Origin: an uncultured Lachnospiraceae bacterium
GTDB taxonomy: Bacteria; Bacillota; Clostridia; Lachnospirales; Lachnospiraceae
Assembly: GCA_947575805.1 (NCBI GenBank)
Contig: CANPOY010000001.1
Coordinates: 62,001 to 126,000, forward strand
Length of the DNA stretch: 64,000 bases
Direction of reading: 5' to 3'
Shown here piece by piece: positions 1 to 64,000 of this stretch. Each line of letters starts with the position of its first letter. The stretch's first letter is position 1. The notes below the pieces were generated by a model. That model was not told where the DNA came from and made no database searches. It was given only the letters and a program-made list of their open reading frames with translations. The position numbers were made by a program, and so were the translations under genes.

Positions 1-473
1 GCCGCCTCGTTAAAGTCCCCGCCGCAGTAGCTGTCCAGGATTTCCATGTGCCTGCGCTTATTCAGAAGTGACTGATGTTCATGCTGGCCGTGAATATCGA
101 TCAGCACCTCCGCCAGTTCTTTTACCTGCTTTGCCGTCACGGTCTCGCCGTTGATCCTGCAGACACTTTTTCCCGTCTGCATCTTACGGCTGATGATCAC
201 CGTACCGTCTTCCGACTCCTCCAGCTCCATCTGCGCCAGCTTGTCCCGCACACCCGGACTGTCCCCTTCGAAGATCAGCTCTACCAGAGCATTCTCCGCC
301 CCCGTGCGCAGCATATCCTTTTCAAATTTTCCTCCCAACGCCAGATTGATGCTGCCGATCAGCAGGGACTTACCCGCCCCTGTCTCACCTGTGAGAATAT
401 TCAGCCCAGGACCAAATTCAACCTCCGTCTCCCGGATCAGCGCCAGATTTTTTACATGTAAACTTTGCAGCAT
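1..473 (-). CDS. recN: DNA repair protein RecN (N-terminal part; the 3' end lies off the window)
   Basis: Minus-strand translation MLQSLHVKNLALIRETEVEFGPGLNILTGETGAGKSLLIGSINLALGG... has the RecN Walker A region. Confidence 0.9.
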   Translation of the reverse strand, partial: MLQSLHVKNLALIRETEVEFGPGLNILTGETGAGKSLLIGSINLALGGKFEKDMLRTGAENALVELIFEGDSPGVRDKLAQMELEESEDGTVIISRKMQTGKSVCRINGETVTAKQVKELAEVLIDIHGQHEHQSLLNKRRHMEILDSYCGGDFNEA

Positions 474-515
474 ATATTTAACCTTCCCGTCATGCCGACC
501 ACATTATTGTTTCTC

Positions 516-971
516 TCACCGCAGAAGCCTTTCCAGCTTATCCATTAAGATACCGGTTTCTTCCACGGTGCGCACCGCCACAAAGATCGTATCGTCTCCC
601 GCGATACAGCCCACTACCTCATCATACCGCAGGGCATCCAGCGCTGCGGCCACTGCCATGGCCATACCGGAAACCGTCTTGACTACCAGAATATTCCGGG
701 CCATATCCATGGAAACAAAGCCGTCCCGGAGAACACGGATATACTTGTCGCCCATATGCCCGTCCCCCTGATCCAGAATCACGTATTTCTGCCTGCCGTC
801 CCCCGTGGAAATCTTGGAAAGCTTCATCTCCCGTATATCCCTGGAAACAGTGGCCTGAGTCACGGTATAGCCCGCATCCCGCAGCCTGCCTGCCAGTTCC
901 TCCTGCGTCTCCACATCATATTTTTGAATGATCTCCGCGATCTTGTCATGTCGATTTTTTTTCATTGCCAT
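516..971 (-). CDS. argR: Arginine repressor ArgR/AhrC
   Basis: 151 aa, N-terminal wHTH (RHDKIAEIIQKYDVETQEELAGRLRDAGYTVTQATVSRDIREMKL) and C-terminal GTIAGDDT-like arginine-binding region. Confidence 0.93.
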   Translation of the reverse strand: MAMKKNRHDKIAEIIQKYDVETQEELAGRLRDAGYTVTQATVSRDIREMKLSKISTGDGRQKYVILDQGDGHMGDKYIRVLRDGFVSMDMARNILVVKTVSGMAMAVAAALDALRYDEVVGCIAGDDTIFVAVRTVEETGILMDKLERLLR

Positions 972-1000
972 CCCTTAATTTCTTTTCGTTTCCGTTCGTT

Positions 1001-1822
1001 TTACTCCGACATCTTTCCGTGCAGCGCCTCCAGAAAACTGACCCGATTGAGGCGCAGGAATTCCGTCACCTTCTCCGACTGCACGATCCTGATGGCCTCT
1101 CCGGTACGCAGCGGTATGCCGTGTCCTCCGTCAAAGCTTGCCTCCACGGTCTGTACACTGCCTTCTGAACCCTGAGGAATCCTGATCTCAATCACATCCT
1201 CCGGCGAGAGGATAATGCTTCTCCGGTTCAGCGTATGGGGACAGATGGGTGTCAGCATGATCAGTCTTGCCCCGGGCTCTACCAGCGGCCCCCCCGCAGA
1301 CAGATTATAGCCAGTGGATCCTGTGGGCGTGGTGACGATCATGCCGTCCGCGCTATAATCATTTAAAAACTGCCCGTTGACATAAATATCAAAGCGGATA
1401 ATCTGCAGCGGCCCCTTTCGGGAAATAACGATGTCATTCAGGGCCCAGCCCTCCTCCGTCCTGTTCCCCTCCAGAAAAGCCCTGCCATAGAGCATCATTC
1501 GGCTCTCCCTCTCGTAATCTTCCCCAATCAGCCGATCCAGCGCTTCCTCCAGATGGTCAGGCTCAATCTCTGTCATATATCCCAGAGTACCCAGATTAAC
1601 GCCGATGATGGGAATGTTCAGTTCCCTGGTTTCCCTGGCGGCCCGGAGCACAGTGCCGTCTCCCCCCAGTACGATCATACAGTCCGCCGCTCCCTTCCAG
1701 TCCACGCCCTCCGTATTAACGGATACACGCTGCCCCTTCTCTTCCAGATAACCGCGAATGCGCCCCGTGACAGACATATCCCGGTCCTTATGCCTGTTCG
1801 TATAAATCAGAAAATGCTTCAC
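1001..1822 (-). CDS. nadK: NAD kinase
   Basis: GGDGTVLRAARE and TPTGSTGYNLSAGGPLV motifs; likely GTG start at 1822 behind GGAGGGG rather than the longer ORF to 1966. Confidence 0.92.
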   Translation of the reverse strand: MKHFLIYTNRHKDRDMSVTGRIRGYLEEKGQRVSVNTEGVDWKGAADCMIVLGGDGTVLRAARETRELNIPIIGVNLGTLGYMTEIEPDHLEEALDRLIGEDYERESRMMLYGRAFLEGNRTEEGWALNDIVISRKGPLQIIRFDIYVNGQFLNDYSADGMIVTTPTGSTGYNLSAGGPLVEPGARLIMLTPICPHTLNRRSIILSPEDVIEIRIPQGSEGSVQTVEASFDGGHGIPLRTGEAIRIVQSEKVTEFLRLNRVSFLEALHGKMSE

Positions 1823-1856
1823 ACTACCCCTCCATGATTCCGCCTCGCGGAATCCT

Positions 1857-2714
1857 TTACCGCTTTTCCATTTTATGAGAGTTCTCCACCGTCTCCCGGA
1901 TGAGCCTCTGCCATTCTGCGGTTCCGGAGAGACTGCTTCCGGGTTCATAAGCCTTCCCGGGCGCATCCGGCTGCACCCCGTTTTCCTTCCTGAGATGCAG
2001 AAGATACTCTATATTTCCCTCCGGCCCTCTGATGGGGGAATATTCCAGGTGCAGCGGCCGAAAGCCGATACTGTCGGCGTAATCCACGATCCCTTCAATA
2101 ACCTCCCGGTGGATGGCCGGTTCCCTGACTACGCCGTTCTTTCCCACCTTTTCCCTGCCGGCTTCAAACTGTGGCTTGATCAGGCACACCATCTCGCCGT
2201 CTGCCTTGAGCAGATTGCGGGCCGGAATCAATATCTTTGTCAGGGAAATAAAGGAAACGTCCACGCTGGCAAAATCCAGCTCGTCCTCTATGTCCTCCCG
2301 GACCACATAGCGGAAGTTGGTCTGTTCCATGCAGACCACCCTCGCATCGTTTCTCAGCTTCCAGGCAAGCTGCCCGTGCCCCACGTCTACGGAATATACC
2401 TTTGCCGCTCCGTTTTGCAGCATACAATCGGTAAAACCTCCTGTGGATGCCCCGATGTCCATACAGATCTTACCTTCCAGCGCGAGACCCCATACCTCCA
2501 TGGCCTTCTCCAGCTTTAAGCCGCCACGGCTCACATATTTCAGGGCATGCTCCCTGACCTCAATCTGTATTTTACTCTCGTCAAAAAAGGTTCCTGCCTT
2601 GTCCTCCTTCTGGCCGTTGACATAGACATTCCCCGACATGATGACAGCCCTGGCCTTCTCCCTGGAGTCCGCACAGCCCCTTTTTACCAGAATCACATCC
2701 AACCGCTCTTTCAC
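1857..2714 (-). CDS. tlyA: TlyA family rRNA (cytidine-2'-O)-methyltransferase
   Basis: S4 domain (RLDVILVKRGCADSREKARAVIMSGNVYVNG) plus FtsJ-like MTase (DIGASTGGFTDCMLQNGA). Confidence 0.93.
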   Translation of the reverse strand: MKERLDVILVKRGCADSREKARAVIMSGNVYVNGQKEDKAGTFFDESKIQIEVREHALKYVSRGGLKLEKAMEVWGLALEGKICMDIGASTGGFTDCMLQNGAAKVYSVDVGHGQLAWKLRNDARVVCMEQTNFRYVVREDIEDELDFASVDVSFISLTKILIPARNLLKADGEMVCLIKPQFEAGREKVGKNGVVREPAIHREVIEGIVDYADSIGFRPLHLEYSPIRGPEGNIEYLLHLRKENGVQPDAPGKAYEPGSSLSGTAEWQRLIRETVENSHKMEKR

Positions 2715-2731
2715 CCGTTTACTCCTTATAA

Positions 2732-4603
2732 CTATTTCGAAGCTGTCTTCTCCAGCACCTGGCAGATCCGCTGCACGATGCTGTCCGCATCTATGCCGAT
2801 CTCCCTTTTCAGTGCCTCCACGTCCCCATGCTCCACATACGCGTCAGGTATGCCGATATTCAGACATAAATTCCGAAGCCCGTCCCTGTTCAGACAGTCC
2901 AGCACCTTCTCTCCGTAACCCCCGGTTAAGACATTTTCTTCCAAAGTGACAATCAGCATATGGTCACGACAGGCCTCCCTTACCGCCTCTTCGTCGATAG
3001 GCTTTACGAAACGCGCATTAATCAGGCTGACACCGTAACCCCTGCCCTTCAGCTGCTTTCTGACATCTTCCGCTGTCCTCACCATGCTTCCCACGGCAAA
3101 CAGGGCAATTTCCCACTCCCGATAGATCCATTCCGCCTTTCCCGGCTCAACAGGAGCCCTGAAGTCCTTCAGGCCATCGTAAGCCTGGCCCCTGGGATAG
3201 CGCACCGCTACAGGCGCATTATAAGCCACGGCAAATTTCATCATGTCCGAAAGTTCCCATTTATTCTTAGGAGCGCAGACACAGATATTCGGAATGCCCG
3301 TCAAATATGTAAAATCAAAAATACCCTGATGGGTCTCTCCGTCATTTCCCACCAGCCCCGCCCTGTCAATGGCAAAAATGACAGGCAGATTCTGGATACA
3401 GACATCATGGAGAATCTGGTCGTAAGCACGCTGCAGAAAGGAGGAATATACCGCCACCACCGGCTTTAACCCCCCTGCCGCCAGGCCGGCAGCAAAGGTA
3501 ACCGCATGCTCTTCGGCGATTCCCACATCGAAAAAGCGGTCCGGATACATATTGCGGAAGCGCTTCAGCCCCGTCCCGTCCGGCATGGCAGCCGTTACCG
3601 CCACGATTCTCTCCTCCCGCTGCCCCAGCTTGCACATGACTGTGGAAAACACATCCGTATAATTTGCCACCGTCCTTGGTTTTTTGGGCAGGCCCGTCTC
3701 TATGTTAAAGGGCTCTGCACCGTGAAATCTGGCCGGATGCCGTTCCGCAGGAACATATCCCTTGCCCTTCTGGGTCAAGGCATGTATCAGCACCGGGCCC
3801 TTGACACGCCTGGCCTCGCCTATGACACGCACAAGTCCCTCAATGTCATGCCCGTCAACGGGACCGAGATACGTAACTCCCATATCCTCAAAAAGCATTC
3901 CCGGTATCACCATCTGTTTGAAGCTGCTCTTCACCCTGCGGATCGTTTTGATCGTACTGTCCCCCCGCTTTGTCCCCCTCAAGGCATGGAGGATACCTGC
4001 TTTCAGGTCCAGATAACCGGTGGCGGTACGCACATTATTCAGATATTTTGACATTCCCCCCACATTTTCCGAAATAGACATATTGTTGTCATTGAGGATC
4101 ACAATAAAATTTGTTTCCAGCTTCGCTGCATTATTTAAGGCTTCATAGGCCATACCACCCGTCAGGGAGCCGTCACCGATAACAGCAACAACGGTATTGC
4201 TTCCTCCCCGGATGTCTCTGGCCTTGACCAGGCCCAGACCCGCAGAGATCGACGTGGAGCTGTGGCCCGTATCAAATACGTCGCAGCAGCTTTCCTTTCT
4301 CTTGGGGAAGCCGCTCATACCGTGAAACTGGCGCAAGGAATCAAAACCCTCCTTCCTGCCGGTCAGGATCTTGTGAGTGTAGGATTGATGGCCCACATCC
4401 CAGATAATCTTATCCTCAGGCAGGTTCAGTGCCAGATGCAGTGCCATGGTCAGCTCAACCGCTCCCAGATTGGATCCCAGATGCCCTCCGGTGACGCTGA
4501 TCTTTTCAATCAAAAATTTTCTGATTTCCTGTGCAAGTTCGCCCCAGTCTTCCCTGTCGATCTTCTTTATGTCATTTATCTTCTCTATCTTATCCAGAAA
4601 CAT
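2732..4603 (-). CDS. dxs: 1-deoxy-D-xylulose-5-phosphate synthase
   Basis: 623 aa with typical DXS motifs (GHQSYTHKILTGR, GDGSLTGGMAYEALNNA, DRAGLVGNDGETHQG). Confidence 0.96.
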   Translation of the reverse strand: MFLDKIEKINDIKKIDREDWGELAQEIRKFLIEKISVTGGHLGSNLGAVELTMALHLALNLPEDKIIWDVGHQSYTHKILTGRKEGFDSLRQFHGMSGFPKRKESCCDVFDTGHSSTSISAGLGLVKARDIRGGSNTVVAVIGDGSLTGGMAYEALNNAAKLETNFIVILNDNNMSISENVGGMSKYLNNVRTATGYLDLKAGILHALRGTKRGDSTIKTIRRVKSSFKQMVIPGMLFEDMGVTYLGPVDGHDIEGLVRVIGEARRVKGPVLIHALTQKGKGYVPAERHPARFHGAEPFNIETGLPKKPRTVANYTDVFSTVMCKLGQREERIVAVTAAMPDGTGLKRFRNMYPDRFFDVGIAEEHAVTFAAGLAAGGLKPVVAVYSSFLQRAYDQILHDVCIQNLPVIFAIDRAGLVGNDGETHQGIFDFTYLTGIPNICVCAPKNKWELSDMMKFAVAYNAPVAVRYPRGQAYDGLKDFRAPVEPGKAEWIYREWEIALFAVGSMVRTAEDVRKQLKGRGYGVSLINARFVKPIDEEAVREACRDHMLIVTLEENVLTGGYGEKVLDCLNRDGLRNLCLNIGIPDAYVEHGDVEALKREIGIDADSIVQRICQVLEKTASK

Positions 4604-4630
4604 TCTCTGTGCCTTTCCGCGACGAACTTC

Positions 4631-5557
4631 TTACTTTGTGCGATGAATCAGCGACAAAATCAGTTCCTTTAAAAAACTGTGCTCGCCTGTAAATCCGTCC
4701 AGAATCCGGACCGCCTCGTCGGACAATGCTGTCACATCCTCCCTGGCCTGCTCCAATCCTTTCCAGGTCACATAGGTCTGTTTTCCGTTCTGTGCGTCGC
4801 TTCCCACAGGCTTTCCCAATTCGGCGCTGTCCCCTGTCACGTCCAGTATATCATCCTGAATCTGGAAAGCAATTCCTACATTATAGCCGCATTTCTCCAG
4901 GGCATCTATCTGTTCCTGCCCTGCACCTGCCAGAATGGCGCCCACAGTCATAGCCGCCTGGATCAGCGCCGCCGTCTTATGCTCATGAATAAACAACAGC
5001 TGTTCTTCTGATAAGGGAGCGGACTGGCCTTCCGCCTCAATATCCGCCGTCTGACCGCCGATCATACCATAAATCCCGGCCTTCCGCGAAAGTGTCACAA
5101 ACGCCGCTGCCGCCCTGCCCATATGCTCTTGGGAAGGACACCGCAAAAAGCTTTTCGCTGCCGTTTCAAAGGCATAGTTCAAAAGCCCGTCCCCTGCCAG
5201 GATGCCCATGGCTTCCCCGTACACCGACCAGGTGGTCTTCCTGCCCCGGCGATACTCATCGTTATCCATGGCCGGAAGATCGTCATGCACCAGCGAATAC
5301 GTATGGATCATCTCAATTGCTGCCAGAAAAGGCTCCACGGACTCCCGCTCCTCTTCTCTGCCGCCGCACATCAGAAAGGCCTCCCACATCAGTATGGGCC
5401 GCAGGCGTTTCCCTCCAGCCCTGACGCTGTAATTCATCGCCTCGATCACAGTCTTCTGCCTGCCTTCCTCGACGGGAAGGTATTTTTCCAGAATCCCGTT
5501 GATCTCCTTTGCCCTATTTTCCAGCGTAACCCTGAATTCACTGTTCCCCATATTCAA
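4631..5557 (-). CDS. ispA: Polyprenyl (farnesyl/geranyl) diphosphate synthase
   Basis: GGKRLRP, DDLPAMD and QIQDDILD motifs. Confidence 0.93.
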   Translation of the reverse strand: MNMGNSEFRVTLENRAKEINGILEKYLPVEEGRQKTVIEAMNYSVRAGGKRLRPILMWEAFLMCGGREEERESVEPFLAAIEMIHTYSLVHDDLPAMDNDEYRRGRKTTWSVYGEAMGILAGDGLLNYAFETAAKSFLRCPSQEHMGRAAAAFVTLSRKAGIYGMIGGQTADIEAEGQSAPLSEEQLLFIHEHKTAALIQAAMTVGAILAGAGQEQIDALEKCGYNVGIAFQIQDDILDVTGDSAELGKPVGSDAQNGKQTYVTWKGLEQAREDVTALSDEAVRILDGFTGEHSFLKELILSLIHRTK

Positions 5558-5780
5558 ATCCCTCCAACTGTCCTTCCTCCGTAAGCTTCAACACCCGCTT
5601 CTCCACACGGTCAATCTGATCGTTGCAGAGCTTCAGAAGCTCCATGCCGCTGCTGTACGCCCTGAAAGCATCCTCCAGGGAAATATCCTCACTTTCCAGC
5701 CTCTCCAGAATTTCCTCCAGCCCCTTAAAATTCTCCTCCAGGCTGCGCTCCTTCTTCTCTTCTGCCATACTAACCTCCAT
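5538..5780 (-). CDS. xseB: Exodeoxyribonuclease VII small subunit
   Basis: 80 aa, SLEENFKGLEEILERLESEDISLEDAFRAYSSGMELLKLCN. Confidence 0.9.
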   Translation of the reverse strand: MEVSMAEEKKERSLEENFKGLEEILERLESEDISLEDAFRAYSSGMELLKLCNDQIDRVEKRVLKLTEEGQLEGFEYGEQ

Positions 5781-5829
5781 GCCGCAGCTTTGCCGCGGGC
5801 GAAAACTGCCAAAAGCAGCTAGAAATCCT

Positions 5830-7035
5830 TTATACCTTCACGCTGCAAACCTTTGCCTCAAAGCTTCCGTCTGTCACCCGGACCGTCACAATCCGGCCCA
5901 CTTCTACTTGCTGCACGGATCTTATGCTTCTGCCATCCTGATCCGATACGTAAGAGTAGCCGCTGCTTAACTTTTCCAGAGGGGAAAGTCCCTTCATCCT
6001 CTGGATATAAAGCTCCAGCTCATGGCGCCTGACCTCCAGCAGCCGCTTCATACGGTGCTGCAGATGCTCCTCCATGCCAATCAGCCGCATCTTCCTTTCC
6101 CGGATCCTCCCTGCCGGGCTGTCCGCCCTCAGCCTCAGCTCTGCCTGCTTCGCAGCCGTACGGCTGTCCCGCAGCTTTCGCTGCATGAGACGCTGCAGCT
6201 CGCTTCTGTCCGTCTGCAGTATCTCCAAAATTTCACGAATATCCGCTACTGCCAGCTCCGCCGCCGCGGAAGGAGTAGGCGCCCGCAAATCGGCCACAAA
6301 ATCTATGATCGTAGTGTCCGTCTCGTGTCCTACCGCCGAAATGACCGGCACGGAGCAATCAAACACCGCCTGGGCTACCTCTCTCTGATTGAAGGCCCAG
6401 AGATCCTCAATGGATCCGCCGCCTCTGCCCACAATCATCACGTCAACCCCCGCCTGCTCCAGCATCCGAATGCCCTGTACCACACTGGAAGCCGCCGCTT
6501 CCCCCTGTACAATGGCAGGGTACAGTATAATCTGCACATACGGATTCCGCCTCCCGGCTATCTGGATAATATCCCTCACGGCCGCTCCCGTGTCAGCAGT
6601 CACCACCCCCAGAGTCCGGATGTATCTGGGAATCGGCTGTTTATACTCCGGGGAAAACATACCGGATTCCTCCAGCTCCCGCTTAAGCTGCTCAAATTTC
6701 TCATACAGAAGACCGCTTCCGTCAAGGATAATCTGCTTGGCATACAGCTGATACTTGCCATCCCTGGCGTATACATCAACGCTGCCGCCCACAATCACCT
6801 GCTGTCCCTGAGCCAAACGAAAAGAAAGACCCGTGCGGTTGCCTGCGAACATAACACAGTTCACCACTCCCTCAGGGTCCTTTAACGTAAAGTAAATATG
6901 TCCGGAGGCATGATATTTGCAATTGCTTACCTCTCCTTTGACGAACAGGCTCTGCAGCAGATAATCCTGCGTAAACATATTTTTGATATATGAATTCAGT
7001 TGTCCTACAGTATAAACGCTTCGAATATCAATCAC
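5830..7035 (-). CDS. xseA: Exodeoxyribonuclease VII large subunit
   Basis: OB-fold N-terminus; VVTADTGAAVRDI; GRGGGSIEDLWAFN. Confidence 0.95.
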   Translation of the reverse strand: MIDIRSVYTVGQLNSYIKNMFTQDYLLQSLFVKGEVSNCKYHASGHIYFTLKDPEGVVNCVMFAGNRTGLSFRLAQGQQVIVGGSVDVYARDGKYQLYAKQIILDGSGLLYEKFEQLKRELEESGMFSPEYKQPIPRYIRTLGVVTADTGAAVRDIIQIAGRRNPYVQIILYPAIVQGEAAASSVVQGIRMLEQAGVDVMIVGRGGGSIEDLWAFNQREVAQAVFDCSVPVISAVGHETDTTIIDFVADLRAPTPSAAAELAVADIREILEILQTDRSELQRLMQRKLRDSRTAAKQAELRLRADSPAGRIRERKMRLIGMEEHLQHRMKRLLEVRRHELELYIQRMKGLSPLEKLSSGYSYVSDQDGRSIRSVQQVEVGRIVTVRVTDGSFEAKVCSVKV

Positions 7036-7438
7036 CCAGCTTTATTATTTTTGCCAGAATAGCATTCACGAAACCGCCGGAATTCTCCTGACCGTACTTT
7101 TTGGCAAGCTCCACCGCCTCGTCAATAGCCACTCTGGGCGGAATGTCGTCGTCAAGGCGCATCTCATATACCGCCAGTCTCAGGATGGCAAGCTCCGCTT
7201 TCCCCATGCGGGCGGTATCCCAGCCCTCCGTATTGTCGTTAATCAGCTTGTCTATCTCCGGAATCTTCTCGCAGATCAGATTGCATCTCTCTTCAATATA
7301 ATCAAAATCCTTCTGCAAACTGACTGCCTCATTGCCTTCCAGAAACAGCTTTATCTGTCTGGGCATATCCGCCGGCAAATGGAATTCCGCCTGAAATAAA
7401 AGCAAGAAAACCTGCTCTCTCTGCTCATGTCGTCCCAT
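7028..7438 (-). CDS. nusB: Transcription antitermination factor NusB
   Basis: 136 aa; LAILRLAVYEMRLDDDIPPRVAIDEAVELAKKYG and FVNAILAKI. Confidence 0.93.
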   Translation of the reverse strand: MGRHEQREQVFLLLFQAEFHLPADMPRQIKLFLEGNEAVSLQKDFDYIEERCNLICEKIPEIDKLINDNTEGWDTARMGKAELAILRLAVYEMRLDDDIPPRVAIDEAVELAKKYGQENSGGFVNAILAKIIKLGD

Positions 7439-7452
7439 TGTATCTTTTCCCT

Positions 7453-7845
7453 TTATTTTACCTTTACACCTGCAATCCGAATATTGACATCTGTACAGGC
7501 AAGTCCTGTCATGTTCTCAATCGCAGCCTTCACCTTAGCCTGCACCTTCTGGCAAGTAGCAGGAATGTTATAGCCATACTCCACAATTACTGCCAGATAG
7601 ACCACCACACTGTTATTCAGCACCTCTACCTTGACTCCCTTGGTCAGCTTCTTCACACCCACCCTGCTCATCAGTTCGTTGGTAATGTTGCCGGACATAG
7701 CGCTGACGCCTTCCACCTCGGTGGTGGCAAGAGATGCTATCATCGCCACAACGTCGTCCGCGATCTGCACCACTCCCACATTTTCTTCATCCTTCAGCAC
7801 CACTGTCTTTTTCTCTATGTCTTTTTCCATCTGAATTACCTCCAT
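7453..7845 (-). CDS. Asp23/Gls24 family envelope stress response protein
   Basis: VVQIADDVVAMIASLATTEVEGVSAMSG and VVYLAVIVEYGYNIPATCQKVQAKVKAAIENMTG. Confidence 0.88.
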   Translation of the reverse strand: MEVIQMEKDIEKKTVVLKDEENVGVVQIADDVVAMIASLATTEVEGVSAMSGNITNELMSRVGVKKLTKGVKVEVLNNSVVVYLAVIVEYGYNIPATCQKVQAKVKAAIENMTGLACTDVNIRIAGVKVK

Positions 7846-7890
7846 AAATCAGAATTTCCATAACACCCTTCTGCGTAAGAGCCCTGCATG

Positions 7891-8040
7891 CTCGTTTCCG
7901 CTCCGCGGATCCTCGCTCACGGGCTTTCGCACCGCTTTTCCTCGCCTTGCATGCTCGTTTCCTTCGACTGCGCAGAAACCCTGCGCCCTCGCAGTGCCCG
8001 CTCGTTTCCGCTTCGCGGATCCTCGCTCACGGGCTTTCGC
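7891..8040. repeat. Intergenic 40-bp direct repeat pair (7891-7930 and 8001-8040, one mismatch) with a degenerate partial copy between
   Basis: ctcgtttccgct[c/t]cgcggatcctcgctcacgggctttcgc occurs twice 110 bp apart. Confidence 0.85.
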
Positions 8041-8046
8041 CCTATG

Positions 8047-8109
8047 AAAAAAGTCAGATATGAATTTTCTTACATGCAAGCATGACGAAAATTCATATTT
8101 GCCTTTTTT
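8047..8109 (-). terminator. Long hairpin, probable Rho-independent terminator downstream of the 8150-9478 gene
   Basis: Minus strand: ATATGAATTTTC...GAAAATTCATAT arms with an inner CATGC/GCATG stem, followed by GACTTTTTTC. Confidence 0.55.
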
Positions 8110-8149
8110 CGCACTGCTCGATGCTATCGTGAACATTATAGCACAGGTT

Positions 8150-9478
8150 CTATTCATTTGTCACCCAAAATGTCAGTGACATCTGATTATCATTCTTTGC
8201 ATAGGCCACGGTAGCGCCCGACTCCCCCAGATAGCGGAAAATCTCGTGGTTATCAACCAATTCTGTCAATACCTCCGTATAACATTCCCAATCTGCGCAC
8301 TTTACCGTTACGTCATCCCTTCCCTGCTCCTCCGCCCTGTCGAAAAGCCCCTTCATCTGCTCCCTGTCATAGGAGGTAAACAGTGCTCCCTCGCGGAAGT
8401 AGTAGTTTGCTTCTGTTGCAGCACACTGGGGCATGGGTATATTCTCTCCCAATGTATGGGTTTTTAAAAGCTCCTCCGTGGTCACATTCAGATAATCATA
8501 ATTAATTTCCGGTATTCCCGCATTCTCTGCTTCTCCGTCCTGCTGTGTATAAGAAGCGTCCCCCCAGGTAGCGTCCACATAATAATATTCCCCGTCCACC
8601 TTCACCAGGTTCCAGGCATGTCCCTCCTGCCCTTCTCCCGACTCCACGGTTCCCAATACCAGTGTGCACTCCACCCCCAGGCGGTTCAGCAGGTACTGTA
8701 TCGCCTTGGCATAGCCCTGGCACACGGACCTGTTGTTTACAAACACGGAATAGACGTTCTGATTGTCCGGCGACGCCGGATCGTAATCCGTCTCCCTGAT
8801 GATCGTGTCGTATACATATTTTACCTTTGCGTACTGATCCGCTTCCTCGTCCGCACCGGACAATATTTTCTCCGCCGCCGCTTCGATTTCCTTCCGCCTG
8901 CCCTCTGCCGTCTCCCTGTCAATGCTGTAGGTGCCGGAAAAGGCTATGGCCGTAATTTTATCTCCTCTGGTATACCTTGTATAGGAATATCCCTCCACAT
9001 AAAATAATTCCGGATGATCGTTCAGAACGCACTGAAATATGCGATCTATATCCTCTTCGTCGCATCCGGCCGCCAGTGCCGCCGCGTCCAGCCGCTCTTT
9101 CTCTCCAAAGCTGCCCAGCGTACGCTTTATATCCTCATACCACGTCAGCTCCGCCTCGCTTAAGGTCCCGGCGGAATATTCGAACGCGCCGTCATACAGA
9201 AAGCTTTCCTTTCGGGCGGCATCCTGCTCTCCCTGGGCAACGTCTTTTCCGCCCTGGGCAGCGTCCGAACCCGGCGCACTTGCAGACGACTGCCCTGTCT
9301 CCGGGCGCCGTATATTTTCTATATTCCTTTGCCCGCCACTTCCCTGCTCCCCCACCGGTCCCGGACCTGTCACGGAAAAATCCCGCGGCACCTCCTTCAG
9401 AAGACTGCTGGCATTGCAGCCTCCCAGCAGCAACAAACAGAAAAGTAAAAACACATAATTTTTCTTCTTCATACCCAT
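8150..9478 (-). CDS. Lipoprotein with transglutaminase-like domain
   Basis: Signal peptide with lipobox LLLLGGCNAS; Cys-His-Asp core SVCQGYAKAIQYLLNRLG...EGHAWNLVKVDGEYYYVDATWGD. Confidence 0.82.
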   Translation of the reverse strand: MGMKKKNYVFLLFCLLLLGGCNASSLLKEVPRDFSVTGPGPVGEQGSGGQRNIENIRRPETGQSSASAPGSDAAQGGKDVAQGEQDAARKESFLYDGAFEYSAGTLSEAELTWYEDIKRTLGSFGEKERLDAAALAAGCDEEDIDRIFQCVLNDHPELFYVEGYSYTRYTRGDKITAIAFSGTYSIDRETAEGRRKEIEAAAEKILSGADEEADQYAKVKYVYDTIIRETDYDPASPDNQNVYSVFVNNRSVCQGYAKAIQYLLNRLGVECTLVLGTVESGEGQEGHAWNLVKVDGEYYYVDATWGDASYTQQDGEAENAGIPEINYDYLNVTTEELLKTHTLGENIPMPQCAATEANYYFREGALFTSYDREQMKGLFDRAEEQGRDDVTVKCADWECYTEVLTELVDNHEIFRYLGESGATVAYAKNDNQMSLTFWVTNE

Positions 9479-9483
9479 ACACG

Positions 9484-11124
9484 TTAATTTCTGGAGAACT
9501 CCGCCAATACCAATCCCTTGTTCCTGTCCAGCGTCATTCCCACACTCCAGGCATTCACGAACAGCAGCAGCGGATTTCCCTTCATATCCTTTACCTTTTT
9601 CATGTCCGAGGTGCCCGTCAGCTTATCTACATCCACCTCATCCTTATTTTCGATCCAGCGGATATGCTCATAGGGCAGATTTTCCAGCCGGATACCCACA
9701 TTATATTCATTCTCCAGTCTGTACTTTAAGACATCAAACTGCAGCACACCCACCACGCCTACAATGATTTCTTCCAGACCTGTGTTGAATTCCTGAAAGA
9801 TCTGGATTGCGCCCTCCTGAGCAATCTGCTCTATGCCTTTCACAAACTGCTTTCTCTTCATGGTATCCAGCTGCCTTACCCTGGCGAAATGCTCCGGCGC
9901 AAAGGTCGGTATTCCCTCGTAGCGAAAACTCTCCTTCGGCATACACAGCGTGTCGCCGATGGAGAAAATGCCCGGGTCAAAGACACCTATGATGTCTCCC
10001 GCATAAGCTTCGCTCAGTATTTTTCTCTCATCCGCCATAATCTGCTGGGGCTGGGAAAGGCGCATGACCTTATTGCCCTGTACATGGCGGACCTCCATAC
10101 CTGCATCGAACCTGCCGGAACAAATGCGCATAAAAGCGATCCTGTCCCTGTGGGCCTTATTCATATTGGCCTGTATCTTAAAGACAAATGCGGAAAACTC
10201 GTTTTCTGCAGGTTCCACCGAACCGATGTCCGCTTTTCTGGGCAGCGGCGCGGTAGACATTTGTAAAAAGTGCTTCAGGAAAATTTCCACCCCGAAATTG
10301 GTCAGAGCGGAACCAAAACAGACCGGCGTCAGTTTTCCAGCCTGCACCTGATCCAGGTCAAAGGAAACTCCTGCACCGTCCAGAAGCTCGATCTCCTCCA
10401 GAAGCTTGTCCGCCGGCTCGTCTCCGATCAGTTCCCGCAGCCGCGCCTCCTCATGAACCGGTATTTCTGTGGCAATACCCTCCTTTGTCCCCTTTTCCGT
10501 GTCGGAATAAGAAATCACGCACTTCTTCTCTCTGTCGTAGACGCCTTTAAAGCCTTTACCTGAGCCAATGGGCCAGTTCACAGGACAGGTGGCGATTCCC
10601 AGCTCCTTCTCGATTTCATCCAGCAATTCAAACGTATCCCTGGCGTCCCTGTCCATCTTGTTAATAAAGGTAAAGATCGGAATTCCCCTCATTCCGCAGA
10701 CTTTGAACAGCTTTCTGGTCTGGGCCTCCACACCCTTGGAGGCGTCAATCACCATCACCGCGGAATCCGCCGCCATCAATGTACGGTAGGTGTCCTCGGA
10801 GAAATCCTGATGCCCTGGGGTATCCAGAATATTAATGCAATATCCGTCGTATTCAAACTGCAGCACGGAGGAGGTGACAGATATACCTCTCTCCTTCTCT
10901 ATCTCCATCCAGTCGGATACGGCATGCCTTGCCGTAGCCTTTCCCTTGACGCTTCCTGCCAGATTAATGGCTCCGCCGTAAAGCAGAAACTTCTCCGTCA
11001 GAGTTGTTTTCCCCGCGTCGGGATGGGAAATGATCGCAAAGGTCCTCCTGCGATTGATTTCTTCCACACGCATACCTTTACGAATATCACCCATTTCAAA
11101 ATAATCCATATTTTCCTGACTCAT
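9484..11124 (-). CDS. prfC: Peptide chain release factor 3
   Basis: RRTFAIISHPDAGKTTLTEKFLLYGGAI, DTPGHQDFSEDTYRTL; start at 11124 preceded by GGAGG. Confidence 0.94.
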   Translation of the reverse strand: MSQENMDYFEMGDIRKGMRVEEINRRRTFAIISHPDAGKTTLTEKFLLYGGAINLAGSVKGKATARHAVSDWMEIEKERGISVTSSVLQFEYDGYCINILDTPGHQDFSEDTYRTLMAADSAVMVIDASKGVEAQTRKLFKVCGMRGIPIFTFINKMDRDARDTFELLDEIEKELGIATCPVNWPIGSGKGFKGVYDREKKCVISYSDTEKGTKEGIATEIPVHEEARLRELIGDEPADKLLEEIELLDGAGVSFDLDQVQAGKLTPVCFGSALTNFGVEIFLKHFLQMSTAPLPRKADIGSVEPAENEFSAFVFKIQANMNKAHRDRIAFMRICSGRFDAGMEVRHVQGNKVMRLSQPQQIMADERKILSEAYAGDIIGVFDPGIFSIGDTLCMPKESFRYEGIPTFAPEHFARVRQLDTMKRKQFVKGIEQIAQEGAIQIFQEFNTGLEEIIVGVVGVLQFDVLKYRLENEYNVGIRLENLPYEHIRWIENKDEVDVDKLTGTSDMKKVKDMKGNPLLLFVNAWSVGMTLDRNKGLVLAEFSRN

Positions 11125-11174
11125 CTTCAGCCTCCTGTTTTCAGTATTCATGCCTGTGCCGTTCGCAGCAGCTC

Positions 11175-12368
11175 TCAGGTGGGACTGTCCGCCGGACAAT
11201 TGCCGGCGTCCATACCATTTCCTTCAAAGGCAGGCTCCATACCGAAATATTTCAACACGGTGGCCCCTATATCCGCGAAGCTTTCCCGTGTTCCGTAATT
11301 GACGGGGCGGACTCCCCGGCCGTACATAAGGAAGGGGGTATACTCCCTGGTGTGGTCCGTGGTAGCCGTGTATGCCGGGTCACAGCCATGATCCGCCGTG
11401 ATCATCAGTACATCCTCCGGCCTCATCTTTCCCATAAGCTCCGGCAGTCTCTCATCAAAGTATGCAAGCGCCCGCGCATAGCCGTCCACGTCTCTCCTGT
11501 GCCCGTAAAGCATATCATAATCCACCAGGTTGATAAAGCACAACCCCTCAAAATCCCGGTCAAGATATTCCAGTGTCCTCTCGATTCCTTCCTCATTGCC
11601 GCCGGTATAAACCGCTTCAGTGATCCCCCTGCCCGCAAAGATGTCCTGAATCTTGCCCACGGCGATCACATCCTTCCCTGCCCCGGAAAGCTGATCCAGC
11701 ATGGTAATACCGGGAGGCTCCATGGAGAAATCATGCCTGCGGGCTGTCCTGGTAAAAGGACCTCCTGCGGGGCCTGTAAAAGGTCTGGCAATCACCCTGC
11801 CCACACCGTGTTCTCCCGTGAGTATTTCCCGGGCTATACGGCAGTACTCATAAAGCTGTTCCGGCGGCACAATGTCCTCATGAGCCGCTATCTGAAATAC
11901 ACTGTCCGCGGAGGTATAAACAATCAGATCCCCCGTAGCCATATGGGTGTCTCCGTATTCCTGGATCACTGCCGTTCCGGAATAAGGCAAATTGCAGAGT
12001 ACGCCCCTGCCTGTACGTTTCGAAAAGGCATCCAGCACCTCCCGGGGAAACCCGTTCGGATAAGTGGGCAGCGGATTTGGCGAATATACACCGGCAATCT
12101 CCCAGTGTCCTATGGTGGTGTCCTTTCCCCTGGAACGCTCTTTCATACGGGCAACGGCCGCCTGCTGGCTGCCTTTCTTTAAGCTGCCGCCCTCTGTCAC
12201 CACACCGTCAATATCAAACAGTCCCAGATCCCTCATATTCGGCATGCGAAAACGGGGGCTGGCGGACACGCTCCTCAGGGTATTCACATTCACGTCCCCG
12301 TAAGAAGCCGCATCCTCCATCCCGCCGATTCCGAAACTGTCCAGTACGATCAAAAACACTCTCCGCAT
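11175..12368 (-). CDS. deoB: Phosphopentomutase
   Basis: MRRVFLIVLDSFGIGGMEDAASYGDVNVNTL; TADHGCDP...DHTREYTPFL. Confidence 0.94.
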   Translation of the reverse strand: MRRVFLIVLDSFGIGGMEDAASYGDVNVNTLRSVSASPRFRMPNMRDLGLFDIDGVVTEGGSLKKGSQQAAVARMKERSRGKDTTIGHWEIAGVYSPNPLPTYPNGFPREVLDAFSKRTGRGVLCNLPYSGTAVIQEYGDTHMATGDLIVYTSADSVFQIAAHEDIVPPEQLYEYCRIAREILTGEHGVGRVIARPFTGPAGGPFTRTARRHDFSMEPPGITMLDQLSGAGKDVIAVGKIQDIFAGRGITEAVYTGGNEEGIERTLEYLDRDFEGLCFINLVDYDMLYGHRRDVDGYARALAYFDERLPELMGKMRPEDVLMITADHGCDPAYTATTDHTREYTPFLMYGRGVRPVNYGTRESFADIGATVLKYFGMEPAFEGNGMDAGNCPADSPT

Positions 12369-12465
12369 AATCTTTGGTCCTCTCAACGATTGCATAAATT
12401 ATTTACCAGTATACCACACCTTTTATGTAATTTACACTATAATTTTACGTTGTTTAGCTGTCTGT

Positions 12466-13221
12466 CTACTGTACCACCGTACTGATAATAATATTTTCCG
12501 GGGCAATCTCCGTCTTGCGCTTTACGATGTCCTCGATCTGCGCCCGCATAATATCGTCCAGTGTCGCCGCATTCACCACCACATCCACGGCGTCCCCGTT
12601 AATGCTGACCACCACATCAGTGAAGCCCTTTGCCTCCAGCAATATCTCCGCCGCTGCCTCCTTCTCGGCCACAGCCGTCATCTGTACCATGCTGTCCACT
12701 GCCGCCTGCTTCTGTTCGTCGGAAATCCCCGCACTGTTGATGATCTCCAGCAGTGTCTCTTTATTTTTGGCCCTGGTCTGCTCCTTCAGGAGTTTCGCTT
12801 CGGAAAGAATGGTAACTCCTGCCGCAGACGACGTGAAGACTGCCTCCCCCGGTATCTCCCCATCCTCCGGTGTTTCGCTCTGCCCTTCCCCGGCAACGGT
12901 CTGTGACACCTGAAAATCCGCATCCAGATAATTATCCACCGGATCGTCCTCCATGTCGGAATCCAGGCTGTCAATTTCGGTCAGACCGGTCTGCAGCAGG
13001 TCTGCTTCCGAAAGATCCAGCAGATCCTCCGCCGTGTAATTTTCCGTGAGGATGTCCCCCGTCCCCGTAGGTGTCGTATCGCTTGTGTATACATTGCTGT
13101 CGTCCACCTTCAGATATTCATCTTCCAGACCGGTTCCCGCGAACTGCAGATACCCTGCGATCGCAATCATGATCGCAAGTGCGGTTATCATAAGCTGATT
13201 TTTTTTGATTAGGTTTTTCAC
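12466..13221 (-). CDS. spoIIIAH: Stage III sporulation protein AH
   Basis: N-terminal TM, C-terminal YscJ-like segment, position at the end of the spoIIIA operon. Confidence 0.88.
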   Translation of the reverse strand: MKNLIKKNQLMITALAIMIAIAGYLQFAGTGLEDEYLKVDDSNVYTSDTTPTGTGDILTENYTAEDLLDLSEADLLQTGLTEIDSLDSDMEDDPVDNYLDADFQVSQTVAGEGQSETPEDGEIPGEAVFTSSAAGVTILSEAKLLKEQTRAKNKETLLEIINSAGISDEQKQAAVDSMVQMTAVAEKEAAAEILLEAKGFTDVVVSINGDAVDVVVNAATLDDIMRAQIEDIVKRKTEIAPENIIISTVVQ

Positions 13222-13287
13222 GTTTTTCCCTTTCTCTTCGTTTTGCTAATTTATTGTATGAGCCCGAGAACCGATATATGAATCCTG

Positions 13288-13932
13288 TCACCTGGTTTTT
13301 GTCTCCATTTTTACCACCTTGACCTTGTGAGCATCCACATGGAACAATGCCTGCACAATTTCTGTCACAGTGCGGTTTACCGTGCCGCTCCCCGCCCCTT
13401 CCGCCACAACCAGCACTCCCTCGATTTCCGGGGCATAAGTCTTAATCACATACGGCGTGCTGCTGCTGCCATCCGACTTGCTGTACACCACACTTTCTCC
13501 AATCTCACTGGTATTCACCGTGCGGCTTCCTCCCTGAGAATCCGTCTCCTCAGTCATGGAGCTGTTTATCGGCTTCTCCTTCTCCACCACCAGCTCTTCG
13601 GAGGATTTCAGCGTGATCATTACTCTGACCTTACCCACCTCTGCCATCTCCGACAGCGCCGCAGTCAATCGCCTTTCCAGCTCCGCTGCGTAATCCGACT
13701 GCGCCGCACCCTGTATCGAAACAGACTCTTCTCCGCCTCCGGGCGCGGTTTCGCTCCCGCCCAGGACGCCTTTTTTCTCTGCCGCTTCCCTGCCCTTTCC
13801 GCCGCTGTCCTTTGTGGGCAGTGCAATAATAAACAACAGGATTCCCGCCAGTACCAGGATCAGCAGATTGTCCCTGCGAAAGAACTTTTTCACCCGCTCA
13901 TCCTCCAGCCACCTTTTCCAATCTTTTTTCAC
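13288..13932 (-). CDS. spoIIIAG: Stage III sporulation protein AG
   Basis: TM plus ELERRLTAALSEMAEVGKVRVMITLKSSEELVVEKE; operon position. Confidence 0.87.
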   Translation of the reverse strand: MKKDWKRWLEDERVKKFFRRDNLLILVLAGILLFIIALPTKDSGGKGREAAEKKGVLGGSETAPGGGEESVSIQGAAQSDYAAELERRLTAALSEMAEVGKVRVMITLKSSEELVVEKEKPINSSMTEETDSQGGSRTVNTSEIGESVVYSKSDGSSSTPYVIKTYAPEIEGVLVVAEGAGSGTVNRTVTEIVQALFHVDAHKVKVVKMETKTR

Positions 13933-13950
13933 AGACCTCCCATCACCTCC

Positions 13951-14361
13951 TTACCGCCGATGAATTTCAATGGGACCTACGATCACCACATCTTCCGGCG
14001 CAGCTTCCCCGTTCTCCGGTGTATCTTCCCCTTCCTCTGCCGTCTCTCCGTCCTGCTCTTCCATTCTCCTGCGGATCTCTTCCAGCGTCATCCGCTCCAG
14101 CATCTCATCTGTCTCTGCAGCTTGCCGCGCCGCCTCATCCATTTCCTGTTCCATCTGGTTTCGAAACGTCCCCAGCTTCTCCAGCGCCTGCTCCATGCCC
14201 CCTCCCAACAGGAAGCTTCCCACCGGCAGAAAAAGCTGGATCAGCACCATGACACTGACCAGAAGCTTCAGATATTTCTCATAGGTCTCCTTAGGCCTGA
14301 AATGTACAATAGTTTGCGCACAGATCATAAAAATACCGATCCCGCAGATTGTCTGCAGCAA
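13951..14361 (-). CDS. spoIIIAF: Stage III sporulation protein AF
   Basis: Two TM segments; ALVHFRPKETYEKYLKLLVSVMVLIQLFLPV-type sequence; operon position. Confidence 0.82.
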   Translation of the reverse strand: MLQTICGIGIFMICAQTIVHFRPKETYEKYLKLLVSVMVLIQLFLPVGSFLLGGGMEQALEKLGTFRNQMEQEMDEAARQAAETDEMLERMTLEEIRRRMEEQDGETAEEGEDTPENGEAAPEDVVIVGPIEIHRR

Positions 14362-14365
14362 AATA

Positions 14366-15418
14366 TCACCCCCTTCCGGACGCCGTAACTACCGCAATGG
14401 AAATCAAAAACAACAGCAGCGCCGTACCGGTGATTTTAAGGAGCAGCATCCCCCCGTCTCCGGCCCTGTTGACACACGCCGTAATCCGCTTGTCAGTGAC
14501 TATTCCCATAAACGCAGCGGAACACTTTAACACCCCGGCAATCAGGGCAATCTTTAAAAGGGGGGCGGCACAGAGCACCAGGATCAGGAGCAGAAGCACC
14601 ACACCGATACTGTTCTTCAGGACAATAGCAGAACCCAGTACCAGCTCCATCGCACTGTCTGCAATATCCCCCACCCCCGGAATCGCCGACAGGATCTTCT
14701 GCAGGGCAGACTTTTTCACGGTATCCACAACGGGAGTAATCAATGCCTGAAAAATGCTGATACCGGTGACAATTCCCATCGCCGCTTTTAAGATCCAGCC
14801 CACCGCCTTTTCCATCAGATCAATGAGCATGTTCAGCTTCTCCTCCACCCAGATACCGTTTACCATGGACAACATGACAAAGCTGTAGGCAAGCGGAACC
14901 GCCCCGCTGGAAAGCACGTATTCTATTCCATATATGACAACCAGCATCATCTGGCAGACCACTCCTGCCGTCATGGCGCCTGTGGATACCCCCACGGAAA
15001 TCAGATATGCAGGAACCAGCAGCCGGATGAAAAGCGTTATATCTCCCAATGTGTGCAGCGCCGTTTCCGCCGCCTCGGAAAAGCATTTCAAAAGAATTGC
15101 GGTAAACAGCAAATACATAAAGTAGAAACTCATATCCGCAACCTGGTGCACATCGAAGATCTCCACAAAATGCGTGACCAGCGAAGAGACGATGCCCAGC
15201 ATCAACAGCCAGACGAAAATATTTTTCATCCCTGCCAGCTGATTCGTAATGCCGGCTGCCCCTCCTGCAACCAGGCAGGACAATGCTCCGAATATATCGC
15301 CGGACATCACCTGCTCCAGCAGTTGTTTTGCCGATATATCCGTCTTTGGAAACAGCTGCTGTATGCCCGCCGCCAGCCTGTCCAGACCGTAATCCTGCCA
15401 AATCCCGTCCAAATCCAT
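14366..15418 (-). CDS. spoIIIAE: Stage III sporulation protein AE
   Basis: 350-aa multi-TM protein; operon position and size. Confidence 0.9.
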   Translation of the reverse strand: MDLDGIWQDYGLDRLAAGIQQLFPKTDISAKQLLEQVMSGDIFGALSCLVAGGAAGITNQLAGMKNIFVWLLMLGIVSSLVTHFVEIFDVHQVADMSFYFMYLLFTAILLKCFSEAAETALHTLGDITLFIRLLVPAYLISVGVSTGAMTAGVVCQMMLVVIYGIEYVLSSGAVPLAYSFVMLSMVNGIWVEEKLNMLIDLMEKAVGWILKAAMGIVTGISIFQALITPVVDTVKKSALQKILSAIPGVGDIADSAMELVLGSAIVLKNSIGVVLLLLILVLCAAPLLKIALIAGVLKCSAAFMGIVTDKRITACVNRAGDGGMLLLKITGTALLLFLISIAVVTASGRG

Positions 15419-15453
15419 ATGTCATCCAGCCTTTCCTGTGAGAATCACTGTAT

Positions 15454-15840
15454 TTACATAAAGCTTTGTATCTGTTCGATCACGGCAAAAAGGACGGGCA
15501 GACCGGCAAACATTACCGACAGTTTCCCCAGCACCTCGATCTGCCCTGCCACCGTCTGGTATCCCGCATCCTTACATACATCGGCACTGAATTCGCAGAT
15601 GTATGTAATTCCTATGACCTTCAGTAATACCGTAAGATATCCTTCCGCTCCGTTCAGGTAGATCCGCAGCTTTCCCAGCTGGCCCGCCACAGCCTCTACC
15701 TGTCTCAGTGCGTATCCGAAGACGAGAATACCTACAGCCAGTCCCACATATGTCCCATACTCCGGCTTCTGGCCCTTGAACTGAATTGCCAGCAGTACTC
15801 CCGTGATTCCCAGAAAAGCTACCTTTACCAGCTCCTGCAC
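15454..15840 (-). CDS. spoIIIAD: Stage III sporulation protein AD
   Basis: 128 aa, AC/AD-type membrane protein; operon position. Confidence 0.88.
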   Translation of the reverse strand: MQELVKVAFLGITGVLLAIQFKGQKPEYGTYVGLAVGILVFGYALRQVEAVAGQLGKLRIYLNGAEGYLTVLLKVIGITYICEFSADVCKDAGYQTVAGQIEVLGKLSVMFAGLPVLFAVIEQIQSFM

Positions 15841-15854
15841 AATGCTCCTCCCAT

Positions 15855-16049
15855 CTACAACGCGAACAGGGTCTGTATCGTCTGAAACAATTCGTATATG
15901 TATGGCACGATCCAGGTCAGCACCAGAATCAGGCCCGCAAGGCTGATCATAAACGCATGCTCTTCCCGTCCGCTGTGCTTTAGTACCTGGCTGAGTATCG
16001 TAACCAGAATACCGACTGCCGCTATCTTAAAAATCAGACTCACTCCCAT
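15855..16049 (-). CDS. spoIIIAC: Stage III sporulation protein AC
   Basis: 64 aa MGVSLIFKIAAVGILVTILSQVLKHSGREEHAFMISLAGLILVL. Confidence 0.92.
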   Translation of the reverse strand: MGVSLIFKIAAVGILVTILSQVLKHSGREEHAFMISLAGLILVLTWIVPYIYELFQTIQTLFAL

Positions 16050-16091
16050 AATTCCCCGTATCCTATCTTTTTACTGATTCGCGCGAGAGGG

Positions 16092-16610
16092 TCAGTACAA
16101 TACCAGAATAATCAATAACCCTCCCATGGCTCCAAGTCCTACCGCCATTCTGCACTTTTCCGCATTTTCCTGTTCCAGGGCTGCCGCCTTTATCTCCAAT
16201 TGCTCCCTGCTCTGCTCTATGAGATCCAGCTGCATCTGTCCGTCACCGAAAGTGCCGGCCGATACAAACCGCAGGTATTCTTCCCTGTCCTCCTCCTTCA
16301 GGGGCATTTCCCGCAGCGGCTCTTCCATACACTCCCGAAAGACCCGTGCAAAGCTCTCCCCCGTGTTTTCCTGCATTTTTATCTCAATCCTCCTCAATGC
16401 GTCGCTGAGAGGCCCGGACACTCTTCCGGCCACGTGTCCGCAGCACTCCGGCAGCGTCCTCCGCCCATAGCGGACCTCGCTTCCAAGGAGGCTCAATGTA
16501 CCGCACATTGTCCGCAGCGCCCTGACCCTGCCCGTAAACTGCCGCTTGTACCATAGTCCCAGGCCAAAGCAGCCGCTCAGGATCATACAGGCCCCTGCCA
16601 GCCTAAGCAT
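16092..16610 (-). CDS. spoIIIAB: Stage III sporulation protein AB
   Basis: 172 aa with N- and C-terminal TM; LRTMCGTLSLLGSEVRYGRRTLPECC. Confidence 0.88.
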   Translation of the reverse strand: MLRLAGACMILSGCFGLGLWYKRQFTGRVRALRTMCGTLSLLGSEVRYGRRTLPECCGHVAGRVSGPLSDALRRIEIKMQENTGESFARVFRECMEEPLREMPLKEEDREEYLRFVSAGTFGDGQMQLDLIEQSREQLEIKAAALEQENAEKCRMAVGLGAMGGLLIILVLY

Positions 16611-17541
16611 AATCCCCTCCTTCTTCCTCCATTCTCTTTACCACGCAGCTTCCCTGTTCCTTTCCGAGAATAATCACCATCCGGAAAAGCTGCTTCCACA
16701 CCCCTTCCGGCACATCAAACCTGGACATCACATCCTCGCGGCTCTCCCCGTGAGCCGTGGCCAGTATCCTGCACCCGCATACCGCAGCGCGGCGCAGAGC
16801 TTCCAGCTCCTCACCGTCACCCAGCTCGTCAATGGCGATAACTTCCGGTGACATGGAGCGCAGAAGCATCATCATTCCCAGACTTTTAGGACAGGCATCC
16901 AGCACGTCCGTCCTCATACCCACATCGTTCTGAGGCTTTCCGCAGAATGCACCTGCGATTTCCGAACGCTCGTCAACAACCCCCACTGTCATACCCTTCC
17001 CCCATTTGTTACCGTCCGAAACCTGTCTGATCAGATCCCTGAGAAGGGTGGTCTTTCCACATCCCGGAGGCGAGATGATCAGCGTGCTTTTCAGATTACC
17101 TTCTCCGTATATTCGTGGAAGCACCCTGTCAGCCGCACCCTTTATCTCATGGGAAACCCGAATATTGATAAAAGTTATGTTTTTGATCGTCCGCAGATTC
17201 TTTTCGTCTTCCGGCACCGCTTGTCCCGCAACTCCGATCCTGTGACCGCCCGCCACCGTAAGGAACCCCTGCCGCAGCTCATCCTCATAGGCATACAGGG
17301 AATAATGGCAGATATGCTCCAGCAGCTTGGAAAGCTCCTCCGCCGTAATGCTGCCAGCCTCCTGCATCCGCTCTGTAAAATGTCCTTCTCTGTCCAGGAA
17401 GACTTCCTTCCCGTCTATGTATATCACAATAGGGCGGTCTGCCCGCAGACGAATCTCACGGACAAACCTTTGGTGTGCAGCCGTATATTCCCAAAAGCTT
17501 CTTTTTTCTGCCGGAAAAAGACGTAAGATCGTGTTTTCCAT
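16603..17541 (-). CDS. spoIIIAA: Stage III sporulation protein AA (ATPase)
   Basis: Walker A IISPPGCGKTTLLRDLIR, Walker B VIAIDELG. Confidence 0.94.
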   Translation of the reverse strand: MENTILRLFPAEKRSFWEYTAAHQRFVREIRLRADRPIVIYIDGKEVFLDREGHFTERMQEAGSITAEELSKLLEHICHYSLYAYEDELRQGFLTVAGGHRIGVAGQAVPEDEKNLRTIKNITFINIRVSHEIKGAADRVLPRIYGEGNLKSTLIISPPGCGKTTLLRDLIRQVSDGNKWGKGMTVGVVDERSEIAGAFCGKPQNDVGMRTDVLDACPKSLGMMMLLRSMSPEVIAIDELGDGEELEALRRAAVCGCRILATAHGESREDVMSRFDVPEGVWKQLFRMVIILGKEQGSCVVKRMEEEGGDYA

Positions 17542-17580
17542 ATATGCCTGCCCTCCTGCACCTCTTTGTCCTCTTTTTCC

Positions 17581-17608
17581 AATATATGAAAATAAAACCC
17601 GGATATTC
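17581..17608 (-). promoter_or_regulatory. Candidate sigma-E type promoter for the spoIIIA operon
   Basis: Minus strand GAATATC-N13-CATATATT, about 40 bp upstream of spoIIIAA; resembles the KMATATT/CATACAMT consensus. Confidence 0.55.
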
Positions 17609-17676
17609 CTGTTTCCCCTTTAAGTTCTGGCAGTATTTTTGTATTCAGAAAAATACAAAATTTTAATGGAAAGGTA

Positions 17677-17705
17677 TAGACAAATGACTGACGAGGTGCT
17701 ATTAT
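17677..17705 (+). promoter_or_regulatory. SigA-like promoter for the glycyl-radical domain gene
   Basis: TAGACA-N17-TATTAT, 64 bp upstream of the ATG. Confidence 0.55.
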
Positions 17706-17768
17706 TTAATTACAACAAAACAGTAATCATTACTATTATTAAATCTTAACACAAATGGAGGTATTGAT

Positions 17769-18011
17769 ATGAGCTCAAGCACAGCACAGGTTGACAATCT
17801 TGTAAATCTTCTGGACGGATATGCCACAAAGGGCGGACATCATCTAAATGTAAACGTTTTAAACAGGGATACACTGCTGGATGCCCAGAAGCATCCTGAA
17901 AATTATCCCCAACTGACAATTCGGGTCAGCGGATACGCCGTGAATTTCATTAAACTGACTCCCGAACAGCAGGCCGACGTAATCAGCCGTACCTTCCACG
18001 AAGCCATTTAA
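17769..18011 (+). CDS. grcA: Stand-alone glycyl radical domain protein (YfiD/GrcA-like spare part for pyruvate formate-lyase)
   Basis: 80 aa [59 protein letters not shown] matches the PFL C-terminus with RVSGYAV; GGAGG RBS. Confidence 0.85.
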
Positions 18012-18030
18012 ATACTTTGCCATTAAGCAG

Positions 18031-18058
18031 GGGACAGCTCATAAGAGGCTGTCCTTTT
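18031..18058 (+). terminator. Rho-independent terminator of the glycyl-radical gene
   Basis: GGACAGC...GCTGTCC followed by TTTT, 20 bp after the stop. Confidence 0.7.
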
Positions 18059-18180
18059 GCATGTATATACTACAACACACGTTAGCAATAGGCAGCCACA
18101 TTGCGGGTGACAATCATTCAGAAAACAGTTCGGATGCCCCACAGGCAAAATAGAAGAATCTGAAATCTTGAATAAGACAA

Positions 18181-18213
18181 AACAGCTTATGAGAGGGTAT
18201 CTCATAAGCTGTT
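18181..18213 (-). terminator. Hairpin terminator downstream of the 70-aa ORF
   Basis: AACAGCTTATGAGA-N5-TCTCATAAGCTGTT perfect 14-bp stem, T-rich on the minus-strand 3' side. Confidence 0.65.
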
Positions 18214-18258
18214 GGCTGAATTTAATAGATGACTATATGCACGGATAAGACACAGCTT

Positions 18259-18471
18259 CTATTTCCCGGCCAGAGGAAATTTCTTAGCCAGCTCCCTTGT
18301 GTAGCTGTTCTTAGGACCTTTTTGATACCCGGCGATCACAAGGTTAGATTCCGGATCATTCCTGTAAAACGGAGTCGGCTCTTTCACATTTTCTACATAC
18401 GGAGTTCCTACATGCGGAGGCTCTTTATGAAATTTGGCTACAAGATCAGAGTATTCCTTTACAAATATCAT
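18259..18471 (-). CDS. Small hypothetical protein (70 aa)
   Basis: MIFVKEYSDLVAKFHKEPPHVGTPYVENVKEPTPFYRNDPESNLVIAGYQKGPKNSYTRELAKKFPLAGK; GGAGG 9 nt upstream of ATG; followed by a terminator. Confidence 0.6.
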   Translation of the reverse strand: MIFVKEYSDLVAKFHKEPPHVGTPYVENVKEPTPFYRNDPESNLVIAGYQKGPKNSYTRELAKKFPLAGK

Positions 18472-18560
18472 AACGCATGACCTCCACACTTCAAGTATTC
18501 TTCATCAACTATTATTAATATAATCAATTGAATTTATAAGCAACTTTACTATACATTAAC

Positions 18561-18589
18561 TTGACAAATAATACAAGAAAATCTATAAT
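18561..18589 (+). promoter_or_regulatory. Perfect-consensus SigA promoter for the XRE regulator
   Basis: TTGACA-N17-TATAAT, 64 bp upstream of the ATG at 18653. Confidence 0.8.
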
Positions 18590-18652
18590 AATTAATATAT
18601 GAAATATATTACAACATGTAGCATACGCTTCAAGCAGGAAGGAGTGATTCAA

Positions 18653-19345
18653 ATGTCACTGGACGGTAATGTTCTGATTGAAAACATAAGAATGCTTTGC
18701 AAACAGCGAAAAGTGTCCATATCAAAGCTCGAATCAGATCTCTTTTTGTCCCCGGGGCTGATTTCCCGTTGGAACAAAAGTATTCCTGCCCTGGATAAGA
18801 TCATGACGATTGCCGAATATTTCGGCGTATCCATTGATGATCTTGTCGGCCGGCCCGAATGCAATTTAAATCACACCAATATAGAGTGCCTGCTTGTTCT
18901 CCTCTACAATCGCAGTATGGTAGCCGAAATAGACTGGGATATTCTGAATTTCCAGAATCCCCCGGAGGAACTGGCACAGATTGCGCCCACAGAGCTTTTT
19001 GAAACCAGCAGCTGTACCTGTTTTGCTGCCGGCTACAGGGAGGGCTTTTTCCTTCTGGCCGCTGCATACTCCGGCAATGGCGACCTGCTGCTCAAGCTGT
19101 TCACCCTACCTGATCCGCATTCCCGACCTGAATGCGTATGTGCGGACACGGATATGCTTCGACAGCTTTACAAATACCTTGACCGCCGTTTTTCCCGGAG
19201 AATCAACAGCCTTAAGTCGGACGGCTTCATTAACGCATTTATAACAGATACCGTTCTTAGCGGGAAAGAGTCCCTTTCCGAAGAAGACCGAAAGATTACG
19301 CCGCTAAGAGCTCCCGGCGACGCCAGCGATGCAAGCAATTTTTAA
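18653..19345 (+). CDS. XRE-family HTH transcriptional regulator
   Basis: LIENIRMLCKQRKVSISKLESDLFLSPGLISRWNKSIPALDKIMTIAEYFGVSIDDLVGR; GGAAGGAG RBS. Confidence 0.82.
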   Translation: MSLDGNVLIENIRMLCKQRKVSISKLESDLFLSPGLISRWNKSIPALDKIMTIAEYFGVSIDDLVGRPECNLNHTNIECLLVLLYNRSMVAEIDWDILNFQNPPEELAQIAPTELFETSSCTCFAAGYREGFFLLAAAYSGNGDLLLKLFTLPDPHSRPECVCADTDMLRQLYKYLDRRFSRRINSLKSDGFINAFITDTVLSGKESLSEEDRKITPLRAPGDASDASNF

Positions 19346-19445
19346 TTGTCTGCTATTAATATATGAATTTCTTTCCAGAATAATGCTCTTCCTCATTTCA
19401 CTTGAAGTATATTTCATGTGCAGGAATCGGAAGAGTATTATTTTT

Positions 19446-20978
19446 TTATAAGTCATGCAGGCTTTCGCTTACCTTGCCGCTCAGAATTTCCAGCAAATCC
19501 ATCTCCCTTAAAATGTTGCGGAACTTTTGAAATCCACGTTCACTTCCCAGCTTTTTCCAGAGGGCTCCGGCGCTGCCGATCAGATTGTTTTCCAGTAATT
19601 CCAGATCCTCGTCCCAGACATAAAACGCGTCATCCGAAAGTATCGCTTCTTCCGAACCGTCAAACTCCTCTGCTGCTGTTCTGTTTCGAAACTCATGCTC
19701 TTTACCGTATTCTTCCCAGGCTTCCGCGTAATTGGCACCCTCGCAGGATATGATTGCTTTGGCAACAATATGAATTCTCAGATTGCGGATAATGTCCGCC
19801 AGCAGAATTTCCTCCGTCTCCGAATCCCGGAAAGACTGCTCATATTCTTCCGGCGAAATTCCGGCAGTAAGAATACACGCCACATCTGCATAAGCCTCTC
19901 TGTAGATTCCCATATAGATACGCGCATACCGCGCCGTCAGATTCCCTGCCAGAATCTCTACAAGATTCCGCTGTATGTTCCATTCGATCCACATTATTTG
20001 TTCATAGGGATTCTGAGCAGCCCTGAATTTCTTCCCTTCCAAAGCCTGACATAGATCATCCCCAAGACTTACAAAAATATTTCTCAGCCATTCCCGCCAG
20101 TTATCACCTATCTGTCTCAGAATATTTTTACTGTACAGTTTCCGGTCATCTGCCGTCATCCCGCATATTTCTCCGCAACGTCCGGCAATATCAAACCATT
20201 TTATCATCAGCGCTTCCTTTATGTTTTCGTCGGCGTCTGCTTCTTCCACAAAGTCAAAACTTACATTTCTGAATATACGCTGGTAAATCGCGTGATATAC
20301 GTGATACTCCATGCTGATGGCCCGGCCCTGTCGGTGACGTTGTGCCTTCGTCAGCACGTGATAGGCCTCATGCAGCAAATAAGTGATAACCTGGCCCGTC
20401 TTTTCAATTTGGTTCTCCGGGATGTAGATCAGCACCACCTTTCCCTCTTCCTCCCGCGTATCAAACAAGCTCGCCGTTTCTACATTGCTCTTCAGGGATG
20501 GATGCAGCAAAAACGCATAGAACCCCCCCTTGTGAAACAGGCGTACCAGAGTCTCCAAAATTACTGAATAGGTGGCAAGCAGTTTAGGAGAAATATCGTA
20601 TATACTGCTCTCAACCGCCTGGCTCGTAAACATCTGCCGATCGGAATTCGATGTGCTGTCAATAATATTCTTGTATACATTGGATATTTTGCTGATCGCA
20701 TCCTCAATATCCCTCATAATCCTCTTTTTCTCTTCGGTGCTGTTGCCCGCCGCCAGTGCACTGTCTACCCGTTCTGTATAATGCATGCAAAATAACTGCA
20801 TGCCTCTTTCCAGAATCTGTTCTTCATAGCCGTATAGCCTGCTGCTCCCTATTTGCGACAGACCGCTTAAAATTCTGAGCAAATATACTGAAAAAGCTTT
20901 TAAAACCGGCTCTTTATTATCACACTGTTCATATATAGTCTTTAAGCTTCTCCTCTGCTCTTCTATCCAATTATTCAC
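19446..20978 (-). CDS. Hypothetical protein with zincin-like HExxH...ExxxD motifs (putative metallopeptidase)
   Basis: 510 aa; VITYLLHEAYHVLTKAQRH (HEAYH) and IYREAYADVACILTAG. Confidence 0.6.
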   Translation of the reverse strand: MNNWIEEQRRSLKTIYEQCDNKEPVLKAFSVYLLRILSGLSQIGSSRLYGYEEQILERGMQLFCMHYTERVDSALAAGNSTEEKKRIMRDIEDAISKISNVYKNIIDSTSNSDRQMFTSQAVESSIYDISPKLLATYSVILETLVRLFHKGGFYAFLLHPSLKSNVETASLFDTREEEGKVVLIYIPENQIEKTGQVITYLLHEAYHVLTKAQRHRQGRAISMEYHVYHAIYQRIFRNVSFDFVEEADADENIKEALMIKWFDIAGRCGEICGMTADDRKLYSKNILRQIGDNWREWLRNIFVSLGDDLCQALEGKKFRAAQNPYEQIMWIEWNIQRNLVEILAGNLTARYARIYMGIYREAYADVACILTAGISPEEYEQSFRDSETEEILLADIIRNLRIHIVAKAIISCEGANYAEAWEEYGKEHEFRNRTAAEEFDGSEEAILSDDAFYVWDEDLELLENNLIGSAGALWKKLGSERGFQKFRNILREMDLLEILSGKVSESLHDL

Positions 20979-21837
20979 AGCTTAGATTTCCTTCCCACAC
21001 CAATATCTCTGATTCTATGTTAAAAAATGCTTCACAATATTTATGATTTGCATGCGTCAGCAATTCCTTCGTCTTATAAAGTTCCAATAAGCTGCAAAGA
21101 GACACATTGTCAACCTCCAACAGCCAGTCGAACCCGCCGAAAACTTCAAATTTGCGTATCTCTATATCATCCGAATGCTCCCTGTTTCTTATATGCTCCT
21201 CCAGAATCTTTCTGAAGCTTTCCGCCTTCTCATAATTTTTTATCATGCAGTGCAGCCTGCAGCAGACCTTTTCATCCTTAACACACTTCATGATTGCTTC
21301 ATATGATTCCAAGATGTCTTCCCTTATTCCAAAAATCGTATATGTCTTAACTGCACTGCATATTTTGCGAAGCTTCCTGACTGTCTTCATGCCTTCACTA
21401 TACTGATTTGTTTTCGTAACCGCAATAATCTCACTGTGGTCATATGACAAATATCCCATCTGCTTTGGTTCTTTTGACAAAGCCTCAATAATCCCGTCCC
21501 TTTTGACGGCCAATACCCCTTCATTCAGTCTGACCATCGTTATAAACACCAGCGGCTCTGCCTCTTTCATCCAGAAATCCCGATCCTTCTCCTTCTGCTC
21601 CGTAACACATACCAGCATTCGGCAATTCACATTGCCATTCTGCCCATAAGTCCTCTCCCCCAAATACCCCCATGTATCAAGCTCTTCCACCTTCACTATC
21701 TTCTCGTCCGATATGTCAAAAGCGTCAAAATGCCCCAGGGCACAATACTTTCCCAGTACTTCCTCATTTGTGCTCCCCATATCCCGATAAAAATTATTTT
21801 TCAGCAAAAGTATTCTGGTAGATACCTCTCTCTTCAC
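20971..21837 (-). CDS. Hypothetical protein (288 aa), overlaps both neighbours
   Basis: Intact ORF, 8-bp overlap with the downstream gene and 44-bp overlap with the upstream gene. Confidence 0.65.
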   Translation of the reverse strand: MKREVSTRILLLKNNFYRDMGSTNEEVLGKYCALGHFDAFDISDEKIVKVEELDTWGYLGERTYGQNGNVNCRMLVCVTEQKEKDRDFWMKEAEPLVFITMVRLNEGVLAVKRDGIIEALSKEPKQMGYLSYDHSEIIAVTKTNQYSEGMKTVRKLRKICSAVKTYTIFGIREDILESYEAIMKCVKDEKVCCRLHCMIKNYEKAESFRKILEEHIRNREHSDDIEIRKFEVFGGFDWLLEVDNVSLCSLLELYKTKELLTHANHKYCEAFFNIESEILVWEGNLSCE

Positions 21838-23164
21838 TTTTTCTCTCCCCGTTACATTTCATCTTAAGTTTCATTCTCAGAATTCTGCCGGAAACATTGC
21901 GGTATCCGATCATAGTCTGAATTGCCGCATTAAACCGCCTTGCCTTACTGTAAAACGGCACATCATACATTTCCATCCAAACTTCCCACATATCAGCGCA
22001 AAGCGGAATTTCCTCCTCCTTAAGCGGCTCCCACTCTTCCGGCTGCTCCCATTCAAAGCCCAGCGGTTCCTCTCGAATACCGGTCAATCCCAATACTTCC
22101 TGAAACAATACCATTAACTTTATCTGCTTACCCTTTATCTCCTCCGCCAGATCACATTTTTTTAAAACATTTTTATATAATCCTGCATGACCCCGGGCAT
22201 TTCCAAAAGTAAGACCGTTCATAATACCCGAAATAACCAGGTGCGAAATAAAGTTTATTTTACGGGTGCATTCCGCTTCTCCATACTTACTCTTCAGGAG
22301 CTTGTTTAATGTTCTCATCCCGCTGCTGTTTTGACCAACATGCTCTTTCAGGAAGTCAAGGATACAGGTATACATCTGGTCTGTTTCCAAATTTGTTAAT
22401 TCTTCTCCGTCATTGCGGAATGCGGACAAAGTATTCACAAAATAGAAGCCATAAATTCTTTTTCCTTCCTCTTTCTCGTCAAATGTCCCCTTCCGTATGC
22501 TTTTCCTGTACATTTTCAGGACAGAGCGGTCAAACGGAATCCGCAGAAAATTCCACAGCATTTCCGCTTTATCCTGAATGATTTCTCCACTGTGGACAGC
22601 ACGCTCCAAATATCCCGTAAATTCCCTTATATTGTATATACCCTTCTGCTTCTTAAAGCGATTCCGCTCATATCGGCATATGATCCGTTTGCATTGCGCA
22701 TATGAGGTGGATAATAAAATATTTACAATAACATACATCTGAAGCATCAGAATATATGCCATACACACATATGTCGTATACTTCCATGACACGGATCTGG
22801 CCATAACCATAAAAACTGTCAGCAATAATGTTATTATAAACAGGATAGGAATCGTATGTGACCCAATCGTCAAATCAAGAAGCCGCCTGTAAGGAATGCC
22901 CAGGCTTTTATTGTCCATCACGCTGTAGAAAAAAATAACACTGGCAACCAGCATTGTCCCGTATGTAACGATTACATTACACATGAATTCGGCTGAGTCC
23001 CACAGGATACCTTTGATCCACGCCCAATCTTCCCGCTCCCTAACCGGAATCATATCATAATCCGCAAGCAGAGCCCTGACAATGGCTGCACCACCCAATG
23101 CAAGAATCAGAATCCAATTCCAGTCCTTTTTATTTATAAAGCCTTTACTTAAGTCTGCCGCCAC
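21794..23164 (-). CDS. Hypothetical membrane protein, N-terminal TM helices and large cytoplasmic C-terminus
   Basis: Hydrophobic segments WILILALGGAAIVRALLA, VIVTYGTMLVASVIFFY, IPILFIITLLLTVFMVMA, YVCMAYILMLQMYVIVNILL; GTG start at 23164 behind GGAGG is likely. Confidence 0.65.
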   Translation of the reverse strand: MAADLSKGFINKKDWNWILILALGGAAIVRALLADYDMIPVREREDWAWIKGILWDSAEFMCNVIVTYGTMLVASVIFFYSVMDNKSLGIPYRRLLDLTIGSHTIPILFIITLLLTVFMVMARSVSWKYTTYVCMAYILMLQMYVIVNILLSTSYAQCKRIICRYERNRFKKQKGIYNIREFTGYLERAVHSGEIIQDKAEMLWNFLRIPFDRSVLKMYRKSIRKGTFDEKEEGKRIYGFYFVNTLSAFRNDGEELTNLETDQMYTCILDFLKEHVGQNSSGMRTLNKLLKSKYGEAECTRKINFISHLVISGIMNGLTFGNARGHAGLYKNVLKKCDLAEEIKGKQIKLMVLFQEVLGLTGIREEPLGFEWEQPEEWEPLKEEEIPLCADMWEVWMEMYDVPFYSKARRFNAAIQTMIGYRNVSGRILRMKLKMKCNGERKSEERGIYQNTFAEK

Positions 23165-23321
23165 TGTTCCTCCACGTTTGCAAATATTTCTCAATAGAAC
23201 TTAAACATTTTAATAAATAATTTTAACCGCCTATAATACCATATCACATTTTAGTCTGTTTTTCAATTCAATGTTGAAATCCCGACAAAACAGCTCATGA
23301 AAAGGTGTGTTATTTGGCGCT

Positions 23322-23374
23322 AGCGGAAAAATCCCGGCATATACGCCTTGTCTGGCATATGCCGGGATTTCCGT
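23322..23374 (-). repeat. Hairpin repeat copy A (also a likely terminator of the FRG operon)
   Basis: aaatcccggcatat...atatgccgggattt; near-identical to 26053-26105 including the loop. Confidence 0.75.
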
Positions 23375-23398
23375 TCCTTGCTTATACTGTTTCATCCG

Positions 23399-24406
23399 TC
23401 AGGGCGCCGGCAGCGCCTCTCCCCTTCTATATGCCGGTCTTATAATCAGCCGGCCCTCATCCATGAAGGCATTGATCCTGTGGGGCATGGCCTCAGGACA
23501 AATCACAGGCGCATCCACTGTAAATATGTTCCGCTCCTTTATCACCCTCTGAATGTCATCCCGCGTAACATCCGGGGCAATATAAGAATTGCCCCCTGCA
23601 ATATCCTTTAGCATTGCCTCTATGGCCATGCTTGTTACCGCCTTGGTATTTTTAATGATAGACGCCATCTGTGACAACTGCTCATTCGGAAAGAAATAGT
23701 CTGCGCCGCCCATCATCGCAGTTTTCAGGCGAAGGTTTACTTTTGCGTCCTGTACAAACTCCACCGAAAAGGAATATTCCGTAAAGTCGGCGCTTTCCGG
23801 AATCCAGAAAGCAAATCCGTCCTGTCTTTCGGGCCTCGCAAAAGGCTGCATTCCTATCGGTTTAAGCGGTCCGGCAAGCTCCGGATCCAATATCATACTT
23901 GTCCCGCGAATCCTGCCGATACCGTCCTTCACAAGAAGATACTGCCTGCTCACACGGTCATAAAAATGGGTGGCAAAGAACGCCGCAACCGCCAGTTCAT
24001 TTGTCAGGTCTATCATCGGTGTGGCAAATTCATAATGCTGCGCAAGCGCCCACGGCACATAGTACCCACAGCCCCCCACGAACGCCCGCACCTCCGGCAG
24101 CGATTCCAGGAACACCATAAAATCATACGACTTTAACAGTGCCTCTATCCTGTCATCCCTTCCCTGAATTCTGTAGAGACTAGCCTTACAAAGCGGATAG
24201 CACTTATTTTCTCCGCGGTAAAAGGTAAAATTCCCGGAAAAAGACAATGCAGCTATCCTGCCGTCAGGCATTGTCATAAGCTCATACCTTGAATGCTTGA
24301 CAGCCACCCCGTCTCTTTCAAGACATGTACCAAGGATATGATTGGGCTCCAGATGGCGAATGGCTTCTACAATATTATCGAATCTTTCTATATCTGCCAT
24401 AAGCAT
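23399..24406 (-). CDS. FRG domain-containing protein
   Basis: FTFYRGENKCYPLCKASLYR and LAQHYEFATPMIDLTNELAVAAFFATHFYD. Confidence 0.82.
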   Translation of the reverse strand: MLMADIERFDNIVEAIRHLEPNHILGTCLERDGVAVKHSRYELMTMPDGRIAALSFSGNFTFYRGENKCYPLCKASLYRIQGRDDRIEALLKSYDFMVFLESLPEVRAFVGGCGYYVPWALAQHYEFATPMIDLTNELAVAAFFATHFYDRVSRQYLLVKDGIGRIRGTSMILDPELAGPLKPIGMQPFARPERQDGFAFWIPESADFTEYSFSVEFVQDAKVNLRLKTAMMGGADYFFPNEQLSQMASIIKNTKAVTSMAIEAMLKDIAGGNSYIAPDVTRDDIQRVIKERNIFTVDAPVICPEAMPHRINAFMDEGRLIIRPAYRRGEALPAP

Positions 24407-25763
24407 CTCCCTTCATCAGATATTCAATACGTGCCACATTTGAAGCCGCCGCCTCCTCGAAAAAGTCAAGCACCGTTTTACTGTCGTACCACATAATATG
24501 CTCATTATCGGGTGTGGAAAGTCTCACTCCATAATGCCAGTCACGTCTTGAAAATTCAATTCCCAGCACACTCGGCACAACCTTGTAATCAGCTTCCAGA
24601 AACTGATGCTCAAACAGGTCTCCCCTTTGGCAGGTTCGCTCCTCCCTGAAACTGGTCTGCGAAAGTACACTCCTGTTCTTTACAACTCCAAGATCAGCAT
24701 TTGTCTCAAGCAGCATATGGCAAAATCTCGTGCCGCATTCTGCTTCTGCAAAACAGACCAGTTCCCGGAGCATCCTTTTCTCTTCCTCGCCGAATTCAAA
24801 GAAATGACACTCTATCCTGTTAATATGAAGGAACACTCTGTCCCTGCCGTCCTGTGAAAAGTACGCAAGCCTTGGCACCGCATCTCCGTCTGTAAAAAGC
24901 TTCTCTACCTGGGAACATGCTTTCCATTTGTCTCCCGGAAATATCCGCTCCAGCTTATCCATCCACTCAGTGGCTGGAACAATGTTCATTATATTTGCCG
25001 CCACCGAAAATATCCATTGTTTTATTTCCTTTTTGGCTGTCTGAAAGCTGTCAAGCCAGCAAGCATATTCCGGATCCAGAATTTCCCGCGGGAACTTCCC
25101 CCTCACAAGATCCTGCACAGGACAAACCACGGCTATGTCAGACAGACTGCCTGTCGCGAGGTTCATCTTTTCACCATATTCCCGACTATGTGCATCCGTT
25201 ATTCGCAGATTGGGATTCATTCGCACCGCAAGAATCATCTCCTGCTTCCACCTGTCCTTACCATCCCTGTTAAACAGCTGAAACCCATACGGATCAGTGC
25301 TCCGTCCCCTATACTGCGCAGATGCGAGCACAGGCATATATTGATTGGCATATCGGGCGCCCACGGCATTTTGTACACGCCGAAGGAAGGCTTCAGGATC
25401 AACAATTATGACCGCCGTATCGCCCATACGCTTAAGTCTTCTATCCGGCTTTAAAAATCTGCCCTTCTCAAAGGCAAGCGGATACATGGAAATCTGTTTT
25501 GCCAGCAGCTCCCCAAGATTGGCATAGCCCCCCGCCTCAACCGCCTGCCAGTCGCCCTTTCCCACATACTCAGACGGTATCTTTGACAATATCCGGCCCG
25601 CTATGACATCATCGGCTGCCGGATTCAGCATAAAATTCCCTTTCATAATCTCTTCTGCCTGTTCTGATGATGCAATCAACATGGGAATAAATACATCATG
25701 GGAAATGGTAAAGCCTGTATCCTTTTCATACTTCCGCTTTTTTATCTTCTCAAGTATCCTCAT
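24375..25763 (-). CDS. Hypothetical protein (462 aa), operon partner of the FRG protein
   Basis: Intact ORF overlapping the FRG gene by 32 bp; no family recognised. Confidence 0.6.
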   Translation of the reverse strand: MRILEKIKKRKYEKDTGFTISHDVFIPMLIASSEQAEEIMKGNFMLNPAADDVIAGRILSKIPSEYVGKGDWQAVEAGGYANLGELLAKQISMYPLAFEKGRFLKPDRRLKRMGDTAVIIVDPEAFLRRVQNAVGARYANQYMPVLASAQYRGRSTDPYGFQLFNRDGKDRWKQEMILAVRMNPNLRITDAHSREYGEKMNLATGSLSDIAVVCPVQDLVRGKFPREILDPEYACWLDSFQTAKKEIKQWIFSVAANIMNIVPATEWMDKLERIFPGDKWKACSQVEKLFTDGDAVPRLAYFSQDGRDRVFLHINRIECHFFEFGEEEKRMLRELVCFAEAECGTRFCHMLLETNADLGVVKNRSVLSQTSFREERTCQRGDLFEHQFLEADYKVVPSVLGIEFSRRDWHYGVRLSTPDNEHIMWYDSKTVLDFFEEAAASNVARIEYLMKGDAYGRYRKIR

Positions 25764-26052
25764 ATCGTTTCACCCGCCTGATTTCACTGTCCTTTCGCTG
25801 CTGCGGCGTCAGTTTACAGCCTTCGTCAGTTTCTGTAAAACAGCTTCCGCGTTATAATCCGGTGCAAATTGCTGCGCTGTAAATGTCTTTATTCCATTTT
25901 CACACAAGGATTGATAACCGAAATGGTTTGAAATGCTTCCCGGATATGTATGTTCATTGTAACAGATCATATGATATGTGTCAAATAGAATTATATCATT
26001 TTAGAACATTTGTTTACAGCATTATAAAAAACCGGATTGCAGTGCAGATAAA

Positions 26053-26105
26053 CGCAGAAATCCCGGCATATGCTGCTTGTCTGGCATATGCCGGGATTTC
26101 TGTCC
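26053..26105 (-). repeat. Hairpin repeat copy B
   Basis: gaaatcccggcatatgctgcttgtctggcatatgccgggatttc. Confidence 0.75.
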
Positions 26106-26292
26106 CGCCCTTATAACATTTTATATCATGGTTTGCCGAAAGCTCCTGCCGCAGGCAGAGCTGAAACATGCGACTCCGCTTACATTTCGTTTCCCGAGCA
26201 GCATAGCTTACAATACTGCTGACATTGTGGCCCATACTCCGATAAGACAGAGCAGTATCACGGCATGTCAATGTTTCCTCTATACCATCCGA

Positions 26293-27453
26293 TCAGCAGG
26301 ACCGGATAGTCTTCACCGCCTTCTTCACCGACGCAACAACCCTTGACAATTCCTCCTCCGAAATATTCGTGCTGCAGGGCAGCGTAACTATCCTCTGCCA
26401 CAGGCCCTCCGCGACGCTTACCTTACTTCTGGGACAATCTTCATACGGCTTTTGAAGATGCACCGGCTTCCAGAAGGTACGTGCTTCAATCCCGTCTTCT
26501 TTTAAAGAGGAACATATGGCCTTTGCGGTTTCCAGCGTTCCCCCTTCCGGCAGTACAATCCCCGAAAACCAGCAGGAACTGCCCTCGGTTGCAGGAAAGA
26601 AAGTAATTCCCTCATCAGTCAGCTCCCCTAATTCCGTCTCATAAAACTCACGTGCTTTCCTTTTCACGGCAACAAATGAAGATAACCTCTCCATCTGCGC
26701 ACACCCCACGGCAGCCTGAAGATTCGTCATCCTGTAATTGAACCCGGCCATATCGAAATCATAATCGGGCCATACGCGGGCCGTCGTTGTAAGATGGCGT
26801 ACCAGGTTGGTCTGCTCTTCGCTGTTTCCCACAACCGCCCCGCCGCCTCCGCAGGTAATCGTTTTATTACCGTTAAAGCTCAGCACGCTCAGATCGGCAA
26901 GAGAACCAAAGGGCCGGCCATTGCATGTCGCCCCGATCGCACAGGCGGCATCAACAATCAGCGGCAGACCATACTTATCAGCAACAGCACGAAATGCGGT
27001 CATATCCGGAATATTACCCAGCGTATATACCGGCATCAGCGCAGCTACTTTCCTGCCACTCTCCCTGTGATACAAACCGCCCTCCCGCCGTTCGCAGCAC
27101 TTCTCGATTTCAGCCGCCACAGTCTCAGGACTTAAGCACCAGGTGGATGCTTCCACATCCAACAGCCACGGGTCCGCTCCGCAATGTCTGACGGCGTTGG
27201 CACTGGCAATAAAGGTAAATGTGGGGATCATCACAAGCTCCCCATGCTTGACTCCCGCCGCATGCAATGCCACATGGAGCCCTGTTGTTCCGGCCGACAC
27301 CGCTATGGCATTCCTGCTTCCGGTGGCTTCCGCAACCATCTTTTCAAATCGAGTCACATATTCCCCGACAGAGCTTACAAACGTCGTATCAATACAGTCA
27401 TCCAGATATTTCTTTTCATTGCCCGTTAAATCCGGAACAGCCAAAGAAATCAT
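26293..27453 (-). CDS. DegT/DnrJ/EryC1/StrS aminotransferase, LegC-like
   Basis: AVSAGTTGLHVALHAAGV; PLP lysine motif LSFNGNKTITCGGGG; adjacent to a LegB-like gene. Confidence 0.85.
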   Translation of the reverse strand: MISLAVPDLTGNEKKYLDDCIDTTFVSSVGEYVTRFEKMVAEATGSRNAIAVSAGTTGLHVALHAAGVKHGELVMIPTFTFIASANAVRHCGADPWLLDVEASTWCLSPETVAAEIEKCCERREGGLYHRESGRKVAALMPVYTLGNIPDMTAFRAVADKYGLPLIVDAACAIGATCNGRPFGSLADLSVLSFNGNKTITCGGGGAVVGNSEEQTNLVRHLTTTARVWPDYDFDMAGFNYRMTNLQAAVGCAQMERLSSFVAVKRKAREFYETELGELTDEGITFFPATEGSSCWFSGIVLPEGGTLETAKAICSSLKEDGIEARTFWKPVHLQKPYEDCPRSKVSVAEGLWQRIVTLPCSTNISEEELSRVVASVKKAVKTIRSC

Positions 27454-27489
27454 ATGCTTTCCTTCTTTCCGTTAAAATCTTTATATCTT

Positions 27490-28704
27490 TTACATCTTTC
27501 CGTCAAGGCTTTTCCCTGTTTCCATATGTTCAAAATTCGGCAGGTACGCCCTGATGATATTTACTATCTCGGCCTTGCTGCAATGCTCACATGCAAACGC
27601 CTCATCAAGTGAGGTAATCAAATCCGTTACTGCAGCCTTGTCCGGAACAGGCTTATCCGTGATCACGCCAAGGCTTCGAAACCGCTCCGGATCTACCTTC
27701 TCCCCCTCCACATAAAACTCTTCAAATGCCTTTTCCCCGCTTGTATCTGAGGGGCTGAAGTGTACCGGATAAGGCATCCCCGTTTCCCATTTTTTACTTT
27801 TCTCAATCGCCTCAAAATCGCTGCCGCAGCGGTCAACCTCATAGCCCATAGAGGTCAGCAGTCCTTCTGCAATCCTGTCAAATGTCATCATCTGCTGCTC
27901 TTCCAGCTTCGGGAAGAAGATGGCGCGGTTTGCGCCAAGCATGGCAGACAACATGCAAATCTGGCCTGACTCCTGGGGCGATACAAAATACCGCTTCACG
28001 TCCGAAGGCGCCGACAGCGGCTGTCCCCGGTTGATCCGTTCCAGAAATCCCTGGGGCAGGGATCCGTTTGAAAATGCCACATTGGCGAACCTCGCCGTTT
28101 TTACCGGAAAAGAAGACGAATAAGAAAATATCAGATCCTCCATAATCCGCTTGCTCGCTCCCATGATGTTCACAGGATTTGCGGCCTTGTCCGTAGAAAC
28201 ACAAAAGTAAGTCTGCGGAGGGCAGGACTCCAGCAAGTCAAGCAAACCCTTGGCATTGATCACATTATTTCGCAGTAACGCTTCCACCGAATAAATGTCC
28301 TTCTCGGAACGGACGTGCTTATGGGCGGAGAAATTTGCTACAATGTCAAATCCCTTGTGTGCCCTGAACATCCGCCGAAACGTAACGGAGCTGTAATCCA
28401 TGGGATACGGGAGATAAATGTCCGGCATAAAGCTTCCGGATGACCGCAGATCCCTCGTCAGCTCCGTCAGCGCGTTCTCATTGGTATCCGCCACCACCAG
28501 CTCCGAAGGATGAAACGCCAGAATTGCCCGGATAAAGGATGACCCTATGCTTCCCGCCCCGCCGATCACGAGGACGCTCTTCCCCGCTATTGCCTCTGAT
28601 AAACCTTCGCGGTTATCATATATATCCGCCTCGAACATGGATTTCGGACGTTTCGTTACATATGCGCTTATGAATTCTTCCAGATTAAACATACCTGATT
28701 CCAC
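27490..28704 (-). CDS. NDP-sugar 4,6-dehydratase, LegB/CapD-like
   Basis: VLVIGGAGSIGSSFIRAIL, STDKAANPVNIMGASKRIMEDLIF. Confidence 0.85.
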   Translation of the reverse strand: MESGMFNLEEFISAYVTKRPKSMFEADIYDNREGLSEAIAGKSVLVIGGAGSIGSSFIRAILAFHPSELVVADTNENALTELTRDLRSSGSFMPDIYLPYPMDYSSVTFRRMFRAHKGFDIVANFSAHKHVRSEKDIYSVEALLRNNVINAKGLLDLLESCPPQTYFCVSTDKAANPVNIMGASKRIMEDLIFSYSSSFPVKTARFANVAFSNGSLPQGFLERINRGQPLSAPSDVKRYFVSPQESGQICMLSAMLGANRAIFFPKLEEQQMMTFDRIAEGLLTSMGYEVDRCGSDFEAIEKSKKWETGMPYPVHFSPSDTSGEKAFEEFYVEGEKVDPERFRSLGVITDKPVPDKAAVTDLITSLDEAFACEHCSKAEIVNIIRAYLPNFEHMETGKSLDGKM

Positions 28705-28707
28705 CTC

Positions 28708-29454
28708 TTAACAATTCTCATAAATCTCCCTGAACTCATCCTTATGTTTAAAAAGGTACTCCGCAATGACAGACATCAGTTCCAGATCATTTTCATGATC
28801 CAGATCCAGAATGCCCGTATCATACATTTCTATTACCTCTACATACCCATCCAGCACCTGCCTGCCCGACCTCAAGTATTCCGGTCTGTACGCGTATAAG
28901 GACGCATTCATATCATAAATGTCCGGCGCCTGCTGTCTGGCGGTGAAGTTTGATGCGCAGACCTTACTGAATCCCTTTTCCGTCTTTTTCAGCTGATTAA
29001 AATAGGGATTCCTTCTTGCCGCTACAACAGAGGTAGTCACATCTGCCCCGGTACGGACATGTGTCTCTATCAGATTTTCTATGTCGGCAATCCTGCGAAG
29101 CGGAGATGTTATATCCAGGTCCACCACGGCATCATACCCGCACCCTGTTCGTTCCTGCATAACCTCCAGACAATTATTTATTACGTCTATCTTGCCTACC
29201 GTATCCCCGCCCAATTCTCTGCTGCGCTCGATCAGCTCAACAGGGCGAATGCCGCTGTTCCGCATCATGGAAAGAAGCTCCTGGCTGTCGGAATTTACCG
29301 CAATATCGCATTCATTTTCGCCATGTCTGGCCAGATAAAGATCTATCGCAGACAGCGTATAATATGGAAGCGGCTTCCCCACAAACGGTTTAATATTTTT
29401 ATTCCGGATTCCCTTAGAACCCGCTCGGCCGCAAATCGTAAAAAGTATTCTCAT
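28708..29454 (-). CDS. Acylneuraminate cytidylyltransferase (NeuA/LegF-like)
   Basis: RILFTICGRAGSKGIRNKNIKPFVGKPLPYYTL; DLDITSPLRRIADIENLI. Confidence 0.87.
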   Translation of the reverse strand: MRILFTICGRAGSKGIRNKNIKPFVGKPLPYYTLSAIDLYLARHGENECDIAVNSDSQELLSMMRNSGIRPVELIERSRELGGDTVGKIDVINNCLEVMQERTGCGYDAVVDLDITSPLRRIADIENLIETHVRTGADVTTSVVAARRNPYFNQLKKTEKGFSKVCASNFTARQQAPDIYDMNASLYAYRPEYLRSGRQVLDGYVEVIEMYDTGILDLDHENDLELMSVIAEYLFKHKDEFREIYENC

Positions 29455-29465
29455 TTTCCCGTCAC

Positions 29466-30410
29466 CTATATCCTCCCCTGCGTCAGTTTTAATACTTTGA
29501 CTGCATGTGCAATGTCGCTGTCAGATTTTACCCTGCCCTCAATCATATCCAGGAAATACTCCAGCTCCCTGATCTGGTAGTCATCACGCATCTCCTGAAA
29601 ATCCAGGATCTTCCCTGTCTTCATAAACTCTATCCTGCTGTTTACAAGATCCCCGCAAATAGTATCCTCATCTGTCAGTACCATAATCTGACGAATCGTC
29701 TTTCTTCCGAAATAATCCAGGTGAAGCTCAACGATTTTATCCGCATACTCAGCTATATATACGGCATAATCCTCACTGTCTATTTCAAGCGCCGATTTCT
29801 TCCCGCACAGATGAAATACCTTCCGAGGCATTCCGGTCAAAAACGTCAGATAATCCCATTCATGAATGAGATCAATGGAAACGCCTCCTCCCAGCTTTTT
29901 GCTTGCGCTGTATGTCTGCCGATAATCCGTACCCGGACGCCATTCCGGCAAATAACTGGAGGAAATGCTTCTGATCGATATGACTTTACCAAAGTCCACG
30001 TTTTCCTTCACATATCTTATAACTGCATTGTATCTCAGCGGACAGGCCACATAGTAAACGGCGTCTTCCTTCAGCCTCAGATTTTCTGCTTCTTCTATCT
30101 GGTTCACGGATGAAACCGGTTTCTCTATAAAGAAATTCCTGCCATATTTCATTGTGTTTTTCAGGCTCTCGATATGGTACTCCGTTGGATTTGTTATAAA
30201 GACTGCATCGTATTCGGAGTCTATCTCGTCAAAACCCGTATACACTTTTCCCAGCCCAAGCTCATCATCCTTCCTGTCAGCCCCGGCGCTTCGCCTGACC
30301 GCGTCAACTCTTAATTCTATTCCCCTCTCGCTGCAGACCGTCCGCAGATTTCTTATATGACGCCTGGCAATGGAGCCTATCCCCACAAAGCAAACCTTTA
30401 ACGACTTCAC
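29466..30410 (-). CDS. Gfo/Idh/MocA family oxidoreductase
   Basis: VCFVGIGSIARRHIRNL; FFIEKPVSS; GGGVSIDLIHEWDYL. Confidence 0.83.
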   Translation of the reverse strand: MKSLKVCFVGIGSIARRHIRNLRTVCSERGIELRVDAVRRSAGADRKDDELGLGKVYTGFDEIDSEYDAVFITNPTEYHIESLKNTMKYGRNFFIEKPVSSVNQIEEAENLRLKEDAVYYVACPLRYNAVIRYVKENVDFGKVISIRSISSSYLPEWRPGTDYRQTYSASKKLGGGVSIDLIHEWDYLTFLTGMPRKVFHLCGKKSALEIDSEDYAVYIAEYADKIVELHLDYFGRKTIRQIMVLTDEDTICGDLVNSRIEFMKTGKILDFQEMRDDYQIRELEYFLDMIEGRVKSDSDIAHAVKVLKLTQGRI

Positions 30411-31396
30411 ACCTCTTCCTCCATCGCATCTATCAGCTTCAGGATTTCCAGATCCTGTACAAATCCGTATTCCGGCTGCCGGTCATTCAGGACCGCCTCC
30501 ATAAATTCCCTGATCTCGTTTTTGTAAGCATTTTCCACCACGAACGCCCTGTAACCGTCCCTGTGCTCTTCGGCTTCCTGCAAAACCACCTGCTCCAGCA
30601 TATCCCTTTCCGCATTGTACTCACACAGGGAATCCGGCGTCCCACTCCACTGTATGTATCTGTGCTCGCCATAAATCTCCAGTTTCCTTACTGCAACCGG
30701 CGAAACAACATCTATGATCAGCGCTCCTTTATTGCCGTTTTCATGCTCTGTCTGGATGATATAATTGTCCCGGTAATCTATGTTTAATCCCGTCATTTTA
30801 TCCGCCAGCACATGCGTCTTCCTAACCCTCCCGAATGTCTGGGTAAGCCACGGAAGCTCTATCGCCATGATCTCCCTGCATCCGTTCGTCCGCCTGTCAC
30901 CGATGAAGAATTCCGTGTAGTTCTCCCATGGATGCCAGTCCGGCAGATACTGTCCTATGTGGTAAATATAATTCCACCGCCGGTCTTTGCCAACCCTGCT
31001 TCGGATATAACGGATCTCCTCACGGTAAAGAAAGGTAGAAGACAAAAAAAGCCTGCAGCCGTTTTCCCGGGCAAGCTCCATATTCCTCTCATAGCCGTCC
31101 GGCACCAGATTCAGCTCCGTAAATACATTCCACCTGTTTTGAAGGCATTCTGTAATGATCGAACTGTGGGACAGGGGCGACGTGCATACAAAAGCAGCAT
31201 CAACAGGAAACCTTCTGCCCGCCTCCTCCACAGAGTCCACACATTCAATGCCTGACTGCTCCTTTGCTTCCTGCCTGCGGTCCGCCCTTCCATCCACGCC
31301 GAAAATTTTAAAGTCCGGATAAAGCTCCCGCAATAATCTGATACGTCTCTTCCCCATAGAGCCAAGGCCGATCACCAGCACGTTCATATCATGCAC
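30407..31396 (-). CDS. Gfo/Idh/MocA family oxidoreductase
   Basis: NVLVIGLGSMGKRRIRLLREL; 4-bp overlap with neighbour. Confidence 0.8.
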   Translation of the reverse strand: MHDMNVLVIGLGSMGKRRIRLLRELYPDFKIFGVDGRADRRQEAKEQSGIECVDSVEEAGRRFPVDAAFVCTSPLSHSSIITECLQNRWNVFTELNLVPDGYERNMELARENGCRLFLSSTFLYREEIRYIRSRVGKDRRWNYIYHIGQYLPDWHPWENYTEFFIGDRRTNGCREIMAIELPWLTQTFGRVRKTHVLADKMTGLNIDYRDNYIIQTEHENGNKGALIIDVVSPVAVRKLEIYGEHRYIQWSGTPDSLCEYNAERDMLEQVVLQEAEEHRDGYRAFVVENAYKNEIREFMEAVLNDRQPEYGFVQDLEILKLIDAMEEEV

Positions 31397-31407
31397 CTCC
31401 CTTTCAT

Positions 31408-32577
31408 CTATATTTCAAAATCAATGTCAAAAAATTTCTTCTTGATGTCTATTCGGTCGTTTTCAAAAAAGTCCCTCATTATCTTTATAATCTTTTCTGA
31501 GGTATGACCGTCACCATACGGATTTTCAGCCTTTTTTATTGCCTCTCTGAAAGAATCGTCCATTGCCTTATGAATGGCTTCCTCAATAGCATGCCTCTCC
31601 GGTTTACAGGAAATTACTGTTTCGCCGGATATTCTGCCCCGCTGCCGGTCTCCGATGTTTATGGTGGGGATATGAAATGACGGGGCCTCCATAAGACCGC
31701 TTGATGAATTGCCTATTACAAACAGGGAATTTTTGAGCGCGCTGAGATAACGCCTCATTCCAAGAGAATCCACCAGACAGAAGTTATCGTTACGCCTGGC
31801 ATATTCCTTCAGTATCCGATTGATGCTTCGCCCGTCCGTATCCGAATTGGCCCCGGTGAAAAGATACCTTATCTCCTTATGCTGATCCAAAGCCGAAAGC
31901 AGCTCCTCTGCCTGCTTTCCGGCAGTAGCCGTTTCCAGGGTAACCGGATGAAAAGTACCCACTGCATACCTTTCCCCAAGCGCAAATCCGATACTGTCCT
32001 CCAGTTCCGCTACTGACATACATTGTGTGTTTAAAGCATTTTCAACGCCCATTGCGCCTACATGAAACACACGATCCGGTGACTCCCCCATTTGTATGAC
32101 ACGTTTACGGTATACCTCCGTACTTGTAAAATGAAGGTAGCTCATTTTCGTCAGACTGTGCCTGATTGCCTCGTCAATAGCCCCTTCCGTTGTCTCACCG
32201 CCATGTAAATGAAAGATCGGTATTCTGGCATTCACCGCCGCGCAACATACTGCCAGCGTTTCATAACGGTCCCCCAGAACCATGACGGCATCCGGTTTGC
32301 ATTCCTCAAAATATTCCGAAAAACTGATCAAGGCGAGACCCATGCTTTTCGATATTGCAGCCGGAGTATCGGAGCTGAGGACAATTTCTATCTTTTTATC
32401 AACCGGCATCTGATCTGACTCTATTTCCCGTACCGTCATGCCAAATTCCGGTGAAAGGTGCATACCGGTAACTGCAATCCGCGTGTCATAATACGGATCC
32501 TCCAGAAGCTTTGTCATAATCGGCTTCAACAGTCCATATTCCGCCCTTGTCGCCGTAAGAATCACTATTTTTTTCAT
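31408..32577 (-). CDS. UDP-N-acetylglucosamine 2-epimerase (hydrolysing), NeuC/LegG-like
   Basis: KIVILTATRAEYGLLKPIM; VLGDRYETLA; HLHGGETTEGAIDEAIRHSLTKMS. Confidence 0.9.
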   Translation of the reverse strand: MKKIVILTATRAEYGLLKPIMTKLLEDPYYDTRIAVTGMHLSPEFGMTVREIESDQMPVDKKIEIVLSSDTPAAISKSMGLALISFSEYFEECKPDAVMVLGDRYETLAVCCAAVNARIPIFHLHGGETTEGAIDEAIRHSLTKMSYLHFTSTEVYRKRVIQMGESPDRVFHVGAMGVENALNTQCMSVAELEDSIGFALGERYAVGTFHPVTLETATAGKQAEELLSALDQHKEIRYLFTGANSDTDGRSINRILKEYARRNDNFCLVDSLGMRRYLSALKNSLFVIGNSSSGLMEAPSFHIPTINIGDRQRGRISGETVISCKPERHAIEEAIHKAMDDSFREAIKKAENPYGDGHTSEKIIKIMRDFFENDRIDIKKKFFDIDFEI

Positions 32578-33569
32578 AATTCTATCAATTCATCCTCTTC
32601 AAAATCCCTGACTGCCCTTGTCCCAAGGACCTCATTCCACCTCATGGGACTGATGCCAGTTCCCGGGCGCTTCGTGGTCAGGTTCTCTTCCGTCAGAATA
32701 TCCCCGGCCTTGATGTTGTCTGCCGCAATAATGCTTTTGCGCGCCACGGCAATGTTTGCTTTCTCTGATTCAGATGGCGCCTTGATTCCGTCTCCCAGCG
32801 CCTTTTCTATATTGCGTATGGCCTTTACCATTGCCTCCAGCTCATCCGGCTCCAGACTTGCCTTGTGATCCGGCCCTTCCATGTGGCGGTCCAGGGTAAA
32901 GTGCTTCTCAATCACCTCCGCCCCCAGCGCCACGGCCGCAATCGGCACTTCAATCCCTCTGGTGTGGTCGGAATAGCCCACCGCACAGCCAAATTGCTCC
33001 TTCAGCGTGAGCATTGCGTTCAGGTTCACATCCTCCATTGGCGTGGGATAATTGGTGGTACAGTGTAACAGGGTAATCTTACCGGCACCGTTCCCCCGCA
33101 GGACAGCCAGCGCATCCTCTGCCTCCTGCAGCGTACTCATGCCTGTTGACAGGATAATGTCCTTTCCCGTCTTCGCGATCTCCACCAGAAACGGATAATT
33201 TGTTATCTCGCCGGAAGGAATTTTCCACACATCCTGCAGATCATTTAAGAACTGCATACTCTCCACTTCAAACGGTGTGGATAAGAATTGAATGCCAGTT
33301 TCCCGGCAGTAATCCGCCAGGGCCACGTATTCCTGCCTTTTCAGCGTAAGCCTGCCAAGCATGGCATCCTGGGGCTCGTCAACGCCCATATTTTTCTTCT
33401 GATAGTCGGCCATAACGGCATGTCTGGATGCCAGCTTCTCCGGAATAAATGTCTGAAACTTTACAATATCCGCCCCGCACCTTTTTGCCTCGCGCACAAG
33501 CTCCTTTGCTATGTTAATGTCCCCGTTGTGATTCACACCTGCCTCGGCAATAATCAGAACCTTTCTCAT
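32574..33569 (-). CDS. N-acetylneuraminate/legionaminate synthase (NeuB/LegI-like)
   Basis: IIAEAGVNHNGDINIAKELVREAKRCGADIVKFQTF; C-terminal SAF domain. Confidence 0.93.
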   Translation of the reverse strand: MRKVLIIAEAGVNHNGDINIAKELVREAKRCGADIVKFQTFIPEKLASRHAVMADYQKKNMGVDEPQDAMLGRLTLKRQEYVALADYCRETGIQFLSTPFEVESMQFLNDLQDVWKIPSGEITNYPFLVEIAKTGKDIILSTGMSTLQEAEDALAVLRGNGAGKITLLHCTTNYPTPMEDVNLNAMLTLKEQFGCAVGYSDHTRGIEVPIAAVALGAEVIEKHFTLDRHMEGPDHKASLEPDELEAMVKAIRNIEKALGDGIKAPSESEKANIAVARKSIIAADNIKAGDILTEENLTTKRPGTGISPMRWNEVLGTRAVRDFEEDELIEL

Positions 33570-34453
33570 GCCATCCTGTCTCCTGTCCTTATTTTCCCGT
33601 CATATACATACTCCGTCACTTCAATAAAGGTATCCTTTGTTTTCACGTAAAACCCGTGCTCCGATTTCCCAAGTATCTGCCCCGGCGTATTAATGTACCT
33701 GTGGGCGCCCTTTACTTCTCTTACCCTGTTAATTTTGATTTCCTTCCCGTTGAGCGTCGAGGTAGCCATCGGTCCGGGCCTGCAGATTGCTCTTACAAAA
33801 TTGAATATCTCACGGCTGCCTGTATTCCAGTCAATGATTTCATCTCCGGGGCCTCTCATGCCGCAATACATGCCAACCGGATCGATCGTGTCCTGTCTGG
33901 TAATCTGTACCGTGCCGGACTGAATGACCTTTACCGCGTCATAAAGGACATCGGCGCAGCCTGTATAAGCGGTATTCAGTAAAGTACTGTAGTCATCCTC
34001 ATCCGTAATCGGATAGGTTTTCTGAAGAATAATATCTCCCGTATCAATTCCTTCATCAACATAATGTACCGTGATGCCGAACTCTTTTTCATCATTGATC
34101 AGTGCCCAGTTCAGAATGTTCCGGCCGCGGTAAAAGGGAAGCTTTCCCGCATGGCAGTTTATCGTTTTTAAGGTCGGATAGTCTATGGTTCTTATCTTGA
34201 AAATCTGGTTAAAAGACATGGAGACAAACAAATCCACATCATATTTTGATATGCTGTCCAGAAATTCATCGGAATTTATATTCTGATGGATTTCTACAGG
34301 AATATGATTGTCTTCTGCCAGCGCCATCAATTCAGGATCCCGCTTATCATACCTTACGGTGACAAACTTAATCTCTATCGTCTTATCACTTATAAGCCGC
34401 TTAAACGCTTCGTGGGCCCACGGGCCGTCGCCAAAATATCCTATTTTCATCAT
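33566..34453 (-). CDS. Formyltransferase family protein (sugar N-formyltransferase-like)
   Basis: INCHAGKLPFYRGRNILNWALINDEKEFGITVHYVDEGIDTGDII with N-x-H...DTGDI catalytic set. Confidence 0.82.
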   Translation of the reverse strand: MMKIGYFGDGPWAHEAFKRLISDKTIEIKFVTVRYDKRDPELMALAEDNHIPVEIHQNINSDEFLDSISKYDVDLFVSMSFNQIFKIRTIDYPTLKTINCHAGKLPFYRGRNILNWALINDEKEFGITVHYVDEGIDTGDIILQKTYPITDEDDYSTLLNTAYTGCADVLYDAVKVIQSGTVQITRQDTIDPVGMYCGMRGPGDEIIDWNTGSREIFNFVRAICRPGPMATSTLNGKEIKINRVREVKGAHRYINTPGQILGKSEHGFYVKTKDTFIEVTEYVYDGKIRTGDRMA

Positions 34454-34489
34454 GCTGCCTACCTCCTGTCAGAACATTCTCTTCCCTTC

Positions 34490-35533
34490 TTATTCCCCGT
34501 ATAGCCTGATCCGCATTTTTTCCAATTCCGGAAGCTGCCCCATATCCATCCAGTCGTTCTCACTGACAGGAAAAACCGCAACCCGCTTCCCTCTCTGTCG
34601 CTCCTTTTCCACAATATCAGGGAAGCCGATCGAAACATTATCTTCCATATCTTCAATTACTTCCGGCTCAACAAGGTAGATTCCGGTATTCGTCAAAAAA
34701 GACATGAGCGGCTTCTCCCTCATGTCCTGAATTGTCCCGTTTATTCCCATTTCCACGACACCGTATGGAATGTTGATATTCTTGTATGCACAGATCATGG
34801 TGATGGTGTTCCCGTTCTCCTTATGAAACTTCAGCATGCTCTCATAGTTGGCCGTCAGAAGAGCGTCGCAGTTTGCAAAAAAGAACGTATCTCGGAGCTT
34901 TCCCCTGAGAAGGCTTAAACCGCCGCCTGTACCCAGAGGCTTCATTTCATCATACCAGGTAATATTGTAATGATTGTCATTATCGGCAAAATATGCCTTC
35001 ATCAAATCCCGCTTATAATTCACTATGATGTGGAATTCCTTACAGTCGTATGATTGATATTCCTTCATGATGTGCTCAATGATAGGAAGATCGCCCACGG
35101 GTATCAGGGGTTTAGGCAGCACTCTCGTAAAAGGATCCAGCCTGGTTCCCCTTCCTCCTGCATTGATCACCACCGGAATTTGCAATGCCGCTTTCTCTTT
35201 GCTCTTTTGTTCGCCTCCGGTATAAATATCCGCTATTCTCTCTTCCCGATCTATAATAGGAATCGCAACATAATTCTGTCCATGGTACATGGACTTTGCT
35301 TCCGTCAGTGTATGTGCTGTTTTAGGCTTACGATTTGCAGCCTGCATAATGTTGTCTGACATTTTCCCTCCGGCTAAGAGATAGCGCCTTATGTCACCGT
35401 CTGTCACACAGCCGGCAAATACTCCCTGCTCATTTGCCAGAAATAAGATACCTTTGCCGTTACGGTCAATTCTTTGCATCGCTTCTGAAATTAAGAGCAG
35501 GCTGCTGCCGACCAGCGTATCAAAATTATCCAT
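34490..35533 (-). CDS. Nucleotidyltransferase with N-terminal CBS domain, PtmE-like (GlcN-1-P guanylyltransferase-like)
   Basis: CBS-type GCVTDGDIRRYLLAGG, then VVINAGGRGTRLDPFTRVLPKPLIPVGDLPIIEHIM. Confidence 0.84.
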   Translation of the reverse strand: MDNFDTLVGSSLLLISEAMQRIDRNGKGILFLANEQGVFAGCVTDGDIRRYLLAGGKMSDNIMQAANRKPKTAHTLTEAKSMYHGQNYVAIPIIDREERIADIYTGGEQKSKEKAALQIPVVINAGGRGTRLDPFTRVLPKPLIPVGDLPIIEHIMKEYQSYDCKEFHIIVNYKRDLMKAYFADNDNHYNITWYDEMKPLGTGGGLSLLRGKLRDTFFFANCDALLTANYESMLKFHKENGNTITMICAYKNINIPYGVVEMGINGTIQDMREKPLMSFLTNTGIYLVEPEVIEDMEDNVSIGFPDIVEKERQRGKRVAVFPVSENDWMDMGQLPELEKMRIRLYGE

Positions 35534-35556
35534 ACATAATCACCAAACCAAACATT

Positions 35557-36672
35557 TTATTCTTCCCAGACGGGGTGCTTCAATACCCATTTCCCATACT
35601 CATCTTGTGTAAACAAATCCGTGTTGTACAGGGAATCAATAATGCTCCAGAATTCCGTTTCCGTATAACCGCAGAACTTACAGAAATCCCTAACACAAAG
35701 CGGATCAAGCTTGCCGTCATGCTTTTTCACAAGCTCTTTCGCTTCCTCCCGGGAAATCAGTCCATATCTGACCATCCGGGCGGCATAATCGGTAGCAAAC
35801 TGATGACCGAATTTAGGGTATTTCATCCAGGAATGTACCAGATAAGCTCTGCTGTCAACCTGATCGAAATTTTCTACATGATGCGTCCTGTCCCATTCAT
35901 GAGTGAGATCATGGAAACCATGCTTTTTAGCAAATTCATAATTCTTAAAACTGTTCCATTGTGTGAAATAGGAAATATATATCGGATCCAGCCTGTCCAG
36001 CTCCTCCTGCTTGGGCGCCCTTGTGAAAAAGAGATCCTGCGCCGTAACTCCCGCATTATCCATCAATTCCTGCTCGTTGATTCCGGATGCCACGCCGTTG
36101 CTTAACTGCTCTTTTGCAGAATAAGTTTCTTTTGCATCTGCTCCGCCATATTCATAGCTGACATTCTCTCCGTATACAAGCAGGGGGGTGTTAAACTTTG
36201 CCGCCATCATCAGCGGATAGGTATAGATCAGGCGGTCAATATACCATGTTGGCTTACCATACCTTTCAAACATATACCGCATCAGCTTCCTCTGTGTGCG
36301 TATATCCGGCTTCATGCTGATGATGCTGCATCCAAACTCTTCGGATATGTTCCTGATGTTATGCACCCCCGCATCGGTCATCGGGAAATTGTCCTCCACC
36401 GAGAAAAGGATCGGGTTCATGTGCATTACGTTTTTCATAAGATGAACTTGATAATGAGAATCCTTGCCTCCGGATACCGCAATTGCACAGTCCGGTCCGT
36501 CACCGTTCATCCCCCGATACCGGGCGCATAGTTCCTCGAATTCCTTCCAGCGGGAATCCCAGTCAATAGATTTCCTCTTTTCATAGGATTGGCATGCAGA
36601 ACAAATCCCCTCTTCGTTAAAGGTGATTCCCGGCCTGGTATCAGGCATAACACACTTTTTGCAATAGATCAT
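35557..36672 (-). CDS. N-acetyl sugar amidotransferase (PseA/WbpG family)
   Basis: YCKKCVMPDTRPGITFNEEGICSACQ; PP-loop AVSGGKDSHYQVHLM. Confidence 0.87.
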   Translation of the reverse strand: MIYCKKCVMPDTRPGITFNEEGICSACQSYEKRKSIDWDSRWKEFEELCARYRGMNGDGPDCAIAVSGGKDSHYQVHLMKNVMHMNPILFSVEDNFPMTDAGVHNIRNISEEFGCSIISMKPDIRTQRKLMRYMFERYGKPTWYIDRLIYTYPLMMAAKFNTPLLVYGENVSYEYGGADAKETYSAKEQLSNGVASGINEQELMDNAGVTAQDLFFTRAPKQEELDRLDPIYISYFTQWNSFKNYEFAKKHGFHDLTHEWDRTHHVENFDQVDSRAYLVHSWMKYPKFGHQFATDYAARMVRYGLISREEAKELVKKHDGKLDPLCVRDFCKFCGYTETEFWSIIDSLYNTDLFTQDEYGKWVLKHPVWEE

Positions 36673-36685
36673 AACATTTTCCTCC

Positions 36686-38053
36686 TCATTCCATTACATG
36701 AATTAAATTACTTTCGTGTGTTTCAACTAACAAAAAAACCGCACAGGCGGCTATACTGGTAAAGAAATATACTGAAATAGTATAAAAATTGCCAAACACA
36801 CTCATTGCCGCCCATGTAACCAGATATACCTCAAATCCTTTTGCCCCTTCCGATCTGGCTATTAATATCCAGATGCCTACGATAAGGCCAAGAAGAAACA
36901 CTCCAAACAGATACATATCTCCCAATTCATATATGGTTGGTCCCCAGATTGTAGACGCATTAAATCCATTCAACCCGTGTATATGAAAGGCAGCGTCATT
37001 ATATTTTGCAATGGCGGATACATCTCCGAATAGTCTTACCAAAGGTTCCAACACGCTGTATAATGAGCCAGGGTGGTTTGTTTCTACCATACATTGCAAT
37101 AGCACATCATAATTTATTGACGTATAGGCATAGGTCCAGTTAATCACACTGTTCGTGCTTTTTGATTCCAGAAGATACTCTATGGTGCCTGATACATTAT
37201 TCCATCCTCGTTGCTGCTGTCTGTAATTTCCAAAGAGCGTAAATGCAATTAATACTACTACACTCATGATAGCCAGCGAGCGGATCAGCTTCCTGTTGTT
37301 TAAAAAGCGGCTCCCATAATGCTGCATCAGGCAAATAGCAAGAAATATCGCGATAGTCATCATATTGTTCCTGCTTACCGCAAAGACTCCATACAGAAGA
37401 AAGCAGCCTGCCGCAATTACAATCCGTAATTTTTTCTTTACGACGGGTATAAACATCAGGGAAATCCACATAAACAATTCTGATAAACCGGATAACCCTC
37501 CAATCATATAATTTTTGGCGCCGTCATTACTAAAATCATGGTCAAACAGTCTGATGCCCGTCATATAAAAGTTTATCATCTTCAAAAACACAAAACATAC
37601 AAAGCAGACTGTAGCTAATAGATCCGGTTTCAGCCTTGTTTTGCAATGGATTCTGATAACCCTGCAGGTTTCAAACATTCGCAGGATCATGATAAACAGC
37701 AAAGATCCTATGACTAAGTAATAGATACTGCTCCAGCTTTTTCTCACCTGCAATCCACTGATATAGAAGCAGTTAAAAGCCAAAAATGCAAAATAGGAAC
37801 ATGCAAATACATTACTGACACATATCCCTCTTTTCAAGATGTCCAGCAGCCCCCATGCCACAACACCTAACGATATTAAATAGGTGATAATATTAAAGAA
37901 AGATCTGGCGTCAGAATCTGAGTGTATCACATATGCAAAAAAAGCTATCACAAGCAGCAAAAACAGACCACATAAATATACTTTAACTCTATTGTTCGAT
38001 ATGAATTTATCAGATGTTTTGATTTTAGAAGAATAAATATTTATTTTCTGCAT
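36686..38053 (-). CDS. Oligosaccharide repeat unit polymerase (Wzy-like)
   Basis: 455-aa multi-TM protein inside the polysaccharide locus. Confidence 0.72.
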   Translation of the reverse strand: MQKINIYSSKIKTSDKFISNNRVKVYLCGLFLLLVIAFFAYVIHSDSDARSFFNIITYLISLGVVAWGLLDILKRGICVSNVFACSYFAFLAFNCFYISGLQVRKSWSSIYYLVIGSLLFIMILRMFETCRVIRIHCKTRLKPDLLATVCFVCFVFLKMINFYMTGIRLFDHDFSNDGAKNYMIGGLSGLSELFMWISLMFIPVVKKKLRIVIAAGCFLLYGVFAVSRNNMMTIAIFLAICLMQHYGSRFLNNRKLIRSLAIMSVVVLIAFTLFGNYRQQQRGWNNVSGTIEYLLESKSTNSVINWTYAYTSINYDVLLQCMVETNHPGSLYSVLEPLVRLFGDVSAIAKYNDAAFHIHGLNGFNASTIWGPTIYELGDMYLFGVFLLGLIVGIWILIARSEGAKGFEVYLVTWAAMSVFGNFYTISVYFFTSIAACAVFLLVETHESNLIHVME

Positions 38054-38115
38054 ATACTTCTTCTCCTTACTACGGATTTAAACAGCAAAATCAAACCTGA
38101 TAATTGTATATGGCG

Positions 38116-39732
38116 TTACTTCCAGTATCTGGAAAAGTCCATTTCAGCCTTATTTTCAATACAATGAAACAGGTACTCAAAAACTTCGTCCTCATCAAGC
38201 TCTTTCTCCGAATCAATAGTAAATGCGACAGGTGATGCGTCCTTTACCTCTACCAATGTCTGCGGCATTGTCCGCATAAAAAAGAAATAATGCAGATACT
38301 GAAACAATCTTTCTTTTCTATCATCATCAACTACCAGTTCTCCGTTTATCCCTTTCGTTAATAAATCCTGATACTCTTCCGTTGACGCAATGTCAAAAGC
38401 TATATTCTTGTCCTTAAACGGAGGACAGCCACAAAGTATAACAGGAATACCCAGATATGTTAATTCAAGCGTAACCGTGGAGCTGAACGTTATCCCAAAA
38501 TCAACATTTTCTCCCAAGGTATAGCTGTTAATTTCATGCTTGGGATCCAGCAAAATCACATTTGGGGGCAGCTCTTCATATAATTCATAAAGCATTTTCG
38601 CCGTTGTTTCTTTCCCCGAGTCAGTTCCGATATTTACCTCTGCCGGATGTGCCCTTATGATTAGTGCAGCCTTTTCTATTTTGGAAAAGTAATCAACGGT
38701 ATACTTCAGCCAGTCTTTAAATCCGGGAAATACTGTGGATCCGCCAGTAACCTGACCGTCCCACGGTATGTTGGGGAACATTCCCACCAGTTTCCTGTCC
38801 GGGTCAATTCCAAGAAGGGCCGCTATCTGACTTCTGTTAAAATGTTTCTTATTATTTTTGTTATAATCAAAGGCAACATTATCGTCATTCACTTTCCCCA
38901 ATCTCTCATCAAGAAACCTTATTACTTTTGATTTCTCCGTTACGGAAAGCTCATGCTTTTCCCACTTGTTCTCCGTATCATTTATTACGCCTGTCAAATA
39001 GGAATCATCATATGTGAATTCAATACCGCAATGGTTATAATTCTGACCATGTGTAATCACATAAATATTTTTGATCTTGCAGTATTCAACAATCGCCCCC
39101 CATGTAGAATAGGTACCATGTGAAGTCAATACATATCTGGGGTGTATTTCATTGCATATCTTGTCCATAACAATAATGGTGGCAAATATAGTAAACAGGA
39201 ACTGCCGGGTTATGGAATTATCCTTTACGTCCGGTTGGGCAAGCAAATAGTATCTTTGCAAAGCGGAATACAGAATTTTATTGATATGAATACTTTCATA
39301 ATAAAATGGTTTGTCTAAACCGTTATTGATGTACTCAGCCGTAAGCTTGTCAATTTGTTTCAGCTCCGTATCGCCCAGGTACATTTCATACGTAAGGTCA
39401 TGTCCCCCGAATGCTGAAATGAATTCCTTCTGCCTCGTTTGGCACAGCTCACATCGTAACCGTCTGTGAGAAAGTTCCGCATTCAATGAATCACACTTTT
39501 TTAGAAAATTGCCGCATCTCAGAAAATATACATTTTTTCCCTTGATTGCTGCTTTCCTGCCATACAGGCCTTCAAATGTATGACCAAATCCTCCTATAAT
39601 ATTTGTTATAAGAATACTTTCTCCTGCTTCTGTTTGATCAGCAGAACCTTTTATTCTTAAGTAATCCCTGTATGGATTAAACTCGTTCTTAATGTTTGTT
39701 TTCCAATATTCGATAAGATTTCCAATCAGCAT
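38116..39732 (-). CDS. Capsule polysaccharide synthesis-type GT-B protein (putative glycosyltransferase)
   Basis: LVGMFPNIPWDG, LIIRAHPAEVN and FGITFSSTVTLELTYLGIPVILCG. Confidence 0.6.
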   Translation of the reverse strand: MLIGNLIEYWKTNIKNEFNPYRDYLRIKGSADQTEAGESILITNIIGGFGHTFEGLYGRKAAIKGKNVYFLRCGNFLKKCDSLNAELSHRRLRCELCQTRQKEFISAFGGHDLTYEMYLGDTELKQIDKLTAEYINNGLDKPFYYESIHINKILYSALQRYYLLAQPDVKDNSITRQFLFTIFATIIVMDKICNEIHPRYVLTSHGTYSTWGAIVEYCKIKNIYVITHGQNYNHCGIEFTYDDSYLTGVINDTENKWEKHELSVTEKSKVIRFLDERLGKVNDDNVAFDYNKNNKKHFNRSQIAALLGIDPDRKLVGMFPNIPWDGQVTGGSTVFPGFKDWLKYTVDYFSKIEKAALIIRAHPAEVNIGTDSGKETTAKMLYELYEELPPNVILLDPKHEINSYTLGENVDFGITFSSTVTLELTYLGIPVILCGCPPFKDKNIAFDIASTEEYQDLLTKGINGELVVDDDRKERLFQYLHYFFFMRTMPQTLVEVKDASPVAFTIDSEKELDEDEVFEYLFHCIENKAEMDFSRYWK

Positions 39733-39747
39733 AGTTAAAACACACTC

Positions 39748-41019
39748 CTATATGTTTTGAGCCAATTTTACGATTTCACAGACTGCGTTTCGTGCATCTT
39801 CTTTTGCCCTCTCCGTACCTATCGTTAATCTGCTCTTTAAGACTTCACGGTTTTTTTCTATATACTCAATTTTTTCTTTGATCTTTTCAAACGTAACCGG
39901 ATTATCCACGATTAATTCTCTCAAGCCCAGATTATCAAAAACACCCTGCGCTTTCGTACCATGGTAAACCATACCGATCGTAATTGTTCCTGCGGCCATT
40001 GCAAATATTGTAGAATGCAGTCTGGTACCGATAAAATAATCCATGTTCCCATAGGTCCATTTCAATTCTTGCGGAAGAAAATGCTCTTTATGATACACAA
40101 CCCCTGAACGAATATCTTTGGTTAATGAACCAACAATTGCTTCTGCGCATTGGTTATCCGGTTCATTATCCATAGCCACCTGTTGGAAAATATGCACGCA
40201 TGCACCCGACTCTACGATATATGCAATGACTTTTTTCATACATTCTATATATTCATCACAATTTCCAAAGCTTCTTACGGTCAGTCCCACATTGCGTATG
40301 TCCCTGTTGAACGGAAGATTTTTCGGTTCTGTTTCTTCTAATAGAAACGCAATATCATTTGAAAATTTGACATTTTCTAGATCCAGGGTTATATCAGGGT
40401 ACAATTTCCTGCATTCGGTCTCCCTTATGAACACTCTGACAGCCCGCGCAATTACCCTGTTGGTATGTTTGATTTGCGCCCTGGATCTGATCGGCCCAAA
40501 CGATTGGCCCAAAATGCAATAAGGACAATTAAATTTGTACAGCAAATCATATGTTCTGCACATTCTTCGTAATCCGATTGCACCACGCAATGTATTATCG
40601 TCAGTAAAAATGCTTCCTCCCTTTGAGAAACAGACATCGCAGGAAATCAGAGCTTTTAACGTTTCACGTTCATTTCTCGCCAAAAAAATCAAACCGATTT
40701 TCCGAGGTAATAGCATAATGAGAAAACATCTTACGCTTTCCCAGATCATTGCTAATGTTTTTGCAATGATTCCCTGATGGTATTTATTGAGAATTTTGAT
40801 TCCGTATATGCCAAATATGGCAGGATATATATCCGGAACAAACTTTCTCAAATCCTTGTGACTTTCCGCAAAGCAGGGATCCTCCCGGTTATAACAGGAA
40901 ACACCTATAATTTCCGCGGAAGGATCCTGTCTCTTGATTTCTGCCACTGTAGCCAACATAATACCCAGATCACCTTTGTTCAGATCATCCCAGCAATCCA
41001 GCATTGCATATTTTGCCAA
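39748..41019 (-). CDS. Polysaccharide pyruvyl transferase family protein
   Basis: NKGDLGIMLATV; CFSKGGSIFTD; YFIGTRLHSTIFAMAAGT. Confidence 0.83.
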   Translation of the reverse strand: MAKYAMLDCWDDLNKGDLGIMLATVAEIKRQDPSAEIIGVSCYNREDPCFAESHKDLRKFVPDIYPAIFGIYGIKILNKYHQGIIAKTLAMIWESVRCFLIMLLPRKIGLIFLARNERETLKALISCDVCFSKGGSIFTDDNTLRGAIGLRRMCRTYDLLYKFNCPYCILGQSFGPIRSRAQIKHTNRVIARAVRVFIRETECRKLYPDITLDLENVKFSNDIAFLLEETEPKNLPFNRDIRNVGLTVRSFGNCDEYIECMKKVIAYIVESGACVHIFQQVAMDNEPDNQCAEAIVGSLTKDIRSGVVYHKEHFLPQELKWTYGNMDYFIGTRLHSTIFAMAAGTITIGMVYHGTKAQGVFDNLGLRELIVDNPVTFEKIKEKIEYIEKNREVLKSRLTIGTERAKEDARNAVCEIVKLAQNI

Positions 41020-41043
41020 TTTTTCTCCTCCTGCAGCAAGACA

Positions 41044-42309
41044 TTAGATTTCTTTCGCTCCCTTAATACATCGCAGTTCTTTATAATATCCAAAATACAA
41101 ACTGAGAGCAAAATAAAGTACATAGCAAATTAATGTGGATTTTAATAAAATATCAACACCATAATCGGCGATACATAACCAATTGGTCCCCAGCTTTATT
41201 ACTCCCAGCACGGCAAGAATAACAACGTTAATAATGTTGTTTTTTACATAGGACTGATATGTCATATTAATAGCCCCCCACTGCCTGAACATCTCCGATA
41301 GCGCCAAAATGCAAAACATATATCTGTAGTCAAGGTAATTAGATGCACCCATAATCATATAAATATATTTACTGAAAACAATAGTTCCGACACAAAGCAG
41401 GGCCACTACAAAAATAAATACTTTATAGAGAGTTTTCATCAATTGATATTGTTTGTTTTCCATTTTTTCAAAATAGAACCTTGGCCAATACTCCATGATT
41501 ATTCCTGTTCCGATCCGAATAACGGTGATAATTCTAAATCCCACCGAATAATATGTCAGTGTGACTGCATCTAAATATTCGTTGATCAGCATTTGATCCG
41601 CTGCCCCCAACAGCCACACAACAATGGCGTTAAAAGATAGCGGCAAGGCATATTTGACCAATTCGGAAGCTCTTACCGCCGGCAGCTCGTCCTCTGATTT
41701 CGTGAGACCTTTTGCTTTGTCGCATAAAGTATAAAATATGGCAACGATGCAATAAGAAGCGCCGATTGCCAGCAGCACTGTTTTTTCATTTAAGCACTTT
41801 ACTGCAATTAGCGCCACTAAAGCCGCCAGCGATATAGCATACTGTATGATCTTGATCCTGCCGTATGTTTTAATGTCCATTTTGGCTCTGAAAAAGTATA
41901 AGCGTTCCGACATCCACATCGAGCCAAAAAACAAAACATACATTGGTTCCTGAAAGCTGATAAACGAAAGCAATATGAATAATAAAGATGCTATAGCCAG
42001 TATCGCTCTGACCGATTTCATTAAGCTTCTTTCATTACTAAACCCAACGAATCTTAAGTAGGAACTGTATATTTCCATTGAGCAGACACTGATCAGTAAT
42101 GTCAGTACCGATTGCACATACGAATATTGTCCCAACGATTCAAGCGGCATAAATCTGTTGATCAAAACGTTTTGTGCATACAATAGCAAGTATGCAAAGA
42201 AATTATTTATAAAAAATCTCCATATTACTTTAAACTCCTCTTTCAGCAATTTATCTGCTTTTGAAAATATTTTTTTTTGAAGCATTTCTCTCATCGATAC
42301 TTTACTCAT
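41044..42309 (-). CDS. Oligosaccharide flippase (Wzx-like, MATE/MOP fold)
   Basis: 421-aa multi-TM protein, NVLINRFMPLESLGQYSYVQSVLTLL. Confidence 0.78.
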   Translation of the reverse strand: MSKVSMREMLQKKIFSKADKLLKEEFKVIWRFFINNFFAYLLLYAQNVLINRFMPLESLGQYSYVQSVLTLLISVCSMEIYSSYLRFVGFSNERSLMKSVRAILAIASLLFILLSFISFQEPMYVLFFGSMWMSERLYFFRAKMDIKTYGRIKIIQYAISLAALVALIAVKCLNEKTVLLAIGASYCIVAIFYTLCDKAKGLTKSEDELPAVRASELVKYALPLSFNAIVVWLLGAADQMLINEYLDAVTLTYYSVGFRIITVIRIGTGIIMEYWPRFYFEKMENKQYQLMKTLYKVFIFVVALLCVGTIVFSKYIYMIMGASNYLDYRYMFCILALSEMFRQWGAINMTYQSYVKNNIINVVILAVLGVIKLGTNWLCIADYGVDILLKSTLICYVLYFALSLYFGYYKELRCIKGAKEI

Positions 42310-42318
42310 ATAAATCAG

Positions 42319-43411
42319 TTATCGCTCCTTCACCCAGCTGCCTATTGCCCGGCCTAAACAATCTGAAGCTGATTTGATTGGCCGAATGAATAGAAAAGCA
42401 GCACAGCAGCCTGCAGCGTATACGGCTATAACCAGAATCAAAACCGATAATAAATAATTCTGGTTGGAATCCGTACGAATGATCCTGGGCAGCCACTCAA
42501 CATACTGGGTTTTAATCATCGGGTGCATATGGAACTCATAGATTACCAGGCTGAAACCACTAAGTACAGACAGAATCTTTTTCGGTTTCACTTCCAGATT
42601 CCCCACCGCCATAAACAACCCGATTGCCATGCCAATTACGAAAATCGAATTGTAGTGATAAAAGTATTGTTGATTTCCCCTGTTCAATATTTCAAATATG
42701 GATACCTGCTTAAACAGGTAAAACGATAAAATCAGGGCTGTCACGCACCCCCCCCCACACAGCAAGCCCTCTTCCTGCGCGGAAAAACCGTTCCGGAAAT
42801 TTTTTCGCATATCCAGCCACAAGATATAGCCAGATGAAGAGGCCAAAATAACTGCTTTCCCAGACTCCCTCCAGCACAGTCGGCATAATAACTACAGGAA
42901 CAATACCGACAAATAATAATCTTCTGAACTGTGTGTTGTCCAAATGCACCGTCAGCTTGTCAAGGAAGGGTGATAAAAGCATTAATATCAGGTAGGTTGA
43001 TACATATCCATATGCCCGAAAAGAAAAAGGAAACATGCAGTTCATAACAGAGACTGCGTTTATACTGCTTCCGGAAACAAAAAATGCCGCAATGAATCCA
43101 ATCAGGGTTATCGTAAGCGTGGTTCCATATATATACACATATTGCTTAATCGGAATCTTTTTCCGGCTCATCAGAAAGGCACCGCACAAAACGAATATGT
43201 GGATTGCCGGATATGCTAATGTTTCTAAAATGATATAAGCAAATTCAAAATTACTATTTACAATCGTTTCTTTCCCTTGTGCTATATATCCGTCGACATG
43301 CAGCATAATTACAAAAACCGTTGCCAAAAGTTTTAAGCAGTCTATCCCGACTTTTCTTTCCTGACTTGTTCCTTGCATTTTCGTAAACTTCCTCTTTCGT
43401 ATTTTCATCAC
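42319..43411 (-). pseudogene. Acyltransferase-3 family membrane protein, reading frame split at a G9 tract (42748-42756); possibly phase-variable
   Basis: N-terminal ORF 42710-43411 (GIDCLKLLATVFVIMLHVDGY) and C-terminal ORF 42319-42846 join as ...GLAVWGG|CVTALILSFYLFKQ if one G is removed. Confidence 0.82.
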
Positions 43412-43442
43412 TTTTCCGTGAAATCAGCAGAAATCGGAACAT

Positions 43443-44615
43443 TCAGCATTTTCCGCTGAAATACTCCAAGTACTCAGCATATCTTTCCCATTTGTCATAT
43501 GTTTTGGCCTGTCCCTGACATTGCTCAGAGGTAATTCCCATATCCGCAATATCATAAACCGCCCTGACAAGGCTTTCATCATCGCCTTGTCCAACCACCA
43601 GGCCGCATTTCCCCACTGACTCCGGAGAACCCCCTGTATCGAATGTTATCACTGGTGTTCCACATGCCAAAGCTTCTAAATTAACAGTAGGGAAATTATC
43701 GGCCAGTGTAGGATTCACAAATACATCGGCAGCCGTATACCACTCGCATAGTTCTTTCCTGTCACTCGTTCGGTCGATATGAATAATATTAGCAATGCCT
43801 GTATCCTGATTCTTTCCAATCATTACGCACTGATACTTCTCGTTCAGTCTGTCTGCCAGCTTATAAAAATGATACATGCCTTTGGTTTCGGACCAAATCC
43901 CTGCAACGCCGAGAACAATCTGTTTGTTTCCTAATCCGTATTTTTCCCTGAGATTAGATTCTGTGCGCTTAAAAACCTTCAAATCAATGCCGTTTGGGAT
44001 CACTTTTACCGAATAATCCCTCAAAAAAGATTTTTCAACCAACTTGGATAACCAATTTGACGGGGTGATCAGGAAAAGGTTATCCATGCCCGAGAAGACT
44101 TTCTTTTTCAGCAGATAATTGCTTTTAGAATTATCTATAAGTATGGATTTGGGATATTCCTTTTTTCTCGGACAGCTGCCGCATCCTCTATCCAGATGAT
44201 CGCACATACCGGCGATGCAATGTCCGGTAAAAGCCCAACAGTCATGCAGCGTCCAATACGTTTGTCTTCCGGACCTGCGAATATAATCAAACAGCATGGG
44301 AATATTCATTGTGTATCCCAGCGGGTCATGTATGCTGATAACATCCGGTTGAAATTCTTCTATATCCTTAATAAGCCCGGATGTCGCCATCCTGGACATC
44401 CTTCCCATATTATCGAATAATCTTGCCGAAAGTGCATGCAGATACACATCCAGTTGATTTCCTATCTGATAATGATTTATGCCGTCCGGCACGTTCCCCC
44501 TTGCACTGGCAAATCTTACTGTATGCCCGCTCTTTTCTGCTACAAAATACAACTCAGAAGCAACCGTATCCGGACCGCCGCTGCCCCATCCCGAATTCAA
44601 AATATATAGTCTCAT
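43443..44615 (-). CDS. Glycosyltransferase family 4 protein
   Basis: VIPNGIDLKVFKRTESNLREKYGL; ADVFVNPTLADNFPTVNLEALACGTPVITFDTGGSPE. Confidence 0.9.
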   Translation of the reverse strand: MRLYILNSGWGSGGPDTVASELYFVAEKSGHTVRFASARGNVPDGINHYQIGNQLDVYLHALSARLFDNMGRMSRMATSGLIKDIEEFQPDVISIHDPLGYTMNIPMLFDYIRRSGRQTYWTLHDCWAFTGHCIAGMCDHLDRGCGSCPRKKEYPKSILIDNSKSNYLLKKKVFSGMDNLFLITPSNWLSKLVEKSFLRDYSVKVIPNGIDLKVFKRTESNLREKYGLGNKQIVLGVAGIWSETKGMYHFYKLADRLNEKYQCVMIGKNQDTGIANIIHIDRTSDRKELCEWYTAADVFVNPTLADNFPTVNLEALACGTPVITFDTGGSPESVGKCGLVVGQGDDESLVRAVYDIADMGITSEQCQGQAKTYDKWERYAEYLEYFSGKC

Positions 44616-44676
44616 CTTCTAAATCTGGTAAGCGCCTGAAAGCTCCTCTCGTTTTATACAATTACCGTCCCTGCAG

Positions 44677-45822
44677 CTATCTGCGAATTCTTTTTTCGAG
44701 CCCTAAAAACTCATAAACCCTGATTCCGATACGGAATAATTTTTCATGGCTTTTAAATTTTTCCGTACATTTATCCATATCATGAAGCTGCATCAATTCT
44801 TCCTCACTGATTCGAAGCTTTCCGGCAACCTCACGAAACAGCTCTTTGCTTTCTTCTTCGGTCAATGGGGGCTTTTCCAGTATTTTCAATGCTTCGTCTC
44901 TGGACATTTGCCCCGTCACCACCAGGCCCGAAAGATGGACCCGGCGTAAATCATGGCCGAATCTGGTTGGCTGCCACCAGCCCTCCAGGAACTTTGTGAT
45001 TAAGTCTTCAAAATGCTTTTGCCCATATGGCACATAGCCGTATTCATCTCTCAGAGTCTTTATCATGGACTCCTTTGTGAATTCGACTAAGTTCAGGGGC
45101 TTGATAGTCTTAACACCCTTCACATATGGAATCCAGAATTTGTGCTTAAATCCTGTCGTAAAAGTATACTTTTTGATAGGAATTTTACAGTACTTTTTGA
45201 TCACGTCTTTTAAGTAAGCGGCATCACCTGTAGGTCCCCCGTCTGAAGCCCAGGAAGCAGGATCTGCAACGCTTTCTGTCATAATATTAAATCCGTTTAA
45301 AATATATTTCACCCCTAACCGCTGCGAATACTCATCGATCACAGCAATAAAAGCGTGATCCTGAGGGGCATCCAGGCTCTCCATACCAGTACGCATCCAG
45401 GCAAGCTGCATTTCGCGCATCTCATCCCAGTCCATTTTTTTAACATGTAATTTAACACCTAATTTATTGGTGATTTTTCTAATGTTTTCTTCCGCCACCG
45501 GAAGATTCCACCCTGCATCAATATGAAACACAAAGGGTCTCAATCCCCACTCTTTTACAGCCAGATGCAGCATGTAGGAACTATCCAGACCTCCAGAAAG
45601 CCCTAAAATGCAGTCATATTTTTTCCCCTTGCCGCTTTCCTTCACCTTTCGAATTAAATCAGAAAGTTCTTTTTCGTGTCCCTTTCCATAATTCCACTCC
45701 GGCAAAATGCGCCTGGCGTATTCCCTGCAGCGCATACATACGCCGTTTTCATCAAATGTAATATCCTCGTCAGATGTATCCATTACGCAGCATTTACAAA
45801 TTTGATATGGTCTCGTACTCAT
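44677..45822 (-). CDS. N-acetyl sugar amidotransferase (WbpG/WbuX family)
   Basis: ICKCCVMDTSDEDITFDENGVCMRC; PP-loop LGLSGGLDSSYMLHL. Confidence 0.88.
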   Translation of the reverse strand: MSTRPYQICKCCVMDTSDEDITFDENGVCMRCREYARRILPEWNYGKGHEKELSDLIRKVKESGKGKKYDCILGLSGGLDSSYMLHLAVKEWGLRPFVFHIDAGWNLPVAEENIRKITNKLGVKLHVKKMDWDEMREMQLAWMRTGMESLDAPQDHAFIAVIDEYSQRLGVKYILNGFNIMTESVADPASWASDGGPTGDAAYLKDVIKKYCKIPIKKYTFTTGFKHKFWIPYVKGVKTIKPLNLVEFTKESMIKTLRDEYGYVPYGQKHFEDLITKFLEGWWQPTRFGHDLRRVHLSGLVVTGQMSRDEALKILEKPPLTEEESKELFREVAGKLRISEEELMQLHDMDKCTEKFKSHEKLFRIGIRVYEFLGLEKRIRR

Positions 45823-45873
45823 TCTTTAATATCCCTCCATATTGTATGATGAGCAAATGCTCTTACTCTGCTT

Positions 45874-47040
45874 TCACTTTCTCCACACCATCCTGTTTAT
45901 AATGCCTGTATAACTCTGGATAATCTTAATAACCTTAGCGCTTACATTATTATCCGTATATGAGGGTACATCCGCCGGGGCATCACCGTTGGCGTTCATT
46001 GAAACTGCAAGGTCCACCGCCTGGAGTACCTGGTCCGTTGTGATGTTCCCAATCGTAAATACGCCCTTGTCCATGGCTTCCGGACGCTCTGTACTCGTTC
46101 TAACGGATACCGCCGGAAATTTAAAGTACGCGGCCTCTTCCGGAATTGTTCCGCTGTCGGAAACTACACAAAAGGCATTCTTCTGAAGTTTGTTATAGTC
46201 AAAAAAGCCCAGCGGCTTATGCTGAATCACTCTCTGATCAAATTTGAATTTTCTTGCTTCGATATACTTTTTACTCCTGGGATGACAGGAGTAAAGAATC
46301 GGCACATCGTAATTCTCAGCCATAGCATTCACTGCATTCATCAGGCTGAAAAAATTGGATTCAATATCAATGTTCTCTTCACGGTGTGCGGATAACAGGA
46401 TATACTTCCCTGCTGCAAGACCCAATTCATCAAGAATTGTGCTTTGTTCTATCTTATTCCTGCACCTGTCCAATACCTCTGCCATTGGAGAACCGACCAC
46501 ATAGGTGTATTCCGGCTTCACTCCGGAATCAAGAATATACCTTCTCGCGTGTTCCGAATAGCAAAGATTAATATCGCTGGTCACATCGACAATGCGGCGG
46601 ATAACCTCTTCCGGAAGGTTTTCATCCTTACAGCGATTGCCGGCCTCCATATGAAATACAGGAATCTTCATACGTTTTGCTGAAATTACGCACAGGCAGG
46701 AATTGGTATCGCCAAGTACAATAAGGGCATCCGGCTTAACCTGATCCATAAGCTCATATGACCTGGAAATAACATTTCCCATGGTCTGACCAAGATTCTC
46801 ACCCACCACACCCAGATAGTAGTCAGGCTCCCGAAGGCCAAGCTCCTCAAAAAAGACCTTATTCAATTCGTAGTCATAATTTTGACCGGTATGCACTAAA
46901 ATCTGATCAAAATACAAATCAGCTTTCTTAATGATTTCGGACATCTTAATGATTTCAGGCCGGGTGCCTACAATCGTCATCAAGCGCAGTTTCTTAACTT
47001 CCACAGGTAGATACTCCTCATCCAATTCAGATTTTTTCAT
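45874..47040 (-). CDS. Non-hydrolysing UDP-GlcNAc 2-epimerase-like (FnlC/WbvD type)
   Basis: TIVGTRPEIIKMSEII; HTGQNYDYELN; VFHMEAGNRCKDENLPEEVIRRIVD. Confidence 0.88.
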   Translation of the reverse strand: MKKSELDEEYLPVEVKKLRLMTIVGTRPEIIKMSEIIKKADLYFDQILVHTGQNYDYELNKVFFEELGLREPDYYLGVVGENLGQTMGNVISRSYELMDQVKPDALIVLGDTNSCLCVISAKRMKIPVFHMEAGNRCKDENLPEEVIRRIVDVTSDINLCYSEHARRYILDSGVKPEYTYVVGSPMAEVLDRCRNKIEQSTILDELGLAAGKYILLSAHREENIDIESNFFSLMNAVNAMAENYDVPILYSCHPRSKKYIEARKFKFDQRVIQHKPLGFFDYNKLQKNAFCVVSDSGTIPEEAAYFKFPAVSVRTSTERPEAMDKGVFTIGNITTDQVLQAVDLAVSMNANGDAPADVPSYTDNNVSAKVIKIIQSYTGIINRMVWRK

Positions 47041-47901
47041 TCATCCCATATCATAATGGGGGTATAATTCCTTATGTCCCCGCATCCACTCACCCAATTC
47101 TTTTATCTGCTGCTCATATCCTGGTATCTTATAGCTGAAGAGCTCATAATTCGTCCTCTTCAAGCTCTTATCAATTTTAAAATTCTCTTCCGGAACTATT
47201 TCTATCTCATCACGCCGCAGATACTTGTTGAAAAGAACAAGCATATCATATTTGCTTATCTTATCTTCCGGCACCATATTGTATAGTCCATGGACTTTTT
47301 GAATCACCGCATTCTCAACGGTTTTAGCAAGCTGAAGAGTCGTCTGTCCTGTCCACATCGCATTTTTATATCCTTTAACCCGCCCCTTCTGCTGCATAAA
47401 CCAGTTAATAAGCCCAATACCGTCCCTGCAGGTATCCGGCCCTACTATAGACATACGAAAAGTTACGTCTTTATTATTTATAATCTCTCCGAGAGCCTTG
47501 GAACGGTCATAAAAGAGTTCTCCGTCCGGGAAGTCCGACTCTGCATATCCCCCTCTGCTCCCGCTGAACACGCAATCCGTGCTGATGTGTATGATCTGAG
47601 TTTCAGAATTCTTTGTGATTTTAGCCAAAAACTGTGGCAGATACGAGTTCAGATATACTGCCGCCTCATGATCGTTCTCAGCAAACTTATTCAGTAACCC
47701 AACGCAGTTGACAACAGCACCGTAATGACCATTTTCAATCGTACGATCCAGCAACCCGGTATCCCTTGCGTCGCCCACAATCGTATGAACAAACAGGGAT
47801 TCTTTCCTGGCAAATCCATCAACCTCATATCCCTGCTCTTTCAGATAGAGGCTGATGGTATGACCAGCCATACCATTACAGCCTAAAACCAGGAATTTCA
47901 C
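47041..47901 (-). CDS. RmlD-like SDR reductase (FnlB/WbvR type)
   Basis: KFLVLGCNGMAGHTISLYL; ISTDCVFSG; YDRSKALGE. Confidence 0.84.
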   Translation of the reverse strand: MKFLVLGCNGMAGHTISLYLKEQGYEVDGFARKESLFVHTIVGDARDTGLLDRTIENGHYGAVVNCVGLLNKFAENDHEAAVYLNSYLPQFLAKITKNSETQIIHISTDCVFSGSRGGYAESDFPDGELFYDRSKALGEIINNKDVTFRMSIVGPDTCRDGIGLINWFMQQKGRVKGYKNAMWTGQTTLQLAKTVENAVIQKVHGLYNMVPEDKISKYDMLVLFNKYLRRDEIEIVPEENFKIDKSLKRTNYELFSYKIPGYEQQIKELGEWMRGHKELYPHYDMG

Positions 47902-48937
47902 CGCCCACCTCCAGCTGCTCTTTCACATAATCCGTAGTCAAAAGTTTCTTCACCGTTGCTTCCACATCAAGCCGTACCGTATTATGGCTTGTATATGCCT
48001 CATCGGCTTGTGTCTGAACCTGTCCTTTTATGAAATACTTATCATAATTCAAATCACGGTTGTCAGACGAAACTCTGAAATACTGCCCCATATCCTCCGC
48101 CCGTAACCGTTCTTCCATTGTCAGTAAGGTCTCATACAGTTTCTCCCCATGGCGCGTACCGATAACCCTCGTCCCCGTGTCACCGAATAACTGCTGAACT
48201 GCCTTTGCCAGGTCTCCTATCGTACAGGCATCTGCCTTTTGTACGAATAAATCTCCCGGTCTGCCATGTTCAAAAGCAAACCCGACAAGATCAACCGCCT
48301 CGTCCAGGTTCATCAGAAACCTGGTCATATCAGGATTCGTAACCGTTATAGGATCTCCGGCACGAATCTGGTCAACAAACAATGGGATAACCGAACCGCG
48401 GGAACACATTACATTCCCATAGCGCGTACAGCATATAACCGTGTCGCCACGCTCAGCCGCCACACGGGCATTCGCCGTTATAACATGCTCCATCATCGCT
48501 TTGCTGATGCCCATGGCGTTAATCGGATATGCCGCCTTGTCAGTGCTGAGGCACACAACCCTTTTCACCCCGGCTTCGATAGCGGCATGCAGCATATTAT
48601 CTGTTCCTTCAATATTCGTCTTAACAGCCTGCATTGGAAAAAACTCGCAGCTCGGGACCTGCTTTAAGGCGGCGGCGTGAAAGATATAATCAACTCCGGG
48701 CATAACATCTGCTATTGACCTCGGATCACGCACATCACCAATGTAAAATTTGACTTTGGCGGCATAATCAGGATACCTGGCCTGCAGCTCATGCCTCATA
48801 TCGTCCTGCTTTTTTTCGTCACGGCTGAAAATGCGGATCTGTGCTATATCTGTTGTCAGAAAGTGTTTCAGCACCGTATTTCCAAAGGATCCCGTTCCTC
48901 CCGTTATTAATAATGTTGCACCATTAAGACTTGACAT
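47876..48937 (-). CDS. UDP-GlcNAc 4,6-dehydratase/5-epimerase (FnlA/CapE/WbjB type)
   Basis: LLITGGTGSFGNTVLKHFL; STDKAAYPINAMGISKAMMEHVI. Confidence 0.88.
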   Translation of the reverse strand: MSSLNGATLLITGGTGSFGNTVLKHFLTTDIAQIRIFSRDEKKQDDMRHELQARYPDYAAKVKFYIGDVRDPRSIADVMPGVDYIFHAAALKQVPSCEFFPMQAVKTNIEGTDNMLHAAIEAGVKRVVCLSTDKAAYPINAMGISKAMMEHVITANARVAAERGDTVICCTRYGNVMCSRGSVIPLFVDQIRAGDPITVTNPDMTRFLMNLDEAVDLVGFAFEHGRPGDLFVQKADACTIGDLAKAVQQLFGDTGTRVIGTRHGEKLYETLLTMEERLRAEDMGQYFRVSSDNRDLNYDKYFIKGQVQTQADEAYTSHNTVRLDVEATVKKLLTTDYVKEQLEVGGEIPGFRL

Positions 48938-50150
48938 TTAAATTCTCCTTTATGAAAATTTCGTCCAACCGATTCAAAAGTTTTTCTTTATTAAAATGTT
49001 CCTTGGAATAGGACAGGGCATTATGTCCTAGTCTCTCACACTCACTCTTTGGCATTAGAGACAACGTTTTTATATTTTCCACCAGGCCGTCAACATCTTC
49101 GGCAGCACTGGCCAGGCCTGCCTGTGCGTTCTTTATTATTTCCTGGACTTCTCCATCAGCCGAAACCAATATTGGCCTCCCGCAAGCCAGACAGGATTGT
49201 GTCTTTGCCGGGATAGTTATAGAAAACACTTCACTCTTCGACAGCGTTATCAATAAAGCATCCGCTGCCGCCAAATAAGGGGGAATCTGTTCGGCAGGTT
49301 TTCTGTCAATAAAATTAAAATATTCCTTTACTTTGCGATCCTTAATTTCTTCTTCCAGTTTCTCCTTATATCTTCCGTCGCCAATGATATTGAACCTGAC
49401 TAATATGTTTGCTGACTTCAGCTTCTCTGCAGCCTTCGGCAGAATACCCAGCCCTTGCGCATACCCGATATTACCGGCAAAAACCAGATTAAAAACCCCG
49501 TCAGCCGGTATCTCAGAAATGCTTATTCTTTCCGTAGGATGGTAAAATTCCTCAGCATATTGAGGCCAGAATTCAATTCTCTCCGGCGGTATATTGCGCT
49601 TTTTTATGGGAGATATGAAGCTGTTTGAGCATGTGAGAATTTTTGATGATCTTTTATAAATGTAATCAACCATCTTCTGGATTGCCCCAAGGAATAATTT
49701 ATTATGAATCCCTGTAATAATCTCAACATTTTCAGGCCATAAATCTGTCACGTACAAAATATGCGGTATCTTGTTTTTTCTGGCAAACCATACACCGACC
49801 AGTGCCTGAGTCATAGGTGAAACTTCAAAAGTAAATACGAAATCGGTTGTAAGATCCGTTTTCTTAACCCATTTTCTCCCCGCATAAACGAATGAAAGGT
49901 AATTCCTGATCAGTCCGATCGAGCCTTTTTTCCGCGGTTCAATTGGTAATCGTATTATCTCCATCCCGTTCCACTTCTCATGTCTTCTTTCTGTTTTACT
50001 ATATCCTTCATAGTACTCGCCCTGCGGATAATTAGGAATTCCTGTTAATACCGTTACCTTGTATCCCCTTTTTACCCATTCGGAAGCTATATCATTTATG
50101 CGGAAATTTTCAGGATGGAAGTATTGCGATACAACGAGTATATGTTTCAT
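48924..50150 (-). CDS. Glycosyltransferase family 4, WbuB-like
   Basis: ILVVSQYFHPENFRINDIASEWVKRGYKVTVLTGIPNYPQG. Confidence 0.86.
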   Translation of the reverse strand: MKHILVVSQYFHPENFRINDIASEWVKRGYKVTVLTGIPNYPQGEYYEGYSKTERRHEKWNGMEIIRLPIEPRKKGSIGLIRNYLSFVYAGRKWVKKTDLTTDFVFTFEVSPMTQALVGVWFARKNKIPHILYVTDLWPENVEIITGIHNKLFLGAIQKMVDYIYKRSSKILTCSNSFISPIKKRNIPPERIEFWPQYAEEFYHPTERISISEIPADGVFNLVFAGNIGYAQGLGILPKAAEKLKSANILVRFNIIGDGRYKEKLEEEIKDRKVKEYFNFIDRKPAEQIPPYLAAADALLITLSKSEVFSITIPAKTQSCLACGRPILVSADGEVQEIIKNAQAGLASAAEDVDGLVENIKTLSLMPKSECERLGHNALSYSKEHFNKEKLLNRLDEIFIKENLNVKS

Positions 50151-50156
50151 TTATGT

Positions 50157-51152
50157 TTACCCTTCCGTCCTTTTTATACTTTCTTTTAAGTCAATGATCT
50201 GATACTGAAAATCATATATTGACATCGACGGGTCATAGGTCATATTTCCAAACGCCTTATCAGCCAGGCTGCTTATTTTGCCGGGAATATGAGACGCAAG
50301 ACCAACTGCCCAATTGAATCCCCTGCTTACCGATATTCTATGTCCGCCGACCTCGGCGATCATTTGAACAACTTTACTCGTCCTGCTGTATTCAGCGTTC
50401 TGTGGCCAGTACACACCGCCGGCATTCCTTATCATCACCTGACACAGAAATTCACATAGGTTTTCAATATACAGCATTGATCTTTCGTTATTTACATCCG
50501 GAAATATCGGAAGCTTCCTGGCCATCTTTGCCAGGGCAGGATAATTGCCTTTACTTCCTTTCCCATATATCATCGGTGGTCTGAGAACGGTGACAGTAAA
50601 CTTATCATCAATAAGCTCTCTTACCCCTTTATCTGCCTGCCACTTTGAGTCACCATAGAAATTAGCAGGAGACGGTTCCGTATCTTTCGTTATTCTTTTC
50701 TTCTTCCCATAAGGGGCAGAATCCCCGTATACAATAATAGAGGACATAAAGACAAACTGTTTTACGCCCTCTGATTTTGCCTTCTTTGCCGTCTCAATCG
50801 CCAGATGCGTATTCACTGCGTAGTATTTCTTCTTTGTCGCTTCATCCACATTCCCTATATCCGCATGGGCGATGCCCGCCACATGGAATACGACATCATA
50901 AGCAGAAAAATCCTTTTTCCGCCAGTTTGGATACTGCATATCCACGGTATCCACTGTAAAATCCGCCGGATAGTGCTCCCTCGCATAGGCTTCAAAGGAT
51001 TCCCCGATATAGGAGCCGGCACCGGTAATCAGCACCCGCTTTTCGTTTTTTTCACTGATGTCCTTGTGGAAATGCTCTAAATGCCTGTTATCTTCAAATC
51101 CGACGTCACCGCTGATTTTTCTCATTTCCGCTCCTGCTGCTTTCTCTGTCAT
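50157..51152 (-). CDS. NAD-dependent epimerase/dehydratase (SDR)
   Basis: VLITGAGSYIGESFEAYA; SSIIVYGDSAPYGKK; NFYGDSKWQAD; ATGA overlap with the upstream gene supports start at 51152. Confidence 0.86.
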   Translation of the reverse strand: MTEKAAGAEMRKISGDVGFEDNRHLEHFHKDISEKNEKRVLITGAGSYIGESFEAYAREHYPADFTVDTVDMQYPNWRKKDFSAYDVVFHVAGIAHADIGNVDEATKKKYYAVNTHLAIETAKKAKSEGVKQFVFMSSIIVYGDSAPYGKKKRITKDTEPSPANFYGDSKWQADKGVRELIDDKFTVTVLRPPMIYGKGSKGNYPALAKMARKLPIFPDVNNERSMLYIENLCEFLCQVMIRNAGGVYWPQNAEYSRTSKVVQMIAEVGGHRISVSRGFNWAVGLASHIPGKISSLADKAFGNMTYDPSMSIYDFQYQIIDLKESIKRTEG

Positions 51153-51817
51153 ACCATTCCTGTCTTGTCTGATTTTTCCCTGACCAGGCTCTTCCCCCGG
51201 TACTTTTCTTCCCCTCTCAGGACAACCCCTACAGTCCGCATCAGAATCCTGATGTCCAGCCACAAACTGAAATGCTCCACATAATAAACATCCAGCCGGT
51301 AGCGCTCCTGCAGGGAAAGATATATGTTCCCGCTTACCTGGGCCAGCCCGGTCATTCCCGGAAGCATGTCCAGCCTCCTCTTGATCACTTCGTCATAATC
51401 CGCCAGGGATTCCAGACGCTCCGGCCTTGGCCCCACCAGACTCATCTCCCCTTTCAGGACATTGAGGATCTGGGGCAGCTCGTCCAGCTTGCTCCTGCGC
51501 AGGAAGCGGCCCACCGGGGTAATCCGGGCATCATCCTTGGCCACCTCCTGCCCCTTCACCATTTTCTCCGAACCCGGCCGCATGGTCCTGAACTTATAAA
51601 TGCAGAAGGTGCGCCCCCGGTAGCCCGGGCGTTTCTGCATAAAAAAAACAGGCCCGGGGGATGTGGCCTTAATGGATACTGCTGTCACCAGAAACAGGGG
51701 GATACACGGTATTAAGATAACCATCGACACCATAATGTCAAAAAAGCGCTTTACACAACGCTGAAATCTTTTATTCTCCAACCTGCCCTCCATGCCGCAG
51801 CTTCGCTGCGACTTCAA
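51149..51817 (-). CDS. Initiating sugar-phosphate transferase (PglC/WbaP-type)
   Basis: [55 protein letters not shown]. Confidence 0.93.
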
Positions 51818-51834
51818 ATAGGAACAAAAATAGA

Positions 51835-51868
51835 AATGAAGAATGCCGCATTTCAGGCATTCTTCATT
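51835..51868 (-). terminator. Intra-operon hairpin with U-rich 3' flank
   Basis: AATGAAGAATGCC-N8-GGCATTCTTCATT (13-bp perfect stem) followed on the minus strand by TCTATTTTTG. Confidence 0.65.
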
Positions 51869-51875
51869 GTGTAAC

Positions 51876-52736
51876 TTAGAAATTCTTAGTCAGCGCACTT
51901 TGCCGGTTTAGATTTTCCTGACAAACTTCATACTCCAGGGGCAGCAGATAACCGTCCGCCAGCCTAATACCCCCTTCTGCAGGTTCCCTGCTGACATCCG
52001 CTTTCCAGATGATCATTTTCTCCCCGCCCCGGTCATAAAACGCTCCCGGGTAGGGGCGGGTCACTGCCCTCACCAGGCGCTCCGCTTCCTCCATCGTCAT
52101 TTCCGGCCTGATTTCACCGTCCTCCGGCTTCCTCCCCGGCCATTCCGTGGCGGCAGCATGATCCTGTTTCCGCAGCCGCACCGTATTGTTTACAATCGGC
52201 TCCCAGTATTTGCGGATCAGCTCGATGTGGGCGCCGTTTACCTTTTCATACAGTTCTCCGGCGGTAATCCGGGAGTCCAGTTCTATTTCTTCCTGGCCGA
52301 TGATGTCGCCGGTATCCACTCCGTTGTCCAGCTTGAACATGGTAACGCCGGTTTTCTTTAAACCCTTTAAGATTGCCCAGGGGATTGCCGCCCGGCCCCG
52401 GCCCTCCGGCAGCAGGGTGGGGTGCATCCCGATGCAGCCGTACTTCGGGCTGCTTAAAACCTTTTCCCCCGCAATCTGCGACCAGCCGATAATGAACAGC
52501 CAGTCAATTTCATATTCCCTGACGGCATCCAGAACCGCCTGATCATTGATATGGTTTGTTTTCAGCAGCGGCACGTGATGCCTGTCCGCAAGGTCGTCCA
52601 GGTAGATCCGGCCTGATTTGCTTTTTGCCTTTCCATCCGGCAGGGTAATCATCAGGTCTATCCGGCCGCCGATTTCATAGATTGCTTCTATGCAGCTCTT
52701 TCCCAGCTGGACACAGGTGGTAAACGCTATTTTCAT
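51876..52736 (-). CDS. Formyltransferase family protein (second copy in the locus)
   Basis: IGMHPTLLPEGRGRAAIPWAILKG...DNGVDTGDIIGQEEI; start MKIAFTTC at 52736. Confidence 0.82.
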   Translation of the reverse strand: MKIAFTTCVQLGKSCIEAIYEIGGRIDLMITLPDGKAKSKSGRIYLDDLADRHHVPLLKTNHINDQAVLDAVREYEIDWLFIIGWSQIAGEKVLSSPKYGCIGMHPTLLPEGRGRAAIPWAILKGLKKTGVTMFKLDNGVDTGDIIGQEEIELDSRITAGELYEKVNGAHIELIRKYWEPIVNNTVRLRKQDHAAATEWPGRKPEDGEIRPEMTMEEAERLVRAVTRPYPGAFYDRGGEKMIIWKADVSREPAEGGIRLADGYLLPLEYEVCQENLNRQSALTKNF

Positions 52737-52755
52737 TGATTTCCTCCCATATTTT

Positions 52756-53442
52756 CTAAATGGCCGAAACACGCCTGATGGCTGTCTGGAAGGCTTCGGC
52801 ATATCTGCACCCGGACTGTCCCCCCCTATGGGCCGCCAACCCCAGGATCCCTTCCCTGCTCCGGGGATGGGGATATGCCCTCATGACATTCCGATACTGT
52901 GAAAGTGCTTCTATTTTCTTTTCCACGCCTTCCTCGCCCACCTCGATAAAAGTATCGGGCCGGAAAGCATTCATGGCTGTATTCAGGGACCATTCCGTCG
53001 CAGAGGGTACTTCCATAAACAGCAGTTCCTTCAGCGGGGTGCAGTTGTCCGTCCGCTGGAAGAGGCGCGCTGCCTCCTGGCATGCCAGGGAGGTATGCAG
53101 GTGGTCATTGTTCAAATCTTCCGGGTGGTGGGTAATAATGACATCTGCCCGGGTGTCACGTATTGCCTTCTCGATAAACTGAACCAGCTCCAAATGGGGC
53201 ACCGTATTAAGCATGATATTGGGGAAATCCCCTGTAACCACCTGTTTTACCCCCAGCATCCTCAGGCTGGCCTCCATGTCATCCTGCAGTTCCTGGTCGC
53301 CCGGGCGGTTTGCCCTTGCCATGGCCTGCGCCGACAGAATACACACATTGACTTCTTTTCCCGATTGCGATAACCTGTATATCGTTGCCCCGGCGCCTAA
53401 TACTTCATCATCCGGATGTGCTGCAACAATTAAGTATGACAT
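52756..53442 (-). CDS. PIG-L/LmbE family deacetylase
   Basis: MSYLIVAAHPDDEVLGAGATI; THHPEDLNNDH; start at 53442. Confidence 0.88.
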   Translation of the reverse strand: MSYLIVAAHPDDEVLGAGATIYRLSQSGKEVNVCILSAQAMARANRPGDQELQDDMEASLRMLGVKQVVTGDFPNIMLNTVPHLELVQFIEKAIRDTRADVIITHHPEDLNNDHLHTSLACQEAARLFQRTDNCTPLKELLFMEVPSATEWSLNTAMNAFRPDTFIEVGEEGVEKKIEALSQYRNVMRAYPHPRSREGILGLAAHRGGQSGCRYAEAFQTAIRRVSAI

Positions 53443-53474
53443 ATATTCACCTTTCTCCTTATAAAGGGCCTGCT

Positions 53475-55013
53475 TCACATATCCGCCTTGCTATAGCAGT
53501 GCAGGATCACCTCCAGCACCTTATCCTGCTCTTCCTTCAGCATTCCTGCATCACAGGGCAGGCAAAGCCCGCTCTCAAAGTATTCCTTTGCCCTGTGGCA
53601 TCTCAGCCGGTAATCCTCCTCATAAAAATGCCTGTAACTCCACCTGCTGCCGTCCAGAGTAAACGCCTCGCAGTTCCTGAAAAGAGGCTGCAGGCTCAGG
53701 GGCTTATAAAGGGGACCGTATTTCCAGGGAATGTTGCCTCGCCGCGGAGTATCGCTGCTCCATGGAGTGTTAACCCTCCATGAGCCACGGCCCAAACCGC
53801 AGCCTGCATCCCCATAAAATGCAGCCAGGGCTTCTAGAATTTCCATCGGCGCCGCAGTCCCGTGCTGTCCCGCATAGGTATAATCCCTCTCGCCTCTGGT
53901 CTCCCGGAACCCGATACTGCTCTCCACTGTCATGCAGCTCCTCCAGTAGTTGGGTCTCGTCCCTTCCCCTATCGGCATCACTGCCGCAAGATCACCCTCC
54001 AGCTTATCAGCATACCTTTCATAGACAGCTCTCTTCTTTTCTATTATTTCATCCAGATGCCTGAGCTGGCCTCTGACTGCCGCCGCTGCCAGGTCGCCTA
54101 TCCGATAGCTGCATCCCAGCTCCTCGTGCTGATCCCAGGGCGCCGCCGTCCTGGCACCGCCTGCCCAGTAAAATGCCTTCTCCGCGCTGTACCTGTCATC
54201 CGTTAAGAGCATCCCGCCCGCTCCTCCGGTAAGGATCCTTCCCGGGCCGAAATCAAGAACAGCATAGTCCCCAAAGCATCCCGCTTTGCGCCAGAGGATT
54301 TCTGCCGGGCCTGATTCCTGCCGGCCATTCCCCGTCCCGTTCCTTTCCGGCCCTGTTTGCACCTCTGCTCCAAGGCTCTCCGCGCAGTCCTCAATCAGCA
54401 GCGCTCCATGTTCCTGGCAGATTCTCCGAATTTCTATAACCTGCCCCGGGCATCCGTAGGCATGATTCATGATGACAATCCCCGCTTCCGGATATTTGCG
54501 GAAGGCAAGCTCCAGCGCCTCCGGATCCATGGACCAGTCCGTTTCTCCACAGTCAATAAATACTGGCTCCCCGCCTTCATAAACCACCGGGACGACGGAC
54601 TCCAGGGCAGCAAAATCAGGACAGAACACACGCTTCCCATACAGTGCCCCGCCCCTGCCAGGTCCTTCCGGTGTGCAAATACCGCTGGCGCTGCCGTAGA
54701 GCCTTTCCCCCGCAAGCCTTAAGGCCAGGTGCAATGCAGCCGTACCGGAGCTTAACGGCACTCCATACTCCCTGCCGATATACCGGGCGGCTTCCCTTCC
54801 CAGCTCCTCCCCCTGGCCCCCGTCAAGTCCCGCCTCAAGAGCCTCGTTTATGAAGTTTCTTTCTTCCTCATAGCTCCCGACGGCCGACTGTCTTGCTTCA
54901 TTGCCGGGAATCTGATCCCTGTTAAAAATAGTATTGAACCTCCGCGTTCCCGGTCCCATTGTCATGGTATCTGTAATATACCTGCGCCCCATTATTAATG
55001 ATAATTTCAACAT
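53475..55013 (-). CDS. DegT/DnrJ/EryC1/StrS family protein with atypical PLP-lysine position
   Basis: PLSSGTAALHLALRLAGE; IEDCAESLGA; lysine motif region reads VLDFGPGRILTGGAGG. Confidence 0.82.
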   Translation of the reverse strand: MLKLSLIMGRRYITDTMTMGPGTRRFNTIFNRDQIPGNEARQSAVGSYEEERNFINEALEAGLDGGQGEELGREAARYIGREYGVPLSSGTAALHLALRLAGERLYGSASGICTPEGPGRGGALYGKRVFCPDFAALESVVPVVYEGGEPVFIDCGETDWSMDPEALELAFRKYPEAGIVIMNHAYGCPGQVIEIRRICQEHGALLIEDCAESLGAEVQTGPERNGTGNGRQESGPAEILWRKAGCFGDYAVLDFGPGRILTGGAGGMLLTDDRYSAEKAFYWAGGARTAAPWDQHEELGCSYRIGDLAAAAVRGQLRHLDEIIEKKRAVYERYADKLEGDLAAVMPIGEGTRPNYWRSCMTVESSIGFRETRGERDYTYAGQHGTAAPMEILEALAAFYGDAGCGLGRGSWRVNTPWSSDTPRRGNIPWKYGPLYKPLSLQPLFRNCEAFTLDGSRWSYRHFYEEDYRLRCHRAKEYFESGLCLPCDAGMLKEEQDKVLEVILHCYSKADM

Positions 55014-55244
55014 GCCTTCGGATTTCAGACCATAGCTCCGCCATCCATGGAATCGTTCCCGCTCATTCCGGACGGGAAGCCTGTCCCTTCAGGGCAGGCT
55101 TCGCCATCCATGGGTCGGTATCTTCCCACGGCTTCGTTCAGGACTATGGCAGGAATCAGGACCGGATCTCGCGCCATGGCAATCATCCGCCCGTCAGCCG
55201 TTTGTAAATCCTCTCCGCTATGTCATGCTTTAACCTCCAAATAA

Positions 55245-56054
55245 TTACTTGCCCGACATCATCTTTCTGGCAATTCCTGCCGGATCGACCTCCGTCCCGT
55301 CTTCTAAGACAGCCGAGGCACCTTTATCTTTCGGATACCAGTGCCCCTTCCCCAGGAGTACAAGACCCGCTTTTGCCATGTGCCCGTTGACTTCCAGATC
55401 CAGGTACGCCTTCTTCTTGCGTCGGTCAACTCTTACGATTCGCTCCTCGTATCCCTTCAGCGGGCCTTCCATAACCACACACTTCCCGTTCTCACAGTAC
55501 CCGTAGGACATCCGGATAACCCCTTCCCGGGGAACCTTCCCGATTTTCCGCTTTCCGGAGCTTTCTTGCCGAGATCCTGCAGGAAGTTCCTCTTCGACAA
55601 AATCACTTCCCGCCGTTTCTTGCCCCGGCTCGTCCTCATATCTGAAATTCAGCATGAAATCAAGGAACTCCGCTTCCTCTTCGCTTAAGTCAATCAGCAG
55701 GGTGTCATCCATGTCTCCGGGCACCCCGCCGGCATTTTTCTGCTCCGCCAGCTTCAGTTCCTTCATAAAGGACAGTATATCCCGTCTCCGCCTCACGATC
55801 AGGTCATGGAGCTCCGCCCGTCCCATATCCGATCGGATAAACACATAGCCAGGGAACAGCGGCCTGATCACCGTGTTGACGGTATCGTTCCACCACAGCT
55901 CCACGCAGGGGTAAAATACTGTCCCCCGTCCCTCCGGCAGGGACTTACGAATCACCTCGTACACTTCCCACTGCTTTAACACCTGTGTATACAGGACGCA
56001 ATAGCGATATTCCTTTTTTATGGCTGCCCGGCCATGATCCTCCCGGTTATTCAT
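55245..56054 (-). CDS. NusG/LoaP-like transcription antitermination protein (downstream paralogue)
   Basis: YRYCVLYTQVLKQWEVYEVIRKSL...RPLFPGYVFIRSD (NGN) and GPLKGYEERIVRVDRRKKKAYLDLEVNG (KOW). Confidence 0.8.
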   Translation of the reverse strand: MNNREDHGRAAIKKEYRYCVLYTQVLKQWEVYEVIRKSLPEGRGTVFYPCVELWWNDTVNTVIRPLFPGYVFIRSDMGRAELHDLIVRRRRDILSFMKELKLAEQKNAGGVPGDMDDTLLIDLSEEEAEFLDFMLNFRYEDEPGQETAGSDFVEEELPAGSRQESSGKRKIGKVPREGVIRMSYGYCENGKCVVMEGPLKGYEERIVRVDRRKKKAYLDLEVNGHMAKAGLVLLGKGHWYPKDKGASAVLEDGTEVDPAGIARKMMSGK

Positions 56055-56598
56055 GGATATGCCCCCTGCCTCCGACGGGTTGTTCCCCTTCAAAGCAGAA
56101 ACCGAGCTTCAACGGGTTTTTCCCCTCCAACAGGCTGCCCTCCAGTCTGGCGCAGCGCTTATGAAAATCTACATGCGCCACCTTGTCGGCTACCTTTGAC
56201 AGCGGCCCCGACAAAAAGACGGCTGCCTTCCTGCCGCTTTCCCCGTCTACGGACACCCTTGCCACGGAAAGTCCGATTTCTCCGCCATTATCACACAGCA
56301 GTCCCAGCAGCGCCTCCTCTTCCCTGTCCAGGGAAGCAACAAAGCTGCCGTCACTGAACAGAAGGCTTGTCCCGGTATTCTTTAACGTCTTTTGTACCGT
56401 CTCCGGTTCTTTGGTCTCAAGGAATACATACCCTGGAAAGCAGTCCCTAGCCATCTCCACGACCCTGCCCTGCCTCCTGCAGACAAAACGCTGCACCAGG
56501 TGGAAGCACCGGCTGCAGACTGACCCCGGGAGTCTGGCCCGTATCAATTCCTCTGTCTTCTGTTCCCTGCCTTCACCGGCATAGACTACACACCACAT
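56047..56598 (-). CDS. NusG/LoaP-like transcription antitermination protein (upstream paralogue)
   Basis: MWCVVYAGEGREQKTEELI...DCFPGYVFLETKE and LSGPLSKVADKVAHVDFHKRCARLEG; AAGGAGG RBS. Confidence 0.8.
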   Translation of the reverse strand: MWCVVYAGEGREQKTEELIRARLPGSVCSRCFHLVQRFVCRRQGRVVEMARDCFPGYVFLETKEPETVQKTLKNTGTSLLFSDGSFVASLDREEEALLGLLCDNGGEIGLSVARVSVDGESGRKAAVFLSGPLSKVADKVAHVDFHKRCARLEGSLLEGKNPLKLGFCFEGEQPVGGRGHIHE

Positions 56599-56732
56599 CG
56601 CTGCCAGCCTCCTTATATTAAGGAAAAGCATACCTTGCGGAAATTGTTGCTCCACTGCTTTTCCCACCACCGCCTCGCCAAACAGAAGCATGTTTCGGCC
56701 CAAGTCTTCCGCCGCTGCTTTCTAACAGTCGG

Positions 56733-56763
56733 AACACCCGGAAATTGCTGAAACAGCGGGTTT
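56733..56763 (-). promoter_or_regulatory. Leader RNA stem-loop candidate upstream of the NusG-like genes
   Basis: Minus strand AAACCCGCTGTTTCAGCAATTTCCGGGTGTT: outer CCC/GGG, inner GCTG-TTT-CAGC. Confidence 0.45.
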
Positions 56764-56779
56764 CTTAACTTTTCCGATA

Positions 56780-56962
56780 TGGAAAATACCTTGGTTAATT
56801 CCCAATTTTCTCTTGACAAACTTATCTCTCAATGTTATTTTTTACTTATTGGATTTTGGCTGTCTTTTGTGCATAAATACCAGAAATAAGCAGGACATTT
56901 TGTACAGCATGACAGTGTAACAGACTATTCGAAGAGTATGGAATTAACCAAGGTATTTTCCA
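56780..56962. promoter_or_regulatory. Candidate invertible promoter (inverton): 23-bp perfect inverted repeats around a 137-bp segment
   Basis: TGGAAAATACCTTGGTTAATTCC at 56780-56802 and its exact reverse complement at 56940-56962; internal plus-strand TTGACA (56813-56818)-N17-TATTTT (56836-56841). Confidence 0.8.
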
Positions 56963-57063
56963 CGTTCTGACGGAATCATAGAGATAATAGTTAAGGCCGC
57001 ATGCCCAATCCGTGCGGACTTTAAAATATTCTAAAAACATATCGGAAAAAAGAATAAGAAAAA

Positions 57064-57107
57064 TGCGACCATTTAGCGGCGGACAAAAGCCCCCCCGACT
57101 GGTCGCA
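57064..57107 (-). terminator. Rho-independent terminator of the transglutaminase-like gene
   Basis: TGCGACCA...TGGTCGCA stem followed on the minus strand by TTTTTCTTATTC. Confidence 0.75.
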
Positions 57108-57126
57108 CTGCAGATTTATGAGTTTG

Positions 57127-58683
57127 TTAATAGGTATACACATTATGGTACAGCCTGCAGTACCCACCGCCCAGACGCTGCACCTGAAGCTGGATCATGA
57201 AGTTCTCCAACCCCAGTTTCTTTAAAGTCTCGCTCACGTACCCTTTCATGTAGGTTCCGCTGCTGTACGCCCTCTCCAAAGAGCTCCACAGAGATTCCGG
57301 GATCACGTTTACAAACTGCTGCTCTCCTGCCCCCGCCTCTTCAAGACGTTTCCCGCAGTCCTCATAATATTCCTCCACCGTATCCAGCACCTGATCCTCC
57401 GTAATGCCGGCCTTCTCCAGATTCTCCTTGCGCTTTTCCTCTTCACTCTGCTCTTCGTCTATCTCCACACTGTCGTAAGGATTTTCTTTACTTTGCCACA
57501 CCAGAGGCTCAATGGGATTCGGATTGATATAATTGTCCACAATACTGCTCCCCGGCTTCACAGGCTCCTCTGTAGACACATCCACGCAGGCAGGAAGATA
57601 TACGGCCAGGTCGGTACGGACATGGGTAGTTCCGAATTCTCTGTCCGATTTATTGTAATAGTCATAGGTGGACGGCTCCGTATCATCCCAGGTCACATCC
57701 ACATTGCGGTAAAGGCTTCCCATCTTTACAATATTCCACGCATGATCCTCCCCTGCATATCCTGTACAATAATAGCAGGGAATCCCCAACTGCTGCATCA
57801 AATATTGAAAGGCCCTGGAATAACCGGCACATACGCTTTTCCCCATCACGAGCGCACTGTATGCGCTCTGATCTATGGGCGAGGATGCCCTGTACTCTAC
57901 GATCTGTACCAGGGCATCGTGTATATACTGCTCCTTCTCATAATCGGTGCCCAGGCTCTGGGCGCCGGACAGAATCTGTAAAGCAGCGGCATCAAAATTC
58001 TGCTTTGCGGTGACAAGATCATCTGCCGTTTCATTATATTTTAACGTAATCTCCACACAGATCCCTGTCCGAAGATATTTACAGGAAAACTCCGCATCCA
58101 GCCAGAACAGCTCCGGATGATCGTTGTATACAGCCTCCACCACACCGGTAGCCTGATCCGTTGTCACTGCCTGGGCAGGCGTAAACGATGTATTCAGCAC
58201 CAGCGCATTGGCATACACCTGGCGATACAGCGTCTTCAACGTGTCATTCAGCATAGCATAATACGGATAGTACTCTGCCGGGAAACTCAGGCCCTCTCCC
58301 GTTTCCCCGGGTGCAAGGATACTGCCCAGATTGTCTGCTTCTTCCTGACCGATCTGCTCATTGTTGGCGGTAATCGGCTGATAACCCACAAGCCCGCCGA
58401 CGTCTGCCGGGATCTCCTGAGGGTAAGTGTCCGGTACAATATATTTCTCCCCGTCATTGCCCACCACGGAAATAATCGAGCTGATCGGTCTGTCCGGCTT
58501 TGCAGGGCCCGCCTGCATCTGCTGCACCTTTTCCGCCAGAGAAGCCGTCAGGGAAGGATTCAGCGCACATATTAATATCCCCAGACTGCCGGCAACCAAA
58601 ATCGCCACGATAACGCAGAAAATGTTTCTAATCAGTTTCATAGTTCCTCTCATTCCGCCGCCTGACAGCGGCTTATTCCCCAA
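57127..58683 (-). CDS. Transglutaminase-like domain protein, N-terminal TM/signal anchor
   Basis: SVCAGYSRAFQYLMQQLGIPCYYCTGYAGEDHAWNIVKMGSLYRNVDVTWDD. Confidence 0.82.
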   Translation of the reverse strand: MGNKPLSGGGMRGTMKLIRNIFCVIVAILVAGSLGILICALNPSLTASLAEKVQQMQAGPAKPDRPISSIISVVGNDGEKYIVPDTYPQEIPADVGGLVGYQPITANNEQIGQEEADNLGSILAPGETGEGLSFPAEYYPYYAMLNDTLKTLYRQVYANALVLNTSFTPAQAVTTDQATGVVEAVYNDHPELFWLDAEFSCKYLRTGICVEITLKYNETADDLVTAKQNFDAAALQILSGAQSLGTDYEKEQYIHDALVQIVEYRASSPIDQSAYSALVMGKSVCAGYSRAFQYLMQQLGIPCYYCTGYAGEDHAWNIVKMGSLYRNVDVTWDDTEPSTYDYYNKSDREFGTTHVRTDLAVYLPACVDVSTEEPVKPGSSIVDNYINPNPIEPLVWQSKENPYDSVEIDEEQSEEEKRKENLEKAGITEDQVLDTVEEYYEDCGKRLEEAGAGEQQFVNVIPESLWSSLERAYSSGTYMKGYVSETLKKLGLENFMIQLQVQRLGGGYCRLYHNVYTY

Positions 58684-58721
58684 ACATCAATGCCATACCC
58701 CATGATTCCGGTCCGGGAAAT

Positions 58722-59537
58722 CTAGAAAATCAGATTCGAAATAACCACTATTGCAAAATGAACACAAAAGCCCAGCACGATTCCCACAATGGCCAGAATA
58801 CAGAGAACCTTCACCGCTCCGGGATTGGAGCTGTAATCCATCTTCCTCCTTGCCAGCACAAGAAAAATAACGCCCAGAATCGGAAACGACCAGCCGAACA
58901 TCAGCGCCAGGATGGCAAATATCAGCGATACATTGGCCTCCGGATCCCGAAAGGACCTGGCTGGATTCCCGCCTGCCGTCCCTGCGGCATTCGCTCCGGC
59001 GGCATCCGGAGCCTTCTGATTCCACTGACCTGCAGGCTGCGTCGGTGGCTGATAAGACCCGCCCTGCTTATTTGTGCTATCCGCCTGCACGGTACTGCTG
59101 CCCTGTGCGGATAAATTCTGCTGCCATCTGGTATCCTCTTTCCACACATCATGGTTATCCCCATAACCGCTGTCGTGATGGAGGGGATCGGAACCGATAT
59201 GGCCGCCTGCCAGAGATCCCGCCGCCGTTTTCTTAAGCGTCTCAATAAGGCCGTCTATGCTGGCCCGAAACTCTTTCCGGCTGGCTCCTCCGCCCAGACC
59301 GTCCAGATCCGTCTCGCCGCCAAAAGAGTTTTTCAGCCAGGCCTCCACATGAAACCTCCCGTCCACATAAACCCACTTCATATAGCGTTCCTTATTGTGG
59401 CAATCCTTCAGATAATATACCATCTCCCCGTTCCAGTCGGTCCTGGAAAAGCGATTATGATACACAAAATCCTCCATCACCATGCTTACCACATCAATGG
59501 GCTGCTCTAACTGTATGTCCTTACTATATCTCCCCAT
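58722..59537 (-). CDS. Hypothetical protein with C-terminal DUF4190-like TM region
   Basis: C-terminus ANVSLIFAILALMFGWSFPILGVIFLVLARRKMDYSSNPGAVKVLCILAIVGIVLGF. Confidence 0.65.
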   Translation of the reverse strand: MGRYSKDIQLEQPIDVVSMVMEDFVYHNRFSRTDWNGEMVYYLKDCHNKERYMKWVYVDGRFHVEAWLKNSFGGETDLDGLGGGASRKEFRASIDGLIETLKKTAAGSLAGGHIGSDPLHHDSGYGDNHDVWKEDTRWQQNLSAQGSSTVQADSTNKQGGSYQPPTQPAGQWNQKAPDAAGANAAGTAGGNPARSFRDPEANVSLIFAILALMFGWSFPILGVIFLVLARRKMDYSSNPGAVKVLCILAIVGIVLGFCVHFAIVVISNLIF

Positions 59538-59606
59538 AACGCCCCCTCTTTTGTTTCCGCCGATCTTTCAATTTCCTTTCCAGTATAAACAATCCGGCGG
59601 CAAAAG

Positions 59607-60521
59607 TCAAATGCTCCGCCCCGCAGCAAACAGTGGGAACGCCGCTCTGACGGTAAAAATATCCTTCCGCAGATCCGCCGTAAGCTCGCCCTTCATCCGC
59701 CGGGCCAGCTCCGCGGCAATGGTAAGCCCAAGGCCTGTAGAGGTATCCCTTCTCGCAGGATCCGCCTTATAAAATCTGGAGAAAACCTCCTCCACATCTA
59801 TTTCTTCCGGTGCCTCACATCTGTTGGCGCACTGAAAGACCACCTTGTTTTCCTTCGTACGCAGAGATACAGACAGCTCCCCGATCCCGTGTACCAGTGC
59901 ATTTTTTAATATATTCTGCAAGATTCGGCGCACAGCCTCCGGATTTCCGTAAATATATGCCGCTTCCTCTTCGATAGATACCTCCGGCTGCATGTTTTTA
60001 ACCGCAAACTGACCGTAAAACGCCAACATCGTATCAATAACACACCGGGTAAAATTCACCGAATCCATCTCGATCCGATAGTCACTGTTCTGAAGCTTGG
60101 TATAGGTGAACAATTCCTCGAGCATGGATTCCAGGCTGTCGATGCGCGCCTTGATGATAGTACAGTAACGCTCCCGCTCCTCCGGTGATTCCTCCCGGGT
60201 GAGCAACTGAAAATATCCGCTGAGGGAGGTGAGCGGCGTCCTGATGTCATGGGAAATACCCGTCAGGGAATCCTTAAGCCCCCTGCTTTCCCGTTCAATC
60301 CCTATATTCTCTTCCGCAGCTTCCTCCAGAAAGGCATTTATTTCGTCTATGAGCCTGTTCATGGCCGGAAACGGCGTGTCCGCGGTCAGCCTCATATTGG
60401 TCCTGTGGATTCTGATAAACGACAGACGGCGGCAGATCTCCCTGATCTGCCGCAGGATCATAACGATTCCCAGACTTAAGGCAATACACACCAGCGTAGC
60501 CGCCACCGCCCATATTATCAT
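59607..60521 (-). CDS. Sensor histidine kinase
   Basis: GISHDIRTPLTSLSGYFQLL; TGLGLTIAAELARRMKG; ATGA overlap with the permease. Confidence 0.92.
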   Translation of the reverse strand: MIIWAVAATLVCIALSLGIVMILRQIREICRRLSFIRIHRTNMRLTADTPFPAMNRLIDEINAFLEEAAEENIGIERESRGLKDSLTGISHDIRTPLTSLSGYFQLLTREESPEERERYCTIIKARIDSLESMLEELFTYTKLQNSDYRIEMDSVNFTRCVIDTMLAFYGQFAVKNMQPEVSIEEEAAYIYGNPEAVRRILQNILKNALVHGIGELSVSLRTKENKVVFQCANRCEAPEEIDVEEVFSRFYKADPARRDTSTGLGLTIAAELARRMKGELTADLRKDIFTVRAAFPLFAAGRSI

Positions 60522-61396
60522 ACTATGTCCCTCTTCTCCATGATAAACCACCCCAATCCGGTGGCCAGAAGCAGGTACACCAGCCCCACCGTCACTGCCC
60601 TGGCGGTATCTGGGACTTCCACTGCACTCATAAGGTAATATTCCAGGGTATACATAGATACATTGAAGCCCTCCGGCGCACCCAGATACGCCACCGCCAG
60701 CTTACTGAGAAAGCCGTAAAGTATGGGAGTCATATTCACCGCTACCCCCAGAAGGATACCTGCCGCCGCATTGCGGGCAATGGTACAGAGCAGCATGACC
60801 AGTGCCCCGAATGCCACTCCCAGCAATATCTGCAGCAGCAGAATCTTTCCCACACCGGCAACATCCCCCAGTGTGTACTTATTATAGTAGATTCTTCCGA
60901 ACAGGGCCAGGCTCAGAACAGCCGCCGCGTACATGGCAGCCACCTCAAACAGAATCACCGGCAGCTTTGCCGCAATAAACATGCCCCGGGGCCTGATCTG
61001 TCCGCCTATATTTTTGATATAGCCTCTTTTACTTTCCGAATTGACAATCAGGGATACCCCCACAGACAGCAGAATCACATTAAAACCGCTGTAACAAAAT
61101 TGATAAGTAAAATCCGAGACGTTAAATTCCTCCAGTACGGGCATCTCTTCATTCGGGTCGCCTTCCGTACCGCCTGAGATTCCCACGAAAAACCCCGCCT
61201 GAAACTCACCGGTTGCCGATTTCTGGCCTTCCTGGGCGGCCAGCTCCCTTGCTTCCCGGGCCTTCTCCTCCATCATCGGCGTCATCCAGACCAGAAAGAC
61301 CATGAACCAGCCTATCAATGCGGTTACCGCTAAACATACATAGAAGGACTTTTGATGAAACATCCTGTAAAAATTCATTTTAACCAGATTAAACAT
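60518..61396 (-). CDS. ABC-2 type transporter permease
   Basis: Multi-TM protein adjacent to ABC ATPase. Confidence 0.85.
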   Translation of the reverse strand: MFNLVKMNFYRMFHQKSFYVCLAVTALIGWFMVFLVWMTPMMEEKAREARELAAQEGQKSATGEFQAGFFVGISGGTEGDPNEEMPVLEEFNVSDFTYQFCYSGFNVILLSVGVSLIVNSESKRGYIKNIGGQIRPRGMFIAAKLPVILFEVAAMYAAAVLSLALFGRIYYNKYTLGDVAGVGKILLLQILLGVAFGALVMLLCTIARNAAAGILLGVAVNMTPILYGFLSKLAVAYLGAPEGFNVSMYTLEYYLMSAVEVPDTARAVTVGLVYLLLATGLGWFIMEKRDIV

Positions 61397-62303
61397 TTCC
61401 CGTCCCTCCCGTCAACTCCAGATAATAATCCTCAAGCTCCTGATTTACCACTGCGATACCGTTGATGGGAACCCCGCCAGCGACAAAGGCAGCGTTAATT
61501 TCCGCGGTCTGCTCAAATCCCTCGTAAATTTCCACCGTATTTTTGCCCGTGACCCGATACTTCCGGATGCCGGCCTTCTCCAGCACCGTGGAGGCTGCCG
61601 GCGTGTCAGAGGTGGTAAGCAGAATCTTGCGGGAGCATCTTTGGGAAAGTTCCTCCCCGGAAAGCTCCTGCAGCAGTGCTCCATTGTGTATAATGCCATA
61701 ACGGGAAGCAAACTTCGAGAGCTCCCCCAGAATGTGGCTGGAGATAATAAAGGTTATCCGCCGCTCTTTGTTTAATCGCTCAATGGCCGCCCTTACCTCT
61801 GCGATTCCCTGAGGATCCAGCCCGTTAATGGGTTCATCCAGGATCACCAGATCCGGATCTCCAACCAGTGCCAGGGCGATCCCCAGACGCTGTCTCATAC
61901 CCATGGAAAATTTTCCCACGGGCTTCTTTCCCGTATCCGCCAGGCCCACGATCTCCAGAAGCTTCCGCTCGGTGTCCCTGCCTCTCACACCCAGAGCGAT
62001 ACATTTGGCATGAAGGTTGCCGTATGCGGACATATCCCCATAGATGCCCGGCTCCTCGATCAGAGTTCCCACCCTGTTCATGATCCTTCCGGCAGCGCCT
62101 CCCTCCTCTCCGAAAAGGGTAAAGCTGCCCGAGCTGGATGCCGCCAGACCTGAAATCATTTTCATCAAAGTTGTCTTCCCGGCTCCGTTCCTGCCGATCA
62201 GCCCGTAAATATCCCCCTGCCTGACGTGGATATTTACACTGTCCACAGCCTTTTTGTTTTTGTACTGCTTTGTGAGATTTTCCGTCGAAAGCAGATAATC
62301 CAT
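61389..62303 (-). CDS. ABC transporter ATP-binding protein
   Basis: GLIGRNGAGKTTLMKMISGL; FSMGMRQRLGIALALVGDPDLVILDEPINGLDPQG. Confidence 0.94.
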   Translation of the reverse strand: MDYLLSTENLTKQYKNKKAVDSVNIHVRQGDIYGLIGRNGAGKTTLMKMISGLAASSSGSFTLFGEEGGAAGRIMNRVGTLIEEPGIYGDMSAYGNLHAKCIALGVRGRDTERKLLEIVGLADTGKKPVGKFSMGMRQRLGIALALVGDPDLVILDEPINGLDPQGIAEVRAAIERLNKERRITFIISSHILGELSKFASRYGIIHNGALLQELSGEELSQRCSRKILLTTSDTPAASTVLEKAGIRKYRVTGKNTVEIYEGFEQTAEINAAFVAGGVPINGIAVVNQELEDYYLELTGGTGNV

Positions 62304-62486
62304 ATTATTCACACCCTTTCTTGTTTCCGCCTCAGCCACGGCAGGTATTCACCCGGGGCAAAAATATGCCCCTGGTCTGTCACCTTCTTTCCAGTAACAG
62401 CCCGCACTGCCGCAGCTGCCATGCTTTAAATATACAGGCAGATATTCAAGATAGCGCAAAAAAAGATTCAAGAAAGATTCAAGATT

Positions 62487-63164
62487 TCAACATTTCGCCT
62501 TAAAGCCGATCCCCCAGACGGTTTCAATATATTCCTCCTCCGAGACGGCCTTCAGCTTCTTCCTGATGTTACTGATGTGCATATTCACGGTCTTGTCCTC
62601 GCCCATATAATACTCTTCCCAGGCGTAATCATATATGTCCTGCTTGGAAAACACTCTCTGAGGGTTCGAGAGCAGGAGCTCCAGAATCTTAAACTCCTGT
62701 TTTGTAAAAGAGAGCTTGTCTCCGCCAATCTCACCGCAAAAGCCCTCCGGATCCAGGACCAGATCCTTCAGTACCAGCTTTTTCCCCTCTGGGCCCCGGC
62801 CTGCCGATGCTTTCTTAAGCCTCACCCCGATCCTGGCAATCAGCTCCTCCACCTCAAAGGGCTTTGTCATATAATCCTCCGCCCCAAGATCGAACAGCGA
62901 GAGCTTGCTGTCCAGACTGTCCTTTGCCGAAAGGATAATGACGGGAATACCCTGCTTTTCCCGAAGCCTGGGCAGAAGCTCCTCCCCGCTCATACCAGGC
63001 AGCATCAGATCCATTACCGCCAGGTCAAACTGTTCCGTCTCTGCCCGCAAAAGCCCCTCCGTACCGGAAAATGCCTGTCTGTACTCATATCCTGCCTTTT
63101 TCAGTGCTTCCCCGATCAGATCGTTTATATCGGCGCTGTCCTCGATGATCAGTACCTTGCTCAT
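62487..63164 (-). CDS. OmpR-family response regulator
   Basis: VLIIEDSADINDLIGEALKKAGY; C-terminal wHTH. Confidence 0.94.
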   Translation of the reverse strand: MSKVLIIEDSADINDLIGEALKKAGYEYRQAFSGTEGLLRAETEQFDLAVMDLMLPGMSGEELLPRLREKQGIPVIILSAKDSLDSKLSLFDLGAEDYMTKPFEVEELIARIGVRLKKASAGRGPEGKKLVLKDLVLDPEGFCGEIGGDKLSFTKQEFKILELLLSNPQRVFSKQDIYDYAWEEYYMGEDKTVNMHISNIRKKLKAVSEEEYIETVWGIGFKAKC

Positions 63165-63288
63165 ACTTCCTCACATACCTTCCTGATTCCTGCGGCATGT
63201 ACCTCCTGCCGTCCCTGGCAGCCGGTTCTGTCCGCAATAGGTATTCTACCACACCTTTCTGCATTTTCCAAATACATATTCACATTCC

Positions 63289-63996
63289 CTACTGCTCATT
63301 ATACCTCGCCAGAGCCTGGTATATTCTGAATGCCGACGCCGCTTCGCTGCGTGCCAGAGCCTCTTGCCGGTATTCCTCCTCCAGCCGCTTCCGGTTCTGT
63401 TTGTCCTTTATAACGAGCCTTTTATAGACCGCCTTCTCCAGGCGCAGCCTTTCCAGTCTCAGCTTCTCCAGGCGCTGCTTTTGCAGCCACTTCTGCTCCT
63501 GACGCTTTTTGAGCAGGGCCTTCAGACGCTTTTTCCGCAGCAGCTTTTGTTGCCGCCGTCTTTCCTGCTCGCACTTACTGCAGCCGGAATGCCAGCTCTG
63601 CCCCCGGTACTCCTCTTTGGATGCGCCGAAAAAGTGCGCGCTGTGATAGCCGTCGTGCCCGCCCATCCCCCGGCAGAACTGATAAGAGCTCCTGATGCTG
63701 CTTAAGACCCATGCCTCATATTCCGGATCGGCCTGCATCGCCCGATAGCCTTCCTGCGAAATATAGACGAAAACGGAATTCCCCCTGCTGTAGCCTCTCC
63801 GGGCCATCTGCGAAATCAGACGGTCAATATACCAGATGTATTCCGCCAGACTCATGTCCATCTTATCCTTCGTTTCGGCGTCGGCCCCCCAGATCGCGGT
63901 TTCCGCCGTTCCTGCGGTTTCTGCCGTTCCCGCGGTTTTTTCCGGGCTGACGGCATTTTCCTTCCCACCAAACTTTTCCGCCTCAATATTGGCCAT
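63289..63996 (-). CDS. Hypothetical Lys/Arg/Gln-rich protein (may extend past the window edge)
   Basis: Long intact ORF with coiled-coil-like QKLLRKKRLKALLKKRQEQKWLQKQRLEKLRLERLRLEKA. Confidence 0.5.
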   Translation of the reverse strand: MANIEAEKFGGKENAVSPEKTAGTAETAGTAETAIWGADAETKDKMDMSLAEYIWYIDRLISQMARRGYSRGNSVFVYISQEGYRAMQADPEYEAWVLSSIRSSYQFCRGMGGHDGYHSAHFFGASKEEYRGQSWHSGCSKCEQERRRQQKLLRKKRLKALLKKRQEQKWLQKQRLEKLRLERLRLEKAVYKRLVIKDKQNRKRLEEEYRQEALARSEAASAFRIYQALARYNEQ

Positions 63997-64000
63997 GCTT

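Follow-up and report, generated by a model that had tools for sequence, protein, structure and literature searches.

The locus described here raises the question of how a long surface polysaccharide operon is controlled when the promoter at its head points away from it. The window, that is, the whole 64,000-nucleotide stretch of DNA analysed, carries a gene cluster for a surface polysaccharide, ~30 kb long and confined to one strand (Table 1). Its Pfam assignments comprise DegT aminotransferases, PIG-L, formyltransferases, an initiating sugar transferase, Polysacc_synt_2, UDP-GlcNAc 2-epimerases, glycosyltransferases, an acyltransferase, a pyruvyl transferase, NeuB and a nucleotidyltransferase, and strand and spacing suggest that these genes form one transcript. 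Two NusG paralogues in tandem precede them, so that an earlier note on this DNA, which had placed NusG-like genes and a polysaccharide operon on the minus strand, is borne out. Both paralogues fall below the NCBIfam LoaP cut-off of 125 bits, with LoaP still the best curated model for each. The open reading frame of the first paralogue extends to 56703; we place its start at ATG 56598, since MWCVVY, the conserved beginning of NusG, starts at this codon, and by inspection an AGGAGG lies nine bases upstream. Between the second paralogue and the aminotransferase gene, the interval 55013-55140 folds at -57.3 kcal/mol (z -4.56) without an Rfam match, and the region 55013-55245 may be an attenuator or an antiterminator target. 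A simple stem scan of the minus strand from 57000 to 55000 gave no UNCG-type LoaP hairpin in the window leader, and an Rfam search of the region returned no known RNA.

Table 1 Features of the switch region and operon, in window coordinates.
Feature	Coordinates	Strand	Basis
Polysaccharide genes	26293..55013	-	Pfam
Strong hairpin between second NusG-like gene and aminotransferase gene	55060..55110	-	
Second LoaP-like NusG paralogue	55245..56093	-	LoaP model E 2.1e-22, 80 bits; UpxY model 6.4e-07
First LoaP-like NusG paralogue, likely start ATG 56598	56047..56598	-	LoaP model E 1.5e-18, 67.4 bits
Predicted ON-state leader, 296 nt, AGGAGG at ~56608-56613	56599..56894	-	In silico flip; ribosome-binding site by inspection
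Left inverted-repeat arm TGGAAAATACCTTGGTTAATTCC, operon-proximal	56780..56802	+	
Segment predicted to invert, 137 bp (183 bp with arms)	56803..56939		Inverted repeat and both orientations at homologous loci
Promoter TTGACA-N17-TATTTT, extended -10 (TG), facing away from operon (OFF)	56813..56841	+	
Right inverted-repeat arm, exact reverse complement of left	56940..56962	-	
Intrinsic terminator of upstream transglutaminase-like gene, insulating the switch	57064..57107	-	-26.9 kcal/mol, z -2.98
Upstream neighbour, transglutaminase-core protein, outside the switch	57127..58683	-	

The element that separates this operon from its upstream neighbour is bounded by two arms that are complementary at 23 of 23 nucleotides (100%) with 137 nt between them, exactly the perfect repeat that the earlier note had reported. 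It is the best inverted repeat of the window, with a score of 23, whereas 60 dinucleotide-shuffled versions of the complete window do not go beyond 15, and the arm itself is absent from the window shuffles. The arms stand at the spacing of invertons (~100-400 bp apart), and the segment between them holds, as inverton segments do, an internal promoter with one strong direction. A search for further copies of the arm, proposed in the earlier note, yielded none beyond these two in the 2.99-Mb assembly (92% complete, one genome of this species) with up to three mismatches allowed. By inspection, the arm has a core ACC-AA-GGT with partly symmetric half-sites GGAAnnnACC. It contains AACCAAGGT, which may resemble Hin-type sites (the literature searched gave no printed hix sequence). 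Sites of the Din family (hix-like) are 26-bp imperfect palindromes with a core AACC-AA-GGTT and a 2-bp crossover. A search for an 18-mer of the arm through 85,462 named genomes and through viral contigs yielded scattered single copies only, with no inverted pair where checked. Across 138 genomes of the genus, pairs matching a hix-like pattern (WACCWWGGTW at a spacing of 120-150) are no commoner than pairs matching the reversed control. Weak DNA-search matches to two loci of relatives (L004, L005) were rejected as chance.

As sequenced, the best promoter match on the minus strand between 56600 and 57140 is TTGAGA-16-GAAAAT (9/12). When the segment is flipped in silico, its promoter moves to the minus strand, at 56929-56901, 296 nt ahead of ATG 56598, and as a 10/12 match it becomes the best on that strand in the same interval. 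The SigA-like plus-strand promoter within the segment, its position after inversion and a leader of roughly 300 nt are thus all recovered where the earlier note had put them. The same holds for the terminator said to insulate the operon, a hairpin with a 10-bp closing stem and a U-rich tract behind it. We infer that the segment promoter, once inverted, would be the main promoter of the operon.

Homologous loci display the two orientations that such a flip would produce. Four loci in two related genomes (L050, L051, L052 and L098, in G019 and G041) have a common segment of ~168 bp. Between L051 and L052, both from G041, this segment is 90% identical when reversed and 55% identical when compared directly, and the flanking sequences align without reversal; the segment is therefore reversed within unchanged flanks, and its promoter points in (ON) or out (OFF). 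L050 and L098 have the orientation of L052, and among the four the promoter TTGCAA-17-TATAGT, with an extended -10, faces the LoaP-like genes in L051 only. The G041 assembly is ~9% contaminated and L051 and L052 might stem from two organisms, but the opposite orientation at these homologous sites stands even in that case. In the OFF members L050 and L098 the promoter lies 30 bp from the segment end, and in the window it lies 33 bp from the segment end and faces away in the same geometry. A second, unrelated set behaves alike: L107, with its promoter in, aligns with L114 and L129, with their promoters out, only if reversed, the score of L107 against L114 being 32.5 inverted and 16.5 direct, with a shuffle maximum of 18.

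The architecture as a whole recurs among relatives. LoaP-like genes are rare beside housekeeping NusG in the 138 genomes of the genus, where, of 33 LoaP-like loci examined, the window, L048, L049, L050, L061, L086 and L098 have an inverted-repeat-flanked segment ahead of the operon; the same sites recur in L051 and L052, with arms that are slightly degenerate. In the wider family, such a segment is found at nine of the 29 loci fetched. The arms before these operons in genus and family measure 13-32 bp, and the family's switch loci typically hold two or three LoaP-like genes followed by sugar genes. Counting inverted repeats of at least 16 bp, 100 to ~450 bp apart and no more than 700 bp upstream of a gene, 9/64 LoaP-like genes have one, compared with 4/451 control genes (Fisher p 2e-6). 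This count is conservative, as second tandem LoaP-like copies are included among the 64. Of the four control matches, three are genes that head an operon of this type and the last is a duplicate. Itself aside, the first NusG-like protein of the window has its closest homologues in this switch group (~40% identity).

Several loci of these relatives have features of their own. In G029, two paralogous operons (L061 and L086) each begin with a helicase-like gene, followed by a LoaP-like gene and sugar genes, and each stands behind inverted repeats separated by ~305 bp, whose arms are related and end in ATTTTGCGAAAA. G041 and G019 hold several LoaP-like loci per genome, mostly as tandem pairs (L050-L057, L059 and L098), which suggests several alternative polysaccharides per cell, as in Bacteroides, with the contamination of G041 as a caveat. 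One contig of a relative starts exactly at a 30-bp switch arm (G037:C43:1-30), as would be expected if assemblers break at mixed-orientation reads or repeated arms.

Recombinase genes adjoin several of these segments. A small serine recombinase lies directly before the segment of L098, and in L050, L051 and L052 a small serine recombinase is encoded between the two NusG-like genes, with a second one upstream in L052. In L049 and L092 a tyrosine recombinase ends at the inverted repeat, and L111 has a tyrosine-recombinase fragment just ahead of its own repeat. The L092 gene (G128:C46, 10898-11953) ends in a 27-bp inverted repeat with 151 bp between the arms, and this repeat stands directly before an exopolysaccharide operon in which a CpsB-like gene comes first and a LoaP-like gene lies further down. 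Among related small serine recombinase loci (L132-L188), an inverted repeat lies close by at 27 of 57, and many of these repeats share a core near AAAGGTGTACTTTT; the loci adjoining such a repeat probably constitute a large set of self-contained inversion switches. In G056, a 30-bp arm with a AAAGGTGTACTTTT-like core is common to the recombinase-side segment of contig C12 and to the LoaP switch of contig C79, on which no recombinase was found. The pair offers a direct precedent for the trans action proposed for the window switch.

The earlier note had seen no recombinase in the window, and there are likewise no Resolvase or Phage_integrase domains anywhere on the contig that contains it (C1). 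The genome search that it had proposed gives one small and two large serine recombinases, together with three tyrosine recombinase matches: one broken by a stop, one partial and one an intact integrase-type gene on C4. The small serine recombinase (C6:78129-79037, or L043:12130-13038) has 302 aa with an N-terminal extension, scores 84.5 bits on the NCBIfam Mpi model, below the cut-off of 272, and is encoded in another polysaccharide region beside Wzz-like and sugar dehydratase genes. It is the best candidate enzyme for the window switch. No candidate segment with an inverted repeat was found beside the recombinases of this genome, and a search around them and the second LoaP locus gave no convincing site for the window arm with up to seven mismatches. 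The arm differs from the AAAGGTGTACTTTT consensus at the sites of the related serine recombinases. The second LoaP-like gene of the genome (L042, G000:C6:45560-46081) is without an inverted repeat and lies ~32 kb from the serine recombinase.

Taken together, the 183-bp element is very probably a site-specific inversion switch, an invertible promoter that turns the LoaP-like genes ON or OFF with the recombinase supplied in trans; inversion at this very locus is a prediction from sequence. A recombinase acting in trans would recombine the two 23-bp arms. In the OFF state, as sequenced, the promoter would direct plus-strand transcription away from the operon, and in the inverted, ON state it would fire on the minus strand through a ~296-nt leader into the tandem LoaP-like NusG paralogues. 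These would help the polymerase, presumably by antitermination, to read through the long polysaccharide operon. Since inversion would set the promoter ON or OFF, cells would be all-or-none for this surface polysaccharide.

Whether the switch still works is a separate matter. Its cognate recombinase might have been lost, leaving a vestige with the operon locked OFF or driven by another promoter, and the lack of a recombinase on the contig, of a further arm copy in the genome and of an inverted repeat adjoining the nearest small serine recombinase would all fit such a loss. We consider it unlikely, however, given that the arms still match perfectly over 23 bp, that the NusG-like and operon genes are open, that C6 carries a small serine recombinase, and that G056 offers a precedent for action in trans. 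The enzyme of an active switch could also be a tyrosine recombinase in place of the C6 serine recombinase, a variant that overlaps with the inversion switch favoured here. Tyrosine recombinases do adjoin other switches (L049 and L092), and the intact integrase-type gene on C4 would be available; this assignment is nonetheless doubtful, if clearly conceivable, as by inspection the window arm looks like a pair of inverted half-sites flanking 2 bp (ACC-AA-GGT), as in the sites of serine invertases, whereas the arms of the tyrosine-linked switches are long palindromes.

Readings in which the segment never inverts fare less well. The repeat could be static, two regulator-binding sites around a fixed promoter for an antisense or noncoding plus-strand transcript, which as sequenced would extend in the direction of the transglutaminase gene's 3' end. 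Sites that are perfect, 23 bp long and 137 bp apart argue against this, as does the same architecture in relatives that inverts and adjoins recombinases, and we regard a static repeat as quite improbable. A short segment with terminal inverted repeats also recalls a MITE-like transposon remnant with 23-bp terminal repeats, but the segment is single-copy in the genome, its borders are without a target-site duplication by inspection, and its internal promoter sits at the same place as in relatives. This reading was rejected on the single copy and has hardly any probability left.

An inversion switch at this locus would have both parallels to and differences from known systems. The window resembles the cwpV and flagellar switches of Clostridioides difficile, a Gram-positive anaerobe, which have short inverted repeats around a segment of ~150-200 bp and a recombinase encoded elsewhere (for cwpV, PMC2784873). 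It differs from them in that they employ a tyrosine recombinase and work largely by terminating transcripts, not by turning a promoter round. The capsule switches of Bacteroides fragilis (Mpi/UpxY) are alike in having an invertible promoter of ~200 bp, a NusG-paralogue gene in first place and a polysaccharide operon behind it, and their master serine invertase, Mpi, acts in trans, as is proposed for the window. In contrast to B. fragilis, the window appears to come from a different phylum, its paralogues are nearer to LoaP than to UpxY and occur in tandem pairs, no UpxZ partner is seen, the arm sequences differ, and the C6 candidate falls short of Mpi itself (84.5 bits against a cut-off of 272). 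In Bacteroidota an enrichment of UpxY genes beside invertons is reported, and invertons are less numerous in Clostridia-like genomes (PMC11892184). LoaP antiterminators, as in Bacillus velezensis, are NusG paralogues found next to long operons for biosynthesis (PMC7819879, PMC12691694); the window paralogues likewise open a long biosynthetic operon, but their leader is without the UNCG-type hairpin and both proteins are under the LoaP cut-off. Eggerthella lenta also has inversions that change the expression of capsule genes in relation to loaP, but these are megabase-scale inversions of whole clusters near loaP and not a promoter flip as proposed here (PMC13174815). The literature searched, with subscription journals outside its scope, held no report from this family of an invertible promoter in front of LoaP-like operons.

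A second family of NusG paralogues is now linked to inversion switches, and the exact loci are given for testing with existing long reads. We lean, by a little, towards a family-wide system of capsule phase variation in a large Gram-positive gut family, probably Lachnospiraceae to judge by its count of genera (at least 334 in the sample), in which many polysaccharide operons opened by tandem LoaP-like antiterminators stand behind invertible promoters worked by serine or tyrosine recombinases, in cis or shared in trans. If true, the system would parallel Mpi/UpxY of Bacteroides, but with recombinase classes that are interchangeable. Promoter inversion as a means of switching capsules is known best from Bacteroides, in which it influences resistance to phages and recognition by the immune system, and our results suggest that surface polysaccharides across a large Gram-positive family are also phase-variable.
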